A DNA stretch of 64,000 nucleotides. Source: Fluviicola sp. Its GTDB lineage: Bacteria; Bacteroidota; Bacteroidia; Flavobacteriales_D; Crocinitomicaceae. The notes beneath the pieces were generated by a model. That model ran no database searches. It saw only the letters and a list, made by a program, of their open reading frames with translations, and had not been told where the DNA came from. The position numbers and the translations under genes were made by a program. Positions 1 to 64,000 of the stretch are shown in pieces; positions within the stretch are counted from its first letter, which is position 1; each line of letters begins with the position of its first letter. Location of the stretch: the NCBI GenBank assembly GCA_029866325.1, contig JARWZO010000029.1:1-64000 (forward strand). The letters are read 5' to 3'.

Positions 1-137
1 GCTGTCCGAAAACGGACTGTCCAAAAAAGTAGTTACTTTTATTCATGTGATTTTGTTCGCAAAACTAAAATTACACGAAAGCGGGAAATCCTTTAGAGGA
101 AATCCCGCTTTTTGCAAAAAGTTTTATCGGACACTAG
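1..137. repeat. possible mobile-element end or MITE-like remnant
   Basis: The segment opens with a small hairpin (GTCCG, AAAA, CGGAC at 4-17) and ends near 127-136 with ATCGGACAC, so the two ends read roughly GTCCGAAAAC and GTCCGATAAAAC in opposite orientation. Such imperfect terminal inverted repeats are seen at ends of insertion sequences and MITEs. A rho-independent hairpin sits inside. No transposase is visible, and the left side is cut by the window edge, so this is a weak inference. Confidence 0.25.
78..114 (+). terminator. hairpin terminator
   Basis: The inverted arms AAGCGGGA and TCCCGCTT flank a short loop and are followed by a T run. It would end transcription entering from the left of the window; the partner gene is not visible. 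Confidence 0.5.
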
Positions 138-158
138 TGAAAATTAGATATAAAAAAA

Positions 159-359
159 ATGATTGAAATTAGGAATACAATTGCGCACACTGGACGATTT
201 AAAGTTTTGGGAGTAGAAGATGAAAATGCAGCAATGTTAAATTCTGCCATTTTGGGATTACAAATAATTATTCTTTCCAAGCTTGGTCATGAAGGTGATA
301 TTATCAGAAGATTTGCAGGTGTTGTAAATGCCCAAAGTATAAAGGATTTTCTTAACTAA
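159..359 (+). pseudogene. HEPN-like fragment (66 aa remnant)
   Basis: This short frame encodes 66 residues. Near the start it carries IRNTIAHTGRF, which contains the R-x4-H signature (RNTIAH) typical of HEPN ribonuclease and antiphage proteins. The R-x4-H motif normally lies in the C-terminal half of a domain of 100 residues or more, so this looks like the tail of a larger gene. The frame is closed by a stop codon at 138-140, just upstream, inside a possible mobile-element end. It could be a truncated defence gene or a chance short ORF; it is called a remnant on the motif and the truncation alone. Confidence 0.4.
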
Positions 360-500
360 ACTGTACCTAACACTTTTTATGTTTTTATTACTGATTTCCA
401 GCAGATTCAACTCAACATTCATGAATAAACGCTACCTTATAGAAGAATGCTTGTCCAACTTTGAGCTCAAAGGAGCATAGCACAGGAATCTTACAACCAA

Positions 501-974
501 ATGCAACTAGTCAGACCTGACATGCTTCCATTCATTTCAGTATTTATAATGCTGTTTTTAACCATCATTGGGATAATCGGTCTAATGGTTTTGTACAGCG
601 GAATCAAATCCTTGCGCCAAAATAAGAGAACCGCAAGCACAATTGGTAAAATCGTGTTCGGTTGTTTAAGTATTGGTTTTGTGCTCTACAATTGGATTGG
701 CTATCATTTGATTTATTCTGAAAATGAACAATTGATTATCGGAAAATTCAAAAGCAACACAACTTCTGATGTGCTGAAAGTTAACCCTGATAACACCTGG
801 GAATTAAAATATTCCGAATTATCATGTAAACGCGGAACATGGGAATATGTCATGTCGGAAGATTGGTGTTATTGGAACATTGTATCAGAAAATAGGAGGT
901 GTCATATTCAAACAGGTTCGCCAAATACAATCGTCTTTAAAAATCATCAGTTAACATTCGAACGAATAAAGTAG
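501..974 (+). CDS. hypothetical membrane protein, 157 aa
   Basis: The protein has two predicted membrane segments, roughly residues 10-34 (rich in Ile, Leu and Phe) and 50-70, joined by a basic cytoplasmic loop (SLRQNKRTAS). A soluble C-terminal domain of about 85 residues follows, with several Trp and three Cys residues. That part looks like a small beta-rich domain (DNTWELKYSELSCKRGTWEY), similar in style to lipocalin-like domains in many Bacteroidota proteins, but no family is recognised. It stands alone between a HEPN-like remnant and a toxin-antitoxin pair. The 140 bp before it show nothing else. Confidence 0.65.
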   Translation: MQLVRPDMLPFISVFIMLFLTIIGIIGLMVLYSGIKSLRQNKRTASTIGKIVFGCLSIGFVLYNWIGYHLIYSENEQLIIGKFKSNTTSDVLKVNPDNTWELKYSELSCKRGTWEYVMSEDWCYWNIVSENRRCHIQTGSPNTIVFKNHQLTFERIK

Positions 975-1053
975 TAGCGACATCTATTCTTCAAAACGCC
1001 GATGTCACTTTCCAAAAAATCAATAAAAACCAAAATAACACGTAATAATTTTT

Positions 1054-1061
1054 TATATTTG
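1054..1061 (+). promoter_or_regulatory. -7 promoter box TATATTTG
   Basis: It matches the Bacteroidota consensus TAnnTTTG, 18 nt before the antitoxin start at 1080. Confidence 0.5.
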
Positions 1062-1079
1062 TACGTAATCAAATATATC

Positions 1080-1319
1080 ATGAACACGAAACTTACATTA
1101 AATCTTGACAAAGGAGTCATCGAGCAAGCCAAAAGTTATGCAAAGGACAATCATGTTAGCCTTTCCAAACTCATAGAAAACTATCTTGATTCATTGACAC
1201 GGAAAACAAAACAGAAGTCTTCTGTTAGTTCGTTGGTTGAAAGTTTAACCGGAATCATTCCTAATGATTACGATGAAAAGAAAGATTACCGGGATTACAT
1301 CACTAAAAAGTATTCCTAA
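1080..1319 (+). CDS. antitoxin of a type II VapBC-like pair, 79 aa
   Basis: The protein starts MNTKLTLNLDKGVIEQAK and continues with a helical stretch (VSLSKLIENYLDSLTRK). This is the ribbon-helix-helix-like layout of the DUF6364 antitoxins common in Bacteroidota. Antitoxins of this kind bind their own operator through the N-terminal strand and block the toxin with the C-terminal tail (family knowledge). The start at 1080 is preferred over an ATG at 1002, because a -7 promoter box at 1054-1061 lies between them and the family begins at this methionine. It overlaps the toxin gene by one base (TAATG), which implies translational coupling. Confidence 0.8.
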   Translation: MNTKLTLNLDKGVIEQAKSYAKDNHVSLSKLIENYLDSLTRKTKQKSSVSSLVESLTGIIPNDYDEKKDYRDYITKKYS

Positions 1320-1726
1320 TGGAGAACGTTTTTGTCGATACAAATATCATTATTGATCTTTTAGCTAAGCGCGAACCTTTTTTCAAAGAAGCTCAGGATT
1401 TATTTACCTTGAGCGATAAAAATGAAATTCAACTGTATATTTCTTCGCTTTCGTTTGCAAATGCCTACTACTCCATCGTAAAACATCATAAAGAAGTAGA
1501 TGCAAGGAAATACATGGCAAAATTCAAAGTTCTTGTGACTGTTCTTCCGCTCGAGGACAAAGCTATTGAATTGGCATTAGCATCTGAATTTGAAGATTTT
1601 GAAGATGGTCTACAATATTTTGTTGCAATGAACAATGAGGCAGATATTATCATCACACGAAACAAAAAGGATTTCAAGAGTTCAAAAATCCCGGTTTTAA
1701 CTGCAGGAGAATATCTAAAAAAATAA
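1319..1726 (+). CDS. PIN-domain toxin (VapC-like), 135 aa
   Basis: This is a single PIN domain, a metal-dependent ribonuclease fold. The first acidic residue is in FVDTNIIIDLL (Asp7). Further conserved acids lie in the FEDGLQYFVA and ITRNKKDF segments, the usual PIN order. The length is typical for VapC. The start codon shares a base with the antitoxin stop, so the two are co-translated. VapC toxins usually cut tRNA or rRNA; the target here cannot be read from sequence. The pair lies in an accessory stretch beside a HEPN remnant, consistent with horizontal gain. Confidence 0.85.
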   Translation: MENVFVDTNIIIDLLAKREPFFKEAQDLFTLSDKNEIQLYISSLSFANAYYSIVKHHKEVDARKYMAKFKVLVTVLPLEDKAIELALASEFEDFEDGLQYFVAMNNEADIIITRNKKDFKSSKIPVLTAGEYLKK

Positions 1727-1742
1727 AGAATAATATTCCCCC

Positions 1743-1750
1743 TATTTTTA
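1743..1750 (+). promoter_or_regulatory. -7-like box TATTTTTA, 4 nt before miaA
   Basis: It differs from TAnnTTTG only at the last base. The spacer CCCC leads directly into the ATG, so the transcript may be leaderless. Confidence 0.4.
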
Positions 1751-1754
1751 CCCC

Positions 1755-2654
1755 ATGCAACAACTCATTGTGATTGAAGGCGCTACTGCCAGCGGTAAAA
1801 CAGCTCTTGGAGTAGCGTTGGCGCAGCACTTGAATACGGTGGTCATTTCAGCCGATTCGCGCCAGTTTTACAGGGAAATTGCTATTGGAACCGCCAAACC
1901 GACAGTTGAAGAGATGCAGGGCGTTCCGCATTATTTTGTCGACTCCCACTCCATTCACGAACCGGTTTCTGCGGCGCAATTTGCGCAGGAAGCCATGGAA
2001 TTGCTGCAAACAACCTTAAAAGAGTATCAACACATCATTGTTGTGGGCGGCTCGGGTTTGTTCATCGATGCGCTGTGTATTGGGCTTGATCCTATTCCTA
2101 CCGATCCGGAGATGCAACAACAATTGCGCGCTGAATTGGAACAACAAGGGCTGGCTCCACTCCTGTCCGAGTTACAAACAACCGATCCTGATTATTACAA
2201 CGAAGTGGATCGCGATAATTCCGTGCGGATTTTACGCGCCTTAGAAGTAATTCGCTCTACCGGAAAACCCTTTTCTGAATGGCGACAAAATAAACCTGCT
2301 CCGAGGCCTTTTTCCACAATGCGGTTTGTGATTGAGCATCCGCGTGAACAACTGTACAATCGCATCAATCAACGCGTTGATAACATGCTTGCCGCCGGTT
2401 TATTGGACGAAGTGAAAGCCGTTTATTCGTTCAAAGACTTGGCTTCGCTACAAACCGTAGGTTACAATGAACTATTTGCCTACCTTGACGGTACCGCAGA
2501 CTGGAAAACAAGCATTGACAAAATCAAACAACACACGCGCAATTATGCCAAACGACAGCTTACCTGGTTCAAACGTCACCCCGAAGCAGTTTGGATTCCG
2601 TATAACGAGCCGAAAATCATGCTGCGTGAGATACTGCAATTGATTGATAATTAG
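1755..2654 (+). CDS. miaA: tRNA dimethylallyltransferase
   Basis: MiaA transfers a dimethylallyl group to A37 of tRNAs that read codons starting with U. The N-terminal P-loop is GATASGKTAL (about residues 9-18). It is followed by SADSRQFY with the conserved catalytic Asp, GTAKPT, and the DSVRILRALEV segment that contributes to tRNA binding. At 299 residues the length is normal for the family. A promoter-like box ends 4 nt before the ATG, suggesting a transcript with almost no leader. The next gene starts 53 bp downstream on the same strand. Confidence 0.97.
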   Translation: MQQLIVIEGATASGKTALGVALAQHLNTVVISADSRQFYREIAIGTAKPTVEEMQGVPHYFVDSHSIHEPVSAAQFAQEAMELLQTTLKEYQHIIVVGGSGLFIDALCIGLDPIPTDPEMQQQLRAELEQQGLAPLLSELQTTDPDYYNEVDRDNSVRILRALEVIRSTGKPFSEWRQNKPAPRPFSTMRFVIEHPREQLYNRINQRVDNMLAAGLLDEVKAVYSFKDLASLQTVGYNELFAYLDGTADWKTSIDKIKQHTRNYAKRQLTWFKRHPEAVWIPYNEPKIMLREILQLIDN

Positions 2655-2707
2655 CGCTGTGAAAACTTGGAACGATTCTTGAATTTCATCTGACAAATCC
2701 ACAAACC

Positions 2708-3349
2708 ATGGACATCCATTTTGAAAACGTAATGCCCCATCCGCTTGCCTCTATCGAACATAGTTCGGATAGCATTTGGGGAAGTAAAGTATCACTCAGA
2801 GCCGGTCACAAAATTCTGCTCAACGCATCCAGCGGAAAAGGAAAATCGACCTTTGCCATGACGGTTTTCGGTATCAGAACCGACTACGATGGCATTGTTC
2901 GCTACGACGACCGCGATATTCAATCGTTTTCGGTTGATGAATGGGTGCTTATCAGACAACGCAAGATCGCGACTGTTTTTCAGGATCTGCAGTTGTTTCA
3001 CAACTTATCGGTGGCCGAGAATTTATTGTTGAAGAATCAACTCACCGATTTCAAAACCGAACAGGAAATCAAGAACCTGCTGGCTGTTTTAGAGATCGAC
3101 CACAAATGGAACGACCGCTGCGGTTTACTTTCCATGGGACAACAACAACGTGTAGCCATTGTGCGCGCGCTTTGTCAACCGTTTCACTGGCTCATTATGG
3201 ACGAACCTTTTTCGCACCTCGATGAACGCAACAGTGTGCGCTGTCTGGAAATGATCGCTACCGAATGCGATGCCCAAAAAGCCGGATTCGTACTCACGTC
3301 ATTGGATGATGATGAGCGTTTTCCGTATGATTACGAACTTAAACTCTGA
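2708..3349 (+). CDS. ABC transporter ATP-binding protein, 213 aa
   Basis: This is an ATPase subunit that would energise the permease encoded 6 bp downstream. Visible motifs are a Walker A region ASSGKGKST (about residues 39-47), a Q-loop in VFQDLQLF, the signature LSMGQQQR, Walker B with catalytic Glu in LIMDEPF, and a D-loop SHLD. Two positions are unusual. The first Gly of the P-loop is Ala, and the switch His expected about 30 residues after Walker B appears replaced within LTSLDDDE. The protein resembles LolD/MacB-type ATPases but is slightly short. The substrate is unknown. Confidence 0.85.
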   Translation: MDIHFENVMPHPLASIEHSSDSIWGSKVSLRAGHKILLNASSGKGKSTFAMTVFGIRTDYDGIVRYDDRDIQSFSVDEWVLIRQRKIATVFQDLQLFHNLSVAENLLLKNQLTDFKTEQEIKNLLAVLEIDHKWNDRCGLLSMGQQQRVAIVRALCQPFHWLIMDEPFSHLDERNSVRCLEMIATECDAQKAGFVLTSLDDDERFPYDYELKL

Positions 3350-3355
3350 TACGCC

Positions 3356-4537
3356 ATGGTACGCAAATTGCTTTTTCGACACCAGGAAAAAACCCAATTG
3401 GTCATCGCTATTATCGGTGCGTTTTTGGGAATGACGTTCTTATTGACCTCCATTCATTACCTGATCAAAGTGAATGAATTCGGCGAAGGTGCAGAGATTC
3501 TTGGCCCTAACACGATTATCGTGCAGAAAAAAGTGTCTACTTCCAACACACTCAACATTGCCAAAACCGACTTCACCATGCGTGAATTGGAAAACCTGCG
3601 CAAAGAACCGTTTATCATCGATGTGCAGCCGGTAGAAACCAACAACTTCGATGTTTCCTTTGAAACAGCGGATAAACTGGTTCCCCGTTTCCGTTCGGAT
3701 GTGTTCATTCAAACCGTAGATCCTGATTTCCTCGACGTAAAATCGAGTAAATGGAAATGGAAAGAAGGCGATTCGATTGTTCCGATCATCATGCCTCGCG
3801 ACTTTTTGGTGATGCTCAACACCTTTATGAGCGCCAGTGGAATTCCACAAGTAAGCGACGAACTGGCGATGGATATCAAATTCAAATTCACCCTTTCCAA
3901 CGAAACCGAAAAAGAATGGGCGAATGTGCGCATCATCGGTTTCACGAATGAAGTTTCATCGATTTTGGTTCCACAGTCATTCATGAGCTGGGCCAATGAA
4001 AAATACGGAATCGACGACAATCAGCGCATTACGCAGGTCATGATTTCCGGAAAAGAAAGCGAATTTGGTTTGGTAGAAGAAATGCTCAAAACAAAGCACC
4101 TCGAATCGCGTAACGGACAAATGGTGATCGGTCGTTTGAAAAGTATGGTGGGAACCTTGATCCTAATCGTGCTCGGCATTTCGGTAATAGCGGTTTTCGT
4201 CTCTGGATTGGTATTGATTCAATACTTGCAACTCTTGTTGAGTAAAAACACTTATGAAGTGAGAACGCTCTTGCGATTGGGGTATTCACCGAAGTTATTG
4301 ACGCGTCATTTCTTCCTGTATTTCACCAAAGTATTCGGCATTGTGGCCTTGTTGAGCCTGACTTCCTTTGTGTTATTCAAATTCTGGCTCGACACCTTGT
4401 TTGAAGAAGGCGGATTGTACATCGGTACCACGTTTACGGTAACAAGCATTGCCTCACTGTTGGCGGCCTACGGAATCTTTGCATTCGTATCTTATCTCAA
4501 CGCCAAGAAAGGAATCTACCGATCCAATAATGGTTAA
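3356..4537 (+). CDS. FtsX-like ABC permease, 393 aa
   Basis: The layout is that of MacB/LolE/FtsX permeases: one N-terminal membrane helix (about residues 16-37), a periplasmic domain of some 220 residues, then three helices (about 263-290, 318-342 and 362-382). The protein ends shortly after the last helix. Permeases of this class do not form a channel but transmit force to periplasmic partners, for example in lipoprotein release or efflux (family knowledge). It follows the ATPase gene by 6 bp. No periplasmic partner gene is nearby, so the exported or released substrate cannot be named. Confidence 0.8.
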   Translation: MVRKLLFRHQEKTQLVIAIIGAFLGMTFLLTSIHYLIKVNEFGEGAEILGPNTIIVQKKVSTSNTLNIAKTDFTMRELENLRKEPFIIDVQPVETNNFDVSFETADKLVPRFRSDVFIQTVDPDFLDVKSSKWKWKEGDSIVPIIMPRDFLVMLNTFMSASGIPQVSDELAMDIKFKFTLSNETEKEWANVRIIGFTNEVSSILVPQSFMSWANEKYGIDDNQRITQVMISGKESEFGLVEEMLKTKHLESRNGQMVIGRLKSMVGTLILIVLGISVIAVFVSGLVLIQYLQLLLSKNTYEVRTLLRLGYSPKLLTRHFFLYFTKVFGIVALLSLTSFVLFKFWLDTLFEEGGLYIGTTFTVTSIASLLAAYGIFAFVSYLNAKKGIYRSNNG

Positions 4538-4562
4538 TATTCTGTTAAACCGGTGACTTTAT

Positions 4563-4570
4563 TACTTTTG
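4563..4570 (+). promoter_or_regulatory. -7 promoter box TACTTTTG
   Basis: It fits TAnnTTTG and lies 35 nt upstream of the ATG at 4606. Confidence 0.5.
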
Positions 4571-4605
4571 TAGACGTTATATTAGTTGTAACAAATAGCT
4601 ATTTT

Positions 4606-6123
4606 ATGAGACACTTATTATTGTTGTTATTTATTTGCACTGCTACGCTCGGTTTCGGTCAAAAAATGCGCTTCAAAGTTGCAGGATTGAAAGACACAAC
4701 CGTGTTCCTGACACGTTATTACGGAAAGGGATTGTACTATGCCGATACGGCTGAGTCAAAGTCGGGAGTCATCGAATTCGATACCAAAAATTTGAAACCG
4801 GGTATGTTTGCTTTGTACATGCCTGGGCAAAAATACTTCGAGTTCATTGTGAATAACAACGAAGAAATCAGCATTGAAACCGCCGACACCAACCTGATTG
4901 GTCAGATGAAGGTGAAAAAATCGGAAGAAAACAAAGTATTTGTGTCGTATGTGCAGTTTCTTCAGACACAGCGATTAAAAGCTACGGCTCTAAAGACAAA
5001 ACAAGAAAGTCTGAAAAAAGAAGATCCGCAATACGATTTGATCACCAAACAACTGGAAGTTATTTCGAAAGGAGTTGGCGCTTATCAGGATAGTATAATT
5101 AAACTACACAACCAGAAATTGGTGAGTAAAATCATCAAAATGTCGGTTGAAGTCAAAATTCCGGACGCTCCGAAAAACGAAAAAGGCGAAGTGATTGACC
5201 ACATGTGGCAGTTGAATTATTACCGCAAGCATTTTTGGGACAACATCGACCTGAATGATGATCGTTTGGTCAACACCCCTGTTTTTCACCAAAAAGTGGA
5301 GCTATTCTATGGCAAAACCATGATTGTACCGCATCCTGATTCGATTCTGGCTGTTGCCTTTCCGTACATCGACGGATTGAAAAAAGGAACCGAGGTCTTT
5401 AAATACCACGTAGATTACCTGACCAACTGGGCAGCGAAATCAAACCAAATGGGGATCGATAAAGTTTATGTGCTGATGGTTGACCGTTATTACTGCGCAC
5501 GCGATGAGAACGGTAAATCGCCGGCTTTCTGGATGACAGAAGAGAAACTGACCAGCGCATGCGAAGACATTCCTGTAAAAAGAAGAATTCTTCAAGGAAT
5601 GGTTCCACCGAATGTGATTTTGCCGGATACGAACAATGTTTGGCGTGATTTCATGAGTTTAAAATCGGAATACACCATTTTGTATTTCTGGGATCCGGAA
5701 TGCGGACACTGTAAAAAAGTGACCCCGAAATTGCAAAAGTTGTATGCTGAAAAATTGAAAGCCCGCAATGTCGAAGTATTCTCCGTAGGAAAAGCTACCG
5801 GCGACGATTACGAAAAATGGAAGAAATTTATCAAGGACAACGGATTGTCATTCATAAACGTGGCATTGACGCAAAAACTGTACGAAGCCGCCTTGGAAGA
5901 CGCCCGCCAGTTTGTACCGAAATACACCAATATCGAATCGTTGAATTATTCCACAACCTACGATTTGTATGCCACACCGCGCATCATTGTGTTGGATAAA
6001 GACAAAAAAATCATCGCCAAACAATTGACCATTTCCCAATTGGAAGACATGTTGGATCGTTTACAGGAAATCAAAGACCCTGTGAAATTGTTCCCACCCG
6101 ATCCGGAAGAAGAGGCACATTGA
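4606..6123 (+). CDS. secreted thioredoxin-fold protein, 505 aa
   Basis: A signal peptide (MRHLLLLLFICTATLGFGQ) precedes an N-terminal beta domain like DUF4369 found in Bacteroidota TlpA-type proteins, a helical middle (about residues 100-330, DUF5106-like), and a C-terminal thioredoxin domain. The redox motif is CGHC at residues 366-369 in the context WDPECGHCKK. Family members are periplasmic thiol-disulfide reductases linked to envelope maintenance; the substrate is unknown. The gene has its own promoter box and a hairpin terminator, so it is probably monocistronic. Confidence 0.85.
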   Translation: MRHLLLLLFICTATLGFGQKMRFKVAGLKDTTVFLTRYYGKGLYYADTAESKSGVIEFDTKNLKPGMFALYMPGQKYFEFIVNNNEEISIETADTNLIGQMKVKKSEENKVFVSYVQFLQTQRLKATALKTKQESLKKEDPQYDLITKQLEVISKGVGAYQDSIIKLHNQKLVSKIIKMSVEVKIPDAPKNEKGEVIDHMWQLNYYRKHFWDNIDLNDDRLVNTPVFHQKVELFYGKTMIVPHPDSILAVAFPYIDGLKKGTEVFKYHVDYLTNWAAKSNQMGIDKVYVLMVDRYYCARDENGKSPAFWMTEEKLTSACEDIPVKRRILQGMVPPNVILPDTNNVWRDFMSLKSEYTILYFWDPECGHCKKVTPKLQKLYAEKLKARNVEVFSVGKATGDDYEKWKKFIKDNGLSFINVALTQKLYEAALEDARQFVPKYTNIESLNYSTTYDLYATPRIIVLDKDKKIIAKQLTISQLEDMLDRLQEIKDPVKLFPPDPEEEAH

Positions 6124-6142
6124 TAGAAATTAATTGAAATTG

Positions 6143-6178
6143 AAATCCCGCCCGCCTAAGGCGGATGGGATTTTTTTT
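6143..6178 (+). terminator. hairpin terminator after the thioredoxin-fold gene
   Basis: The outer stem AAATCCC/GGGATTT and inner stem CCGCC/GGCGG are followed by eight T. Confidence 0.7.
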
Positions 6179-6181
6179 GGG

Positions 6182-6201
6182 GTGGGACGCAACCCGCGCC
6201 T
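6182..6201. repeat. REP-like GC-rich element
   Basis: Read on the minus strand it is TAGGCGCGGGTTGCGTCCCAC, a degenerate copy of the hairpins that flank the adjacent RAYT gene. Confidence 0.45.
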
Positions 6202-6269
6202 ATTCATTCATGCATGCATGAATGCAACGATATTATATTTCTGTGTTTTGCGTAGGCACGCAAAACATT

Positions 6270-6295
6270 GGCGCGGGATGCGTCCCGCGCCTACG
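6270..6295 (-). repeat. REP hairpin abutting the RAYT stop codon
   Basis: The palindrome GGCGCGGGA-TGCG-TCCCGCGCC is perfect over 9 bp per arm. On the minus strand it is preceded by GTAG, the tetranucleotide that precedes the foot of REP palindromes recognised by RAYT transposases. It overlaps the end of the transposase gene. Confidence 0.7.
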
Positions 6296-6803
6296 GCAAC
6301 CGTGGTTTCCAATTTTTCACATTATCCCGAATGTATTTTTCAACATTGCCATATTCTGTTTCATCGCGAATGATTCGATCATAATAACGCGATTGCCATT
6401 CAAATGGTATATTATTGATTCGGGCATAGGTTGTAACCGCTGCCTTAAATCCCCGAATGATTGAACCGACATTCTGTGATTGAACACCCATGGAATTGGA
6501 TGAAAATTGTTCATTAAACTGATTTCCGCCTATTGTGATAATCGCATGAAAATGATCTGGCATAACAATGAATTCACCCAATTCAATATTTGTGTCCGGT
6601 CGCAGAATGATTGATTTTTTCCATTCATTTTCAGCATGAATTCCCAAGGGGGATAATTCCATAATTGAATCGGTGATTTTCCCGAAAACAGGCAATCTTC
6701 CCTTCACGCAAATGGTAATAAAATAATGGTTTGGGCTGCCATAATCGTAGCCGATTAATCGATTGGTTCCATTTCGGAATATGCCCATAAATTTATTTGA
6801 CAT
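6291..6803 (-). CDS. REP-associated tyrosine transposase (RAYT, Y1/IS200-like), 170 aa
   Basis: This is a single-domain Y1 transposase of the IS200/IS605 superfamily, which nicks single-stranded DNA through a tyrosine. The metal-binding HUH motif is HFH at residues 84-86 (context MPDHFHAII). The catalytic Tyr is probably in the C-terminal helix around YGNVEKYI. The N-terminal strand YFITICVKGR and the late RYYDRIIR are typical of the group. RAYTs are usually domesticated single-copy genes that mobilise REP sequences. Here REP-type hairpins lie on both sides, one touching the stop codon, so gene and substrates sit together. It appears intact. Confidence 0.9.
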   Translation of the reverse strand: MSNKFMGIFRNGTNRLIGYDYGSPNHYFITICVKGRLPVFGKITDSIMELSPLGIHAENEWKKSIILRPDTNIELGEFIVMPDHFHAIITIGGNQFNEQFSSNSMGVQSQNVGSIIRGFKAAVTTYARINNIPFEWQSRYYDRIIRDETEYGNVEKYIRDNVKNWKPRLP

Positions 6804-6893
6804 AGATTCAAGATACGGATTTCAGGAAAAATTTCCAAATAACACGTTGCATTTCCGTGGTGTTTACCAATTATTTATTCCAAAATTGCACGT

Positions 6894-6931
6894 TGGCGCG
6901 GGACGCACTTGTCCGCCTAAGGCGTGGTCCC
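6894..6931. repeat. REP-like hairpin upstream of RAYT
   Basis: The arms GGCGCGGGAC and GTCCCGCGCC enclose a second small palindrome (CGCCTAAGGCG). The sequence resembles the copy at the 3' end of the transposase gene. Confidence 0.65.
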
Positions 6932-6976
6932 GCGCCCGTATGAATGGAATGAATATAAACGAAGTCAATAAAAAAA

Positions 6977-6997
6977 GGCGCGAAATGTATCCGCGCC
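6977..6997. repeat. short REP-like hairpin and ATGA-rich tract
   Basis: The arms GGCGCG/CGCGCC enclose a 9-nt loop. It is followed to about 7032 by a low-complexity tract of repeated ATGAATGA/ATGAAT units. The stretch 6804-7066 has no gene. Confidence 0.45.
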
Positions 6998-7066
6998 CAT
7001 GAATGAATGAAATGAATGAATAAAATGAATGGAGGAAACAAATGCAATAAATAATGTGGAGGAAAT

Positions 7067-8524
7067 TTATGCCAACACCCGTTCTTCCTTCGGAACCCTG
7101 AACAACATCAACAATCCGGCAACAAAGAAGAAGGCAACCGATAACACCGAAAACCGCATATCGTTGAATACCAATTCCATGGTTCCGAAAAACAAGGTTC
7201 CACATACGATACCGATTTTCTCGGTGGCATCGTAAAATGAGAAATAACTGGCGTGGTCTTCGGTTTCGGGTAAGAATTTCGAATAGGTAGATCGAGCCAT
7301 TGCCTGCACACCGCCCATTACAAGTCCAACGGTACACGCTAGGGCGTAAAATTCAACCGGCGTATGAATCAGGAATGCGCCTCCACAAACACCCACCCAA
7401 ATCACAATCGAAATCCCCAATGTTTTGATATTTCCGATGCGCTGCGACACGCGTGACATGATAAAAGCTCCGGCAGCACCTAACAACTGAATCAGCAAGA
7501 TCGCAATGATCAAACCACTGTCGTTAGGCTTTCCTGTCATTTTATCAATTGGCCAATCGATTTCCTTTTTCGCGAAATAAGTCGCCATCAACATCACGGT
7601 TTGAACACCTGTATTGAAAAAGAAAAATGCAGTCAGGTAACGTTTCAAACGGAAAGTCTTGCGAAACTCGATGAAGACTTTCTTCAGTTCTGAGAATCCT
7701 TTCCAGATATATCCTTTTTCTTTCACACGATTCGACGTGGTATTCGGCAATACGCGGTACGTCAATTGCGAAAAAGCAATCCACCAAATTCCTACCAAAA
7801 TGAAACAGTATTTCACAGGCATTGCCTCAATTACATCCGGTGTTACTTTGGCATAATCATCAAAATAACCAAACGTCAAGGCCGGAATTTTGATCAGCAA
7901 AAGGCAAATCACCAACAACAACATTGACCCGAAATAACCCATGGAAAATCCGCGGGCAGAAATTTTATCGTGATCTTTCGGTTCGGCAATCTCGGGCAAG
8001 TAGGAATTATAGAATACCAAACTGTTCCAGAAACCAATACTGGCAATGAACAAACTCAGCAAACCGACTTCAATTAAATCGTTTTCTAATAAATCATTGA
8101 AGTAAAACAACGAGATACAAGCTGTTGCTCCTAAATAACAGAAAAACTGCAGAAAACGTTTTTTATTTCCGCGGTAATCGGCAATTCCCGAAAGTAAGGG
8201 CGACAAAAACGAAACCAATAAAAACGAGGCAGAAAGCACAAAACTCATCAAGGCCGAGTTGGAAACTTCCCAACCAAAGAAATTGACCGTAACGTTTACG
8301 CCATCTGGAATGGAATCCGTATCGGCAATACCATGAGTCGATTTATAATGATTCGTGGTAACTGTATCGTAGAAAATTGGAAAGATGGCTGACGAAATCA
8401 CGAGGTTGTAAACAGAGTTGGCCCAATCGTACATGACCCAACCGCGAATGGTACGTTTATCCCCTTTTTGAATGTGCTTACCAACTTGTGGTATGTTTCC
8501 ATCAATCAATCCTTCATTTTCCAT
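7067..8524 (-). CDS. MFS transporter, UMF1 family, 485 aa
   Basis: This is a polytopic membrane protein with about 12 helices. It begins with the UMF1/Atg22-like hallmark GWVMYDWANSVYNLVI and carries the conserved segment GLVMGGVQAMARSTYSKFLP late in the protein. UMF1 proteins are thought to export small metabolites, possibly amino acids, but bacterial substrates are unproven. It is the last gene of a five-gene minus-strand operon, 13 bp after the oxidoreductase gene. The position suggests export of a product or by-product of the pathway encoded upstream; that link is inference. Confidence 0.88.
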   Translation of the reverse strand: MENEGLIDGNIPQVGKHIQKGDKRTIRGWVMYDWANSVYNLVISSAIFPIFYDTVTTNHYKSTHGIADTDSIPDGVNVTVNFFGWEVSNSALMSFVLSASFLLVSFLSPLLSGIADYRGNKKRFLQFFCYLGATACISLFYFNDLLENDLIEVGLLSLFIASIGFWNSLVFYNSYLPEIAEPKDHDKISARGFSMGYFGSMLLLVICLLLIKIPALTFGYFDDYAKVTPDVIEAMPVKYCFILVGIWWIAFSQLTYRVLPNTTSNRVKEKGYIWKGFSELKKVFIEFRKTFRLKRYLTAFFFFNTGVQTVMLMATYFAKKEIDWPIDKMTGKPNDSGLIIAILLIQLLGAAGAFIMSRVSQRIGNIKTLGISIVIWVGVCGGAFLIHTPVEFYALACTVGLVMGGVQAMARSTYSKFLPETEDHASYFSFYDATEKIGIVCGTLFFGTMELVFNDMRFSVLSVAFFFVAGLLMLFRVPKEERVLA

Positions 8525-8537
8525 TGCTCCATTTCAG

Positions 8538-9767
8538 TTAGTGAGAAACAGTATTCCCATCTACATAATCTTGCAAATAGGCGTATTTTTCGGTCAGTTT
8601 TCCGTTAAAATCCGTTTCACTTGCTCGACCGATTACATTGTCAGGATCTTCACCTAACAAGCAAGGAAGTACGTATTTGATGAGTTCGTTTCCGAAATCT
8701 TCAGAGGCATCCATCGGTAATTCGCACGGTAAATTGTCTACTGCCATCACGGTAATGCTGTTTTCCAACCACGGATCAACTTCTTGTCCGGTAGCAGGAT
8801 CGTATCCGTAAACAGGTTCGGCGATTTTTGACGGTCGGATGGTACAAGCAATCGGCCCGGCGATGTCGCACGAAATATCGGCTACAACTTTGATTTTTGT
8901 TCCGGCTTTTTGAAAATCTGCTTGTGTGATGATGTTCGGTGATTTGTCGCTCCAGAAATGGCAGGCAATGTAGACCTGCGCCGCTGAAATATAAGGTGCA
9001 AACACCGATTTGTATAAGTTCGGATTGGCGTAAAAATCTTGTTTTTCAAACGGTGTTCCGTCGATACGCGCGTAATAATCTTCCACGTCGAGGTGCGCGA
9101 AAACAGGACCATCAAACTTTTGGTGCAAGAACTCCTCCGGGCTTACTTCTGTAATATCCAGCAAATCCATGATTTCGCGAGCGCCATAACCTACTCTACC
9201 AAATCCTGTGAGTACGATTTTGGTATCTTTGGGTAATTGGATTTTTTTGATCTCTTCTTCCATCTCAACACGATTTCTGCATTCGTTTGCAGGTTTGATG
9301 GAATAAGCACCAATTTTCTTTCCAAAGGTCAACATACCGTTGTAGCACCCCACAATTCCTGCGTAGCGACCAAAACCGATAATGCGTTTGTTTTGTTTGT
9401 TTTTCAATACTTCGTAATCGATCAATTGGATTTTACGATCCAAAATAGCTTGTAACAATCGTCGATTATAAGGCTGCTTTTTGATGGTATGCGAGAAGAA
9501 TAGGAATTTTTTCGAAGGAATAAGGTCTTCTATGTTTACTTCTTTCACTCCCATTATGATATCGCAATCATCTAGGCGATCAACAATTTCAATACCGGCT
9601 TGTGTGTATTCTTCGTCTTTGAATGCGCGCACACCACTTGTCTGCACAACTACTTCTACGTGCGGAAATTTGGTTTTCACCAGTAGGCATTGTTGGGGAG
9701 TCAACGGAACTCGTTTGTCCGGTGGTACTTTTCCTTCCCTAATAATACCTAGTTTAACTTGAGCCAT
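8538..9767 (-). CDS. NAD(P)-dependent oxidoreductase, PNT/saccharopine dehydrogenase-like, 409 aa
   Basis: The N-terminal half carries the alanine dehydrogenase/PNT-type signature KLGIIREGKVPPDKRVPLT. A Rossmann segment follows in VLTGFGRVGYGAREIMDLL (about residues 180-200), then a C-terminal substrate region with HFWSDKSPNI and VVADISCDIAGPIACT. This is the LYS1/alanine dehydrogenase superfamily form common in Bacteroidota, probably acting on an amino or imino acid with NAD(P)H. The start at 9767 (MAQVKLG) is chosen because it falls 1 nt after the stop of the upstream gene; an in-frame ATG 24 nt earlier would overlap it. Exact substrate unknown. Confidence 0.85.
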   Translation of the reverse strand: MAQVKLGIIREGKVPPDKRVPLTPQQCLLVKTKFPHVEVVVQTSGVRAFKDEEYTQAGIEIVDRLDDCDIIMGVKEVNIEDLIPSKKFLFFSHTIKKQPYNRRLLQAILDRKIQLIDYEVLKNKQNKRIIGFGRYAGIVGCYNGMLTFGKKIGAYSIKPANECRNRVEMEEEIKKIQLPKDTKIVLTGFGRVGYGAREIMDLLDITEVSPEEFLHQKFDGPVFAHLDVEDYYARIDGTPFEKQDFYANPNLYKSVFAPYISAAQVYIACHFWSDKSPNIITQADFQKAGTKIKVVADISCDIAGPIACTIRPSKIAEPVYGYDPATGQEVDPWLENSITVMAVDNLPCELPMDASEDFGNELIKYVLPCLLGEDPDNVIGRASETDFNGKLTEKYAYLQDYVDGNTVSH

Positions 9768-9768
9768 T

Positions 9769-10464
9769 CTAATTCTTTTGTGAACTTCCAATCGGTTGTT
9801 CCAATAAATAATTATCTATCAATTCGCGAACGCAGCCCTGTCCTCCCTTGAGGTTCAGCACCACATCTACGGTGTGTTTTACCACTTGCACCGCGTCGGA
9901 AGGACAACAGCTGAAACCAACGGCTTCCATTACCGGAAGGTCATTGATGTCATCACCAATCATCGCGACCTGATCTAGGGTTACTCCCAAATCGGTACAC
10001 CATTGACGTAAAATGTCCATCTTAGGTTCCCGTCCAACATAGACATGTTTAATTTTCAACGTGTTCGCACGGTTAATAACCATTTTATCAGTAAAGGCAG
10101 AAGAAATAATGCCGATTTGAAGTCCCATTTCCTGAGCTTTCAAGATCGCCATTCCGTCTTTTGCGTTGTACTTTTTTATTTGGTCACCCGATTCTGTATA
10201 ATACATACCTCCGTCAGACATTACGCCGTCTACATCCAAAATCAGCAACTTGATTTTAGCTAAAAGCGGTTTTAAATGATCGAGCACAAACAAGGGTTTG
10301 TAGAGCAATGAATACAAATCCACTTCGTTTTCTTCAGCAAAAGCCTCCAGGTCGATCATGGATAATTCACCAACACTGTCTACCTGAAAATCAGCCATAA
10401 ACTGGTTGAAATTCACCCCGAACTTGGTACACAATCCTTTGATATTTTGTTCTAAAAACTGCAT
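9769..10464 (-). CDS. KdsC-type HAD phosphatase with helical N-terminal extension, 231 aa
   Basis: From about residue 70 the protein is a KdsC/YrbI-like HAD phosphatase: nucleophile motif LILDVDGVMSDG, a mid motif around GIISS, a Lys in GREPKMD, and the acidic motif GDDINDLPVM. KdsC removes phosphate from 3-deoxy-D-manno-octulosonate 8-phosphate. Canonical KdsC is about 180 residues; the extra 65 N-terminal residues here are helical and weakly resemble an XRE-type helix-turn-helix (inference). The start shares a base with the stop of the DAHP synthase gene, so the two are translated together. The true substrate may be Kdo-8-P, DAHP or another 3-deoxy-ulosonate phosphate. Confidence 0.85.
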   Translation of the reverse strand: MQFLEQNIKGLCTKFGVNFNQFMADFQVDSVGELSMIDLEAFAEENEVDLYSLLYKPLFVLDHLKPLLAKIKLLILDVDGVMSDGGMYYTESGDQIKKYNAKDGMAILKAQEMGLQIGIISSAFTDKMVINRANTLKIKHVYVGREPKMDILRQWCTDLGVTLDQVAMIGDDINDLPVMEAVGFSCCPSDAVQVVKHTVDVVLNLKGGQGCVRELIDNYLLEQPIGSSQKN

Positions 10465-11462
10465 TACACAATGGTATAGCCAACTGCAGCCGCAATCGGT
10501 TTGATAGACGTTAATAATGCTTCAAATTCGGCATGATTCAACTGTTGTGAAGCATCCGACTTGGCTACTTTCGGGTTCGGGTGAACCTCGATCAACAATC
10601 CATCGACACCCAAAGCCGTACAAGCACGCGTTAATCCGGCAACTCCATAGGCATAACCCATCGCGTGACTCGGATCCAATATTACAGGAAGATTCGTATA
10701 ATGTTTTAACCATTCCACACCGCACAAATCAAGCGTAAAACGTGTTCCGGTCTCAAACGTACGAATACCGCGTTCGCAGAGCAAAACGTTTTCATTTCCA
10801 CCAGAAAGCACAAACTCTGCCGCTTGAACAAATTCCTGCAACGTAGTTCCGAAACCGCGTTTGATCAATACCGTTTTTTGCGTTTTGGCACATGCACGCA
10901 AGATTCCCTGATCGTACATGGCTTTTGCACCAACCTGAATAACATCGGCGTGTTCGATGATTTCATCGATATGAGTAGCATCTCTGGCTTCGGTAACAAC
11001 CGTAAAACCGTGTTCCTCGCGCATTTTAGCCAATAGTTTCAATCCGTCGAGACCCATTCCTTGAAAACTGTAAGGACTGGTTCTTGGTTTGTAACATCCG
11101 CCACGCAATGATGTTAATCCGTTTGCTTTTAGCAAAGCTGCCGACTGTCGAATTTGTTCTTCCGATTCTACAGAGCACGGTCCGGAAATAATGAGTGTAT
11201 TACCGGTTTTTCCACCGATAGTCGTATTTCCGATGGTAACTTCTCGCGTTTCATTGCGATAACTGCGCGAAGCCAACTGCATATCGTTTGGAAAAACCCA
11301 ATGCTCGGCTACTTTGTCTTCTAATCCGTCAGGAATTTCTTTTACGCCTGATCCTGTGATCAATACGTTGGTATTGTTGGACACAACGTGGAATGCCTTG
11401 TATTGTTCTGCAAGCCGGCTAGCTTCTACAGCAGAAATGGTATCTTTTAAATGTAAAATCAT
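10464..11462 (-). CDS. aroF: 3-deoxy-7-phosphoheptulonate (DAHP) synthase, type I-beta, 332 aa
   Basis: The enzyme condenses phosphoenolpyruvate with erythrose 4-phosphate as the first step of aromatic biosynthesis. The catalytic barrel shows ISGPCSVES, GGCYKPRTSPYSFQG, LIKRGF, LCERGIRTFE and the late DPSHAMG. The KPRTSPYSFQG motif marks a DAHP synthase rather than Kdo-8-P synthase, its close relative. Residues 1-75 form a ferredoxin-like regulatory domain as in the Thermotoga enzyme. It overlaps the upstream epimerase-CBS gene by 4 bp and the downstream phosphatase by 1 bp. That setting is unusual for a purely aromatic-pathway enzyme. Confidence 0.92.
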   Translation of the reverse strand: MILHLKDTISAVEASRLAEQYKAFHVVSNNTNVLITGSGVKEIPDGLEDKVAEHWVFPNDMQLASRSYRNETREVTIGNTTIGGKTGNTLIISGPCSVESEEQIRQSAALLKANGLTSLRGGCYKPRTSPYSFQGMGLDGLKLLAKMREEHGFTVVTEARDATHIDEIIEHADVIQVGAKAMYDQGILRACAKTQKTVLIKRGFGTTLQEFVQAAEFVLSGGNENVLLCERGIRTFETGTRFTLDLCGVEWLKHYTNLPVILDPSHAMGYAYGVAGLTRACTALGVDGLLIEVHPNPKVAKSDASQQLNHAEFEALLTSIKPIAAAVGYTIV

Positions 11463-12463
11463 AGTTCTCCCTTGATCAGGTTCACAAAGGTAATAATTCC
11501 TTGCGCTTCGTTGGCATCATTTACCACCGGAAGGTAGAGAATTGGGAAAGAACAACGCTTAATTAATGCTAGAAGCTCGTTTACAGTGGACGACTCATTC
11601 AACGAAACAGGTCGTTCGTTCATATATTCGTTCACCGAAACCTGAAAAGTAGCCTCACCGAACTTCAATAAAGCCTTGCGTGCATCAGCATTGGAAACCA
11701 ATCCGTTGAGTTTATTTGATCCATCAACGACCAGTGTAAATCCGAGGTTTCCGTTTTCGATGCTTTGAAGTACGGATGTAAACGTAGCGTCATTCGCAGA
11801 AATGGTAGGCGATTCTGACAATGGAATCATAAAATCGCGCACTTTGAACTGTGAATTTACTTCACGTTTGGTCAAATCCATCAACGCATGACCGATACTT
11901 GGCGCATTGAATAAGTACGATCCGGAAACGGAAGTATGAACTCCCATATTTCGCAGAATAAACGATACTTCACCGTTTACGCCTCCATCAACATGTACGG
12001 ATTTATTGGGGTATTTGTGCTGAAAATCGCGGATTTTCTTAAAGTTGGATGCGTCAAACACACCACCACTTTGTCCGGGAACGGTAGCCATCAATAAGAT
12101 AAAATCGAAGGAATTGTAGGCATCAAACTCGGCAATACTTGTTGGTGTTGTGATTGCAAGTCCACGTTTTCCGGTGATGTCGGAAGGTAAATCAAGTGGA
12201 GATGTTAGATCTTCCAATTGAAAGGTCACATATTCTACCGGAACTTCGCGCAGCAAGTCGAAGTATTTTTCGGGCTGTGCCGTAATGATATGCAGATCGA
12301 TTGGAATGTTACACCAGGTGCGAATGTTGCGGATATCGTCGAATACTGTTACTTCGTCATTGCAATCAACGTGCAGTAAATCAACTTTATGTGCCATCAA
12401 ATCTGCAATAGTTGTTTGCAGATCTCGCTTCTTATCCGAATAGATCGATGCTGAAATTCTCAT
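11459..12463 (-). CDS. ribulose-phosphate 3-epimerase-like barrel fused to CBS pair, 334 aa
   Basis: Residues 1-200 form an RPE-like TIM barrel. The metal and acid-base positions of the family are kept: LLHVDCND (His, Asp), IDLHIIT (His), a loop LLMATVPGQSGG, and VHVDGGVN (Asp). Residues 205-334 hold two CBS motifs; the first, with GNLGFTLVVDG and SNADARKAL, closely resembles the CBS tail of KdsD arabinose-5-phosphate isomerase. This protein therefore joins an epimerase core to a KdsD-type regulatory module. It is the first gene of the operon and starts 4 nt after a TATTTTTG promoter box. Its product pentose or hexulose phosphate is unknown. Confidence 0.85.
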   Translation of the reverse strand: MRISASIYSDKKRDLQTTIADLMAHKVDLLHVDCNDEVTVFDDIRNIRTWCNIPIDLHIITAQPEKYFDLLREVPVEYVTFQLEDLTSPLDLPSDITGKRGLAITTPTSIAEFDAYNSFDFILLMATVPGQSGGVFDASNFKKIRDFQHKYPNKSVHVDGGVNGEVSFILRNMGVHTSVSGSYLFNAPSIGHALMDLTKREVNSQFKVRDFMIPLSESPTISANDATFTSVLQSIENGNLGFTLVVDGSNKLNGLVSNADARKALLKFGEATFQVSVNEYMNERPVSLNESSTVNELLALIKRCSFPILYLPVVNDANEAQGIITFVNLIKGEL

Positions 12464-12467
12464 TCGG

Positions 12468-12475
12468 CAAAAATA
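12468..12475 (-). promoter_or_regulatory. -7 promoter box TATTTTTG of the five-gene operon
   Basis: On the minus strand the box is followed by CCGA and then the ATG at 12463, a 4-nt spacing suggestive of a leaderless mRNA. Confidence 0.55.
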
Positions 12476-12589
12476 ATGAAAGATGGATCAAAAATAACCG
12501 CGATGTAAACGAACTTATTAACGGTTGAGAAATCCTCATTCCTTGTCTTTTTTTGCAGGATTTGACAAAGAGGCTGCCAATGTTGGTGC

Positions 12590-12597
12590 TACTTTTG
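12590..12597 (+). promoter_or_regulatory. -7 promoter box TACTTTTG
   Basis: It matches TAnnTTTG, 19 nt upstream of the serine hydrolase ATG at 12617. Confidence 0.5.
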
Positions 12598-12616
12598 ATT
12601 GTACAAACCAAATTAT

Positions 12617-14032
12617 ATGAAACAACTTTCCATCATCTCGTTCACACTACTTTTACTTGTAATAAGTCTCTCCAACCGGGCGAATGCTCAAAGTCTTTCT
12701 CCAGATCTGGATGCTTTGCTTGACGCCAAATTGGATAGCATGCATGTGGCATTGAACAATAAGTCGCTGAGCGGTGCCATTAAAATGTCGGGAAATTACC
12801 ATTGGAAACATGCCGTCGGGATATCCTCGACTTTTGTACCTGTTACCACCGACCACGTTTATGAAATAGGAAGTGTGGCAAAAACGATGACGGCTGCCTG
12901 TGTTTTACAATTAGTTGATGAGCAGGTTTTAACGTTGGACGATAGTTTGCATGAATGGCTTGCTCCTATTCCGAATATCAGCGGAGATATTACGATTCGC
13001 CAATTATTGCAGCACAAAAGCGGCTTGTATGATGTATTGGGAAACCCATCTTGTCAACCAACGTTATTGACTTATCAAGATTCAATCTGGGATCCTGAAG
13101 TATTGGTCTACACCTTTATCATGCCGCCTCCGAATCAACCGGGCGGAACTTGGAGCTATTGCAACACCAATTACTTCCTATTGGGAATGATCATCAAAGC
13201 AGCCACAGGCAATAACTATTACACCGAAATCAGAAATCGATTTTTCACTCCACTCGGGTTAACTACTCCAGCCATTCCGGCATACGAGACCGTAAGTTCA
13301 CCGGTTGCACATCTTTGGCTAGACATTAACGGTGACGCTATTCTAGACGATGCACATACTTTTTTCTTCAACTGGTTATCATTGAATTCGGCGGCTGGAG
13401 CTGCAGGAGGATATTATGCCACGCCATTGGAAACTTCTGAGTGGATGCGAACCTACATGCGTGGAGACCTTCTTTCGGCAATAGTGATGGATGAAGCTCG
13501 AATCACCGTTCCTGCTCCGGGTTTACCTGCAACTACTTACGGCTTGGGACTCATGAAAAAGCAATTTTTCGGCTACACGGGTTACGGTCACGGCGGTGAT
13601 TTATCCTATTCAGCCAGTTCATGGTATTTCCCTGATTTAGACATTAGCGTAACAGTAACGAACAACGATGCCAATATCATATCATGGGAATTGTCGCCGG
13701 TAATTGCGGAGTTGCTGGAGACCTATGTGAATTGGCTGTCAACTGCCGAAACAGATGAATTGACTTCGAGCGAACCTTTGTTTTCGGTTTACCCGATTCC
13801 ATTTACTTCTGAAGTGAATATTGATATACCGCAAGAATATACCCACCGAAAAATCAGCTTTGAAATCTATTCTGTTTCGGGAAATAAACTAAGTACAACT
13901 AGTGTAAATACCTATAACGAGTCTACTTCTGTTTTAACCGTGAGTGGTTTGGATCGTCTTTCATCGGGAGCTTATTTGTTAAAGATTTATACCGATGGTG
14001 AATTGACACAAATACAGGAATTGATCAAATAA
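12617..14032 (+). CDS. secreted serine hydrolase (beta-lactamase class C-like) with T9SS tail, 471 aa
   Basis: A signal peptide (about residues 1-25) precedes a class C beta-lactamase/DD-peptidase-type domain. The nucleophile motif is SVAK (Ser86, Lys89), the second motif YCN (Tyr181 to Asn183), and the third HGG in GYGHGGDLSY. The C-terminal 80 residues begin LFSVYPIPFTSEVNID and match the Por secretion tail (type A T9SS signal), so the enzyme is probably exported to the cell surface or medium. Likely substrates are peptidoglycan-related peptides, esters or beta-lactams; which one cannot be decided. The ATG at 12617 is preferred to an upstream TTG at 12599 because it starts the signal peptide. 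Confidence 0.88.
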   Translation: MKQLSIISFTLLLLVISLSNRANAQSLSPDLDALLDAKLDSMHVALNNKSLSGAIKMSGNYHWKHAVGISSTFVPVTTDHVYEIGSVAKTMTAACVLQLVDEQVLTLDDSLHEWLAPIPNISGDITIRQLLQHKSGLYDVLGNPSCQPTLLTYQDSIWDPEVLVYTFIMPPPNQPGGTWSYCNTNYFLLGMIIKAATGNNYYTEIRNRFFTPLGLTTPAIPAYETVSSPVAHLWLDINGDAILDDAHTFFFNWLSLNSAAGAAGGYYATPLETSEWMRTYMRGDLLSAIVMDEARITVPAPGLPATTYGLGLMKKQFFGYTGYGHGGDLSYSASSWYFPDLDISVTVTNNDANIISWELSPVIAELLETYVNWLSTAETDELTSSEPLFSVYPIPFTSEVNIDIPQEYTHRKISFEIYSVSGNKLSTTSVNTYNESTSVLTVSGLDRLSSGAYLLKIYTDGELTQIQELIK

Positions 14033-14073
14033 GGATCTTCATTGAGTAGTGTAACAAAGCAAATGAAAGGAAG

Positions 14074-14106
14074 AAGCGCAATTCAGAAATGGGTTGCGCT
14101 TTTTTT
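14074..14106 (+). terminator. hairpin terminator after serine hydrolase
   Basis: The stem AAGCGCAA/TTGCGCTT is followed by seven T. It separates this gene from the convergent lipoprotein gene. Confidence 0.75.
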
Positions 14107-14151
14107 GATCTTCAATTTTTAGGTATATTTCTTTCGTAAAAGGAATGCTTA

Positions 14152-14916
14152 TTAGTCTACTCGTTTCACCGAAACATCATCAACATACAACACAGTATTG
14201 TGTTCCTTTGTATTGGCAGTAATTCCAAATTCAATACTGCTATACATACCCTTGGTTCCTTGTTGATTGTATAAAAAATCTTTCGGCAAGGTTTTCCACT
14301 TATCTTGATCTATGATCAGTGTTCCGTTTTGCCAAACCTTCACGTAACCTTTCTTTTTCTGCGACAATTTTACTTCCAACTCAACTTGAACCCATTGATC
14401 TCGCGGAAAAAGCAGGGCTGTTCCTTGTTGAATAATGTCTTCATTGAAAAACTTGTGTTCCACACGCAATGCTCCGTCAACAATTGCTAAACGCATTCCA
14501 GGTCCGGCACCAATTGACGTTTGCTCTTCCAAATCCATGATAAACATCCATTGTGCAGATCCGTTTCCTTCCAAGTAGTACCATGCCGAAACATGCACTG
14601 TTTCTTTTTCCCAAAAGGCCATGTTTTGTTTAGAAACACTTGCTTTAGAAACATCCGACGCCGGCGAAGCAACAGCTGTCATCTTAAAACTTTTGTTTCC
14701 TGAATGTTTAATCAAGGTGTCAATGGAATGTGTGTTTTCCGCCATTGTCAGTTGAAAAAAAGACCAGTATTTATCATCAGATTCAGCTATCATAGCATCT
14801 GCATCAGCATAAATCTCGAACGAGTCATCATACGAATCAGGACCGTCAAAAAATTTCTTCTTGTTGCAAGAAGTTAGAGCCAAGCTCAATAACAATAGTG
14901 AAATCAGTGCCTTCAT
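14152..14916 (-). CDS. lipoprotein with concanavalin/lyase-like fold, 254 aa
   Basis: The lipobox LALTSCNKKK gives a lipoprotein signal at residues 1-16. The rest looks like a beta-jelly-roll of the polysaccharide lyase/glucanase superfamily: a KSFKMTA strand, VSAWYYLEG, WMFIMDLEE, RDQWVQVELEVKL, and a closing VLYVDDVSVKRVD. The TVHVSAWYY and LYVDDVS pattern is common in carbohydrate-binding or heparin-lyase-like modules. Catalytic residues were not identified, so binding is as likely as lysis. The start is set at the ATG 4 nt after the upstream gene's stop; an earlier TTG frame start would overlap that gene. Confidence 0.7.
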   Translation of the reverse strand: MKALISLLLLSLALTSCNKKKFFDGPDSYDDSFEIYADADAMIAESDDKYWSFFQLTMAENTHSIDTLIKHSGNKSFKMTAVASPASDVSKASVSKQNMAFWEKETVHVSAWYYLEGNGSAQWMFIMDLEEQTSIGAGPGMRLAIVDGALRVEHKFFNEDIIQQGTALLFPRDQWVQVELEVKLSQKKKGYVKVWQNGTLIIDQDKWKTLPKDFLYNQQGTKGMYSSIEFGITANTKEHNTVLYVDDVSVKRVD

Positions 14917-14920
14917 CTGC

Positions 14921-15385
14921 TTAATGGAATTGGTACCCAAACGTTAATCCACCCCAATGTTCCCATTGAAAATCAACTAAATATGAAACTATCGGTGTAT
15001 AGGAAACTCGCAAATAATAATGTTTTTCGAGCGGTTGAAAACGATATCCTAAGCCCAAAGGCATACGTAGAAATACCGATCCGCGGGTAGTCAATGAAAA
15101 TGCCTGTCCGGCAGCTACATCAAGCCCATGTCCGTTTTTCCCAAACACAGCATGTGCCATGACTGGAAAAACAAGTGCTGAACCGTTGTTGCGATCAATT
15201 GGCGCTACGCTAAAACCAACTCTGCCAATCAATTGAAATTGTGGATTTTCGATGAATCCTTTTTCATAATTGATCGAACCAAAACCTCCACTTCCTGCCA
15301 ATTCAAAGGAAAGATAACGATGCTTTTGCGCAAACAATAAATTTACGGCTAACAAACTAAAGGTCAACAACAACCAATTTCTCAT
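14921..15385 (-). CDS. hypothetical outer-membrane-like protein, 154 aa
   Basis: A signal peptide (MRNWLLLTFSLLAVNLLFAQ) is followed by alternating hydrophobic/polar strands (YLSFELAGSGGFGSINYE, FQLIGRVGFSVAP, SVFLRMPLGLGYRF, YYLRVSYTPIVSY). It ends in an aromatic residue followed by His (GGLTFGYQFH), as in small beta-barrel outer-membrane proteins. It lies 4 nt before a lipoprotein gene, so the two are co-transcribed and may form an envelope pair. Function unknown. A TACATTTG promoter box lies about 30 nt upstream on the same strand. Confidence 0.65.
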   Translation of the reverse strand: MRNWLLLTFSLLAVNLLFAQKHRYLSFELAGSGGFGSINYEKGFIENPQFQLIGRVGFSVAPIDRNNGSALVFPVMAHAVFGKNGHGLDVAAGQAFSLTTRGSVFLRMPLGLGYRFQPLEKHYYLRVSYTPIVSYLVDFQWEHWGGLTFGYQFH

Positions 15386-15443
15386 TTTTACATTCGGATT
15401 TAAAGAATAGGATCAAATGTATTTACTTGCTAATATAGTTATT

Positions 15444-15536
15444 TCATTGAATGATTGATCCTTCTTCTTTCTGTTGATTACATCCCACATTTAAAAAGAC
15501 AAATCCAACAACCAGAAGAAGGATCAATCGTCTCAT
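15444..15536 (-). CDS. tiny predicted lipoprotein, 30 aa
   Basis: A 30-codon frame starts at an ATG that overlaps the stop of the DCC-family gene as ATGA (15533-15536) and ends at TGA 15444. The product has a basic start (MRR), a hydrophobic core LILLLVVGFVFL and a Cys at position 19 (context NVGCNQQKEEG), which is a lipoprotein-like signal with almost no mature part. The coupled start and lipobox-like layout argue for a real small gene, probably a membrane-anchored lipopeptide. No family is recognised, and its brevity keeps confidence moderate. Confidence 0.45.
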   Translation of the reverse strand: MRRLILLLVVGFVFLNVGCNQQKEEGSIIQ

Positions 15537-15922
15537 AAAAACCGTTTTCGTTGTTCAGGAGTCGGCAGCGCACATTGCTGATTGGCTAGTTTGTGTCGAC
15601 GTTTGGCAATCCAGTTATAAACTCCGTCGCGCAGAAAGCGTGGTACGACTCTAAAAATCCGTAACCATGAGTAAGGCGCCTTTAAATGAGCTGTCACTTT
15701 TAACGCTCCCGAAGATCGTTCGAATAATCGCGTTCCGTTCCAAAAATAAAAGGTGCTTAAATCTGGTTGAGGGAATTGGTGATTCTGGAAAAAGCGTTGG
15801 GCTGTTTCCGATTGCAAGGCGCAGAAATGAACGGTTGCATCGCGCTCGTGATCGAGTATAAACTGAACCGAACGGTTGCAAAATCCGCAATCACCATCGT
15901 AAAAAACTACCGGAAATTTCAT
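15533..15922 (-). CDS. DCC-family thiol-disulfide oxidoreductase (DUF393), 129 aa
   Basis: The N-terminal motif YDGDCGFCNRSV gives the family its name and contains the redox CxxC pair (residues 12-15). Conserved downstream features are ALQSETAQ, STFYFWNG and VYNWIAKRRHK. The family has a thioredoxin-like fold; its substrates are largely unknown. The length is normal. A 30-residue lipoprotein frame overlaps its stop codon, so the two may be translated together. Confidence 0.88.
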   Translation of the reverse strand: MKFPVVFYDGDCGFCNRSVQFILDHERDATVHFCALQSETAQRFFQNHQFPQPDLSTFYFWNGTRLFERSSGALKVTAHLKAPYSWLRIFRVVPRFLRDGVYNWIAKRRHKLANQQCALPTPEQRKRFL

Positions 15923-15986
15923 GGGTTAAAGCTACGGTTTAATGGTGGTTTTTTGCTGAGGAAAGCGTTAAATAATGGAGAGTCAT

Positions 15987-16054
15987 CCACCTCCTCCCTT
16001 ATGCTTGCGCTAAAGCTACAGCAAAGGCGCAGAGGGAGGACCGAGGAGGGTGGC
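15987..16054. repeat. dispersed CCACCTCCTCCC inverted repeat, copy 1
   Basis: The arms are separated by about 30 nt of unrelated sequence (ATGCTTGCGC...). The same arm sequence recurs twice near 24.5 kb. Confidence 0.6.
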
Positions 16055-16256
16055 ACCTTGCATAGGTCAATACAAGCTTGCCACCTCCCATTCATCACCA
16101 GCCACGGCTGGCTCTTCCCATCCTCAAGGAGGGAAACTGAGTCGCCTTTTAACTAAGAACATCACTTCCTCCAACCAAGCTTTTCCTCCTATTCTTAAAA
16201 TTCCCCAAAATCGCGTTCCTCTACCTCATTCCACCATTTCCAACAACTTAAAACCG

Positions 16257-16264
16257 TATTTTTG
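16257..16264 (+). promoter_or_regulatory. -7 promoter box TATTTTTG
   Basis: It fits TAnnTTTG and lies 20 nt before the elbB start. Confidence 0.5.
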
Positions 16265-16284
16265 AGTCGCTAAAAAATGAACCA

Positions 16285-16965
16285 ATGAAAATAGGAATTC
16301 TTCTCTCAGGCTGCGGAGTTTACGATGGTGCTGAAATTCAGGAAGCTGTCTTGTCAATGCTGGCTGTTCAGGAAATCGGTGCAGAGTATATCTGCATTTC
16401 GGTGGATGCACCACAACACCACGTAATCAATCATACAACCGGCGAAGAAATGCCTGAAACCAGAAATATGTTGGTGGAAGCCGCTCGTATTGCGCGTGGA
16501 GAGATCCGCAATATCAATACCATTGCTCCGGCAGATATCGATGCGTTGATCATTCCAGGTGGATTTGGAAGTGCGAAAAACTTTACCAAATGGGCGTTTG
16601 AAGGACCTGATGGGGCTATTTTACCGGAAGTAAAACTCTTATTGGTGAACCTGGTGAACGTAGGAAAACCAATCGCGGCTTTGTGCGTAAGCCCTGTTGT
16701 TTTGGCAAAAGCCTTTGAAGGTTCAGCTATTCACGCCAATATGACCATCGGCAGCGATAAAGAAGGTTCGCCTTACAGCATTACCGATTTTTCGGCGGGA
16801 TTAGCTAAAACAGGAGTTGAACCGGTTATGAAAACCGTTCGTGAAATTCAAATCGACACCACAAACAAGATTGTCACCGCTCCGTGTTACATGATGGATG
16901 CTACCATTTTAGATATTCGCAACAACATTCGTCAGGCAGTTGAAGCCTTGCGTGACCTGATTTAA
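16285..16965 (+). CDS. elbB: ElbB, DJ-1/PfpI-superfamily glyoxalase-like protein, 226 aa
   Basis: ElbB is a DJ-1/PfpI-like protein linked in E. coli to isoprenoid metabolism and weak glyoxalase activity. Visible features are KIGILLSGCGVYDGAEIQE at the N-terminus, LIIPGGFGSAKN, and the nucleophile region AALCVSPVVLAKA with the elbow Cys. The ending TAPCYMMDATI is typical. At 226 residues it is near the family length. It precedes a MutS-like gene by 12 bp on the same strand, so the two may form an operon. Confidence 0.92.
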   Translation: MKIGILLSGCGVYDGAEIQEAVLSMLAVQEIGAEYICISVDAPQHHVINHTTGEEMPETRNMLVEAARIARGEIRNINTIAPADIDALIIPGGFGSAKNFTKWAFEGPDGAILPEVKLLLVNLVNVGKPIAALCVSPVVLAKAFEGSAIHANMTIGSDKEGSPYSITDFSAGLAKTGVEPVMKTVREIQIDTTNKIVTAPCYMMDATILDIRNNIRQAVEALRDLI

Positions 16966-16977
16966 TCAACTCCATCT

Positions 16978-18750
16978 ATGCAGATTTACCACGAACGAAA
17001 AGCAGTACACGATGCAGCAGTTCAACAATTAAAACAACAGTTTAACCGTCTTGCTTTTGCTCGTTTGCTAAGTATCGTATTGGCTTTGGTATTCGGTTAT
17101 CTCGCCATTCGTTCAGAAAATACGGTTCAATGGATTGTCGCCATCACTTCTTTTGCAGCATTCGTAGTCTTCATGCGCTTGCATTTTGGGGTAAAGCGGA
17201 GATTGGTGTTGGAGCAAACATTGGTGAAAATCAATGAAACCGAATTGGCTTTTTTAGAAAAACAAGAACTTCCATTCGATGGCGGAAATCGTTTTTTGGA
17301 AGCCAATCATACATATACGTACGATTTGGATATTTTCGGAGAGCACTCGTTGTTTCAGCATTTGAATCGCACGCAAACCTTCATGGGAAACCGCAGTTTA
17401 GGTCAATCGCTGCTTAGTAAATCGGAAGCTGAAACGATCAGAAACCGTCAGGAAGCAATTGCCGAGCTTGCTCCACTGCTTGAATGGCGACAATTATTTA
17501 CTGCCAAAGCTTTATTGGCCAACGATAATGAAAAAATCAGCGATACGTTGCGCTCGTGGAACAACGATCAACCAAAAGTTTCGTTGGTCACTGTTGTGTT
17601 GAGTTATGGTTTGCCAGCTTTGGGCGGAATACTCACCATTCTCGGTTTTTTGAAAGGAAGCAGTCCGCTCTTTCTAAATCTTGCAGTAACAGTGTTTATT
17701 TTCAACTTGATTGTTTTGGCTTCCCAACTCAAGAAAATGAATGCTGAAATTGCATTCGCCGACAAGATCAATCAAACCTTGGTGCGTTACAGCGAATTAC
17801 TGCAGGCCATTGAAGAGCGGGAATGGAAAAGCGAACTATTGATCGATATTAAGCGAAAACTGAATTCGTCACAAGTCGCTGCCAGCAAACAAATCCACAC
17901 CCTTTCGCGCATTTTCGCATCGCTGGAGAGCCTTCAAAACGGCATGGGGGCGATTATCTTTAACGGAACCGTGCTTTTCCACCTGCATACGTATCGCAAG
18001 TTGTTGCGTTGGAAATCGACACATGCCGGAGAACTGGATAATTGGTTGCAGCAAATCGGTGAAACGGAAGTACTGCTCTCGTTTGCCAATTTATACTTCA
18101 ACAATCCGGATTTTAACTTCCCGGAACTAAACGATAAAGCTGTACTTCGTTTTGAGGAATTGGGACATCCGCTTATTTCGGCTTCGAAACGGGTGAGTAA
18201 TTCAGTCGATTTTTCCGATAAACAATTCATTGTACTCACCGGCTCTAACATGTCGGGGAAAAGCACCTTCTTGCGAACCTTGGGCGTAAACCTGGTGCTT
18301 GCCAATGCCGGAGCTCCAATTTGTGTGAAGTCGGCCAATATTCAACCAATGGACATTCTGGTTTCTATGCGTTTATCCGATTCGTTGAGCGATAGTGAAT
18401 CGTATTTCTTTGCCGAGGTGAAACGTCTCAAGGAAATCATGACCGAACTGGAAAATCGGCGTTGTTTTATTCTTCTCGACGAGATTTTGCGCGGCACCAA
18501 CTCCGACGACAAGCGCACCGGAACCATCGAAGTGTTGAAAAAAGTAATTGCCAAAAATGCGATCGGTGCTATTGCAACACACGATTTGGAAGTGTGCAAC
18601 ACAACCGATGAATACCCACAACTACTTGTAAACAAATGTTTTGAAGTAGAAATCATCAACAATGAATTGAAGTTTGATTACCGATTACGCGATGGAATCT
18701 GTCAGAACAAAAGCGCGACTTTCTTGATGAAGAAGATGGGGGTTATTTGA
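16978..18750 (+). CDS. membrane-associated MutS-family ATPase, 590 aa
   Basis: The C-terminal third is a MutS ATPase: Walker A TGSNMSGKST (about residues 421-430), the SMRLSDSLSDSESYFFAE segment, Walker B CFILLDEILRGTNSDD and ATHDLEVC. The N-terminal mismatch-recognition domain of MutS is absent. Instead there are four hydrophobic segments, two near residues 27-72 and two near 203-250, so the protein is probably membrane-bound. Similar proteins are widespread in Bacteroidota and are annotated only as MutS-related. A role in mismatch repair is doubtful. A membrane-proximal DNA function is possible but unproven. Confidence 0.85.
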   Translation: MQIYHERKAVHDAAVQQLKQQFNRLAFARLLSIVLALVFGYLAIRSENTVQWIVAITSFAAFVVFMRLHFGVKRRLVLEQTLVKINETELAFLEKQELPFDGGNRFLEANHTYTYDLDIFGEHSLFQHLNRTQTFMGNRSLGQSLLSKSEAETIRNRQEAIAELAPLLEWRQLFTAKALLANDNEKISDTLRSWNNDQPKVSLVTVVLSYGLPALGGILTILGFLKGSSPLFLNLAVTVFIFNLIVLASQLKKMNAEIAFADKINQTLVRYSELLQAIEEREWKSELLIDIKRKLNSSQVAASKQIHTLSRIFASLESLQNGMGAIIFNGTVLFHLHTYRKLLRWKSTHAGELDNWLQQIGETEVLLSFANLYFNNPDFNFPELNDKAVLRFEELGHPLISASKRVSNSVDFSDKQFIVLTGSNMSGKSTFLRTLGVNLVLANAGAPICVKSANIQPMDILVSMRLSDSLSDSESYFFAEVKRLKEIMTELENRRCFILLDEILRGTNSDDKRTGTIEVLKKVIAKNAIGAIATHDLEVCNTTDEYPQLLVNKCFEVEIINNELKFDYRLRDGICQNKSATFLMKKMGVI

Positions 18751-18756
18751 TATAAT

Positions 18757-18832
18757 GGGAACTTGGAACTAGGGAGCTGGGGAACTAGGAGTCCTAATTC
18801 CCAGCTCCCTAGTTCCTCAATTCCTAGTTCCC
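18757..18832. repeat. 76-bp imperfect palindrome
   Basis: The left arm GGAACTAGGGAGCTGGGGAA pairs with the right arm TTCCCAGCTCCCTAGTTCC, and outer GGGAACTTGG pairs with CCTAGTTCCC. It would form a long RNA hairpin just after the MutS-like gene and may end transcription, although no T run follows. Confidence 0.7.
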
Positions 18833-18968
18833 TTCTAAAGAACTTATCAACCGTTAATATCCATTAATTTATTGATTAAATGCGGTTTACGTTGTGTTCA
18901 TTCTTTCATAAAGTCATCGACTGTTGAAATTTATACGTGAAAAACGGGCATATTTAACGGAAGCGACG

Positions 18969-18976
18969 TACTTTTG
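18969..18976 (+). promoter_or_regulatory. -7 promoter box TACTTTTG of pckA
   Basis: It fits TAnnTTTG, 31 nt before the pckA ATG. Confidence 0.5.
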
Positions 18977-19007
18977 TGGCAAAATAGCATTGCTAAAAAA
19001 CGAATGT

Positions 19008-20624
19008 ATGAACGAATTTGGTAAACGGGGAAACAACGCCGATTTGAAGGCAACAATCGGTCTGGAAAATCTCGGAAACGTATTCTGGAACTTAACACCT
19101 GCTGAATTGGTAGAAGATACCATCATCAACGGTCAAGGTGTATTAACCGACACCGGTGCAATCGCCATCGAAACAGGTGAATTCACAGGTCGTTCGCCGA
19201 AAGACCGCTTTGTGGTAAAAGACGCGAAAACAGAAAACAGCGTTTGGTGGGGTGATGTCAATATTCCTGTTTCTACAGAGCAATTCGACGCATTGTACAA
19301 CCGAATGAAAGCATATTTGACCGGTAAAGATGTGTATGTACGTGACGCGTATGCATGTGCAGACGATAATTTCCGCATGAATCTTCGTGTTACAACAGAA
19401 TTTCCATGGTCAAACATGTTTGCTTACAATATGTTCTTACGTCCGACCGACGCTGAAATCGAAAACTTCGATGCAGAATGGAACATCGTTTGTGCTCCGG
19501 GCTTTTTGGCAGATCCTGCTATCGACGGAACACGTCAGCACAATTTTGCTATCTTGAATTTCACCCGCAAAATGATCATCATTGGTGGTACAGGTTACAC
19601 AGGTGAAATTAAAAAAGGAATTTTCTCTGTATTGAACTACGTTCTTCCGCACGAAAAAAATGTATTGTCTATGCACTGCTCGGCTAACGTTGGAGCGGAC
19701 GGTGATACGGCTATTTTCTTCGGTTTGTCGGGAACAGGTAAAACTACCTTGTCTTCTGATCCGAACCGCAGATTGATTGGTGACGATGAGCACGGTTGGG
19801 CCGACAATTCGGTATTCAACTTCGAAGGTGGATGCTACGCTAAAACCATTGACCTTTCTCAGGAAAAAGAACCACAGATTTACGATGCCATCAAATTCGG
19901 AGCTATCCTTGAAAACATCGGTTTCATTGGTGAATCTTCTACTCCAGATTACACAGACGGATCGATTACTGAAAACACACGTGTTTCGTACCCAATCGAT
20001 TTCATCGACAACATCATGACACCTTCTGTAGGTGCGGGTCCGAAAAATATTTTCTTCCTTACAGCTGATGCGTTCGGTGTATTGCCTCCGATCTCACGCT
20101 TAACGAAAGAACAAGCAATGTATCACTTCATGTCGGGTTACACAGCGAAAGTTGCCGGAACCGAAGTTGGTATTACTGAACCTACAACAACATTCTCGGC
20201 TTGTTTCGGAAAAGCATTCTTACCCCTTCACCCTGCTAAATACGCCAAATTATTAGGCGATAAATTGCACGGAACCGACATCAAAGTTTGGTTGATCAAC
20301 ACGGGTTGGTCCGGTGGTTCTTACGGTGTAGGAAGTCGTATGAAATTGTCGTACACACGTGCAATGATTACAGCTGCTTTGACAGGAAAATTGGATACTG
20401 TAGAATTTGCTACACTTCCGGTATTCGAATTGGCATTCCCTACTTCATGCGAAGGCGTTCCTGCTGAAATCTTGAACCCGCGCGAAACATGGTCTGACAA
20501 AGGTGCTTACGATAAAACAGCCAATCATTTGGCAGAACAATTCGTTAAGAACTTCGAAATCTATGCTGCTGAAACATCGGCTGATATTTTAGCTGCTGCT
20601 CCGAAAGTAAAAATGACGGTTTAA
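19008..20624 (+). CDS. pckA: phosphoenolpyruvate carboxykinase (ATP)
   Basis: PckA interconverts oxaloacetate plus ATP and phosphoenolpyruvate plus CO2 plus ADP, a key gluconeogenic step. The kinase P-loop is GLSGTGKTTLS (about residues 239-249), preceded by MHCSANVG and followed by LIGDDEHGW, which holds metal-binding Asp residues. RSPKDRF and FEGGCYAK are further family motifs. The ATG at 19008 gives 538 residues, the usual size; an in-frame TTG at 18924 lies upstream of the promoter box and is rejected. A hairpin terminator follows, so it is probably monocistronic. Confidence 0.97.
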   Translation: MNEFGKRGNNADLKATIGLENLGNVFWNLTPAELVEDTIINGQGVLTDTGAIAIETGEFTGRSPKDRFVVKDAKTENSVWWGDVNIPVSTEQFDALYNRMKAYLTGKDVYVRDAYACADDNFRMNLRVTTEFPWSNMFAYNMFLRPTDAEIENFDAEWNIVCAPGFLADPAIDGTRQHNFAILNFTRKMIIIGGTGYTGEIKKGIFSVLNYVLPHEKNVLSMHCSANVGADGDTAIFFGLSGTGKTTLSSDPNRRLIGDDEHGWADNSVFNFEGGCYAKTIDLSQEKEPQIYDAIKFGAILENIGFIGESSTPDYTDGSITENTRVSYPIDFIDNIMTPSVGAGPKNIFFLTADAFGVLPPISRLTKEQAMYHFMSGYTAKVAGTEVGITEPTTTFSACFGKAFLPLHPAKYAKLLGDKLHGTDIKVWLINTGWSGGSYGVGSRMKLSYTRAMITAALTGKLDTVEFATLPVFELAFPTSCEGVPAEILNPRETWSDKGAYDKTANHLAEQFVKNFEIYAAETSADILAAAPKVKMTV

Positions 20625-20645
20625 TCGTTTACAATAATTAATCAT

Positions 20646-20686
20646 GGAAGGATCGTCAATCTTAGGCTGACGGTCCTTTCTTTTTG
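20646..20686 (+). terminator. hairpin terminator of pckA
   Basis: The stem GGAAGGATCGTCA/TGACGGTCCTTTC (one G-T pair) is followed by CTTTTTG. Confidence 0.75.
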
Positions 20687-20697
20687 AATTAACTTTC

Positions 20698-21198
20698 ATG
20701 AACACAATCACCATTTCAGAAGGAAAAACCAATAGTTTGATCGTTCCGGCGATTTTTGGAATATTAATTGGAATCGGTTTCACCTTTCTTATTCCCATTG
20801 CTGGTTTAATCATTTTGGCAGTTTCAATCAGTCTGTTTTCCGCAACGAATGGTCTTGAAATAACCAACTCAGGTACCGGGTACCGGAAATACATGGATTA
20901 TTTCGGATTAAGATATGGTACTTGGCATTCACTCAATTCCGTAGGCGAAGTTGAGTTAAAATTGTCTGTAGATGCTGACACTGTTCGCACTTACACTGGT
21001 AGAACTGAATTAAAGTCAGTTACTTACGATTTGATCATCGAGTTAGAATCTGGCGATAAACAACCCATTTACGAGTTTCTGGAGTACAAATCCGCGATGC
21101 TTGCGCTCGAGCAGTTTGCGACTGCATTACAGGTTAGATCAGTGGATTATGTTGCAATTAAACTGGAGGAAAACCGCCTAAAGCGAGAGAATCGATAG
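20698..21198 (+). CDS. hypothetical membrane protein, 166 aa
   Basis: An N-terminal hydrophobic hairpin (about residues 13-50, LIVPAIFGILIGIGFTFL then AGLIILAVSISLF) is followed by a soluble domain of about 110 residues with strands YRKYMDYFGLRYG, VGEVELKLSV and TYDLIIELESGD. This resembles the membrane-plus-PH-like architecture of many small bacterial proteins. The Bacteroidota have many such orphans and no family is recognised. It precedes a secreted hypothetical protein and a metallo-beta-lactamase gene on the same strand, 35 bp apart from the former. Confidence 0.6.
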   Translation: MNTITISEGKTNSLIVPAIFGILIGIGFTFLIPIAGLIILAVSISLFSATNGLEITNSGTGYRKYMDYFGLRYGTWHSLNSVGEVELKLSVDADTVRTYTGRTELKSVTYDLIIELESGDKQPIYEFLEYKSAMLALEQFATALQVRSVDYVAIKLEENRLKRENR

Positions 21199-21233
21199 GA
21201 ATAATTGGTAACTTGGTGTCAGATTTCCGACCG

Positions 21234-22229
21234 ATGAAAAAATGGTGCTGTGTTTACTTTCTGATGTGTTTTCTGCAAGTCGCGGCGCAACGATCTCCTT
21301 CAGCCGAATCGAATCAGCAATCGTACAGGTTTCATTCGTTTCTCGAAATGAAATCAATTGTTAAAACACCGTTTCATTGGAACACACACGAAGCTTTCGA
21401 TCAGGAAATAACCCTTGATTTCCTCTCGTATTTGTACAATCTAAAAGAAGATTCAACGCGATATTTCTGGCTCGAAAAACACGATTCTTACAGCGATTCA
21501 AGTGGTTCCGGAACCTTTGAAGCATTTGTGGCCTATCACGTGCCATCTATTCATTTGTGCGACCTCGACCGGGATAATGATCTTGACATTGTCTACGAAG
21601 GTTATCAAATGCCCGGCTACAATACCAAAAGCACACTGGTATTTATCCGGCATAAAAAGCATTACCTCGAAGTTTTGTCAGAAAATGGAATTGTTGTTGG
21701 TTTGAATCAATTGCCAGATAAAAAAATGGAAATGATCGTTTATCATTACCCCTGTTGCACCGAATATACGGAATCACTGAAAGTAATTGAGTTCTCAAAA
21801 TCACGATCTACTACTTTTGTAAAACAAACGGAAGCTATTGGTTTCGTGAATATTACAGACACTCGGTTAAACGAACAGTCCCTCATTCCAATGCCACAAC
21901 CGACGTTTGCGGAAATTGCATTAGACTCAGCCTACCTCTTCAATGGACCCGACCCCGAGAATTTAGTGCCCAACGAAGTTTTATTGAGTGAGAAATATAC
22001 GTACGACGAATACGCTCCTTTTATGGCGAATTGCAAGCGTGGCAGTATTGGTCGCTTATTAAACAGTTATACGGATGAGTTGGGCAACCAGTGGTATTTC
22101 ATGGAACTGTCAAAAGATCAATCGAACAAATTTACTTTGTTTGAATACGCTTTTTACGATATCACACTTGAGCATTTTGCAGGATGGATTCCGGTTGAAA
22201 AATGCAGGTTAAAAAATGAAAAACAATGA
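21234..22229 (+). CDS. hypothetical secreted protein, 331 aa
   Basis: A signal peptide (MKKWCCVYFLMCFLQVAAQ) starts at the ATG 21234, preferred to an upstream in-frame GTG at 21213. The mature protein has an FG-GAP-like calcium segment LCDLDRDNDLDIVYEGYQ (about residues 112-129). The C-terminus WYFMELSKDQ with GWIPVEKCR resembles SH3-like domains. It overlaps the B1 metallo-beta-lactamase gene by 4 bp (ATGA), so the two are co-translated and may be exported together. Its role is unknown. Confidence 0.7.
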   Translation: MKKWCCVYFLMCFLQVAAQRSPSAESNQQSYRFHSFLEMKSIVKTPFHWNTHEAFDQEITLDFLSYLYNLKEDSTRYFWLEKHDSYSDSSGSGTFEAFVAYHVPSIHLCDLDRDNDLDIVYEGYQMPGYNTKSTLVFIRHKKHYLEVLSENGIVVGLNQLPDKKMEMIVYHYPCCTEYTESLKVIEFSKSRSTTFVKQTEAIGFVNITDTRLNEQSLIPMPQPTFAEIALDSAYLFNGPDPENLVPNEVLLSEKYTYDEYAPFMANCKRGSIGRLLNSYTDELGNQWYFMELSKDQSNKFTLFEYAFYDITLEHFAGWIPVEKCRLKNEKQ

Positions 22230-22939
22230 AATATCTGTTCGTCCTATCTGCATTCTTCGTTTATACCCATTCAACTGCTCAACTGAAACTAACCCGCCTC
22301 AGCGACAGTTCCTACGTTTTCACCACCTGGCAATTATACGTGAGCAAAACTGACAGCGCTCTCTATCCAGCAAATGGTTTCATCAAAATCACTTCAGCAG
22401 GAGTTTTACTTATTGACACACCGTGGGATACAACGCAATTTCAACCCTTATTGGATTCCATTGAAAAACGATTCAATTCACAGGTTAAATGGGTGATTTC
22501 AACGCACTCACACGCCGACCGAACAGCAGGATTGGATTATTACAAATCAAAAGGAATTGCTACTTACACCTCCTTTTCGACCCGGAAAATCTGCGAAGAA
22601 CGTGGAGAACCGCAACCCGAGTTTGTGTTCTACCACGACACCGTCTTTCAATTAGGCACTACGAAGGTGCAAACCTTTTTTCCCGGCGCCGGACATACCC
22701 CTGACAACATTGTGATCTGGTTTCCGGAAGAAAAAATTTTGTACGGAGGCTGTTTCGTAAAATCAGTAGAAGCAACTGATATCGGCAACCGGGCAGATGC
22801 CAACTTTGGTACTTGGGAAATGTCGGTAAAACTGGTAGAACGAACGTTCAAACATCCAAAATGGATCATTCCCGGACATCAGTCGTGGGAAAGCAAGAAA
22901 TCGCTCAAGCATACCCGTAAATTAATTCGAAAAAGCTAA
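22226..22939 (+). CDS. bla: subclass B1 metallo-beta-lactamase, 237 aa
   Basis: B1 enzymes are periplasmic zinc hydrolases that open most beta-lactams including carbapenems. After a signal peptide (about residues 1-18) the complete B1 ligand set is present: H94, H96 and D98 in THSHADRTAG, H157 in GAGHTPDN, C176 in YGGCFVKS and H218 in IPGHQSW. The pattern matches chromosomal flavobacterial enzymes such as BlaB and IND in layout and length. It is preceded by a coupled hypothetical gene and no mobile element lies near, so it looks resident. Activity is predicted from the intact active site, not shown. Confidence 0.9.
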   Translation: MKYLFVLSAFFVYTHSTAQLKLTRLSDSSYVFTTWQLYVSKTDSALYPANGFIKITSAGVLLIDTPWDTTQFQPLLDSIEKRFNSQVKWVISTHSHADRTAGLDYYKSKGIATYTSFSTRKICEERGEPQPEFVFYHDTVFQLGTTKVQTFFPGAGHTPDNIVIWFPEEKILYGGCFVKSVEATDIGNRADANFGTWEMSVKLVERTFKHPKWIIPGHQSWESKKSLKHTRKLIRKS

Positions 22940-23005
22940 CTAATCTGATCTTTGAACATCGGCGTAACGTGTCAGCCTCAAGGATGATCTGGACCTAGTT
23001 TTTGG

Positions 23006-23713
23006 TTATTTTTTCTCCAGTTTATACCGTGATTCTGCAATCGTTTTCCCGGACACATCTTTGGTATAAACCAATCGAAATCCATCACCCTCAATGCGTT
23101 CAAACTGCAATTCCTGAACAGGCAAATCAATAGAACTCTTGATTCCACAAGTGATTGCCTCGTCTTCGAACGCAAAACGCAATTGAATCGGAACCGCAGT
23201 GTTGTTCTGAAAACGCAGGTCTTTGTAACCGTAAACAACCGTAGCATCGGCTCCAAGTGGTGTAAATCGATCTTCCTCTTGGTAAATATCTACGGTATGA
23301 TTGTAGCGCTCACGTATTGTCAATCCAGCCAGTAAAGCCGCATGGTAAACAATCCCGGACAATTGACACAAGCCTCCGCCTACTGCTTCCTGCAGCGTTC
23401 CGTTTACGATATTTCGTCCGGTTTTATATCCGCGTTTTGCAGTAGGATCGCCGATGATTTTCCAGAACGAGATCACTTCTCCCGGATGCACGATCACTTG
23501 TTCCAATTCTCGAGCGGCGCGTTGCAGGTTGTGGACTTTATTTTCAAATAACGAAGTTCGCTTAATGAGTTGTTTTACAGAAATTTGAACAGGCTCATTG
23601 AGTTGACTTCTTAAGGTAGCTTGCGGCTCAACGCGTCGATTCTTCCAATCACGGTAAGCCCGTTGGAACAGACGAAAGCGTCGCTTAAAAGATGCCGGAA
23701 TCAACTTTCTCAT
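23006..23713 (-). CDS. VanW family protein, 235 aa
   Basis: VanW domains occur in the vanB-type glycopeptide resistance cluster and in many unrelated bacteria; their biochemical role is not established. Key features are PGEVISFWKIIGDPTAKRGY, NGTLQEAVGGGLCQLSG and YNHTVDIYQEEDRFTPLGADATV, the core of the family. No signal peptide is visible, and the N-terminus is strongly basic (SFKRRFRLFQRAYRDWKNRR). The ATG at 23713 overlaps the methyltransferase stop as ATGA, which fixes the start over a longer alternative. Confidence 0.88.
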   Translation of the reverse strand: MRKLIPASFKRRFRLFQRAYRDWKNRRVEPQATLRSQLNEPVQISVKQLIKRTSLFENKVHNLQRAARELEQVIVHPGEVISFWKIIGDPTAKRGYKTGRNIVNGTLQEAVGGGLCQLSGIVYHAALLAGLTIRERYNHTVDIYQEEDRFTPLGADATVVYGYKDLRFQNNTAVPIQLRFAFEDEAITCGIKSSIDLPVQELQFERIEGDGFRLVYTKDVSGKTIAESRYKLEKK

Positions 23714-24396
23714 CCTACTTTTTGAAGTACCACAACTACATAAGACGCATACCCTTTCAGGAACGATCTGCAAAAGAGATTATCGAAAAAACGCATGAAC
23801 GAACGCATACGCACCGGAAAACGGTGAATGGGAAAAAACAAGACTCCTCGTTTGGCGACCAGTTTCCAGTTGCCATTTCCCAAGACCAATAAATCATTCG
23901 TATTCTGTGCATTTGAACCGTGCCAGTGCGCTGGGTTGACTTTCCGTTGACCAAATGATCGACGTTTAGCCGAAGGGAAATCAACGATAAACAATCCGTC
24001 TTTGGCAAGCAAACGATGAGCTTCTTCTAAGAATTTCGTGGTGGTTTCCGCATCTAAGTGCATCAACACGTGCATGGAAAACGCTTTTGCGAACGATTCT
24101 GCCGGCAATCCGGTGTTGGTGATTTCGGCCAGGTGGAAGTTTTTGTCGGTAAATTTCTGTTTGGCTTCGGTTGTCATTCCCTCACTGAAGTCAACACCGT
24201 CGGTAGAACGCGTCATAAAACGTCCTGTTCCGCAGCCCATATCCAACACGTGTTGGTTCGGATTTTCGGGGAGCCATTTATCCAAAAAAGCGCATTCCTG
24301 CTTGTGAATGTATTGTCCGTAACTCGACCCACCGAAACGATCGTCATCGTATTCTTTGCCAATGCGATCATAATATGCTTTCACCGTTTCGGTCAT
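23710..24396 (-). CDS. class I SAM-dependent methyltransferase, 228 aa
   Basis: The SAM-binding motif I is VLDMGCGTGRF (about residues 49-59). Motif II-like features are the ITNTGLPAESF and FSMHVLMHLD segments, and DGLFIVDFPSAKRRS corresponds to the later strand. The fold is the Methyltransf_11/25 type. Substrate is unknown; small molecules, lipids and cell-wall precursors are all possible. Translational coupling to a VanW gene suggests envelope-linked work, which is inference. Confidence 0.85.
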   Translation of the reverse strand: MTETVKAYYDRIGKEYDDDRFGGSSYGQYIHKQECAFLDKWLPENPNQHVLDMGCGTGRFMTRSTDGVDFSEGMTTEAKQKFTDKNFHLAEITNTGLPAESFAKAFSMHVLMHLDAETTTKFLEEAHRLLAKDGLFIVDFPSAKRRSFGQRKVNPAHWHGSNAQNTNDLLVLGNGNWKLVAKRGVLFFPIHRFPVRMRSFMRFFDNLFCRSFLKGYASYVVVVLQKVG

Positions 24397-24486
24397 GATG
24401 GATGATTTTTGAGATTTAAAGATAAATAAAACCTGAAACTGTCTTACAGTTGTGGATAAATGTCATTGTCATAACGTGTAAATGAG

Positions 24487-24631
24487 CCACCCTCCTCGAT
24501 CCTCCCTCAAGGGAGGAAGTAGATCAATATGATCTTTTTGACTTTCTTTTTCAATCAAAATTCAGGTTTTTCGTTCACTTTATTTTAACGATAAATCCAC
24601 CTCCTCCCTTGAGGGAGGATCGAGGAGGGTG
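24487..24631. repeat. inverted pair of CCACCTCCTCCC elements (MITE-like)
   Basis: Two copies of a palindromic element of about 35 bp (CCTCCCTTGAGGGAGGATCG core) face each other at 24487-24519 and 24597-24631, with about 77 nt of AT-rich sequence between. A related copy lies at 15987-16054. The whole could fold into one long hairpin. No ORF is inside. Confidence 0.7.
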
Positions 24632-24666
24632 ACATTCTTCTTGCACTCTAAATCAAGCATTTTTTA

Positions 24667-24674
24667 TACATTCG
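24667..24674 (+). promoter_or_regulatory. -7-like box TACATTCG, 4 nt before ATG 24679
   Basis: This TAnnTTCG variant is followed by TTTT and then an ATG, the same spacing as before recR and several other genes in the window. Confidence 0.4.
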
Positions 24675-24678
24675 TTTT

Positions 24679-24741
24679 ATGACAACTCCTCAACAACTCG
24701 TTCAATTTCTTTCGCAATACAACGAACAAATCGAAAAATGA
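24679..24741 (+). CDS. 20-residue leader frame or displaced N-terminus
   Basis: The frame MTTPQQLVQFLSQYNEQIEK ends in TGA that overlaps the next gene's ATG (ATGA at 24738-24741). A promoter-like box ends 4 nt before its ATG. It could be a coupled leader peptide. Alternatively it is the real N-terminus of the next protein, cut off by a one-base change in the AAAAA run just before the stop; adding one A would fuse the frames exactly at Met1 of the next gene. Confidence 0.4.
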   Translation: MTTPQQLVQFLSQYNEQIEK

Positions 24742-25268
24742 TCGAATACGAAACAAATCCATCTTCTTTTTTCATTGAAAACAAAGGATACGTTGAATCA
24801 ATTGTACAGCAGCTAGATGAGTTAGGTGCTACCTATTCCGGTTATTGCAATGCGTATGGATACGATGTGGAAGCTACCTTCCGGAAAAATTTGTTTACCT
24901 ATCAGTTGCAGTTTATTAAAGCACAGGTAACCCAAAATGGTGTTTATATTCCGAAAAACTCTCATAATCACCTTGAAACCAGATTCATTGTAACGGGATT
25001 GTACGCGGGGCCTCACTTTTCATTGGGAAAATCATACCTGAGACGCTGGTTTATGCCACAGCAATTCCTGAGCAAAATCCCCAAACCTTTCTTTTTAAAA
25101 ATGGCTGTTTCGGATGATGAAACACTGACAGATCGATTGATTCAATTGATTCTCAACTTTGAGCCGGGTCGCCTCAAACGAATGGATGAAAAACTCAGCG
25201 GGCGACTTCATATTCCGTTGACGGATGTTCACGGTTTTGTGAAACTACTGGAATCTATTTCTAAATAA
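24738..25268 (+). CDS. hypothetical protein, 176 aa
   Basis: This is a soluble protein with no signal peptide or membrane segment and no family recognised. It has alternating strands (QLQFIKAQVTQNGVYIP, TRFIVTGLYAGPHFSLG) and a basic region SYLRRWFMPQQFLSKIPKP. A helical C-terminus follows. Its annotated start overlaps a 20-residue frame that may be its true N-terminus. It lies between a repeat pair and a convergent thioredoxin gene. Confidence 0.6.
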   Translation: MIEYETNPSSFFIENKGYVESIVQQLDELGATYSGYCNAYGYDVEATFRKNLFTYQLQFIKAQVTQNGVYIPKNSHNHLETRFIVTGLYAGPHFSLGKSYLRRWFMPQQFLSKIPKPFFLKMAVSDDETLTDRLIQLILNFEPGRLKRMDEKLSGRLHIPLTDVHGFVKLLESISK

Positions 25269-25269
25269 G

Positions 25270-26100
25270 TTACTTCAACCCTTTCTTTAGGAAAGTCAAA
25301 AACTCGTCTACCGACATCACATACTTACTTTCTGAAATCAGTTTTCCGTTTTCATCCAATATGAATAAATGCGGTGTACTGATAGACTTGAAGCTTTCCA
25401 ACTGAATCTGAGCATTTTTTTGGCCCTCTAAAATATCAGTTTCGGCAATTTTCTTGTTATCATCAGTGTAAGCCGAAAAACAGACGAAATGATCTGCAAG
25501 CAGCTGTTGAATTTCTTTATCCACCAATATACGATCCTCTAATCTTCGGCAGTTTGCACATGACCAAGCCGTGAAATAAATCAGCACACGTTTCTGTTGT
25601 GTTTTACCTTCGTCCAACGCTGAAGAAAGATCATTCAATTGATAAAACACTCCATTTTCCTGATTAAGTTCAAGTACCAATTCAGTATTCGGGGTGGAAT
25701 AGTGATAGTTGTTCTTTGACTCGTTTTCTAGGTAAGAGGCAAATTTAGCAGACTCAATTATTTCGTTGCGATCAAGCTCATATTGTTCCGTTGATTTGTA
25801 GTAATCTACAACACTCATAATCTCACCATAGGTATCATCTTCCTCGATATCACTATAATCGATAATAATATTAATGATATTGGGCCAGGCAAACAGCTTG
25901 TTATCAATTGAATCCCAATTGCCACATGTTCGAAAAATGTCCATATCCAAACGAGTCGAATCATCCAATTCAATAGAAATCATCTGACTTCGAATAAAGG
26001 TCGGAATATTGTCTTTCACTTTCTCGCAGTCAATTTCCTGAGCAGAAGTGGCAAAAGAAAAAAGCAAAACGGCTAAAATCCCGGTAAATCGTGTGATCAT
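25270..26100 (-). CDS. secreted thioredoxin-like protein, 276 aa
   Basis: A signal peptide (MITRFTGILAVLLFSFATSAQ) starts at 26100; the frame opens upstream with a non-ATG codon. The C-terminal 130 residues form a DsbD-gamma/thioredoxin-like domain with the redox pair CANC (C181 and C184, context TAWSCANCRRLED) and cis-Pro region STPHLFILDENGK. Residues 25-150 are acidic, with no recognised domain. It probably reduces or isomerises disulfides in the periplasm. It converges with the upstream hypothetical gene, with 1 bp between stops. Confidence 0.82.
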   Translation of the reverse strand: MITRFTGILAVLLFSFATSAQEIDCEKVKDNIPTFIRSQMISIELDDSTRLDMDIFRTCGNWDSIDNKLFAWPNIINIIIDYSDIEEDDTYGEIMSVVDYYKSTEQYELDRNEIIESAKFASYLENESKNNYHYSTPNTELVLELNQENGVFYQLNDLSSALDEGKTQQKRVLIYFTAWSCANCRRLEDRILVDKEIQQLLADHFVCFSAYTDDNKKIAETDILEGQKNAQIQLESFKSISTPHLFILDENGKLISESKYVMSVDEFLTFLKKGLK

Positions 26101-26208
26101 TAAAAAATAGATTCTGTAAGTTAGCAGCATGTCGTTTGATCAATTAATCAGGTTGAAGATAATCGATTTTCAGTATCCGAAAAACAGTTAACAGGAAAAT
26201 AACACGAA

Positions 26209-28293
26209 TCAATACCTTCCCCACCAACGTCTGAGGAACCATTCTGTGGAAAGTACCAAAATCAGAATCACGAACAACCATTTCCAGTCAATCAAGGCCG
26301 TGTAACCCGAATCGGCGTACTGAATTGTGGTGATATCGCCACGTTTCTCAATTTCATCCAACAGTTGACTCGCATTTTTGAGTGGTCGGAATGTACCTCC
26401 CGATTGCGTCGATAATTGATTCAATACACTAAAATCGGCACGTGTTTCGGCTTGTTCAATGGAAATATCTTCGACTACAAAATCACCCGATTTGGTGTAC
26501 TTCTTTCCTTTATTATCAGCCGTTACAATCCATTTGTAGGTTCCGGCTTTTAACTGACCGGCGTTGGCTTTGTAGAAATTCGACAATGGCGAAAACTCGA
26601 TACTCGATTTTTTCTTGTCGGGACCAACCAAAGTCAACACAATCTCAGGTGTGGTAATCAACTCCATCGCTTCGTTGTAAAACTCCGCTTTTACCTCCAC
26701 ATCTTCCGTCACGTTGAAACGTTTTGGCAAGGTTACTCGCAACGGTTCACGGTTTTGACGAACAACTAGGTATTGCACCATTTTTTGGACAAATTCCCTG
26801 AAACCGTCAATCGATCTGCGTTGACTGAATTCCTTCATTTTCCAACGCCAAATTCCTTCGCCCAGCAACACACCAATCTTCACCTGATCGCGTTGTGTCA
26901 CAAACAACAACGGATCGCGCTTGCTTACACTTCCGATTCGCTGTGTAAGAATCACTTCTGCGTTTGCCGGTAAATTATGACTTCCGAATTTCACCCGCAA
27001 TGGCGGATAATACTGTAATGCATCCGTAAAAAGACTCGTAAATTCAAAAGACGAAAAGCCGCTCGACACCGCACCTTGCACATCGTCTTGCTGCGTGCTT
27101 CCGGGCACTGTCAATCCAATTTCGTATGATCGAACAACCGCAGAAGGAGTTGTTGGTCCTAACAATAACAAAATCGGAATCTTCTTTTCTTTGATTGTTT
27201 TGAACAGAGCGGCATTTGGTTTACTTCCGTTTTCGTACCACACCACCAGATTCGGACGTTCTTTCGGTAAGGAATACTCGTTTGTAAGCGCCGTGACTAC
27301 TTGCGATTGCTGATCTTCTTCAAGTATTGAACGAATAGCAGCCAAATCGGGATGCGGAGCACTGGAAAGCAAACAAATCAGGTTTTTGTTATCGACAATT
27401 TCGATGTAGCAAGTTTGTTGATTGTTGTCGAAGGTATATTCACCGCTTTTGTGTTGTAAAACAACATTGTAACGCTGGAATCCTTTCGATTTCGCGTCAA
27501 CATTAAACAACACCTGCTGCTGATCGAAAACGGAATTGGTACAACTAACGGTTTGTGTGGCTATCGTTCGACCTTGATGTACCAACGAAACAGTTGTGGG
27601 ACCAACAGGAATACGGTTAAAATCAACCGTTACATCAATGGGAAATTGATTGTTCAGGAAAGCGACTTCATTGGTGTTGACGCTTTTGATCAATTGATCT
27701 CTGCGGGTGATAGTATCTCCTACTCCCAGCGTAAAAACGGGCGTCAACTCAATGCGTTCTGCCGGATACATCGGATGGGTTCCGGTGTTGAAATTTCCAT
27801 CTGAAATCAACGTGATCGCACCGATATTGCGGTTGAAAAACAATTCGCGTACATGCTCGAATCCACCGGCAAGGTTGGTTTGTTTTCCTGAAAAGTCAAG
27901 TGTTTTAAGGTTTCCGGTTTTTTCGCCGACTTCCAGTGTCATCAACTCAAACTCATCACCAAAACGCTGTTCCAACTGTTGCTGAAAATCCTGAATGCGT
28001 TGTTTGACCTTCGCACTGTCAGAATAATTCTGCATTGAACCTGAATTGTCGACCATTGTAATGAACAAAGGCTTTTCGTCGCGGTACCGAATCGATTCCC
28101 ACAGCAAGCCTAGCAACAACAAGCCGACTACAAATAAGGCAACCGATCTGAGCGCAAATAGCTGGCGGAGTTGTTTTACCGTCCAATCACTTGCAATTCG
28201 CGGTTTATAATAATAAAAGTACGACAAACCCACCGATAGGATTCCGATAGGCAGCAACCACCAAAGCGATATATCTGAAAAATAGTTGAACAT
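26209..28293 (-). CDS. VWA-domain membrane protein, 694 aa
   Basis: Two N-terminal helices (about residues 8-28 and 45-68) are followed by a von Willebrand A domain whose metal site MIDAS motif is DNSGS in MVDNSGSMQNYSD. The middle of the protein carries beta-sandwich segments (VDVTVDFNRIPVG, KAGTYKWIVTADNKG), and one C-terminal helix anchors the end (WLFVILILVLSTEWFLRRWW). The general plan resembles BatA/BatB-like or glutamine-amidotransferase-like membrane proteins of Bacteroidota. It is flanked by secreted thioredoxin and DUF3078 genes. Function unknown. Confidence 0.8.
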   Translation of the reverse strand: MFNYFSDISLWWLLPIGILSVGLSYFYYYKPRIASDWTVKQLRQLFALRSVALFVVGLLLLGLLWESIRYRDEKPLFITMVDNSGSMQNYSDSAKVKQRIQDFQQQLEQRFGDEFELMTLEVGEKTGNLKTLDFSGKQTNLAGGFEHVRELFFNRNIGAITLISDGNFNTGTHPMYPAERIELTPVFTLGVGDTITRRDQLIKSVNTNEVAFLNNQFPIDVTVDFNRIPVGPTTVSLVHQGRTIATQTVSCTNSVFDQQQVLFNVDAKSKGFQRYNVVLQHKSGEYTFDNNQQTCYIEIVDNKNLICLLSSAPHPDLAAIRSILEEDQQSQVVTALTNEYSLPKERPNLVVWYENGSKPNAALFKTIKEKKIPILLLLGPTTPSAVVRSYEIGLTVPGSTQQDDVQGAVSSGFSSFEFTSLFTDALQYYPPLRVKFGSHNLPANAEVILTQRIGSVSKRDPLLFVTQRDQVKIGVLLGEGIWRWKMKEFSQRRSIDGFREFVQKMVQYLVVRQNREPLRVTLPKRFNVTEDVEVKAEFYNEAMELITTPEIVLTLVGPDKKKSSIEFSPLSNFYKANAGQLKAGTYKWIVTADNKGKKYTKSGDFVVEDISIEQAETRADFSVLNQLSTQSGGTFRPLKNASQLLDEIEKRGDITTIQYADSGYTALIDWKWLFVILILVLSTEWFLRRWWGRY

Positions 28294-28315
28294 GAATTAT
28301 CAACGAAAATAAGAC

Positions 28316-29269
28316 TTATTTTGCCTTATTCGCCAAGGTATATGAAATACCCAATCCTAAAACCGATTTAAATTGGGTTCGCGGTCCGGTATTTCCTTTA
28401 GAATCTCGGATCGCGATATCGTCGTCGTACTGCAAATTCCATTGCAAAGAGGCAGAAAACCACTTGTTTACCTTAAAAGCGAAAATATTTTCGGCATTCA
28501 CATCGATATTTTCCGGATTGTTGAGGTAATTGGAAAACAACTCGACACGGGTTTTCATTTCAATGTTTTTCATGATCTCTTTTTGGAATTTCACACGGAA
28601 ATAAGCCCCAAATTCGTTTCTGATTCGTTTTCCAGCCGTTAATACTGATCCATCAGTATTCAAAATAGCTTTTTCCACACCAAAAGCACCCGCATTTGCA
28701 AGCACCTCATCGTTTACTATGGTCATCTTTCCTGCCAACGGAGAAATGTACATATTAAAATATTCTTTCGGAGCGTATTCGATACCAATAGATAGGTTCA
28801 CATAAGCAGGTGCCATAAACGTGGAAATGCGCACCGAATCGTTTGGAAAGGAAAACCCATTGAGTGATTGCGTTTTGAAACCGGCAGTTACGGTATAAAA
28901 CCATGTTTTCTTAAACTCATAACCGAAAGTCGAGGAAAGATCGATCTTGTCATCCGTTTTCTGCAATCCGTCTTTTTTTCCGGTAGAATCGATGTATCTC
29001 AATCCGCCCAATGCAAACTTAAATTCGTTTTGCCATTTCAGGGCATTCTTTTGGTAATTGGCCGTCGCTTCAATGAAACCAAGCGCAGACACATTATTAC
29101 GTCCACCGGCAGCCCAATTCACAAAAGAAGTTTGAGTGCCGTTAACGCCGAAAATACTTTTAAGCGCCCATGATTTTTTGGGTTCAGACGAATCAAGTGA
29201 AGCTGTATCGATTTGTGCGTAAAAAGCAGTGGAAACAGAGAGTAAAGCAATTAAAACAGTGAATTTCAT
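28316..29269 (-). CDS. DUF3078 outer-membrane-like protein, 317 aa
   Basis: DUF3078 proteins are putative beta-barrel outer-membrane proteins restricted mainly to Bacteroidota. After a signal peptide (MKFTVLIALLSVSTAFYAQ) the hallmark FVNWAAGGRNNVSALGFIEATANYQ-type segment appears. Repeated amphipathic strands follow to the end (SVLGLGISYTLANKAK). The ATG at 29269 is chosen because it begins the signal peptide; an in-frame codon 27 nt upstream is TTG. A TATTTTTG box lies 15 nt before it. Role unknown. Confidence 0.88.
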   Translation of the reverse strand: MKFTVLIALLSVSTAFYAQIDTASLDSSEPKKSWALKSIFGVNGTQTSFVNWAAGGRNNVSALGFIEATANYQKNALKWQNEFKFALGGLRYIDSTGKKDGLQKTDDKIDLSSTFGYEFKKTWFYTVTAGFKTQSLNGFSFPNDSVRISTFMAPAYVNLSIGIEYAPKEYFNMYISPLAGKMTIVNDEVLANAGAFGVEKAILNTDGSVLTAGKRIRNEFGAYFRVKFQKEIMKNIEMKTRVELFSNYLNNPENIDVNAENIFAFKVNKWFSASLQWNLQYDDDIAIRDSKGNTGPRTQFKSVLGLGISYTLANKAK

Positions 29270-29284
29270 CAAAAAAAATTTCGA

Positions 29285-29292
29285 CAAAAATA
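29285..29292 (-). promoter_or_regulatory. -7 promoter box TATTTTTG of the DUF3078 gene
   Basis: It fits TAnnTTTG on the minus strand, 15 nt before ATG 29269. Confidence 0.5.
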
Positions 29293-29396
29293 ACAATTCA
29301 TGCGTTTATTGAGTTAGTCTGTTTTTAAGTTCATGATCCCAACTCAGTAAACTTAAAAACTAGCCTATTGATCAACTCATATAACTTATAAAACAC

Positions 29397-29404
29397 TAAT
29401 TTTG
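29397..29404 (+). promoter_or_regulatory. -7 promoter box TAATTTTG of the thiolase gene
   Basis: It fits TAnnTTTG, 18 nt before the thiolase ATG in the divergent intergenic region. Confidence 0.5.
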
Positions 29405-29422
29405 CACAAACAAAATTAAGCT

Positions 29423-30601
29423 ATGTCGAAAGAAATTTACATTGTTGCTGCCGTTCGTACCCCGATGGGAGCTTTTTTAGGCGGATTGTCATCCATTCCT
29501 GCTACTCAACTCGGTTCTGTTGCTATCAAAGGAGCATTGGATAAATCAGGAATCGATCCTGCATTGATTGACGAAGTATTCATGGGGAACGTATTGCAAG
29601 CCGGTGTTGGACAAGCTCCAGCTCGTCAGGCTGCTTTAGGAGCCGGTTTGGGTAACAATGTTCCATGTACAACGGTAAACAAAGTATGCGCTTCTGGAAT
29701 GAAAGCGATCATGCTTGGAACCCAATCTATCCTTGCAGGTGACAATGAAATCGTAGTAGCCGGTGGAATGGAAAACATGAGCCAAACACCACATTATATC
29801 GATGGAAGAAACGGCACCAAATTCGGAAACATCACCATGTTAGATGGTATTACCAAAGACGGTTTATTGGATGTGTACAGCAAAGTACCAATGGGTAACT
29901 GTGCCGAATTGTGTGCAAAAGAATACAACATCACCCGAGAGGATCAAGATAACTTTGCCATTGCATCTTATACACGTGCGGCTGAAGCTTGGAAAGCAGG
30001 CAAATTCAACGACGAAATAGTTGGCGTTTCGGTACCGCAACGTAAAGGTGATCCAATAGTGATCACGGAAGATGAAGAATACAAGAATGTGTTTTTGGAT
30101 AAAATCCCTTCTTTACGTCCGGCATTTGATAAAGACGGAACCATCACAGCTGCAAATGCTTCTACCTTAAACGACGGTGCTTCTGCATTGATTTTAGCTT
30201 CAAAAGAAGCAGTTGAAAAACACGGATTAAAACCGATTGCTAAAATTGTGAGTTATGCTGATGCAGCACACGCTCCTGAATGGTTCACCACTGCTCCTTC
30301 TTTGGCTGTTCCGAAAGCATTGGCAAAAGCGGGTCTTACAACAGATCAGGTTGATTTCTGGGAATTGAACGAAGCTTTTGCAGTAGTTGGAATTGCAAAC
30401 ACCAAGATTTTAGGATTGAATCCGGATAAAGTGGATGTAAACGGTGGAGCTGTAGCTTTAGGTCACCCGCTTGGAAATTCAGGATCACGCGTGATCGTTA
30501 CTTTGATCAATGTTTTGAAACAAAACGGCGGTAAAATCGGTGGTGCAGCTATCTGCAACGGCGGTGGTGGCGCTTCAGCGATGATCATTGAGAATTGTTG
30601 A
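29423..30601 (+). CDS. acetyl-CoA C-acyltransferase (thiolase)
   Basis: Thiolases join or split acyl-CoA and acetyl-CoA. The nucleophile is Cys89 in NKVCASGMKA, the catalytic His is His348 in GHPLGNSGSR, and the acid-base Cys is Cys378 in ICNGGGGAS. NEAFAVV is also present. The AAVRTPMG start and 392-residue length fit the AtoB/biosynthetic group; whether it serves acetoacetyl-CoA formation or fatty acid oxidation cannot be told. It stands alone, with its own promoter and a strong terminator. Confidence 0.93.
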   Translation: MSKEIYIVAAVRTPMGAFLGGLSSIPATQLGSVAIKGALDKSGIDPALIDEVFMGNVLQAGVGQAPARQAALGAGLGNNVPCTTVNKVCASGMKAIMLGTQSILAGDNEIVVAGGMENMSQTPHYIDGRNGTKFGNITMLDGITKDGLLDVYSKVPMGNCAELCAKEYNITREDQDNFAIASYTRAAEAWKAGKFNDEIVGVSVPQRKGDPIVITEDEEYKNVFLDKIPSLRPAFDKDGTITAANASTLNDGASALILASKEAVEKHGLKPIAKIVSYADAAHAPEWFTTAPSLAVPKALAKAGLTTDQVDFWELNEAFAVVGIANTKILGLNPDKVDVNGGAVALGHPLGNSGSRVIVTLINVLKQNGGKIGGAAICNGGGGASAMIIENC

Positions 30602-30621
30602 TTACCCTTCTAAGACGAATT

Positions 30622-30677
30622 AAAAGTGGTTATATAATGAGGTTTAGACTAGACCTTATTTATATAACCACTTTTTT
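30622..30677 (+). terminator. strong hairpin terminator of the thiolase gene
   Basis: The stem AAAAGTGGTTATATAA/TTATATAACCACTTTT is followed by more T. The near symmetry would let it work on both strands. Confidence 0.8.
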
Positions 30678-30874
30678 ATTTTACCAATGTTTAGGAACTA
30701 AAAAGCCTAACAATTAGTATTCTTTGAGAAAATTGAGCTTAACAACTAAAAACAAAAAGACCAGTAATAGAGCACTTTTAACGAACATACAGCTTATTAG
30801 ATTGTTGATAAAGTGAATCAACTAAAAACGAGATTATTACTTTTATTAAAATTGAAGTCAATATTTACTGAGCA

Positions 30875-33457
30875 ATGAATGATCTTTACCTGAATAGCTT
30901 CTTCTTTTTCAATTCAAAACGTTTGTACGTATTCAAAAATTGGAGTCAACTTTTTATTTGCTTAGGCCTATTCATTTCTTTTTTAGTTTCTCATAAAGCA
31001 ACTGCCCAAATTTCCGGAATAGTTAATCAATATCAACCTGTTACTAGTATCAGCTGCAATTCTGTAGCGGTAACAGATGCTTCTCCGTTTTCTGTTGGAA
31101 ACCGGGTACTCATTATTCAGATGAAAGGTGCTACTATTAGCATGGCAAACAACAATACATTTGGAACCATTCAAAACTATAATGACTGTGGAAACTATGA
31201 ATTTGCAGAAATTATAGCAATCAATGGCAATACCATCACTTTTCAGAATCAATTACTCAATTCCTATACAATCTCAGGATTAGTCCAATTGGTGCTCGTT
31301 CCACAATACACAAATGTTACAGTAAATGGTCAATTAACGGCCCAAGACTGGAATGGCAGCACGGGTGGAGTTTTAGTAATTGAAGTTTCTGGAACACTTA
31401 CCATCAATGCTCCAATCTCAGTTACCGGAAAAGGATTTCGAGGATCGTTCGGCTGTAATAATCCTGATGGTGGTTGTGGAAACTTCCCTAATTACTACTA
31501 CGCTGTTTCATCAGGTGATGGTGCAGAAAAAGGTGAAGGAATTGCTATTGTTGATGCCACAATGAATGGTGGACGTGGTGCTTTAGCAAATGGCGGTGGT
31601 GGTGGCAACAAACACAATACGGGCGGTGGTGGTGGCTCCAATGCCAGCATGGGTGGTCGCGGTGGTGATCAGGCTCAGTTTTGCGGCCAGCAGCCAATTG
31701 GTGGAGAAGGCGGTATGCCACTAGATTACAACACAGGACGATTGTTTTTAGGAGGCGGCGGTGGCTCTTCTGACCATAATAATGGTGTTGGTACTCCCGG
31801 TTCAGATGGTGGAGGAATTGTGATCATCAGAGCGCAAACGATTGTTTCAAACAATCAAAGCATAGAATCGAATGGAGACAATGTTGGTGTAGTACCTAAT
31901 GGCATAGGCGACGGAGCTGGTGGTGGAGGTACAGGAGGAACCATTGTTCTTGATGCGGCAACTATTACCGGAAACCTTACATTAAGAACAAACGGTGGAA
32001 ACGGTGGAAATCAACAAACAACGTATCCATCTTGTTTTGGACCCGGTGGTGGCGGTGGTACAGGACCGCTATTGGTTTCTACTCCGTCTTTACCTCCAAA
32101 CATTACCATCCAACAACTTCCCGGTAGTGCCGGAATAGATGTGGTATCGACTTCTTATTGTTACCTTAATTCGTATGGCGCTGAACCCGGAAGTCCATTG
32201 TCTATTGTTCGGTATTCTATCCAACTACCTGAAAGTAATTCGCCGGCCGAACTACTAAATATAGGACCTGACATTAGCACATGCGATGCTTCTATCACTA
32301 TTGATCCCGCAATTAATGCGACATCTTATTTATGGTCAACCGGTGAAACTACCTCAACCATTCAAGTCTCTACTACTGGTTCTTATTGGCTCTCTGTTGT
32401 GTTGCCTGGAAGTAATTGTACTGTAAGTGACACCATCAATGTCGTTTTAGGCTCCCTAATAATAGACGCAGGACCGGACCAAACAATCTGTGACGGACAA
32501 ACAGCTACACTAAATGTGATCGTCCCAAACGCGTCAAACATTACTTGGAGCAACGGCGTAAGCAATAACATTGCCTTTACTCCCGCTACTACTACAACCT
32601 ATACGGTAACAGCAACTGAGGCAAACGGATGCTCTGGAACCGATCAAGTTACAGTTGCCGTTATTCCGCCATTTACCATCTCTGTATCTCCTTCTATTAC
32701 TGAAGGATGTGCTCCGTTAAGTATTACTTTTACGAACACAACATCCAATAGCTCTAATTGTGATTGGTTATTTTCTGATGGAACCAGTATCAGCGGTTGC
32801 GGCAATCAGATCGTAACCTTTGAAAATTCAGGTTGTTATGACTTAACACTAACGGTTACCTCAAATGACGGTTGTCAGGGAATAGCTAATTTTCAATCAA
32901 TTGTTTGTCTTTCCGAACCTCCGGTTGCGTCTTTTACTCTTTCACCAACCATCTTGAATGCTGAAAATACAACAACAACTTTCAGCAATAATTCTGTTGG
33001 CGGAGCAAGTTATGAATGGATCTTTGGCGACGGCTCAGATAATTCAGCACTTTTTGCTCCTCAGCATAGTTATCCCTCAAATATCCCCGGATCTTTCCTC
33101 ATAACACTTGTTACAAGTGCAGTGAATGGCTGTAAGGATACTGCCAATCAGCTTGTTTACATGGAAGACAACCTCATTTATTATGTCCCCAACGCATTTA
33201 CTCCCGATGGCGATGAATTCAACCAGATCTTCCTTCCTATTTTTACTTCTGGGTTTGATCCTTATGATTTCAACTTTCAAGTGTTTAATCGCTGGGGGGA
33301 AATTATCTTCGAATCGAACAATCATGAAATCGGATGGGATGGTACATATCACGGAAAATTGGTTCAAGAAGGTGTTTATGCCTGGCAAATTGAATTCAAA
33401 ACTTCAAAAAATGACGAACGAAAAACGATTAATGGTCATTTGAACTTGCTGAAATAA
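30875..33457 (+). CDS. T9SS type B surface protein, glycine-rich, 860 aa
   Basis: After a signal peptide ending near ATAQ (about residue 45), the first 380 residues form a beta-rich module with a glycine-rich stretch (about residues 230-400, repeated GGGG blocks). PKD-like domains follow, with VNASNITWSNGV and a GCAPLSITFTNTT segment. The last 90 residues, starting YVPNAFTPDGDEFNQ and ending in GHLNLLK, are the gliding-motility-associated C-terminal domain (CHU_C), the type B T9SS sorting signal. It is probably a secreted adhesin or matrix protein. Its tail is almost identical to that of the next large protein. Confidence 0.88.
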   Translation: MNDLYLNSFFFFNSKRLYVFKNWSQLFICLGLFISFLVSHKATAQISGIVNQYQPVTSISCNSVAVTDASPFSVGNRVLIIQMKGATISMANNNTFGTIQNYNDCGNYEFAEIIAINGNTITFQNQLLNSYTISGLVQLVLVPQYTNVTVNGQLTAQDWNGSTGGVLVIEVSGTLTINAPISVTGKGFRGSFGCNNPDGGCGNFPNYYYAVSSGDGAEKGEGIAIVDATMNGGRGALANGGGGGNKHNTGGGGGSNASMGGRGGDQAQFCGQQPIGGEGGMPLDYNTGRLFLGGGGGSSDHNNGVGTPGSDGGGIVIIRAQTIVSNNQSIESNGDNVGVVPNGIGDGAGGGGTGGTIVLDAATITGNLTLRTNGGNGGNQQTTYPSCFGPGGGGGTGPLLVSTPSLPPNITIQQLPGSAGIDVVSTSYCYLNSYGAEPGSPLSIVRYSIQLPESNSPAELLNIGPDISTCDASITIDPAINATSYLWSTGETTSTIQVSTTGSYWLSVVLPGSNCTVSDTINVVLGSLIIDAGPDQTICDGQTATLNVIVPNASNITWSNGVSNNIAFTPATTTTYTVTATEANGCSGTDQVTVAVIPPFTISVSPSITEGCAPLSITFTNTTSNSSNCDWLFSDGTSISGCGNQIVTFENSGCYDLTLTVTSNDGCQGIANFQSIVCLSEPPVASFTLSPTILNAENTTTTFSNNSVGGASYEWIFGDGSDNSALFAPQHSYPSNIPGSFLITLVTSAVNGCKDTANQLVYMEDNLIYYVPNAFTPDGDEFNQIFLPIFTSGFDPYDFNFQVFNRWGEIIFESNNHEIGWDGTYHGKLVQEGVYAWQIEFKTSKNDERKTINGHLNLLK

Positions 33458-33859
33458 GTGTTTCGTCTTCCCAATTAATGTGAGTTCGACATAGAACAGC
33501 CTTGGCTGAATCTTGTGCCTCCGGTAAAGCTGTTGACAACAAGTGATTAGCATGAATGTTGTGGTGAAAAGAACTTTAGTTTTTAACTTACCAAAACGAT
33601 TCTGTTAAATTAGCATGAATAATTGCATCCTCTATTTTTCTACAATCAACTCATCTAACCACTAAAAAAATGATAATCAGCTAATTAATATTAAATCAAC
33701 AATTACCTGTTATTATTTAAACAAATTGTGAATCCTAAAGCAACCTATTGGCTTTCGAACCGTTTGTACCTTTGAATGAATATTTCTTTTGTTTCATTGA
33801 TCATTTTTGATCCACAGGAAATATCAACACTAAGAGAATAACATTTTACTACTACAACT
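33458..33859. other. gene-free interval
   Basis: These 402 bp are AT-rich and hold no supported gene. The only recognisable signal is the TACCTTTG box at 33767-33774. Confidence 0.6.
33767..33774 (+). promoter_or_regulatory. -7 promoter box TACCTTTG
   Basis: It fits TAnnTTTG and would drive the 33860/34309 gene pair with a leader of about 80 nt. Confidence 0.45.
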
Positions 33860-34303
33860 ATGAAAGCTAGAGGCAATACTCTCTCCTGTATGCTTGTTTT
33901 CTGTATTCTGGCGTTTCAATCGCTGGGACAAACTACAGCTACTACCCTTACCTGGAATTCGTATTACGAAAATGATGAACTCCGCATCGAATTGGCCGAA
34001 GCTCAGCGCGCCGACTCCGTAAATGGCATTTTCAACAATTACCTGCTTATTCGGGTCACGAACAAAACCAATTCGGAAATCGATGTTTCGTTTCAGAAAA
34101 AACTGAGTTACAACATGAAACCATCCTCTTCCGATGCCATTCAGCCGTTTCGTTTACTAGCAGGTGAAATCAAAACTGGTTCCATTGATCCTGCCACTGA
34201 TAAAACCCTACGCATTTTCGTGAATCAATATTCCGGTATGAATAAGAATGTCCTTACCGACTATTCACTCACTGAGATCAGTTCCACAACCGTTATTCGC
34301 TAA
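33860..34303 (+). CDS. hypothetical secreted protein, 147 aa
   Basis: A signal peptide (to about residue 24, ending SLGQ) precedes a beta-rich domain of about 120 residues with strands WNSYYENDELRIELAEAQ, NYLLIRVTNKTNSEIDVSF and TLRIFVNQYSG. The style is that of small Bacteroidota immunoglobulin-like proteins. It lies 5 bp before a giant T9SS type B protein gene, so the two are co-transcribed. A helper role in surface display of that protein is possible but only inference. Confidence 0.65.
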   Translation: MKARGNTLSCMLVFCILAFQSLGQTTATTLTWNSYYENDELRIELAEAQRADSVNGIFNNYLLIRVTNKTNSEIDVSFQKKLSYNMKPSSSDAIQPFRLLAGEIKTGSIDPATDKTLRIFVNQYSGMNKNVLTDYSLTEISSTTVIR

Positions 34304-34308
34304 TCAAG

Positions 34309-37300
34309 ATGAAAAAACAACTACTCGCTCCTGCTTTCCTCTTGATTTCAGCACTGGGAATAGCACAATGTTCGCTTACAACGATTGCCGATAATCAAAC
34401 CATTACGTGTGGTGATTGTGTTACACTTTCTGCATTTGGAAACGGTTCCGGCAACATTGCCTTTCAGGAAGACTTTAACTCCGGTTCGCCGCAAGGCTGG
34501 CAGTTTACACAAACCGTAACAATCGCTAACAATACATGTGGTGTTCCTTCGCCAGACGGATCTCCATTTATGTGGATGGGTGACGCTTCCGTGAATCCAA
34601 GAGATATGGAAACCGTTGGATTCGACCTAACACCCGGCGGAACTGTCTGTTTTGAAATGCGTTACTCCATTCAGGGAGATGCAACTCCATGCGAAGGTCC
34701 CGATGAACCGGATGAAGGTGTTTATCTGCAGTATTCTGTTGACAACGGAGCTACCTGGATCACGATAGAATATTATGATCCGAATGGAGGGAACGACCCG
34801 AATCTGACTTCGTGGAACCAATATTGTGTTGTTTTACCTCCCGGGGCGTTAACTACCAATACCATGATTCGCTGGCATCAGGATGCTGTTTCCGGTGAAG
34901 AGTACGACCACTGGGGAATTGACAACGTGATCATTACACTCAACGATCCTACATTTCAAATCTCTTGGTTACACGACGGTTATAATTACGGCCTCGGGTC
35001 AGGTGGAGGAGACAACCCAACTCCTGTCTGTCCGCAAAATAACACAACTTACACAGCGCAAATTACCAACGGGGTAACTACATGTACCTCAACCATTACC
35101 ATCACTGTTGTTGATCCAACTATCATTATAGATGCCGGAAATGATACAACGGTTTGTCCGGGAGATTGCGCTGTAATATCCGCTACAGCTTACGAATTGG
35201 TAAGTCCCGCCAGCACACCAACCTTCGAAAACAGCGAAATAACGCCTGTCTTTAGCGGAAGTGCCGAAATGAACATTAATGTTCAGGGCTTGAATGCGCC
35301 TACTGTAAGCGCTGGCTCCATTACTTCTATTTGCTTAAACAGTTTCACGTTTAGCGGAACACAAATCTGTACTTCGTTTGGTGGTTGTAATTGCAACGGA
35401 ACACCGATTGCTTTTGGCTCAAGTTGCAATCTGGATGTCAGCAGTTTTGACATTACTGTTACTTCTCCGGGCGGTTGCCAGATTACATTAGTTCCCGCAG
35501 GTCAAGCCAGTGGAACTAATTACACCAACGTATGTTTTGTACCTTCAGGTGGACAAAGTATTGCCTTGCCAAGTTTTCCTTCACCGGGCAACTGGAATCC
35601 GCAGCAACCGTTTTCGGTATTGAACGGATGTGCTTCTAACGGGGTTTGGACAATGGAAGTGAACGCTCCCGGAGGTTTGGGTTTCGGTGTAGGTTTCTTA
35701 AACGGTTGGAGTATTTCTTTCGACGATCCTGAAATAACCGCACCTGTCAACATTACATGGACACCAACAACAGATTTAAGCAATTCAACAACGCTTTCGC
35801 CTACAAGTTGTCCTTCCGCAACCACAACTTATACCTTATCCGCTACGGATACGGACGGTTGTACAACCGTTACAGACGATGTTACAATCACAGTTGGCAA
35901 CTGCTGTGCGCTAACTATTGATAATCTTACTCCTGTAAATCCGTCTTGTGGTGCTTCCGATGGAACAATTACGGTTACTGTTTCAGGACAAACGACCAAC
36001 CTACAATTCAGCATAGATGGTGGTGTTACGTTTCAATCATCCAATGTATTCAATAATCTTCCTGCGGGTAATTATACCATTCAAGCAATTGATGATAATA
36101 ACTGCCTTGAAACGGGAACAATCATCTTAACGAACGCTAATGCTCCTGTGATCAACAGTATCACACCAACCGATGCTAGTTGTGGTGCTTCAGATGGAAC
36201 GATTGTCATTAACGCCTCAGGTGGATCAGGTGCCTTACAATACAGTATCGATAATGGCGTTACGTTTGTGAGTGGTTCTACTTTTAACAATCTGGCTGCT
36301 GGAAACTACGATATTGTAGTTGAAGATGCTGGTGGGTGTCAGGCTACAGGAACCACAACCATTGCAAATGCAAACGCACCTGTAATCAATACTATTACTC
36401 CCACCGACGCCAGTTGTGGTGCTTCCGACGGAACGATTGTCATAAACGCTTCTGGCGGGTCAGGTGCATTACAATACAGTATCGACAATGGAGTTACGTT
36501 TGTGAGTGGCTCTACTTTTAACAATCTTGCCGCAGGAAATTACGATATCGTAGTAGAAGATGCCTCAGGCTGTCAAGCAACCGGAACAACAACTATTGCA
36601 ACATTAAATGGTCCGGTAATCAATAGCATCACTCCAACCGATGCCAATTGCGGAGCTTCCGACGGAACGATTGTTATCAACGCTTCAGGCGGATCAGGAG
36701 CTTTACAATACAGTATCGATAATGGAGTTACGTTTGTGAGCGGTTCTACCTTTAACAGCCTTGTCGCTGGAAACTATGCTATTGTAGTAGAAGATGCCGG
36801 TGGTTGTCAGGTTACCGGAAATACAACAATTGCCAACCTGAATGGTCCGGCAGTGAATGCGGGTCCAGATCAAACCATTTGTGTTGGACAACAAGTAACC
36901 TTAAGTGGCTCAGGAGCCGGCGTAGTAGCATATGTCTGGGATAATGGTGTAACCAATAATACACCGTTTACACCTGCTGCAACCACAACTTACACCGTAA
37001 CAGGAACAGATGCCAACGGCTGTATAGCAACAGATCAAGTGACCGTTACTGTGAATCCGGGATTGGTGGTGAATGTGACTCCTTCTGTCACTAGCGGTTG
37101 TTCACCTTTGGAAGTAACCTTCGACAATACAACTGCCAATAGTGTTAATTGTACCTGGGAATTTTCGAATGGTGTAACAATCAACGGATGTGGTGACCAA
37201 ACTGTCACGTTTACCGCTTCGGGTTGCTACGACCTCATTTTCACAGCTACATCAGCAAGCGGTTGCACAGGAACCGCTACCTATAACGACATTGTTTGTA

Positions 37301-37848
37301 TTTCTCCGGCACCTACAGCTGCATTTTCACCAACACCAAATGTATTAACGATTGACAACACCATTTCAACAATGCTGAACAACTCCACCAACGGAGTAAG
37401 CTACAGTTGGGATTTCGGTGATGGTACGGCGGGTTCTACAGCAACATCACCAAGTCATTCTTTTCCAGATACAGGGCCAGGAACATACACCATCACTTTA
37501 ACCGTTACCAATTCCGACGGATGTACAGATATCGCTACCGGAACGGTGATCGTTGAAGAAGAACTAATCTACTTCGTCCCGAATGCTTTTACTCCCGATG
37601 GTGATGAGTTTAACCAGACTTTCGTACCTGTTTTCACTTCAGGTTTTGATCCGTACGATTACAACTTTCAGGTATTTAATCGCTGGGGGGAAATTCTCTT
37701 CGAATCGAACAACCATGAAATCGGTTGGGATGGCACTTATGCCGGAAAATTGGTTCAAGAAGGTGTTTATACCTGGCGAATTGAGTTTAAAACCTCAAAA
37801 AATGACGAACGAAAAACCATTAACGGTCATTTGAACGTGCTGAAATAA
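34309..37848 (+). CDS. T9SS type B adhesin with SprB repeats, 1179 aa
   Basis: After a signal peptide (ends GIAQ) comes a reelin-like or jelly-roll domain (about residues 45-215, FQEDFNSGSPQGW to HWGIDNVIITL). A proprotein-convertase P-like domain is at about 300-480 (WTMEVNAPGG). Four SprB-type repeats of about 78 residues follow, then PKD-like domains (YSWDFGDGTAG) and a type B T9SS tail (YVPNAFTPDGDEFNQ). SprB is the mobile gliding adhesin of Flavobacterium johnsoniae, so this is probably a surface adhesin. The gene pairs with the small secreted protein just upstream. Confidence 0.9.
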   Translation: MKKQLLAPAFLLISALGIAQCSLTTIADNQTITCGDCVTLSAFGNGSGNIAFQEDFNSGSPQGWQFTQTVTIANNTCGVPSPDGSPFMWMGDASVNPRDMETVGFDLTPGGTVCFEMRYSIQGDATPCEGPDEPDEGVYLQYSVDNGATWITIEYYDPNGGNDPNLTSWNQYCVVLPPGALTTNTMIRWHQDAVSGEEYDHWGIDNVIITLNDPTFQISWLHDGYNYGLGSGGGDNPTPVCPQNNTTYTAQITNGVTTCTSTITITVVDPTIIIDAGNDTTVCPGDCAVISATAYELVSPASTPTFENSEITPVFSGSAEMNINVQGLNAPTVSAGSITSICLNSFTFSGTQICTSFGGCNCNGTPIAFGSSCNLDVSSFDITVTSPGGCQITLVPAGQASGTNYTNVCFVPSGGQSIALPSFPSPGNWNPQQPFSVLNGCASNGVWTMEVNAPGGLGFGVGFLNGWSISFDDPEITAPVNITWTPTTDLSNSTTLSPTSCPSATTTYTLSATDTDGCTTVTDDVTITVGNCCALTIDNLTPVNPSCGASDGTITVTVSGQTTNLQFSIDGGVTFQSSNVFNNLPAGNYTIQAIDDNNCLETGTIILTNANAPVINSITPTDASCGASDGTIVINASGGSGALQYSIDNGVTFVSGSTFNNLAAGNYDIVVEDAGGCQATGTTTIANANAPVINTITPTDASCGASDGTIVINASGGSGALQYSIDNGVTFVSGSTFNNLAAGNYDIVVEDASGCQATGTTTIATLNGPVINSITPTDANCGASDGTIVINASGGSGALQYSIDNGVTFVSGSTFNSLVAGNYAIVVEDAGGCQVTGNTTIANLNGPAVNAGPDQTICVGQQVTLSGSGAGVVAYVWDNGVTNNTPFTPAATTTYTVTGTDANGCIATDQVTVTVNPGLVVNVTPSVTSGCSPLEVTFDNTTANSVNCTWEFSNGVTINGCGDQTVTFTASGCYDLIFTATSASGCTGTATYNDIVCISPAPTAAFSPTPNVLTIDNTISTMLNNSTNGVSYSWDFGDGTAGSTATSPSHSFPDTGPGTYTITLTVTNSDGCTDIATGTVIVEEELIYFVPNAFTPDGDEFNQTFVPVFTSGFDPYDYNFQVFNRWGEILFESNNHEIGWDGTYAGKLVQEGVYTWRIEFKTSKNDERKTINGHLNVLK
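35935..36850 (+). repeat. four tandem SprB-type repeats, 234-nt period
   Basis: Copies 2, 3 and 4 begin at 36160, 36394 and 36628 (each ITPTDA[SN]CGASDG), an exact 234-nt step. The first copy, near 35935, is more diverged. Confidence 0.85.
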
Positions 37849-38149
37849 GCGTACTCTTCCTAATTATTGAACCGCTTCCGTTGAAACACATGGAGGCGGT
37901 TTTTGCATTTAAAACGGTCTTAACTACATTTTACAGTGAATTTAATGCCGTTTACTAAATGAGACAAATCTATCAGAATTGAAATTATGTGATTTCTGCA
38001 ACGAAAAATGTTCAGAAACCAAACCGATTCATCCATACTTTGTTGGCGTTCGTCTAATAGTCTTCCGATAATTGTTAAAAAAGCTATGTACGCATTGCTT
38101 ATCATGGAAACATGACTTAACTTATAAGGTATCTACTAAACGTTGCGCT
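37849..38149. other. gene-free interval with terminator
   Basis: The 301 bp after the SprB-repeat gene hold a hairpin terminator at 37870-37905 and no supported gene. A short ATG-initiated frame near 38086 is not supported. No clear promoter box was found before 38150. Confidence 0.55.
37870..37905 (+). terminator. hairpin terminator
   Basis: The arms AACCGC and TCC pair with GGA and GCGGTT, and a T run follows. Confidence 0.65.
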
Positions 38150-41100
38150 ATGGAAACACCTCTACAACATCCAAAAGCGACACTGATTATTGCTGCTGTA
38201 CTTCTTCTGCAACAATCTTTTGTGCTTTCGCAATCTACTTGTCCAAATGCTGACTTCGGTCAGGGAAACTTCTCCTTTTGGCAAGGCACAACCGGAACTT
38301 ATACAAACCCTAATCAAGCATTAGGGATTGTAGCAGGAAGACACACGATTATGAATGCTCCCGGAATCGACCCGTTTACGTGCGGTGGACTTAGCGTTCT
38401 GCCTCCGGGAGGAACATCCTCTGCCCGACTTGGCAACAACAATACTGGTGCCCAAGCCGAAAAATTGATCTATAACTTATCTGTAACAGCACAAACTGCA
38501 CTCTTTATATATAAGTATGCTGTGGTGTTGGAAAATCCCGCAGGACATTTGCCCAATGAGCAACCTGAATTTACAGTCCGTATTTTAGATGCCGTAGGAA
38601 ATCCCATTGGTGGAAACTGTGGTACTTATAATGTTTATGGTGGTCAAGCAGGACAAAACTTCCAAACATGCGGTGGTGTAACCTGGTTACCATGGTCAAC
38701 TGTTGGAATTGATCTTACTGCGTACATCGGTCAAAATGTTCTTATTGAGTTTACTACCAAAGATTGTATACTCACCGGTCATTTCGGCTATGCCTATATA
38801 GCAGCTGAATGCGCGCCTATGGCAATCAATTTGGCATATTGTTCTGGAGATACGCAAGTAACGCTTACAGCACCCCTTGGTTTCCAGCAATACGAATGGA
38901 ATCCGGGAGCAATATCCGGTCAGCAAGTAACAATTCCTACTCCGGCGCTCGGAACGGTTTATACCTGCACCATGACTTCTTTTAGCAATCAAGGCAATTG
39001 TGTGGTCAATCTTCCTATTCAGATTGTTCCTACAACGGTTACAGCAGAGTTTACGGGAATGTCCGGTTGTGAAGACATCGGACTCACATTTACCGATCAA
39101 TCTGTTGTTACGTCTGGAAATATCGCAGGTTGGACCTGGAATTTCGGTGACGGGAATGGTTCGCCTCTGCAAAATCCGAATCATACATTTGCTAACGGAG
39201 GCTCTTACCTAATCCAGCTCATCGCCAGCTCAACGGAAGGATGCTTGGATACGATCGAACATGAAATCAATGTATATGCCAATCCAACAGTTGCTTTTAC
39301 AAGCACAGGCTCTTGTGCATCCACCATCACCTCTTTTTTGAATACTTCATCGGATATGTATCCGCTAACCTATGACTGGACGTTTGGAGATGGCTCACCG
39401 AACGTGCAAACCATCAACACAAGCCATACTTATAATCCGTCTGGCACTTACAATGTCACATTAACGGCTACCAATTCTATGGGATGCATTGCCAGTGTAA
39501 CCAATCCGACGCAAATTTATCCGTTGCCTCTTGTGAATGCAGGACCGGATGTAAACATTTGTCCGGGCGCTAACGTTGCTTTCAGCGCTTCGGGAGCTAC
39601 AAGCTACACCTGGGATAATGGAATCAGTGATGGCGTGGCATTTACACCGGCAACTCCAGGAATATATACCGTTACAGGAACCGACGCTAACGGTTGCAGT
39701 AATACAGACAATGCTCAGGTACTGTTTTATCCGAATCCTGTTGTTAATGCGGGACCGGATGTAACACTTTGCTCAGGTGCTACAACTATTCTTGCAGGAT
39801 CGGGCGCTGCCACCTATCAATGGGATCAGGGTGTTACAAATGGAATTGCTTTTGCTCCTTCTGTGATCGGTTCAACTTTCTATGGTGTTATCGGGACAGA
39901 TCTCAATGGATGTACCGACACCGATTCATTGATTGTTTTGGTCAATCCGATTCCAACTGTAGCTTTCACAAGTGACGGATCATGCGCACTAAGCAGCATT
40001 ACATTCGCAAATGCATCTTCAGACATTTATCCGCTGACGTATGATTGGAATTTCGGTGACGGTTCGGCTAATGTACAAACTATCAATGCCGGTCACGCGT
40101 ATGCAGCTGGCGCGATTTACAATGTAACTTTAACAGCTACCAATTCAATGGGTTGTGCTGCTAGTGTCACAAATCCTACGGTAATCTACTCACTTCCAGT
40201 TGTAAACGCAGGTCCTGACGTCACCATTTGCCCTGGAACCGCCATTACTTTCAGTGGTTCAGGAGCTACCAATTACGTTTGGAACAACGGAATCAGCAAC
40301 GGAATTGCATTTACTCCGCTAGCACCCGGAATCTATACCGTTACCGGAACAGATGGAAACGGATGTAGTAACACAGATGATGTTCAGTCCTTTTTCTTTG
40401 CCGATCCGGTGGTTGAAGCCGGACCTAACGTAACACTTTGTAACGGTGAAACAGCAAGTCTAACAGCTTCCGGTGTTACCAATTATCAATGGAATTACGG
40501 AGTCATCAATGGAAACATCTTCACACCTCCGCTAGGCACAACGGTTTATACGGTGGTTGGAACTGATGCAAACGGTTGTTCCAATAGCGATTCGGTAGTT
40601 GTTTTGGTAAATCCGTTACCACTAGTAAATGCGGGGGCAAATCAAATCATTTGTTCGGAAAGCTCAGTTACCTTGCAAGGATTGGGCGCCGTAACCTATT
40701 TCTGGGATAATGGTATCACTGACGGCGTGGCATTTCAACCCTCAGCAACAAGTACCTATACCGTTATGGGAACTGATGCCAATGGTTGTCAAGCGCTGGA
40801 TGCTGTGACTGTATCCATTGAACCACCTGTAGATGTAAACTTCAGCCTCAACATCACAGAAGGTTGCGCACCGCTTATGGTGACATTTACCAATCTTTCT
40901 TCCGGTGGAAATAATTGCTTCTGGGAATTCAGCGACGGTACTTCTTCTGTTGGTTGCGGATCGGTAAGTCATTTGTTTGAAAACGCAGGTTGTTATGACG
41001 TCACACTTACAACCACAACAGCCTTGGGTTGTGTGTCCGACACGCAATTAATGAGTGTTGTGTGCGTATTCCCGAATCCAATTGCGCAATTTCAGCCAAA

Positions 41101-41614
41101 TCCAACGGTAATGACAGAAATGGATCCAACTACTACCATGATCAATAGCTCAGTTGGAGCAGTCGATTATGAATGGACTTTTGGCGACGGTGGAACATCA
41201 ACATTGGAAAATCCGACACACGAATACAGTGATGCCATTGCCAACTACGTGATTGTCCTCACAGCGATCACAGAACATGGCTGCATCGATACAGCAGAAG
41301 CTGTTGTGGTAGTGGAAGAAGAATTGATTTACTACGTACCCAATACGTTTACTCCGGATGGTGACGGTTTCAACGAAGAGTTTAAACCTCAGTTCACGTC
41401 AGGTTTTGATCGGGACACGTATCACTTATATATTTTTAATCGTTGGGGACAATTAGTCTTTGAGTCGAAAGATGTGGATTACGGTTGGAATGGTTCATTT
41501 GCCGGAGAAATAGCGCAAGATGGCACCTACACTTGGAAAATCGAATTCAAATCACTTGACAGAGACGAACCTCAGTTGGAGGCGCTTACCGGCCATGTAA
41601 ACATACTGAAGTAA
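38150..41614 (+). CDS. T9SS type B adhesin with PKD domains, 1154 aa
   Basis: The ATG at 38150 begins a signal peptide (ends VLSQ); an in-frame TTG lies 78 nt upstream. An N-terminal beta module (about residues 30-230) is followed by multiple PKD domains (WTWNFGDGNG, YDWTFGDGSP, YDWNFGDGSA, YEWTFGDGGT) and Cys-containing beta-sandwich units of the form NAGPDV-x-CPG. A block of about 223 residues is tandemly duplicated (39284 and 39953). The C-terminus YVPNTFTPDGDGFNE is the type B T9SS domain. A surface-adhesive role is likely. Confidence 0.88.
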   Translation: METPLQHPKATLIIAAVLLLQQSFVLSQSTCPNADFGQGNFSFWQGTTGTYTNPNQALGIVAGRHTIMNAPGIDPFTCGGLSVLPPGGTSSARLGNNNTGAQAEKLIYNLSVTAQTALFIYKYAVVLENPAGHLPNEQPEFTVRILDAVGNPIGGNCGTYNVYGGQAGQNFQTCGGVTWLPWSTVGIDLTAYIGQNVLIEFTTKDCILTGHFGYAYIAAECAPMAINLAYCSGDTQVTLTAPLGFQQYEWNPGAISGQQVTIPTPALGTVYTCTMTSFSNQGNCVVNLPIQIVPTTVTAEFTGMSGCEDIGLTFTDQSVVTSGNIAGWTWNFGDGNGSPLQNPNHTFANGGSYLIQLIASSTEGCLDTIEHEINVYANPTVAFTSTGSCASTITSFLNTSSDMYPLTYDWTFGDGSPNVQTINTSHTYNPSGTYNVTLTATNSMGCIASVTNPTQIYPLPLVNAGPDVNICPGANVAFSASGATSYTWDNGISDGVAFTPATPGIYTVTGTDANGCSNTDNAQVLFYPNPVVNAGPDVTLCSGATTILAGSGAATYQWDQGVTNGIAFAPSVIGSTFYGVIGTDLNGCTDTDSLIVLVNPIPTVAFTSDGSCALSSITFANASSDIYPLTYDWNFGDGSANVQTINAGHAYAAGAIYNVTLTATNSMGCAASVTNPTVIYSLPVVNAGPDVTICPGTAITFSGSGATNYVWNNGISNGIAFTPLAPGIYTVTGTDGNGCSNTDDVQSFFFADPVVEAGPNVTLCNGETASLTASGVTNYQWNYGVINGNIFTPPLGTTVYTVVGTDANGCSNSDSVVVLVNPLPLVNAGANQIICSESSVTLQGLGAVTYFWDNGITDGVAFQPSATSTYTVMGTDANGCQALDAVTVSIEPPVDVNFSLNITEGCAPLMVTFTNLSSGGNNCFWEFSDGTSSVGCGSVSHLFENAGCYDVTLTTTTALGCVSDTQLMSVVCVFPNPIAQFQPNPTVMTEMDPTTTMINSSVGAVDYEWTFGDGGTSTLENPTHEYSDAIANYVIVLTAITEHGCIDTAEAVVVVEEELIYYVPNTFTPDGDGFNEEFKPQFTSGFDRDTYHLYIFNRWGQLVFESKDVDYGWNGSFAGEIAQDGTYTWKIEFKSLDRDEPQLEALTGHVNILK
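39284..40621 (+). repeat. tandem duplication of a 669-nt block
   Basis: The segments starting PTVAFTS at 39284 and 39953 are co-linear for about 223 residues each, with matching PKD and NAGPDV units. Confidence 0.75.
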
Positions 41615-41630
41615 TCTGATTGTCCATTTA

Positions 41631-41662
41631 TTGTGGAGGCGCGATTAATCGCGCCACTACAA
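41631..41662. repeat. REP-like palindrome GGCGCGATTAATCGCGCC
   Basis: The 18-bp core (41638-41655) is a perfect palindrome. On the minus strand it is preceded by GTAGT, like the REP hairpins near the RAYT gene, and outer TTGT/ACAA extend the symmetry. Confidence 0.6.
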
Positions 41663-41668
41663 TAAACA

Positions 41669-41701
41669 CAAAAAAAAGACGACCTGTTACAGTCGTCTTC
41701 C
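41669..41701 (-). terminator. hairpin terminator of the sigma factor gene
   Basis: On the minus strand the stem GAAGACGAC/GTCGTCTTT encloses a short loop and a T run follows. Confidence 0.75.
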
Positions 41702-41725
41702 AAAACTCAATTCTTAAAAAAGATA

Positions 41726-42325
41726 TCAATCGATATCGGTGACAAGTTGGTATTTCTCAATCATTTTGCGCAAGTTGATCAACGCATAACGCATACGCCC
41801 AAGCGCAGTGTTTATTGAAATATCTTCCATATCCGCAATTTCTTTAAAAGACAAGTCTTGAAAAATGCGTTTTAGGATAATGTCTTTTTGGGTTTCGGGC
41901 AAATAATCAATCAATCGAATCATTTGCTGCTCCAACTCATCACGTGTAATGCTTTGCTCAATATTGGCATCTTCCAATTTCAGAATGGAAAAGATATTGA
42001 AATCTTCACTCTTAGAAGAACGCTCGCCCACCATGCGCATACGTCCTGCTTTTCTAAAATGGTCAATCACCAAATTCTGCGCAATGCGCATTGCCCAAGG
42101 CAAGAACTTCCCTTCTTCATTGTAATTCCCTAATTTGAGGGTATTAATTACCTTCATAAAGGTTTCCTGAAAGATATCTTCTGCAAGTTCTCGATCACGT
42201 ATTTTATTGTAAATGCTTCGGAAAATTTTGTCCTTGTGACGCATTAGCAACACCTCGAATGCTTGTTCTCCACCGTCTAAATAAATAGACACAAGCTGTT
42301 GGTCGTCTAGATTTTTCATAGCCAT
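41726..42325 (-). CDS. ECF-type RNA polymerase sigma factor, 199 aa
   Basis: This is a sigma-70 family protein with regions 2 and 4 only. Region 2 includes NKIRDRELAEDIFQETFMKV and LPWAMRIAQNLVIDHFRKAGR. Region 4 is ETQKDIILKRIFQDLSFKEIADMEDISINTALGRMRYA, split by an acidic linker. ECF sigmas redirect RNA polymerase to envelope-stress or other regulons, often under an anti-sigma factor; none is adjacent. The gene runs opposite to uvrA across a 291-bp divergent interval that contains an inverted repeat. Confidence 0.9.
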   Translation of the reverse strand: MAMKNLDDQQLVSIYLDGGEQAFEVLLMRHKDKIFRSIYNKIRDRELAEDIFQETFMKVINTLKLGNYNEEGKFLPWAMRIAQNLVIDHFRKAGRMRMVGERSSKSEDFNIFSILKLEDANIEQSITRDELEQQMIRLIDYLPETQKDIILKRIFQDLSFKEIADMEDISINTALGRMRYALINLRKMIEKYQLVTDID

Positions 42326-42489
42326 AACTCTACTCTTAAAAAGTTTAACTTACTTCCGTAAATCTTGTTTAATGTAGAATTATCTCTATAGGCTTATGCG
42401 TTTATATTTGACGAATATAGGACATTTTGCTAAAAAAACAAAAAAAAGAGTAAAAAAACTCAAATTTCCCATTTGGTTACACAATAAAT

Positions 42490-42602
42490 TGATGTTGGAT
42501 GCTTGATTTTTGATGTTTAATGGAATCGTACCAATCTTTTCAACTTATTTAAGAAAATCACTCCATCCAACATCAAAAATCCAACATCAAACATTAACAT
42601 TG
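42490..42602. repeat. inverted repeat in the sigma/uvrA intergenic region
   Basis: The left arm GTTGGATGCTTGATTTTTGA (42493 onward) faces the right arm ATCAAAAATCCAACATCAAAC (42571 onward), with repeated ATGTTGGAT units. It may form a hairpin or be a small dispersed repeat. Confidence 0.5.
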
Positions 42603-42604
42603 AT

Positions 42605-42612
42605 TATCTTCG
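42605..42612 (+). promoter_or_regulatory. -7-like box TATCTTCG, 4 nt before uvrA
   Basis: This TAnnTTCG variant is followed by CAGT and then the ATG. Confidence 0.4.
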
Positions 42613-42616
42613 CAGT

Positions 42617-45412
42617 ATGGCCGAAAAATGCATTCATATCAAAGGCGCACGCGTCAATAATCTTAAAAATCTCGAAGTCAAAATACCGCACGGAAAACTT
42701 ACCGTAATCACAGGTTTATCAGGTTCAGGAAAGTCTTCCCTTGCATTTGACACGCTTTATGCCGAAGGACAACGTCGTTACATCGAGAGTTTATCTTCGT
42801 ATGCACGACAGTTTCTTGGTAAATTGGATAAACCGGAAACAGATTTCATCAAAGGAATTGCTCCTGCCATCGCTATCCAGCAAAAAGTAATTTCCAACAA
42901 TCCTCGTTCTACAGTAGGAACAACTACCGAAATATACGATTACCTCAAGCTCTTGTTTGCTCGAATTGGGAAAACCATTTCTCCTATTTCCGGTCATGAA
43001 GTAAAAAAACAGAACGTTCAAGACGTACTTGAATACATATTCTCTATTGAAGACGGAAAACGATTGCTCATCTGTGCGCCGTTTACGCATCTTCAACTTT
43101 ATGGAAAAGAACGTAGCCTGCAGCTCTTGAAAGAACAAGGCTACAGCCGTTTGTTGATCGATCATGAAATGGCCGCCCTCGAAGACCTTACTCCTGCCAC
43201 ATTAGCTGATGATGCAGCCATCTTTATTGTAATTGACCGGATCGTGACCCAAGCTCCGGATGATGATACACGTGGTCGTTTGGCCGATTCTGTGCAATTG
43301 GCTTACGCAGAAGGAAGCAGCGAATGCATGGTGTTTAGCGTTGATACAAAAGAAGAACGCCATTTTTCAGGAAAGTTTGAACTTGATGGAATGACGTTCG
43401 CCGAACCTACTCCTCACCTCTTTACCTTTAATAATCCTTATGGCGCTTGTAAAACCTGCGAGGGCTACGGCTCTGTAATCGGTATCGACCCCAATCTGGT
43501 GATTCCCGATACAAGTCTGAGTGTTTTTGAAGGAGCCGTTGCACCTTGGAAAGGCGAAGTGATGAGCGAATACCAGCAAGAGTTGATTTCCAATTCTCGA
43601 AAATTCGATTTCCCCATTCACAGACCCATTGATGAGTTAACCAAAGAGCAATACGATGTATTATGGAAAGGAAATCAATACTTCACCGGAATAAACGGAT
43701 TCATCGCGCACATCGAGAGTCAATCGTATAAAATTCAATACCGCGTCATGCTTTCGCGCTACAGAGGAAAAACCAGCTGTCCGGAATGTCACGGAACACG
43801 ATTACGCGAGGACGCCAATTACGTAAAAGTAGGTGGTCGAAGCATCAAGGAGCTGGTATTGATGCCGGTTGAAGATGCCTTGGTGTTTTTTCAGGAATTA
43901 ACCGTTTCGGATCACGATCAGCAGGTTACCAAACGCGTTTTACCTGAAATCACCCAACGTTTGAATTTCTTGTGTGATGTCGGGTTGGGATATTTGACGC
44001 TCAATCGGGCAGCCAATACACTTTCGGGTGGTGAATCTCAACGCATCAACCTGGCTACTTCGTTGGGAAGCAGTTTGGTCGGTTCTATGTATATTTTGGA
44101 TGAACCAAGTATCGGTCTTCATCCGCGCGATACGGAACGATTAATCAAGGTATTGAAACGCCTGCGCGATCTCGGAAATACGGTGATTGTGGTAGAGCAC
44201 GAAGAAGACATCATGAAAGCAGCCGATGAAATCATCGATATTGGTCCGGCAGCGGGTAAATTTGGTGGCGAAGTGGTATTTCAAGGTACTTACTCCGATT
44301 TGAAAAATGCCAAAAACAGTCTTACTGCCGATTATTTGTTGGGAAACAAAGAAATCCCGATGCCAACCAAGCGTCGCGGTGGAAAAAACAAACTCTCGGT
44401 TTCGGGAGCACGTGAACACAATCTGAAAAACATTACCATAGACTTCCCCTTGAATCGCATTGTTGCCATTACCGGCGTTAGCGGCTCCGGAAAATCAACG
44501 TTGGTGAAAGAAATTCTGTATCCGGCGGTACGCAAACACTTTGGTCAATTTGGTGATCAGCAGGGATTGTTTAAAGTCCTTTCGGGCGATTTGAATAGTC
44601 TTGCCGAAGTAGAACTGATCGACCAAAACCCGATAGGGAAATCGTCGAGAAGTAATCCGGTGACGTATGTGAAAGCCTTCGATGATATCCGCGAGTTGTT
44701 TTCGCGCCAGCAAGCCGCCAAACAACAAGGATTAAAACCGGGCTTTTTCTCTTTCAATGTAGAAGGCGGTCGTTGTGAAATGTGCGAAGGTGAAGGCGTT
44801 GTGACCGTAAGCATGCAGTTCATGGCTGATGTTCACCTGAATTGCGAAGCCTGCAATGGTTCGCGCTACAAACAAGATGCATTGGATATTCGATACCGAG
44901 AAAAAAACATTGCCGACATTCTGGAAATGGATATTTCTTCCGCACTGGAATTTTTCAAAGCAGGAAAAGATAAATTGGACGAAAAAATAGTACAGAAAAT
45001 TCAACCACTGGAAGATGTCGGTTTGGGTTATCTGCAGATGGGACAATCATCCAGTTCATTGAGCGGAGGTGAAGCGCAGCGTGTCAAATTGGCTTCTTTC
45101 CTTATTAAAGGCGTTCAAAACACAAAGAAAACCTTATTTATTTTCGATGAGCCGACAACCGGGTTGCATTTTCATGATATTGAAAAACTGATGATTGCTT
45201 TTAATCGCTTGGTAAACGACGGACATTCAATTGTAGTTATCGAACACAATATGGACGTGATCAAATGCGCCGACTGGATCATCGATATCGGTCCGGAAGG
45301 TGGCGAAAAAGGTGGTAATGTGGTCTTTGAAGGTACGCCCGAACAACTGATTACCGAGGAAGGCAACTATACGGCGAAACACTTAAAAGAGCGGTTCACT
45401 GCATTAGTTTAA
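42617..45412 (+). CDS. uvrA: excinuclease ABC subunit A
   Basis: UvrA recognises DNA damage and loads UvrB in nucleotide excision repair. It contains two ABC ATPase halves. The first P-loop is [11 protein letters not shown] (about residues 34-44), the first signature LSGGESQR, and Walker B LDEPSIG. The second half has [17 protein letters not shown] and FDEPTTG. Zinc-binding pairs are CKTCEGYG and CPECHGTR in the first half, CEMCEGEG and CEACNGSRY in the second. At 931 residues the length is normal. A promoter-like box sits 4 nt before the ATG. Confidence 0.98.
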
Positions 45413-45487
45413 TCGATGAATGAATCTTTTTAATCGACGAAACACGCATTTAACTCATTTTCCATTACATGTAAACGACAAACCGTG

Positions 45488-45495
45488 TACATTTG
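45488..45495 (+). promoter_or_regulatory. -7 promoter box TACATTTG, 4 nt before ATG 45500
   Basis: It fits TAnnTTTG; GAGT separates it from the ATG, so the transcript may start at the initiation codon. Confidence 0.45.
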
Positions 45496-45499
45496 GAGT

Positions 45500-45691
45500 A
45501 TGAAATTATTGATCCGTTCATCTGTTATTACCTGTTTTGTAATTACTACCGTACTTTGCGGTGCTTGTTCCAACGAAACAACTACTATTCAAACGAAAAA
45601 CAATCACGTGAAAGCGCAAAATGAAACGCAGAAGCAACAATCTCCGAGGTTGTTGGTGCAACAATTCGGTGGTTGTAAGGCGCATCAGTAA
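45500..45691 (+). CDS. small predicted lipoprotein, 63 aa
   Basis: The signal peptide ends in the lipobox LCGAC (Cys at residue 23). The mature part is about 40 residues, rich in Asn, Gln and Lys, and ends GGCKAHQ. The ATG at 45500 is preferred to an upstream in-frame codon because a TACATTTG box lies directly before it. A hairpin terminator follows, so it is a single-gene unit after uvrA. Function unknown. Confidence 0.6.
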   Translation: MKLLIRSSVITCFVITTVLCGACSNETTTIQTKNNHVKAQNETQKQQSPRLLVQQFGGCKAHQ

Positions 45692-45693
45692 AT

Positions 45694-45739
45694 CGAAAGA
45701 CAGAACCTCCAACTTAGAAGTTCCGTCTTTCGGTTTTGA
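45694..45739 (+). terminator. hairpin terminator after the small lipoprotein gene
   Basis: The stem CGAAAGACAGAAC/GTTCCGTCTTTCG (one bulge) is followed by GTTTTG. Confidence 0.75.
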
Positions 45740-45856
45740 CACAATTCATCAATTTCTGATGATCAATTCTTTTTTATTGTGATCTGTTTTTCCTACTCGT
45801 AAAGCTTTTCGGATACCGCTTGTTATGGTGGTGAAACCGCACTTGAAATTCCACTC

Positions 45857-46984
45857 TTAGTTGCTTGTGTAATACAGATACACCATTTGGTAATAGGTCT
45901 GTGAATGATGTTGGTACAGCGCTTCATCAACCCACGTTTTCCCCTGGAAATCTCCACTAATGATCGTTCCTACATTGGCGTCAGGTTGCTGATAAAAATT
46001 TACTCCGGGAGCTACGCTACCAGAAAGCGCAGGAACAGGAGTTAGTATAATTAAATATGGCAAACGCGATGGAGTTGCAGTGGTTGTTTGATTGGCCCAT
46101 TGGAATAAATCCGTGAGAATTTGGCTTGCCATCGTATCGATTGGCGATGGATAAATCCCAGATACTTGAGAAGGTAAAGCACCACCTGCATCGCCACCAA
46201 AAAGCAATGGTGCAACATCAAGGCTATTCTGAATGCGCCACACAAAACCTTCCGGATTCAACGTATCGATATAACTTGCAAAATTGCTTCCTCCTGAAGT
46301 CAAACCCGCAAACGTCCACATGGCCATATCGGAATAAACGCCATCACTTACCAATGTATTTGTTAAATAAGCATATAGCGCCGGAGCAAGCGTTCCACCC
46401 AAACTATGACCGGTAACATAAATGTAGGGTTTATTATCCGGAGTTGAAGTATTAATCATTGCACTAAGAAAGTCGGTGGCAGAAAGTCCGGAATTAGGAT
46501 CAACCAGCTGCAACAAATCAGATACACCGCTAAACGTTGCTTGCGAAATCATGATATCATCTGGGATGGAACCACCAATGCTTGGCAGCGTGTTCAATGG
46601 CAATGTTGCATAAATTGCAAAGTCTTCACTATCCCAACTGTAAGCACTTTCGAAATTGGTACCGCGAATGACTACAAAATATTCATTGCTCGTTGTAGAT
46701 GAAGTAATATACATCAGGCTGTAGGTGTCTGACGCAGATGTCGATAGGTATACCGGTCCCCAAACTACCGTTGAAGGAATAGGTGTGTAAGGAGTCATAG
46801 GAGAACTCGCGTTTGGGTCGTAATTACCGGGATTGTAATCTGTGGTCGCCGCAGCAATTACAGTCTGCGAGATTTGATCTGTTTCGCCGCTTTCATCCGG
46901 TCCTAAATAAGCTATTTCGCTTAGAGCGCAAGCTGTAATCACATAATCGCTAAGCGAATAAGAACTGTTACTTGGTATATTCAT
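45857..46984 (-). CDS. lipase family protein (class 3-like), 375 aa
   Basis: This is an alpha/beta-hydrolase with the nucleophile elbow GHSLGGTLAP (Ser194) and an oxyanion region FVVIRGTNFESAYSWDSE. A downstream VWRIQNSLDVAPLLF with Asp fits the catalytic triad of class 3 (fungal-type) lipases; the His is probably in YQHHSQTYY near the end. No signal peptide is evident. The start at 46984 (MNIPSNSSY) is chosen; a start 24 nt upstream is possible. It follows a two-component module on the same strand, with a terminator between. Confidence 0.78.
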   Translation of the reverse strand: MNIPSNSSYSLSDYVITACALSEIAYLGPDESGETDQISQTVIAAATTDYNPGNYDPNASSPMTPYTPIPSTVVWGPVYLSTSASDTYSLMYITSSTTSNEYFVVIRGTNFESAYSWDSEDFAIYATLPLNTLPSIGGSIPDDIMISQATFSGVSDLLQLVDPNSGLSATDFLSAMINTSTPDNKPYIYVTGHSLGGTLAPALYAYLTNTLVSDGVYSDMAMWTFAGLTSGGSNFASYIDTLNPEGFVWRIQNSLDVAPLLFGGDAGGALPSQVSGIYPSPIDTMASQILTDLFQWANQTTTATPSRLPYLIILTPVPALSGSVAPGVNFYQQPDANVGTIISGDFQGKTWVDEALYQHHSQTYYQMVYLYYTSN

Positions 46985-47137
46985 GATTCTTCGTTTTAGC
47001 GGAGGCATTTGGTCGCCTTCCGAAAACGAAGCTATGACTAACTCATTGGCATTTTGACCGCATTGTCATAAGATGCGGAACGCTTGTCATAAGATGGTCA
47101 AATCAACGTATGAACTATTTTGAGTCATTGCAAACAA

Positions 47138-47166
47138 CAAAAATCCCTCCTGAAAAGGAAGGATGC
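47138..47166 (-). terminator. hairpin terminator of the response regulator gene
   Basis: On the minus strand the stem ATCCTTCCT/AGGAGGGAT is followed by TTTTTG. It separates the regulator and kinase genes from the lipase gene. Confidence 0.7.
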
Positions 47167-47191
47167 AACTCAAGAAAGAAGCTAAACTCTG

Positions 47192-47938
47192 TTACTTCAA
47201 CAACCGAAACCGCTGAATCAGGTCTTTGTATTTTTCACTAAACGGAATCACTTGTTTTCCTTGTAATACGATTCGATTGTCAGTGGTATCGATTTCTTCG
47301 ATTTGGGCTAAATTGACTATAAAATTGCGATGCGTTCGTGCAAAGCGAGATGCATCCAACAATTCGGTAATCTTGGTCAATGACATTAAGATCACAAACT
47401 TTTCTTTTTCGGTGAAAATGGTGCAATAACGTTCTTCTACTTCGATGTAGCAAATTTCGGAAATCAGCACTTTCTTTAAGGTATTGTTTTTCTTAATGAA
47501 CAAATAGTCATTGCTGATCACCGTATTTTGTTCTTCGCTGAAAAACACATCATTTTGACCGTAAAAGCGTTCAATCGCCATTTCGATGGCATATACCACT
47601 TCCAGCTCGTTAAACGGTTTCATCAGGAAACTGTATGGCTTGGTCAATTTAGCGCGGTCGAAAACAGCACGGTCGTTTGAACTGGTTAGAAACACAAACG
47701 GTTTCAGCGAATTAGGAACAGTGGTAATGGTTTCAGCAAAGGTGATTCCGTCTGGAATGTCTCCCAAAAAAACATCGATGATTACAATATCTACGGCGCT
47801 TTTGTAAAACAATTCCAGTGCTTCGCGATTGGTTTGCGCCACACCCACAACCGTGTATTGGTTTGCTTCCAACGCTTTTACCAATGCATCGCTTTCAGCC
47901 GGATTGTCTTCAATTATCAATACCCGTACATTATCCAT
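47192..47938 (-). CDS. LytTR response regulator, 248 aa
   Basis: An N-terminal receiver domain has the phospho-acceptor Asp in VIIDVFLGD, the acidic pair at VLIIEDN and the Lys in LMKPFNE. A LytTR DNA-binding domain follows from about residue 145, with RYCTIFTEKEKFVILMSL, RTHRNFIVNLAQIEEI and IPFSEKYKDL. Such regulators bind direct repeats upstream of targets. The start at 47938 (MDNVRVLIIEDN) overlaps the kinase stop by 8 nt, tying the two genes together. It is the partner of the TPR kinase upstream. Confidence 0.92.
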   Translation of the reverse strand: MDNVRVLIIEDNPAESDALVKALEANQYTVVGVAQTNREALELFYKSAVDIVIIDVFLGDIPDGITFAETITTVPNSLKPFVFLTSSNDRAVFDRAKLTKPYSFLMKPFNELEVVYAIEMAIERFYGQNDVFFSEEQNTVISNDYLFIKKNNTLKKVLISEICYIEVEERYCTIFTEKEKFVILMSLTKITELLDASRFARTHRNFIVNLAQIEEIDTTDNRIVLQGKQVIPFSEKYKDLIQRFRLLK

Positions 47939-49679
47939 TCTTTTCCGGTTTTGGGAGTGAAACAATCATTTTTGTACCCACTTGTTCTTCGCTTTCAATG
48001 GTAAACATACCACCATTTTTTGCAATCATCGATTTGCACAACTGCAACCCCAAGCCCGTTCCCACCAATTCTTCGTGTTGTTTCTTGGCAGGTTGAGCAG
48101 TTGTTTTTAATAAGTTTAACCGCGTGGTTTCAGACATTCCCAATCCGGTATCTTCAACTACCAATTCAACCAAATCGATTTCTGAACGCACATAAACGGC
48201 AATCTTTCCTCCTTCTTTTGAAAATTTGATTGCGTTATCGAATAAGTTGCGCAGCACAATTTTCAACGATTCGGGATCGGCAAACGCTACCGTGCTTTTG
48301 GGAATTAACTGCTCAAACACGATGTTCTTTTCCAACATCAAATGCTTGTAATTGAATGCCACTTGCTCCACAATGGGAAATAAGCGTAACGATTCTTGCT
48401 TAAAATACGATTGTTCGGTTTGCAGCAAGGCCCAATGCAAGAGATTATCCAGTAAGTTGTATGCACCGTTGGCAATGGCACTATTGGTTTGCAGCAGTTG
48501 ATCCAACTCAGCATAATTCTTCGTAGCCAAATTCGATTGCAAGTTGGTATTACTGGTTTTCATCGCATTTACCGAAGATCGCAAGTCGTGACTCACAATC
48601 GAAAACAACTTATCCTTCGCAGCGTTGAGTTCATCCAATTCGGTTTTTTGAGCAAAGATGGTTTTAGAACGTTTCACATTTAACCGGTAGAAATAAACGC
48701 CCGTTCCAAGTAATACAAACAACAAAACAGCCACATAAATAAAACTGTTTCGTTCAGCCACTTTCACTTTATTTTCGGTTGCCAGCACATCTACTTCTTT
48801 TTGTTTTTCTTTCACCGCAAACTGTTTCTCGAGCTGCGCTATGTCCCACACCTTGTTCTGATCGGTAAGCGAATCGCGCCAAGCTTCATATTCTGCGCGG
48901 TAAACCAGCGCTTCTTTGTAATGCTTGCGATTTTCTTCTACCACCGCCATGTTCAAGGCTGCATTTTGCTTGAGTTCAAAATTGTTCACGCGCTTCGACA
49001 ATTGATACGCTTTTTCGAAATACGGAATGGCCAAAGCGTCCTGGTATTGCTCGTAGTAGAGGTTGGCGATGTCCATGTAGGAAGCGATGAGACCGGAAGT
49101 GTCTTTTTCTCCCTCCTGTAGTTCAGCGCCTTCAATCAAGTACTTTTCTGCTTGTCGATAATGTAGAAGATGAAAATGACATAATCCTATATCATGAAAT
49201 AAAGCACTTTTGGTAATCGCTGACTTTAAATAATCTGGACTTTGTTCAATTCCCTCAAAGTATTTAATCGCTTGAATAAAATTGTTTTGTTCTAGGTAAA
49301 TCTCTCCAAGATTAGATTTTACAGCCAAGCGAAATTTAAAATTATCTGTAATGCTTGTAAACTCAGATTTCGCGTCATTTAAAAGGTTCTTTTCACGAAA
49401 ACAATTACCACTCAAATAATGAGCATAATTGCGGATTTCGAGGTTTTTAGTAACATCTAATTGCTTAACTGAGTAAGCCAAAGTTGAATCCCAGTTATTC
49501 TTCTGAAAATAGCTCCATGCTAAACGCAAATACTCAGTATTTTGGTTTCTTAAGATGGTTTTTTCAATCGAAATGCTTAAATCACTTTTTCTTAATTGAT
49601 TTTCACCAGCCCGAACCGTAATATGACTAATCGTAAATAAAAATATAATGGATAGTAAACTCTTTATGTCTATTAGCAT
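47931..49679 (-). CDS. TPR-containing sensor histidine kinase, 582 aa
   Basis: An N-terminal signal or anchor segment (about residues 6-26) leads to TPR-like repeats (about residues 45-270, ending in YQDALAIPYFEKAYQLSKR). A transmembrane helix (about residues 305-328) follows. The HisKA phospho-acceptor is His364 in SHDLRSSVN, and the HATPase has NLFDNAIKF, DTGLGM and GTGLGLQL. The layout is that of Bacteroidota periplasmic-TPR kinases. The start is the first ATG; a TTG four codons upstream is less likely. It overlaps the regulator gene. A broken second copy lies about 0.6 kb upstream. Confidence 0.9.
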   Translation of the reverse strand: MLIDIKSLLSIIFLFTISHITVRAGENQLRKSDLSISIEKTILRNQNTEYLRLAWSYFQKNNWDSTLAYSVKQLDVTKNLEIRNYAHYLSGNCFREKNLLNDAKSEFTSITDNFKFRLAVKSNLGEIYLEQNNFIQAIKYFEGIEQSPDYLKSAITKSALFHDIGLCHFHLLHYRQAEKYLIEGAELQEGEKDTSGLIASYMDIANLYYEQYQDALAIPYFEKAYQLSKRVNNFELKQNAALNMAVVEENRKHYKEALVYRAEYEAWRDSLTDQNKVWDIAQLEKQFAVKEKQKEVDVLATENKVKVAERNSFIYVAVLLFVLLGTGVYFYRLNVKRSKTIFAQKTELDELNAAKDKLFSIVSHDLRSSVNAMKTSNTNLQSNLATKNYAELDQLLQTNSAIANGAYNLLDNLLHWALLQTEQSYFKQESLRLFPIVEQVAFNYKHLMLEKNIVFEQLIPKSTVAFADPESLKIVLRNLFDNAIKFSKEGGKIAVYVRSEIDLVELVVEDTGLGMSETTRLNLLKTTAQPAKKQHEELVGTGLGLQLCKSMIAKNGGMFTIESEEQVGTKMIVSLPKPEKNG

Positions 49680-49706
49680 TTTAAGACTCAAATTGACTTC
49701 AATGAA

Positions 49707-50171
49707 CTAAGCATGAGTCGTTCTTATCACCGTCGTTACCGTCCCTCGTGATGTTTTCGGGTCTTCGTTCCAAAGAAAAGCTTGTGTTGTAACAATTTTT
49801 TCCAAACCTACATTTGGCGGTAATAAGTCTGGATTAGCACCAAAATCAAATTGATAACCGATGAATAGCGATTCAGCTATGGTAGAATCGTAATTAGTAA
49901 CAACAAAAAACTGCAATTGCTCAAGCCCACTTGGATTCACATTAAACAAACCAAACAAATGGTCAAATGTCGGCGCAGGAACAGTTAATGGCAGATATAC
50001 GATGATGCTTACATTAATTTGGTTTTGTTCCGGAGTATACGAAGACACAATCATCGGTGATGGCATAAAAGCCACATTTGCCTGATTTGAAAAATCAATT
50101 TCATACCTTCTAATTGGTTGTTCAGTTCCGCGTTTTGCTCCTTTAATGCTATTATAATATGCTGATTCCAT
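49707..50171 (-). CDS. 154-aa protein with conserved DPKTSRGTVTTVI tail (copy B)
   Basis: This is a soluble protein with no signal peptide. The middle is beta-rich (VSIIVYLPLTVPAP, LQFFVVTNYDSTIAESLF), and the end is TTQAFLWNEDPKTSRGTVTT followed by a short variable tip. The same ending (FLWNRDPKTSRGTVTT) closes a second 154-residue protein at 51159-51623, and the two also align in the preceding 30 residues. No known family is recognised. Copy B sits 28 nt before the TPR kinase gene on the same strand, so it is probably co-expressed with the kinase. Confidence 0.75.
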   Translation of the reverse strand: MESAYYNSIKGAKRGTEQPIRRYEIDFSNQANVAFMPSPMIVSSYTPEQNQINVSIIVYLPLTVPAPTFDHLFGLFNVNPSGLEQLQFFVVTNYDSTIAESLFIGYQFDFGANPDLLPPNVGLEKIVTTQAFLWNEDPKTSRGTVTTVIRTTHA

Positions 50172-50279
50172 AAGATTGCGAATAATGATTAATAATATTG
50201 CTAAACTGCCTCAAGAGACTCTAATCAAGCAGTTTAATTGCTTCTAAAATAATCATTTATTATTACTTAGTAATATTTC

Positions 50280-51118
50280 CTAATAACTGAAATTATTAAA
50301 TGAATCACGCCAAGGTTCATATTCTGCGCGGTAAACCAGCGCTTCTTTGTAATACTTGCGGTTTTCTTCTACCACCGCCATGTTCAAGGCTGCATTTTGT
50401 TTGAGTTCAAAATTGTTGACACGTTTCGATAATTGATAAGCCTTTTCGAAATACGGAATGGCTAAAGCGTCCTGGTATTGCTCGTAATAGAGGTTGGCGA
50501 TGTCCATGTAGGAAATGATCAATCCTGTTGTGTCTTTTTGGTTCGCTTGTAAAGTTGCACCCTTAGTCAAATATTCTTCTGCTTGATTAAATACTTGAAG
50601 ATGAAAATAGCATAAACCAAGGTTATGAAGCACTCCACTTTTCTTGTAGAAGACCAATTTATCTTGAGATACCTGTTCAAGTTCTTTGAAGTATATTATT
50701 GCCTGCGAATAATCTCCTAATTCTAGAGAAATATCACCTAAATTTGATCTGACGTTATAGTATAATTGAAACGTATTTGAAATTTGAACGAACTCACCTT
50801 TGGCTTCGTTGAGTAATTTTTTCTCCATGAAAGCATATCCGCGAAAATAGTGGCAATAATTGGTCAGTTCTTTGTTTTTTTTGTGATCTGTAAAAGTTTC
50901 ATTGAGTAAAACAAAGTTGAATCCCAATCACTTTTTTCATAAAACAAACGAGCTTGATTAAAAAAAGGTACTTTCCTATACTTATGTGAGTGTAATTTTG
51001 CGGATTGGCTCCAAAACGATTTATTTACAGAAATTTTACCGAACACTAATATCGGCAAAAAAAGAAGTAAAAAAAAGACAGAGCCCTTTAGTAACTTGTA
51101 ACCACTTCTAAAAACCAA
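50280..51118 (-). pseudogene. truncated, frameshifted copy of the TPR histidine kinase
   Basis: The first part (51118 to about 50867) encodes a signal segment and the start of the TPR region (FYEKSDWDSTLFYSMKLLQI). An A8 run at 50875-50882 (minus strand) shifts the frame. The other frame resumes with HKKNKELTNYCHY and runs through TPR repeats to 50280. It aligns with residues about 50-270 of the intact kinase, with very high identity in the last 80 residues, then stops at EYEPWRDSFNNFSY. The membrane helix and kinase domains are missing. The first frame opens at a TTG with no ATG. It could still yield a soluble TPR protein. Confidence 0.8.
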
Positions 51119-51158
51119 AATCCTAATTTATTTCGCTTGTTTCAATATTTACATATCA

Positions 51159-51623
51159 TTAAGCAGAATGAATAACCGTCGTCACCGTCCCTCTCGACGT
51201 TTTCGGATCTCTATTCCACAGAAAAGTCTCAATCGTTTTCACATCATCCAATACAACATCTTTAGGTAAATCAGTCCCTGACGCATTAAAGTCAAGCGTA
51301 AAACACTCAAAGTCAGCTGCACTTACTGGAAGATCAGTATAGCAAATATAAAACTGTAAACGAACCTCGCCAGCATTATCTAAGCAACAATTCTGATAAA
51401 TCAGAAACGGTTGTTCAGTAAAAGGTTGAGCAACATTTACGGAGGCTACTATGGCTAAAGTTTCGCTATCATCAGATAAAATAGCAGTCACGTTAAACGG
51501 AGGAAACATAAAGTCTTCGTCCATTATAGATGATGTTCGGTAAGCTCCTTGATCTACCGTTGAAATAGGCTCTCCAATGAATACACCAAATGGAGTTGAT
51601 AATTGTGTGATGTCTGAATTCAT
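51159..51623 (-). CDS. 154-aa protein with conserved DPKTSRGTVTTVI tail (copy A)
   Basis: The ATG at 51623 gives exactly 154 residues, the same length as copy B. The protein is soluble and beta-rich (LAIVASVNVAQPF, VRLQFYICYTDLPVS). It ends KTIETFLWNRDPKTSRGTVT plus a short tip, matching copy B closely. The N-terminal halves differ (this one has TPFGVFIGEPISTVDQGAYR). It lies 40 bp before the truncated TPR kinase copy, so protein-then-kinase order is repeated twice. No function can be assigned. It is a member of an unnamed family with a C-terminal motif that could be a recognition or export tag. Confidence 0.75.
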   Translation of the reverse strand: MNSDITQLSTPFGVFIGEPISTVDQGAYRTSSIMDEDFMFPPFNVTAILSDDSETLAIVASVNVAQPFTEQPFLIYQNCCLDNAGEVRLQFYICYTDLPVSAADFECFTLDFNASGTDLPKDVVLDDVKTIETFLWNRDPKTSRGTVTTVIHSA

Positions 51624-51890
51624 AGTTCTTAAAGTTGAATATATGGTTATTAAAACAAATAGTAATTCCTTAAATCTAAAAAGCAGAAATAAGAGCAACT
51701 AAAATACCATTTTATTTGAAGTAATCAACACAAAAGATTTTTTTCAACACCCAACTTTTTAGAAAAAAAAATCAAAGCGCCGCTGAGTTAACAGAATATT
51801 CGTATTATTGCAACGTCGTTAACCCGACACTCATTCATGCAGCCCGCATGAAACTTCCACAACAACAACAAGTTAGTTCAAATCATATCT

Positions 51891-53924
51891 ATGAACAGTC
51901 AAGACTTAAACGGTAAGTTATTACCAGAATTAAGAGAAATTGCAAAAAACCTAGGAGTCAAACGCGTTGAATCATTCAAAAAAAACGAATTGATCGACCT
52001 GATCTCCAAAAGTGAAACCGCCACTCCTACTGCCCCTGCCGCTAAGGAATCGAAAGAAAAACCGAGTGCTGCTCCTGCAGAAGAAGAGAAAAAAGGAAAA
52101 GGCCGACCGCGTAAAGCAGTGAGCGCAGAACCAATCGGAACTTCCAACCCAAGTAAAAATGTTGATTTGTTTACCGAACCGGTAGCTGAAGTAAAAGCGG
52201 AGGTTACTCCTACAGAAACAACAGCTCCTGCACCGAAAGTAATTTCATTAGAAGAAGCTACTGCTCCGCTAAGAAAATTACGCCCTCGCAAGGATAAAGC
52301 AGAAGACGATAACAACCAACCTGCTGCAAATGAAACTGCTCCTGCACCGGAAGTTGAAAAACAAGAAGTGGTAGCAGAAACAACGGAATCGCCCGCGGCA
52401 ACAGCTGAAACAACTGAAACTACTGGTGAGGCTCCGGCAAAACCTGCTAACGAAAAAGGAAATTTCGCTAAAAATCAACCGCAAGGTAACAGAGAGCCAC
52501 GTGAACAACGCGAACCGCGCAATCTGCAACAACAGCCAAATAATCCCAATCAGCAGAACAACCCGAATCAACAAAACAGAGAAAACAACCCGCAACAAAA
52601 CCGTCAGCCGTTCAACAAGCAGCAACGTCAGCCGCAAGGTGAACCAAACGGTAATCGCAGCGATAACAATAATGGCAATCAACAGCCCAACCAAAATCCA
52701 AATCAACAACGTCCGCAACATCAAAACCAGCAAAACCAGCAGCGTCAGCCTAATCCAAATCAGCAACAACCACAAGAAGAAAAAGTGGATGAAGAAGCTT
52801 ACAACTTGGTGGGAATTGTTACCGCTGAAGGTGTATTGGAAGTAATCCAAGACGGTTACGGTTTCTTGCGTTCGTCTGACTATAACTACTTACCATCTCC
52901 GGATGACGTGTATGTTTCTCAAAGTCAGATCAAATTATTCGGTTTAAAAACAGGTGATACCGTTCGCGGTACAATTCGTCCTCCACGAGAAGGTGAAAAA
53001 TTCTTCCCGTTGGTTAAGGTCGATTCGATCAATGGTCGTCACCCAAGCTATATTCGTGATCGTGTTCCGTTTGAATACCTTACTCCGCTTTTCCCGGACG
53101 AGAAATTCAAATTGACGGGTCACAAAGACGAGTCGTTATCGACGCGTATCATGGACTTGTTTGCTCCAATCGGTAAAGGTCAACGTGGAATGATCGTTGC
53201 ACAACCGAAAACGGGTAAAACCATGTTATTGAAAGATGTTGCAAATGCCATCGCGGCCAATCACCCTGAGGTTTATTTGATCGTTTTGTTGATCGATGAA
53301 CGTCCGGAAGAGGTTACAGACATGGCACGCAGTGTAAAAGCGGAAGTGGTTGCATCAACGTTTGATGAGCCGGCCGATCGTCACGTAAAAGTGGCCAATA
53401 TCGTATTGGAAAAAGCAAAACGTATGGTAGAATGTGGTCACGACGTATGTATCCTTCTGGATTCGATTACACGTCTGGCACGTGCTTACAATACCGTTTC
53501 TCCGGCATCAGGTAAAGTATTATCCGGTGGTGTGGATGCCAATGCCTTACACAAACCGAAACGTTTCTTCGGTTCTGCCCGTAAGATTGAAAACGGCGGA
53601 TCATTATCCATTTTAGCAACTGCCTTAACGGAAACAGGTTCTAAAATGGACGAGGTAATCTTCGAAGAATTTAAAGGTACAGGTAACATGGAGTTGCAGT
53701 TGGATCGTAAAATTTCCAACCGACGCATCTACCCTGCTATCGATATCCTGGCTTCGGGAACACGTCGCGAAGATTTGCTGGTACGCAAAGATGTATTGCA
53801 ACGTATTTGGTTGCTGCGTAAATTCATTGCAGATATGAATCCTGTAGAAGCTATGGAGTTCATGAAATCGCACATGGAAAACACCAAATCAAACGAAGAG
53901 TTTTTAGTATCAATGAATTCATAA
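51891..53924 (+). CDS. rho: transcription termination factor Rho with long disordered insert
   Basis: Rho is a hexameric RNA helicase that ends transcription. Residues 1-40 are the Rho_N SAP-like domain ([19 protein letters not shown]). Residues about 45-300 are a low-complexity region rich in Ala, Pro and Glu and then in Asn, Gln, Pro and Arg (for example [14 protein letters not shown]). The RNA-binding cold-shock domain follows (about 305-370, [16 protein letters not shown]). The ATPase has Walker A QPKTGKTM (about 438) and [12 protein letters not shown]. The long insert is a known feature of Bacteroidota Rho. A terminator hairpin follows the gene. Confidence 0.97.
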
Positions 53925-53928
53925 ATCA

Positions 53929-53966
53929 ATAAAGGTCTTGCCGATGAGGTGAGACCTTTATTTTTT
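53929..53966 (+). terminator. hairpin terminator of rho
   Basis: The stem AATAAAGGTCT/AGACCTTTATT is followed by a T run; it overlaps the promoter region of the next gene. Confidence 0.75.
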
Positions 53967-53977
53967 AGTACAATAGC

Positions 53978-54559
53978 ATGCGTCCATCAATAAAAATCGC
54001 GTTACTTTTTGCCGGAATCTGGTTTCTGGTTAGAATGTGTTTCTTTCAGTTTCAACTCTTTCAAAACGAATCGGGTGTAAAGATTTTAATCTTATGGAAT
54101 CTTTTTTGTCTCCTCATGGCCATTACCATTGGCACATTGGTGGAAAAATTGAAGGAAAAACGTGAAGGAAGAGGTTCAGAAGGTTCGGCATTTGCTGATA
54201 TCAAAGAAGCCATGCGAGGTGGAATGATTTATACCGTTGTGGTGGCAGGTTTGATTTACCTCTACTATTCCAAAATCGATCCTGCATACAACGAACGTCA
54301 ATTGGCACGAATCGGCGAGAAATATCAGGAAGAAATCAACGACCCAAAACAGCTTGCTATTTTCAAAAGAGATCCTGAAAATGCGTCGCTCACCAAGGAA
54401 GAAATTCTTAAAAAAGCGATGGAAGGTCCTAAATCATTCTACAATCCCGGATCAACAATGATTTTGTCGCTATTGGGAATGTTGTTGCTTACTACCGTTA
54501 ATGCGATTGTGGTGACGGTGGTGTTTAGAAGGGTGTTGTTTAAACAGGGAACGTTGTAG
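53978..54559 (+). CDS. DUF4199 membrane protein, 193 aa
   Basis: Four predicted helices (about residues 5-22, 35-55, 80-100 and 160-185) bracket a cytoplasmic or periplasmic loop with acidic and basic residues (NDPKQLAIFKRDPENASLTKEE). This is the pattern of DUF4199, a Bacteroidota family of unknown function often found near rho, or glycosyltransferase genes. It begins 53 bp after rho beyond a terminator. Confidence 0.75.
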   Translation: MRPSIKIALLFAGIWFLVRMCFFQFQLFQNESGVKILILWNLFCLLMAITIGTLVEKLKEKREGRGSEGSAFADIKEAMRGGMIYTVVVAGLIYLYYSKIDPAYNERQLARIGEKYQEEINDPKQLAIFKRDPENASLTKEEILKKAMEGPKSFYNPGSTMILSLLGMLLLTTVNAIVVTVVFRRVLFKQGTL

Positions 54560-54712
54560 AATAAAATACGTTCTGTCACATCTCCCTTAAATGTTCACGG
54601 ATATTAGTCCGTAGTCACGGAATATATTAACACGCAGTCTTCGCATTAAACGCTACCCCGTCGGGCAATGTCATTACAACCAATTAGATGACCTATTTTC
54701 ACTTTCCTCAAA

Positions 54713-54744
54713 CAAAAAAGCGAACCCGTTTCCGAATTCGCTTC
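54713..54744 (-). terminator. hairpin terminator of the thioredoxin gene
   Basis: On the minus strand the stem AAGCGAA/TTCGCTT encloses a loop and a T run follows. Confidence 0.65.
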
Positions 54745-54765
54745 AAATCATTATGTTGAAATTGT

Positions 54766-55212
54766 TTATAACCCATTGGCTACCGACAACAATTTTTCTT
54801 CGGATTGTTTACCAACCAAACGTTTTACCAATTTACCTTCAGCGTTGATGAACAACAAGGTAGGGTAAGCCGTAACGCTGTATTTTTTAGCTAAATCCGG
54901 ACCATCTGCATCGGTTTCGGCATCAATTTTAAGATTGATGAATTTTTTGTTGAAGACCTTCCCTACTTCATCCGATTGGAATGTGGTACGCGCCATTTCC
55001 TTGCACGGTCCGCACCACGAAGTATGTACATCTACAAATATCAATTTATCGGAATCTTTGGCTTGCTTCAACGCTTTTGCCCAAGACAGCTTATCGAATT
55101 TGATTCCGCTATTAACGGTTTTATACGTTTTGTGATTCGGTTTAACAGGCGCATAAGTGAATGCCATTGCGGCAAATGCAGCTACTACGGTTATGATCAA
55201 TGTATTTCTCAT
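54766..55212 (-). CDS. thioredoxin-family protein with signal peptide, 148 aa
   Basis: A signal peptide (MRNTLIITVVAAFAAMAFTY) leads to a thioredoxin-like domain with the redox pair C67 and C70 in SWCGPCKEMARTTF and the cis-Pro loop AYPTLLFINAEG. It probably acts in the periplasm. It runs divergently from menE, only 34 bp apart from the menE start, so the two promoters must overlap. Confidence 0.9.
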   Translation of the reverse strand: MRNTLIITVVAAFAAMAFTYAPVKPNHKTYKTVNSGIKFDKLSWAKALKQAKDSDKLIFVDVHTSWCGPCKEMARTTFQSDEVGKVFNKKFINLKIDAETDADGPDLAKKYSVTAYPTLLFINAEGKLVKRLVGKQSEEKLLSVANGL

Positions 55213-55246
55213 GACTTAATTAATTTGCGTTTCCAATTCTTTTTGA

Positions 55247-56329
55247 ATGCCTAAATTTAGCGAATATTATCATCAAGCTACGTCAAAAAGTTCTTATTGG
55301 ATTTCAACTATCGTACCAAAATTGAAAACTCAGATTAAATACCGCACAAACGACCTTCGAATACAGGAAGAAGTTGAACAATTCATTACTGAATGGAATA
55401 GCGGGAAGACTGTTTTCGAGGTCAAAACAAGTGGTTCTACCGGAAATCCGAAAAACATACAACTAACACGTGAACAACTGAGTGCTTCTGCCAAACGGAC
55501 ACTTGATTTTTTCAAATTAGAACCCGGAAATACCGCGTTACTTGGACTTTCACCCGCTACAATCGGTGGAAAAATGATGATCGTTAGGGCGTTGATTGGA
55601 AACTTAACCTTAATCGTTACCGAACCGTCGGGATTTCCAACCCAGGCTTTACTCGCAGGAGAAGAACTTGATTTTTGTCCGATGGTACCGGTGCAACTAA
55701 AACAATTGCTTGAATATGTTCCTGCGGTTTTTGAGCAGATAAAAACAATCTTGATCGGCGGCTCCCCACTTTCATCCGATTTGGAAAAAGCCTTACAGAA
55801 AGTTCATCAGCGGTGTTTTGTCGGTTTCGGAATGACAGAAACTGTTTCTCATATTGCTATTCGAAAGCTGGGAACATACTATTATTCGGCCCTAGAAGGA
55901 GTTTCGTTGAACGCGGAAAACGAGCAGCTGATCATCACCGATTCATTACTCGGCATTGAGCACTTAAAAACCACAGATACCATTCGTTTGATTGATTCAC
56001 AAACGTTTGAATGGCTGGGTCGAGCTGATTTTGCGATCAATTCAGGTGGTATCAAATTGCATCCGGAGCTGATTGAAAAAGAGCTTTCCACTATAATTTC
56101 GGGTCCGTTTTTTATTGCAGGAGAACGCGATGATACTTTTGGAGAAATCTGCATTATCATTTTTGATTATTCGACTTTATATCCGGAATTGGAATTTATT
56201 CAGAACTTTTGTAAAGAACATATCGGTCCGTATGCTTTTCCTAAAAAAGCCTATAGATCGGCCATTGTGTTTAATTCGGGTGGGAAAATCGACCGGCTAA
56301 AAACCCTTCAACAACTCGGAATCAAATGA
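55247..56329 (+). CDS. menE: O-succinylbenzoate-CoA ligase-like AMP-forming enzyme, 360 aa
   Basis: Shortened AMP-forming acyl-CoA synthetase. The P-loop-like motif is TSGSTGNPKN, the core motif FGMTETVSHIA, and the C-terminal hinge WLGRADFAINSGGIKLHPE. In menaquinone synthesis MenE activates o-succinylbenzoate; the compact 360-residue form is typical of Bacteroidota MenE, while canonical enzymes are about 450. No other men gene is nearby. It overlaps the J-domain gene by 4 bp (ATGA), an odd partner. Confidence 0.88.
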   Translation: MPKFSEYYHQATSKSSYWISTIVPKLKTQIKYRTNDLRIQEEVEQFITEWNSGKTVFEVKTSGSTGNPKNIQLTREQLSASAKRTLDFFKLEPGNTALLGLSPATIGGKMMIVRALIGNLTLIVTEPSGFPTQALLAGEELDFCPMVPVQLKQLLEYVPAVFEQIKTILIGGSPLSSDLEKALQKVHQRCFVGFGMTETVSHIAIRKLGTYYYSALEGVSLNAENEQLIITDSLLGIEHLKTTDTIRLIDSQTFEWLGRADFAINSGGIKLHPELIEKELSTIISGPFFIAGERDDTFGEICIIIFDYSTLYPELEFIQNFCKEHIGPYAFPKKAYRSAIVFNSGGKIDRLKTLQQLGIK

Positions 56330-57180
56330 CCCGCGCTGAATGTTACCGCATATTGCAACTGAAACCGGGAGCCTCGGAAGCTGACATCAAGCGGCAATAC
56401 AAGCGCATGGCTTTAAAAGTGCATCCGGATATCAACCCGAGTCCGAAAGCCAATGAGGAATTCATTCTTTTAGCAAAAGCGGTTGAAGTGTTACTGAATT
56501 CAGATCAGGGAACCCCAATGGATCGTCAGGCACAGCGCGAAGCCAAAAAGAATGAAACAGAGAGTGAGAAGAAAGACCGCATGGATCAAGCAAAAATGCG
56601 GTACGAATACCAGAAAGCAAAAAAACAAGAAGAAGAAAACGCTTATTTTACCGCGTTGACGAGTGGTCCCAGGTGGTTCATTTTCAAATGGATCATTCGC
56701 ATCAGTTGGGTCTTTGCTTTAGCCTTGGCATTAGACTCCATACTACCCAAACACTTGGAAAAGGATGAATTGGTAGCATACGATACCGGCAACCACAACG
56801 GCGTTTTACACGAACGAATCACACAAGTGGAATTCAAAAAAAACGGAGTGTACTTTTTAGAAAATCGGAGAGGGAATTGGACCAATGCCTATACTGAAGT
56901 CTGGATTGAAAAATCGTGGCTCCTCCATACGCCAATGGTAATGTATACCACCGACGATTACGAAGAATTTGTCACCGGATTTGATTTTCATTTGGGAGCT
57001 ATTCGCTGGATGTTGGTCGTTATTTTCCTAATTCCGCTTTTCACCTACTTCAGGCAACGAAAAGACCTGACTTTTGTGTTTTTATACCAACTTTCATTTT
57101 GGGGAATTGGGGGCATGTTGATTTTTCTACTGCTCACTCAAAACCGGTTGGTTCACCTTATTTCATTGGGGTTCTTTTGA
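56326..57180 (+). CDS. J-domain protein with C-terminal membrane segments, 284 aa
   Basis: Residues 1-60 are a DnaJ domain: YRILQLKPGASEADIKRQYKR with the diagnostic HPD at VHPDINPS. A basic helical linker (about 65-110, rich in Lys and Glu) leads to membrane segments near residues 120-140 and 225-275. J-domains stimulate DnaK ATPase, so this may recruit DnaK to the membrane. It shares ATGA with the menE gene upstream. The beta-rich central part (LHERITQVEFKKNGVYFLEN) is unrecognised. Confidence 0.85.
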   Translation: MTRAECYRILQLKPGASEADIKRQYKRMALKVHPDINPSPKANEEFILLAKAVEVLLNSDQGTPMDRQAQREAKKNETESEKKDRMDQAKMRYEYQKAKKQEEENAYFTALTSGPRWFIFKWIIRISWVFALALALDSILPKHLEKDELVAYDTGNHNGVLHERITQVEFKKNGVYFLENRRGNWTNAYTEVWIEKSWLLHTPMVMYTTDDYEEFVTGFDFHLGAIRWMLVVIFLIPLFTYFRQRKDLTFVFLYQLSFWGIGGMLIFLLLTQNRLVHLISLGFF

Positions 57181-57217
57181 TCATAAACTCAACAACTACT
57201 GATCTTACACGCTCTCT

Positions 57218-57386
57218 CCCACGAATAAACGAATAAAGTGCTACGTTCAATTCTGAACGAATTCTAATATGTCCGCTATAACGGACTTATTGCAATCGTT
57301 TTTAAGATTTCAGTAAATAAGTGAGACAGACTTTGTCTGTCATTCGCTTTAAATTATGCTCTGCTCGTAATTCGTTTATTCGTGGG
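57218..57386. repeat. 169-bp element with perfect 17-bp terminal inverted repeats
   Basis: CCCACGAATAAACGAAT at 57218-57234 is matched in reverse complement at 57370-57386. Inside are two more hairpins, GTCCG-CTATAA-CGGAC near 57270 and GACAGAC-TTT-GTCTGTC near 57323. No ORF is inside. It lies between the convergent J-domain and smpB genes and may act as a terminator or a MITE. Confidence 0.75.
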
Positions 57387-57416
57387 AAAGCAAGAGCTAG
57401 TTGATTACAAATCGAA

Positions 57417-57872
57417 TCAACGTGGCTTCATCACACGCGCCATTTCGCGCTTATCGTCTTTCTCTTTCAGATCCTGACGTTTATCGTGCAGCTTTTTGCC
57501 CTGAGCACAGGCAATTTCCAACTTCGCCCAGCCTTTTTCAGACAAAAACAAGCGCAGCGGAACAATGGTATTTCCTTTCGTTTGCACAAATTTTTCGAGC
57601 TTCTTAATTTCTTTGGAAGTCAGCAATAACTTGCGGTCTGTACGTGGTTGGTGATTGTAAAACGAGCCATTTTCATAAGGTGTAATGTGCATATTACGGA
57701 TAAACACTTCACCGTTCAAGACAACACAATAAGCTTCCAGAATACTGGCTTTTCCGTTTCGAATACTCTTGATTTCCGTTCCCCCCAGCACCATTCCGGT
57801 AGTGAATGTATCTTCAATATGGTATTCAAAACGAGCACGTTTATTCCGTATGTTGACTTCGTTTTTAGACAT
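57417..57872 (-). CDS. smpB: SsrA-binding protein
   Basis: SmpB binds tmRNA and delivers it to stalled ribosomes for trans-translation. The typical features are ARFEYHIEDTFTTGMVLGGTEIKSIR, EAYCVVLNGEVFIRNMHI, and the C-terminal tail KLHDKRQDLKEKDDKREMAR that mimics mRNA. At 151 residues the length is standard. Its start overlaps the end of the upstream membrane protein gene by 8 bp. The ssrA (tmRNA) gene was not seen in the window. Confidence 0.97.
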   Translation of the reverse strand: MSKNEVNIRNKRARFEYHIEDTFTTGMVLGGTEIKSIRNGKASILEAYCVVLNGEVFIRNMHITPYENGSFYNHQPRTDRKLLLTSKEIKKLEKFVQTKGNTIVPLRLFLSEKGWAKLEIACAQGKKLHDKRQDLKEKDDKREMARVMKPR

Positions 57873-58524
57873 TTTCAGGTTTATTAGAGGAACGAATTCC
57901 CCAAGACTTCATTCCCAAATAGAAACAATAGATGCAAAATAACATTAAAATGTGGCTTATGTCATCTTTATTCATCCAACGGTGCGGATTTAATTTCAAC
58001 AAGAAAATAAATGCCGAAGGAATCAGGATAGCTACACCAATTACCATAAACTTCATTTCGCCCACTCCTCTTTTGGCCAATAATCGTGCAAAAATGCCGG
58101 TATAAGCAATATAGGTAATAATCGCATCAATCGCCACAAACACAAACTTTTGGGTCACCAAAGCCAAGACTAATAAAATGGCACTTTTACCGATAGCAAT
58201 GTGCGTTGTATATTTCATCGGTTTGGTGTGCGGGAATGAAAGCATACCTTTTGCAGCGCACACATTGGCTATACAGCCTGTAATCCAGCACGGATATTTC
58301 CCGAAAACACCGAAATAATAAAAGAATGCATGACCCAGCGCACCGAAAAATGTAGAAATACCAAAAATAAGGTAAAACATGCGCCACCAATAATTGGCTT
58401 CGTTTCCCCATTTACGCAATCTGAAAAATGCAAAAAAGCAAAACAACGAAATCATACCATTCATGATAATCGCCATCGGTTCCTGCAAATGTAGACCTAA
58501 CCACTCAAATTTTATGAGATCCAT
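57865..58524 (-). CDS. hypothetical polytopic membrane protein, 219 aa
   Basis: Six or seven hydrophobic segments are visible (for example residues 17-34, LIFGISTFFGALGHAFFYYFG, ILLVLALVTQKFVFVAIDAIITYIAY and VIGVAILIPSAFIFLL). It may belong to the DUF6962 family of Bacteroidota membrane proteins (uncertain). Its gene overlaps smpB, so the two are co-translated. The ATG follows a TAATTTTG box by 4 nt (spacer CAGC). Confidence 0.65.
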   Translation of the reverse strand: MDLIKFEWLGLHLQEPMAIIMNGMISLFCFFAFFRLRKWGNEANYWWRMFYLIFGISTFFGALGHAFFYYFGVFGKYPCWITGCIANVCAAKGMLSFPHTKPMKYTTHIAIGKSAILLVLALVTQKFVFVAIDAIITYIAYTGIFARLLAKRGVGEMKFMVIGVAILIPSAFIFLLKLNPHRWMNKDDISHILMLFCIYCFYLGMKSWGIRSSNKPENV

Positions 58525-58528
58525 GCTG

Positions 58529-58536
58529 CAAAATTA
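58529..58536 (-). promoter_or_regulatory. -7 promoter box TAATTTTG, 4 nt before ATG 58524
   Basis: It fits TAnnTTTG on the minus strand; CAGC separates it from the ATG. Confidence 0.5.
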
Positions 58537-58583
58537 ACATGCTAACGCTGAAAAACAAATCTGAAAATCTGCATGTCATTCCT

Positions 58584-58591
58584 TACATTTG
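58584..58591 (+). promoter_or_regulatory. -7 promoter box TACATTTG, 4 nt before recR
   Basis: It fits TAnnTTTG; AGGC separates it from the recR ATG. Confidence 0.5.
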
Positions 58592-58595
58592 AGGC

Positions 58596-59201
58596 ATGAA
58601 CATTCCATCTCGTTATTTAGAGGATGCCGTTGAACAACTCAGCTCATTGCCAAGCATAGGTAAACGAACCGCTTTGCGACTGGTTTTAAACCTTTTGCAG
58701 CGAAGTGATGAGGAGGTGGAACAATTTTCGAAAGTGTTTCTTGACTTGAAACAACACCTCAAAAGCTGCTCAAAATGCGGGAATATTTCGGATACTGAAA
58801 TTTGCCACATTTGTAATAATCCGGCACGTAATCAGCATTTGGTGTGTGTTGTAGAAGATATTCGCGACGTAATGGCCATTGAATCGACCGGCACATACTC
58901 AGGATTGTACCACGTTTTGGGGGGGATTATTTCACCGATGGATGGCATCGGTCCCAACGATTTGTTCATTCAACCGCTCATCGAACGAGCGCAACAAGGT
59001 GAATTGGAAGAAATTATACTAGCGTTGAGTCCAACAATGGAAGGTGACACCACCAATTTTTACCTCTATAAAAAACTTGCCAATTGCGGGGTTACGATCA
59101 GTGCTCTTTCGCGTGGAATAGCCATTGGCTCTGAATTGCAATACGCCGATGAATTGACACTTTCGAGATCGATTCAACAGCGAACACCGTTTACTTTGTA
59201 A
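58596..59201 (+). CDS. recR: recombination protein RecR
   Basis: RecR acts with RecF/RecO to load RecA on gapped DNA. The N-terminal helix-hairpin-helix is [17 protein letters not shown]. The zinc finger C-x2-C-x8-C-x2-C is [17 protein letters not shown] Toprim domain follows ([14 protein letters not shown] and [12 protein letters not shown]). At 201 residues it is typical. A TACATTTG box ends 4 nt before the ATG, so its mRNA may be leaderless. Confidence 0.97.
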
Positions 59202-59411
59202 AACAGCACACTATTTTTCAGCAACTTAATGTGTGAAAGTATCCTTTTCCTCATCAATGTGTTTTGAAATATTTTAACGATGTTTGAGTTGAAAATTGAA
59301 TTTTAACTTCTCAAATTTGAATGTTCGCAATATTGCAAATACTCGAATTTGAGAAATTCATCTAAAAATAACAAAATACTGATTTTCAAGAATTTAAATA
59401 ATAAAAACAAC

Positions 59412-59882
59412 ATGGGACTAATTAAAGAATTTAAAGAATTTGCCATGCGCGGCAACGTGATCGATCTGGCTGTCGGTGTAATTATTGGCGGAGCATTCGG
59501 AAAAATCATCAATTCAATTGTAACAGATATAATAATGCCTCCAATTGGTGTGATGATTGGTGGTGTTAAGTTCGGGGATTTAAAGTATACCATAGTCGAT
59601 TCGATTCCGAAACACATGGAAAAAGTTGTCGAGAACGGAAAAGAAGTCATGAAGGAAATTGCAGAAATCCCTGCTGTGACTATCAACTATGGCAGTTTTA
59701 TCCAAACCGTTATTGAATTCCTAATCGTAGCCTTCTCTATTTTCATGGTGATCAAAGCAATGAACCGTATGTCGAACCTGCGTAAAAAACAAGAAGCAGA
59801 AGCTGCTCCTGCTGCTGAACCGACACCGACAAACGAGGAAGTTTTACTCACCGAAATTCGCGATTTACTCAAGAATAAGTAA
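59412..59882 (+). CDS. mscL: large-conductance mechanosensitive channel
   Basis: MscL opens under membrane tension to release solutes in osmotic downshock. The N-terminus [20 protein letters not shown] contains the first helix with the gate region and the conserved AMRGNV. Membrane helices are at about residues 17-45 and 95-120. The C-terminal tail is rich in Ala and Glu ([11 protein letters not shown]). The ATG at 59412 is chosen; an ATG 63 nt upstream is in frame but lies in an AT-rich leader. Length 156 residues, slightly above the usual 136, mainly from the loop and tail. Confidence 0.95.
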
Positions 59883-60005
59883 TGAACAATCGATGAGCAC
59901 TGATTTTTTTATAGGTATTTTCGTGCTGAAATAAAAAATTATATATCTTCGATTCGATATAGATCGGTAATAACTAAAAAAGAGAACCGAGATTTTCTTG
60001 CTACC

Positions 60006-60599
60006 ATGACAAGTATTTTTGTTGCAAAACTAGATTTCAACACCACAGACGAAGAGTTGAAGTCCCTTTTTGAAAGACACGGAAAAGTGAACCGTGTTAC
60101 CATCGCGAAAGATCGCGAAACCGGCAAGCCACGAGGCTTTGCGTTTGTTGAGATGCCGAATGAACAGGAGGCAGAAGCCGCTATTGAAGCACTGGATAAC
60201 TCCTCAGTGAACGGTAGAACTATTGCCGTGAAAAAAGCGGATGATCGTGGTTCAAAACCTGCTGGTGAAAGACCTTCAAACGACCGACCTCCACGTCCCG
60301 AAAACAGACCAACCGGTGATCGTCCTGTGTTTAAACGAACAGAAGATGTTCCGGTAAGACCAAGTTTCGATAACGATGACATTGTTCCGCTAAAGGATGT
60401 TTTGCCACTTAAAACAGATCGCAGCAAAAAAGAAAAATCGAAAGATACCTTCGCTAGTAAGGACAAACCCAAACAACACAAACTTGAACCTTACAAGAAA
60501 AGCGGAAAAGCCAACCGCTTTTTCGAAGAGGATGATGAGGACGATGATTGGAGCCTAAACAGACGTAAATCTTCGGGTTGGGACGATGAAGAAGAATAA
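60006..60599 (+). CDS. RNA-binding protein with RRM and charged tail, 197 aa
   Basis: A single RNA recognition motif occupies residues 1-78. RNP2 is IFVAKL near the start and RNP1 is RGFAFVEM, with KSLFERHGKVNRV and AIEALDNSSVNGR between and after. The tail (about 80-197) is basic then acidic and low in complexity, ending EDDEDDDW and WDDEEE. Such bacterial RRM proteins are common in Bacteroidota and may bind RNA in post-transcriptional control or cold adaptation. No partner gene is adjacent. Confidence 0.92.
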   Translation: MTSIFVAKLDFNTTDEELKSLFERHGKVNRVTIAKDRETGKPRGFAFVEMPNEQEAEAAIEALDNSSVNGRTIAVKKADDRGSKPAGERPSNDRPPRPENRPTGDRPVFKRTEDVPVRPSFDNDDIVPLKDVLPLKTDRSKKEKSKDTFASKDKPKQHKLEPYKKSGKANRFFEEDDEDDDWSLNRRKSSGWDDEEE

Positions 60600-60620
60600 C
60601 TAAAATCTTTATAAATACAG

Positions 60621-60648
60621 AAAGGACGTTCGGATGGACGTCTTTTTT
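60621..60648 (+). terminator. hairpin terminator of the RRM gene
   Basis: The stem AAAGGACGT/ACGTCTT is followed by a T run. Confidence 0.6.
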
Positions 60649-60668
60649 GTTGGTATATTCCTCTGTAG

Positions 60669-60761
60669 AGTGTATATGTAAGCTCGGGACTCATCCCTAG
60701 CTACGTATCAATGTCTGTCTGTATATTGGCTCGGGCAGCGGCCCGAGCTTACATATACACT
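60669..60761. repeat. 93-bp element with 20-bp perfect inverted repeats
   Basis: AGTGTATATGTAAGCTCGGG (60669-60688) is matched by CCCGAGCTTACATATACACT (60742-60761). A smaller GCTCGGG/CCCGAGC palindrome lies inside the right part. No coding sequence. Confidence 0.75.
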
Positions 60762-60778
60762 TTACACTTACACCAACA

Positions 60779-60806
60779 AAAAAAAGGAAGTCTTTCGACT
60801 TCCTTT
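60779..60806 (-). terminator. hairpin terminator after the tRNA
   Basis: On the minus strand AAGGAAGTC-GAAA-GACTTCCTT is followed by a T run, just past the tRNA 3' end. Confidence 0.8.
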
Positions 60807-60807
60807 G

Positions 60808-60881
60808 TAGCGAGAGAGAGATTTGAACTCTCGGCCTCAGGGTTATGAATCCTGCGCTCTAACCAACTGAGCTACCTCGCC
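60808..60881 (-). tRNA. tRNA with CAT anticodon (tRNA-Met)
   Basis: The minus-strand sequence folds as a tRNA. The acceptor GGCGAGG pairs with TCTCGCT (two G-U pairs) with discriminator A, and the D-arm is GCTC-AGTTGGTTA-GAGC. The anticodon loop is TTCATAA with anticodon CAT, and the T-arm is GAGAG-TTCAAAT-CTCTC. CAT is read as Met, but lysidine-modified tRNA-Ile2 also has CAT and cannot be excluded. The anticodon stem has a non-paired A-C at its inner end (positions 31-39). The encoded 3' end lacks CCA. A terminator follows. Confidence 0.9.
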
Positions 60882-60974
60882 ATTTATTTCCCTTCTTTTC
60901 AGCAAAGCCTTGTAAACAAACCCTTTTTCTGTAAGACGGGTGCAAATATAGCACTCTTTTTTATTCTAGCAAAC

Positions 60975-61775
60975 CTACGAACGGTCTTCTTCGAACAAAA
61001 TCTTGGTGTTGTGTTTCAGTGTTCTGAAAATCAAGCTAATCAGTAAAGCTCCCGCTGTCCAATAAGCATAGTTTAATGAAGTCGGTAGTTTTTCGGTCAA
61101 AAACCATTCACGTAAGTAAGCTACGAAGATGAAACCAAGCATTGTTGCTGTAATACCTGCATACTCGCGACGCATGATGGTTTTCATTGAAAAAGAAATC
61201 TCTCCTTTTTCGTAATTTTTCATACTCGGCCAAAAAGCAGGAATTCCCATGGACCATTTCACATACGAATCACCGAATTTGCGTTCTAAGAAACGTTCTT
61301 CAGCAAACATGATGCGTTCGTAGTAAATCCAGAACAACAAGCTTACAGTGATGAAAAACCACCAATTGAAGGTGAAAAACACAATTCCAACCCACATAAA
61401 GTAGTTGCCCAAATACAAAGGGTGACGTACAGTGGAATAAATTCCTTTCGTATTCAACGCTTCGGCAACCTGTTCTTTGGTATTTCTACCCGACGTATTT
61501 TTATTACTCGTACCGATGGCTATGGCGCGAATGATCTGTCCAAGCAACGACATTGCCACCGCAACTCCTGTCAATGAGTAGTATACCATGTCATTTTTTA
61601 AAATGCAGGTAGGATCCGTGAAATAAAGTGTTGGAATTGCTAAAATGAAAAGTATGACAGGAATCTGCCCTCTGTACTTAAACAGCATGTTTCCATTTTT
61701 TTCAAAAGAATGTACTAACGCCATGAAAAGAATTGTGTATATTGCGTGTTTTGAATAATTCTGCGAAGTTAACAT
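60975..61775 (-). CDS. isoprenylcysteine methyltransferase-like membrane protein, 266 aa
   Basis: This is a polytopic protein with six or so helices. It carries the ICMT/PEMT signature of a C-terminal SAM-binding region: GIYSTVRHPLYLGNYFMWVG then YYERIMFAEERFLERKFGDSYVKW. Bacterial members methylate small molecules or lipids; the substrate is unknown. The ATG at 61775 is chosen. A codon 30 nt upstream is TTG and would overlap the divergent gene. It faces that gene, with 12 bp between starts. Confidence 0.8.
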   Translation of the reverse strand: MLTSQNYSKHAIYTILFMALVHSFEKNGNMLFKYRGQIPVILFILAIPTLYFTDPTCILKNDMVYYSLTGVAVAMSLLGQIIRAIAIGTSNKNTSGRNTKEQVAEALNTKGIYSTVRHPLYLGNYFMWVGIVFFTFNWWFFITVSLLFWIYYERIMFAEERFLERKFGDSYVKWSMGIPAFWPSMKNYEKGEISFSMKTIMRREYAGITATMLGFIFVAYLREWFLTEKLPTSLNYAYWTAGALLISLIFRTLKHNTKILFEEDRS

Positions 61776-61787
61776 TATTAAACTACT

Positions 61788-62177
61788 ATGACAAAAAAGG
61801 AACAATTCGAGCTGGAATATGTGCTAAAAACCTCTCCGAAAGTGCTCGATAAGCTGTTAATCACCCCCGATGGTTTGAGTGAGTGGTTTGCCGATGATGT
61901 CATTGTGAAAGACGAGATTTATACGTTTCATTGGGACGGAAGCGAGGAACAAGCGAAGTTGCTTACTAAAAAATCGGGTGAAGGAATCAGATGGCAATGG
62001 ATTTCAGACGAGGAAGATGAACTCGACACCTTTTTCGAAATGCGATATACCATCGATCCTATGACCAAAGTAGTTATTTTATCAATTGTTGATTTTGCCG
62101 AAAAGAATGAAAAAGATCAGGTTGTCCGTTTGTGGGAATCTCAGATTACCGACTTGAGAAGAGTGATTGGTGCTTGA
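61788..62177 (+). CDS. START-like domain protein, 129 aa
   Basis: This is a small soluble protein with the helix-grip layout of the START/AHSA1 superfamily. The N-terminus EQFELEYVLKTSPKVLDKLL and the segment ITPDGLSEWFADDVIVKDE are typical, and the end WESQITDLRRVIG forms a long helix. Such proteins bind hydrophobic ligands, but this one's ligand is unknown. It starts 12 bp from the divergent ICMT-like gene, and an LptF/G permease gene follows. Confidence 0.78.
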   Translation: MTKKEQFELEYVLKTSPKVLDKLLITPDGLSEWFADDVIVKDEIYTFHWDGSEEQAKLLTKKSGEGIRWQWISDEEDELDTFFEMRYTIDPMTKVVILSIVDFAEKNEKDQVVRLWESQITDLRRVIGA

Positions 62178-62198
62178 CCTTCTCACGTTAATTTAACC

Positions 62199-62206
62199 TA
62201 CCTTTG
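62199..62206 (+). promoter_or_regulatory. -7 promoter box TACCTTTG of the permease gene
   Basis: It fits TAnnTTTG. It lies only 8-17 nt before the candidate start codons of the next gene. Confidence 0.5.
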
Positions 62207-62214
62207 TCATCATT

Positions 62215-63687
62215 TTGTTCTTGGTGAAACGACTGACAGTTTTTAGTATCCGATCATTTGTAGGCCCGTTTGTGGTGACCTTCTTAATTTCCATGTTTAT
62301 GCTCATCATGCAGTTTACATGGAAATACATCGATGATTTGATGGGTAAAGGTCTTGGAGCTGGCGTGATTACCGAATTGCTCTTTTACGTTTCCGCCGGA
62401 CTTATTCCACTTGCACTTCCGCTCGCTATTCTCTTGAGTTCTATCATGACCTTCGGGAATTTAGCCGAAAATAATGAGCTTACCGCCCTTAAAGCATCCG
62501 GATTATCGCTCTTTCGAATCATGCGTCCGCTAATGGTAGTCGTCTTTTTTATAGCGATGGGAACGTTTTATTTTGCCAACTACGTTATCCCGGTGGCAAA
62601 CCTGAAATGGCACTCACTTATCTTTGATATTCAGGAAACTAAAGTGGCTGCTCTAATTACTCCCGGCTCCTACTCCAAAGAACTCGAAGGTTACGCCATT
62701 AAAGTTGAAAACGGCTACGATAACACATTTACCGGAATTACCATTCACGATTACACCGATCCTACCATTGTAAAAACCATTAAGGCCGATTCGGGAACCA
62801 TTTATAAAAGTGTCAGTGGTGATTACCTGCTTTTCCGCTTGATTGACGGTAAAATTGCAGAAGAACTCAGCGCTCAACCACCAATTTTCCAACCCAACGG
62901 ACAAGCACATCATCCTCCGGGCGCTTTCAGACCGAGTCGTCGCACCAAGTTTGAAGTAGCAACCTATAAAATGGATTTAACCGGATTTCAGCTACAGCGT
63001 AACGATCCTGATATGTTTAAGGATGAATACGAAATGCTGAATGTTTTTCAGATCAACGATGCAAAAGATTCCATGCAACGTCTGGCAAATTCTACGCTGA
63101 AAAATTTCACCCAAACACTCAAAAACGAACATCCGTATTTTCAGTCGATGGCGTTTTTGGATACGTTTAAAATTCCTGCCAATAATCCTGTTTTCTTGAA
63201 AGATATTCCCACCGCCCCAATTTCCTGGGACACAGTGAATCCGAAAATGAAAATTGAAGCATTGAATCGCGCTATTGCCGGAATTCGTAGAAAAAATCAA
63301 AACCTCGACGGGCAAAAACAATTCATGCTCAGTGTGCAAGACAACAGTGACAAATTTTCAATTGAGTTTCACAAAAAATTTGCACTCACTACCACGATTA
63401 TTGTATTGTTTTTTGTGGGAGCACCGCTTGGAGCCATTGTTCGAAAAGGTGGTTTTGGAGCGCCTGTGGTGATTGCTGCCCTTTTGTTCATGGTTTATTT
63501 TGTGTTGTTTACAGTCGGTGAAGGACTTGCAAAATCGGGCGTTGTAATCCCTTTTGTAGGCATGTGGATGCCAACACTGGCACTTGCTCCTATCGCCTGC
63601 TTACTCATGATTAGCGCCGCCAATGACCTGAAAATTTCCGATCCGAAACTCTGGCGTTTGATTTTTTCACTTGGAAGAAAACGATGA
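62215..63687 (+). CDS. LptF/LptG-family permease, 490 aa
   Basis: LptF and LptG form the inner-membrane part of the ABC exporter that moves lipopolysaccharide to the outer membrane. The N-terminal KRLTVFSIRSFVGPFVVTFLISMF, the SAGLIPLALPLAILLSSIMTFGNLAENNELTALKASG region, and three C-terminal helices fit the family. The start is uncertain. A TTG at 62215 begins this frame, a GTG at 62224 (VKRLTVFSIRS) is also plausible, and no ATG precedes; the promoter box at 62199-62206 favours a very short leader. The stop overlaps the next ATG (ATGA). Confidence 0.85.
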   Translation: MFLVKRLTVFSIRSFVGPFVVTFLISMFMLIMQFTWKYIDDLMGKGLGAGVITELLFYVSAGLIPLALPLAILLSSIMTFGNLAENNELTALKASGLSLFRIMRPLMVVVFFIAMGTFYFANYVIPVANLKWHSLIFDIQETKVAALITPGSYSKELEGYAIKVENGYDNTFTGITIHDYTDPTIVKTIKADSGTIYKSVSGDYLLFRLIDGKIAEELSAQPPIFQPNGQAHHPPGAFRPSRRTKFEVATYKMDLTGFQLQRNDPDMFKDEYEMLNVFQINDAKDSMQRLANSTLKNFTQTLKNEHPYFQSMAFLDTFKIPANNPVFLKDIPTAPISWDTVNPKMKIEALNRAIAGIRRKNQNLDGQKQFMLSVQDNSDKFSIEFHKKFALTTTIIVLFFVGAPLGAIVRKGGFGAPVVIAALLFMVYFVLFTVGEGLAKSGVVIPFVGMWMPTLALAPIACLLMISAANDLKISDPKLWRLIFSLGRKR

Positions 63688-64000
63688 ACATACTGCACAT
63701 CAGTAACAAACCGATTTATCCGCAGGTAGACGGCGGTTGCATTGCAATGGCAAAACTATTGAGTAGTTTAATGCAGGTGGCAACAGTAAAACATGTGTTC
63801 CTGCATACCCCAAAACATCCGTTTACTCCCGGTATCTATCCAAAAGAAATAAGTCCGGAACTGCCGAATGAAACAACATTCATAGACACTGCCATTCGAC
63901 CTGTATCAGCTTTAAAAGCCTTGATTAGTGGTAAAAACTACAATCTGAAACGCTTTCACAGTGAAGAATTTGAGAAAGTGCTTTTAGCCTATATCCAAAC
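63684..64000 (+). CDS. glycosyltransferase, group 1/GT4-like, N-terminal part (cut by window end)
   Basis: The visible 105 residues start MNILHISNKPIYPQVDGGCIAM, the usual beginning of GT-B glycosyltransferases of families 1/4, with the phosphate-loop-like DGGCIAMAKLL. The start overlaps the permease stop as ATGA, so the two genes are coupled. A sugar-transfer role in LPS or surface glycan is suggested by that neighbour. The C-terminal domain lies beyond the window. Confidence 0.75.
   Translation, partial: MNILHISNKPIYPQVDGGCIAMAKLLSSLMQVATVKHVFLHTPKHPFTPGIYPKEISPELPNETTFIDTAIRPVSALKALISGKNYNLKRFHSEEFEKVLLAYIQ

Follow-up and report, generated by a model that had tools for sequence, protein, structure and literature searches.

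Lipopolysaccharide cores are assembled on the sugar Kdo, and the path that leads to Kdo from ribulose 5-phosphate through KdsD and KdsA is usually taken as fixed. The 64,000-nucleotide stretch of Fluviicola sp. DNA analyzed here (the window) raises the question of whether other enzymes can carry out these two steps. It carries an operon in which a ribulose-phosphate 3-epimerase (RPE) barrel fused to a pair of CBS domains and a synthase of the DAHP synthase (DAHPS) type precede a KdsC-type phosphatase. We consider it likely that the first two of these proteins stand in for KdsD and KdsA in Kdo synthesis as non-orthologous replacements and that the KdsC of the family follows them.

Organization of the operon

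An earlier note made from the sequence alone had described three overlapping genes, and both their coordinates and their Pfam and NCBIfam matches confirm them. The overlap is 4 bases between fusion and synthase and 1 base between synthase and phosphatase. The span proposed in that note, 8538..12463, holds all three genes, but its start takes in a fourth, AlaDH/PNT-N-like gene. The features are as follows.

11459..12463, minus strand: RPE-CBS fusion gene, 334 aa, proposed arabinose-5-phosphate-forming enzyme
11864..12463, minus strand: RPE-like barrel domain, codons 1-200 (PF00834 at residues 3-185, 74 bits)
11471..11851, minus strand: CBS pair, codons 205-331 (PF00571 at residues 277-331)
10464..11462, minus strand: type I-beta DAHPS-like synthase gene, 332 aa, proposed non-orthologous Kdo-8-phosphate synthase
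9769..10464, minus strand: KdsC-type HAD phosphatase gene, 231 aa (TIGR01670)
8538..9791, minus strand: AlaDH/PNT-N-like dehydrogenase gene (PF05222), a neighbor and not core

The earlier reading depended on a gene order conserved beyond close relatives, and the order is kept far more widely than that: of the 24 genera that carry the fusion, 21 could be tested, and in 20 of these it lies next to the synthase gene; the 4-base overlap of the two recurs in 28 of 30 testable loci, and synthase and phosphatase are adjacent in 29 of 29. In these samples L103 and L104 were left out as duplicates of L002 and L001, and L106 and L119 were not used; the set of 31 synthases leaves out L002, which is cut by a contig end.

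The AlaDH/PNT-N-like gene was considered as a pathway member (for instance, in the amination of a 2-keto sugar acid) and rejected. We regard it as a neighbor because it adjoins the phosphatase in 20 of 29 homologous loci and is missing there in the other 9; it also stays in two genomes, G431 and G445, from which fusion and synthase are gone. Its start codon is uncertain, the likelier ATG being at 9767.

An epimerase barrel fused to a CBS pair

The fusion protein consists of an RPE-type (beta/alpha)8 barrel (approximately residues 1-200) and a CBS pair (approximately residues 205-331). No match to a SIS domain was found with the Pfam and NCBIfam profiles; the RPE barrel stands there. The barrel passes the PF00834 cut-off (74 versus 21.1 bits) but remains under that of the rpe equivalog TIGR01163 (68.4 versus 212.6 bits), and the window genome has a separate canonical RPE. 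Residues H31, D33, H58, and D159, which we take to be the RPE metal ligands, are invariant across 30 aligned fusion homologs and align with those of E. coli Rpe and AlsE, so that the His-Asp-His-Asp site is intact, as had been claimed. Also invariant are S6, VDGGVN, and SGS; presumably, VDGG and GS bind phosphate and the two aspartates of the metal site are catalytic, as in RPE and AlsE. The fusion therefore shares with these enzymes the barrel and the four ligands and differs from them in its added CBS domains, in the loss of the FVPN loop through a 6-residue deletion, in the change of PGFGGQ to PGQSGG, and in its score below the equivalog cut-off. To our knowledge, no RPE barrel makes an aldose phosphate. 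A plasmid search with the fusion returned 98 records, all of which cover less than 80% of the query; the five matches listed of these 98 fall within genes that bear the annotation ribulose-phosphate 3-epimerase.

The top NCBIfam match of the CBS part (residues 207-324) is kpsF, a weak one at 40 bits of a 203.7-bit cut-off that covers the CBS half of the profile only. This profile is matched by 29 of the 30 fusion homologs, other CBS families match as well, and proteins of about 490 aa, presumably GuaB, also score on its CBS half. The description of the pair as KdsD-type thus holds insofar as a CBS pair is present and kpsF matches it best, but not as an exclusive assignment. A derivation of the pair from KdsD is suggestive but stays one possibility, since other CBS families match too and the presumed GuaB scores on the same half.

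A synthase from the DAHPS side of the superfamily

The synthase passes the NCBIfam DAHP synthase cut-off (TIGR01361, 310.9 versus 267.75 bits), a profile matched at E <= 0.001 by 29 of 29 members of the aligned synthase set A3, and falls under that of KdsA (TIGR01362, 121.9 of 314 bits). KPRT is kept in 31 of 31 operon synthases, and the KANRS substrate motif, present in all five KdsA aligned, is absent. The motifs are DAHP-type, as the earlier note had stated, and the score over the DAHPS cut-off, the universal KPRT, and the missing KANRS count against our main reading. So do the identities, which are 50.4% and 44.1% to the archaeal/thermotogal DAHPS segments 1vs1 and 4grs and 29 to 33% to three KdsA. 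A superfamily tree (29 rows, including 16 of the 31 operon synthases) separates KdsA at 100/100 and places the operon synthases on the DAHPS side, although their monophyly reaches only 78/28, with long branches.

Like the type I-beta DAHPS (Aeropyrum pernix 1vs1, and 4grs), the operon enzymes have KPRT, the Cys/His/Glu/Asp metal ligands (C96, H266, E292, and D303, invariant in 29 operon synthases) and a shortened N-terminal domain, which resembles that of Bacteroidota I-beta enzymes. Unlike them, they have lost in 31 of 31 cases both the GRR that follows the metal His and the Arg of the GAR motif, replaced by Lys as the PEP-Arg loop GARNxQN became GAK(A/S)MYD. A DAHPS that is ambiguous in its use of substrates reportedly has a precedent in the enzyme of Pyrococcus furiosus (work of Schofield in 2005, listed among the references of PMC6435475). 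According to PMC6362186, the PEP-binding Arg of the GAR motif is completely conserved.

The phosphatase

The third protein passes the KdsC cut-off (TIGR01670, 149 versus 106.95 bits) and has an N-terminal extension of about 68 residues; the GDDxND motif is found in 29 of 29 operon phosphatases. It also scores 149 bits against the KDN-9-P phosphatase profile NF058599, below the cut-off of 180. According to the earlier note, the enzyme would simply be KdsC if the genome had no other. A second KdsC is indeed encoded in the window genome, but five fusion-bearing relatives (G396, G398, G402, G414, and G416) gave no KdsC-type match at E <= 1e-15 other than the operon phosphatase, and this lends weight to the Kdo reading. 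We propose that this enzyme acts on Kdo-8-phosphate.

Distribution and exclusion with KdsA and KdsD

The fusion was found in 140 of 150 sampled genomes of the window's family (its own included), in 110 of the 114 of high quality, and in 24 of 24 genera. Elsewhere in the phylum it is rare (2 of 395 sampled genomes, both in the window's family). We searched a panel of 50 genomes that includes 27 fusion-bearing ones and 20 outgroups. By curated profile cut-offs, in what are mostly draft genomes, KdsA was found in none of the 27 fusion genomes and KdsD, among the matches listed, likewise in none; all 20 outgroups have both. The KdsA search left out three fusion-less high-quality genomes of the family (G542, G719, and G740) and six fusion carriers outside it (G554, G560, G570, G576, G615, and G619). 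This exclusion represents few independent events, because the panel genomes share ancestry. A SIS-only protein of G411 scored 92.5 bits in the KdsD search.

The later steps are retained: 26 of the 27 fusion genomes have KdsB, and 26 have WaaA; KdsB exceeds its cut-off in 49 of 50 panel genomes and WaaA in 46 of 47. Among KdsB columns conserved at 85% per group, a single one distinguishes genomes with KdsA from those with the fusion, by a change of T to S (36 of 41 sequences, without G400, G037, G053, G076, and G064); one WaaA column also separates the groups, L to F (27 sequences, none from G431 or G445), a point against our main reading. The operon had been said to mirror kdsD-kdsA-kdsC. The parallel in order and chemistry stands, but with KdsA and KdsD missing and KdsB and WaaA in place, it does more than mirror these genes and very probably replaces kdsD and kdsA.

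A natural swap within one genus

G431 and G445, two species of a genus that has the fusion in 16 of its 19 sampled members, also speak for replacement, having swapped fusion and synthase for kdsD-kdsA. The order hydrolase, phosphatase, AlaDH-like, MFS is kept at their locus; fusion and synthase are gone, and no operon-type synthase was found elsewhere by profile search of the panel genomes. At another position they carry a SIS-only kdsD homolog overlapping a canonical kdsA of the KANRS type. By KdsB, their sister is G412 of the same genus (0.891). Considering that fusion and synthase were exchanged while phosphatase and KdsB were kept, the easiest reading is that both pairs lead to the same product. 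The swap thus supports indirectly our proposal that the operon synthase uses D-arabinose 5-phosphate (A5P) and makes Kdo-8-phosphate.

Proposed pathway

In our main reading, the fusion would form A5P, either by 2-epimerization of ribose 5-phosphate or by isomerization of ribulose 5-phosphate. We favor the former, because the retained two-aspartate, metal-dependent barrel suits epimerization alpha to a carbonyl. The CBS pair would regulate this enzyme. The DAHPS-derived synthase would condense A5P and PEP to Kdo-8-phosphate, the phosphatase would release Kdo, and ordinary KdsB and WaaA would place it on lipid A. The observed basis is the distribution, the gene order, the exclusion with KdsA and KdsD in the panel, the swap, the little-changed KdsB and WaaA, and the conserved catalytic residues; from it we infer all substrates and products, the regulatory role of the CBS pair, and the kind of reaction that the barrel catalyzes. 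The earlier suggestion that the operon could make a dephosphorylated 3-deoxy-ulosonate is right as a possibility, the product being among these inferred elements.

With KdsD-KdsA-KdsC of E. coli the operon has in common the logic of the steps, a CBS pair on the first enzyme, and a KdsC-type phosphatase, and ordinary KdsB and WaaA are encoded elsewhere in the genome, as in the Kdo pathway. It differs in having an RPE barrel instead of a SIS isomerase, a synthase from the DAHPS I-beta side, and its three genes in one operon. Among the open-access papers listed in our literature searches, we found none that links an RPE-CBS protein, Fluviicola, or Crocinitomicaceae with Kdo. If our reading is right, A5P is made here in a new way, Kdo-8-phosphate synthase has arisen a second time, out of the aromatic pathway, and the replacement extends across the family, with one genus in which a natural swap restored kdsD-kdsA. 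The reading would also correct the profile annotations ("DAHP synthase" and "ribulose-phosphate 3-epimerase") under which these genomes seem to lack a Kdo pathway.

Alternative products and roles

That the operon makes a seven-carbon analog of Kdo is a less likely reading, kept in view by the score of the synthase over the DAHPS cut-off. The synthase would then still act on a four-carbon phosphate, either E4P or D-threose 4-phosphate (T4P), into which the barrel, working as a 2-epimerase, would turn E4P; a 3-deoxy-heptulosonate would be freed by the phosphatase and take the place of Kdo on lipid A through KdsB and WaaA. The DAHPS-type profile and motifs set out above and the loss of KdsA with KdsB and WaaA remaining agree with this, and on chemical reasoning T4P and E4P have the carbonyl-to-phosphate spacing of ribulose 5-phosphate. 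Against it stand the swap, easiest with an unchanged product since phosphatase and KdsB were kept, and the single separating column in each of KdsB and WaaA, so that we find it rather unlikely. That the entire family, probably Crocinitomicaceae, has a 3-deoxy-ulosonate other than Kdo between lipid A and the lipopolysaccharide core, namely a seven-carbon heptulosonate produced by fusion and DAHPS-type synthase and tolerated by KdsB and WaaA, seems improbable.

It is very doubtful that the synthase alone replaces KdsA, with A5P supplied by another enzyme, such as glucosamine-6-phosphate synthase, and the barrel doing something else. Other SIS proteins do occur in the family (in G411), and eukaryotic glucosamine-6-phosphate synthases (GFATs) have been shown to form A5P, according to PMC11301363. 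However, the fusion overlaps the synthase gene in nearly all testable loci, and the two are missing together where kdsD and kdsA are present.

The earlier idea that the operon feeds and regulates the shikimate pathway, with the fusion controlling pentose-phosphate flow to E4P, the synthase as a third DAHPS, and the phosphatase unrelated or tuning, agrees with the profile membership of the synthase but is hardly credible, since the window genome already has two separate DAHPS-chorismate-mutase-like proteins, G431 and G445 do without the operon synthase, dephosphorylating DAHP would be wasteful, and the missing KdsA and KdsD would be left unexplained.

Gene content and conservation of the operon

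The three genes of the operon, for which the Pfam and NCBIfam assignments agree, overlap by 4 bases (fusion and synthase) and by 1 base (synthase and phosphatase):

12463-11459, minus strand: RPE-type barrel with a fused CBS pair
11462-10464, minus strand: type I-beta DAHPS-like synthase
10464-9769, minus strand: KdsC-type phosphatase

The barrel matches PF00834 with 74 bits and the rpe equivalog with 68.4 bits (cut-off 212.6), and its sequence marks it as a distant yet true relative of RPE. The synthase passes the cut-off of the DAHPS profile (310.9 against 267.75) and falls far short of that of KdsA (121.9 against 314). Operon phosphatases carry an N-terminal extension of about 68 residues, present in neither E. 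coli KdsC nor the second KdsC encoded elsewhere in the window's genome, which adjoins a gene that we take for DUF2520 (Rossmann-like). Besides a canonical RPE at 260.4 bits, this genome (4.68 Mb, completeness given as 100%) encodes another two proteins of the DAHPS family, in each of which we read the C-terminal part as chorismate mutase; a profile search found no KdsA over the cut-off in it, the best match being the operon synthase itself.

Counts in the family, order and phylum samples indicate that the fusion belongs to the core genes of one family and has a few carriers outside it. It was found in 140 of the 150 sampled family genomes (the window's own counted), 110 of the 114 of high quality and 24 of 24 genera; in 208 of 399 genomes of the order sample, of which, among the matches listed, 202 (of 217 family genomes) are in the window's family and six in three other families; and in two of 395 in the phylum sample, the window's own and one more family member. 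Relatives include L001, which is a Flavobacteriales MAG, and L002, a MAG under the label Chryseobacterium gleum.

Among 31 fusion loci (two duplicates removed), 28 have the 4-base overlap between fusion and synthase, the others showing an 84-base gap, a distance of 11.4 kb (G406) and a contig end; counted per genus, the synthase adjoins the fusion in 20 of 21 testable cases. Contig ends cut three of the 32 synthase loci; in each of the other 29 the phosphatase directly follows the synthase, and the AlaDH-like gene, judged not to belong to the core, is next in line in 20 of them. On one contig of G406, waaA lies at 31.6 kb, the phosphatase-synthase pair at 36-37 kb and, further along, the fusion at 49-50 kb. 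A divergent hydrolase gene, presumably alpha/beta-hydrolase-like, adjoins the fusion in 16 of the 31 loci, including those of both genus g188 members compared (G412 and G539); this hydrolase gene is also seen at 6469-7395 of L112 and 6654-7505 of L113. The window is without this flanking hydrolase, and a serine-hydrolase-like gene (12599-14032) lies upstream of its fusion.

Catalytic residues

In 30 fusion sequences, S6, H31, D33, H58, D159, VDGGVN and SGS are invariant. Going by residue roles in the RPE family, we take H31, D33, H58 and D159 to be metal ligands, the two Asp among them corresponding to the catalytic ones of RPE. Compared with RPE, the fusion has a six-residue deletion in the FVPN loop, has lost the Met two residues past the catalytic Asp, and reads PGQSGG or similar in place of PGFGGQ. 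Given the invariant ligands and altered loops, catalysis was likely kept and the substrate changed.

The operon synthase retains Cys, His, Glu and Asp ligands, and KPRT is present in 31 of 31 sequences. GRR after the metal His is missing in all 31, and GARNxQN is replaced by GAK(A/S)MYD, with Lys in 31 of 31 at the position of the GAR Arg, a residue that binds PEP and, according to PMC6362186, is completely conserved in DAHPS. The corresponding loop of KdsA reads PAFL; we map to it three residues that line the arabinose 5-phosphate (A5P) pocket in the enzyme from Neisseria, Pro110, Phe112 and Leu113 (PMC6650799). The window's synthase shares 50.4% and 44.1% identity with two DAHPS segments and 36-43% with four Bacteroidota I-beta proteins; against three KdsA, its identity is 28.5-32.7%. 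These identities and motif changes point to a protein of DAHPS descent, typical neither of DAHPS nor of KdsA, that is divergent at the aldehyde-substrate site.

Kdo pathway genes in the panel

The panel of 50 genomes comprised 27 fusion-bearing family genomes, G431, G445 and G525 (family members without a fusion match) and 20 outgroups, one from the same order and 19 from the same class. Absence was judged by profile cut-offs. KdsA over the cut-off was found in 20 of 20 outgroups, G431 and G445, and in none of the 27 fusion genomes nor in G525, in a panel that is phylogenetically clustered and whose fusion carriers are all family members. In G525 the synthase starts so near a contig end (68 bases) that the fusion has probably been cut off. 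The per-genome tally gave KdsD over the cut-off in 20 of 20 outgroups and 0 of 27 fusion genomes; the KdsD-profile matches listed for the latter cover a CBS part or match SIS only in part, and the strongest of those listed is a SIS-only protein of G411 (92.5 bits, G411:C1:29568-30023), which occurs alongside the fusion.

KdsB exceeded its cut-off in 49 of 50 genomes (missing in G396), WaaA was found in 46 of 47 (the panel minus G431, G445 and G525; missing in G041), and KdsC at E <= 1e-15 in all 50. Seven of the 27 fusion genomes have a single KdsC, which in five (G396, G398, G402, G414 and G416) is the operon's own. The one-contig genome G398 has KdsB, WaaA and the operon, with KdsA and KdsD over the cut-off absent. 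From these counts, bacteria with the fusion retain the genes that use Kdo, without the two that start its synthesis.

A natural exchange of the gene pairs

The strongest evidence that both gene pairs are equivalent and lead to the same product is a swap in G431 and G445, of genus g188 (fusion in 16 of 19 sampled genomes). Their locus runs hydrolase, phosphatase, AlaDH-like gene and MFS, as in the family's order, with the fusion and synthase absent between hydrolase and phosphatase, their place in relatives; an unrelated-looking ORF of 127 aa fills part of the vacated slot in G445. The genome profile search showed no operon-type synthase elsewhere in either genome. Their phosphatases have the operon-type N-terminal extension and fall within the operon phosphatase family. 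Both carry a SIS-only KdsD homologue of 200-206 aa (173.5 and 174.3 bits, under the 203.7 cut-off, with one stop flagged inside each matched stretch and the ORFs themselves uninterrupted), whose gene overlaps that of a KdsA over the cut-off with KANRS, and their KdsB is sister to that of G412 from the same genus (support 0.891). These data indicate that the fusion and synthase were swapped for KdsD and KdsA while the later enzymes were kept. Taken together, the data amount to a single replacement across the family plus one reversal, seen in two related species.

In loci L067 (8584-9964) and L068 (9337-10732), the gene of a SIS-only KdsD homologue overlaps that of a divergent KdsA; in the tree, this KdsA is long-branched from two other Bacteroidota KdsA and hence was possibly acquired horizontally.

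Product and proposed mechanism

If the operon product were another sugar, KdsB and WaaA might reveal the change. Among 36 aligned KdsB (10 from KdsA genomes and 26 from fusion-type genomes, G525 counted there), one column conserved at 85% per group tells the groups apart, T in KdsA genomes and S in fusion-type ones. For WaaA (10 and 17 sequences from KdsA and fusion genomes, respectively), one column separates them (L to F), against 69 conserved columns common to both. This likeness favours Kdo as the product, short of proof.

In RPE, two aspartates on opposite faces epimerise the carbon adjoining the carbonyl. Applied to an aldose, this chemistry would let the fusion barrel 2-epimerise ribose 5-phosphate to A5P, and the carbonyl-to-phosphate spacing of ribose 5-phosphate would be that handled by AlsE, an RPE relative acting on allulose 6-phosphate. 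Alternatively, the barrel might isomerise ribulose 5-phosphate to A5P. For a DAHPS of ambiguous substrate use there is a precedent in the enzyme of Pyrococcus furiosus, reportedly of this kind (title cited in PMC6435475). Among the open-access papers that the literature searches listed, none dealt with this operon system, which does not imply that it is unpublished. PMC11301363, which also describes an E. coli double mutant, counts "at least three" routes by which prokaryotes reach D-arabinose, and as described there none involves an RPE fold.

Other features of the window

Three further features were observed in the window. A small transposase-like ORF with an HFH motif (6291-6803, minus strand) resembles, we assume, REP-associated tyrosine transposases. 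By eye, the ORF at 50280-50927 (minus strand) resembles a partial duplicate of the downstream TPR/histidine-kinase gene at 47931-49691 (minus strand), with which it has a long near-identical TPR stretch in common. Also by eye, two adjoining proteins of about 1180 aa (34309-41614, plus strand), presumably secreted and with PKD-like repeats, have a similar C-terminal tail, the first containing tandem internal repeats.
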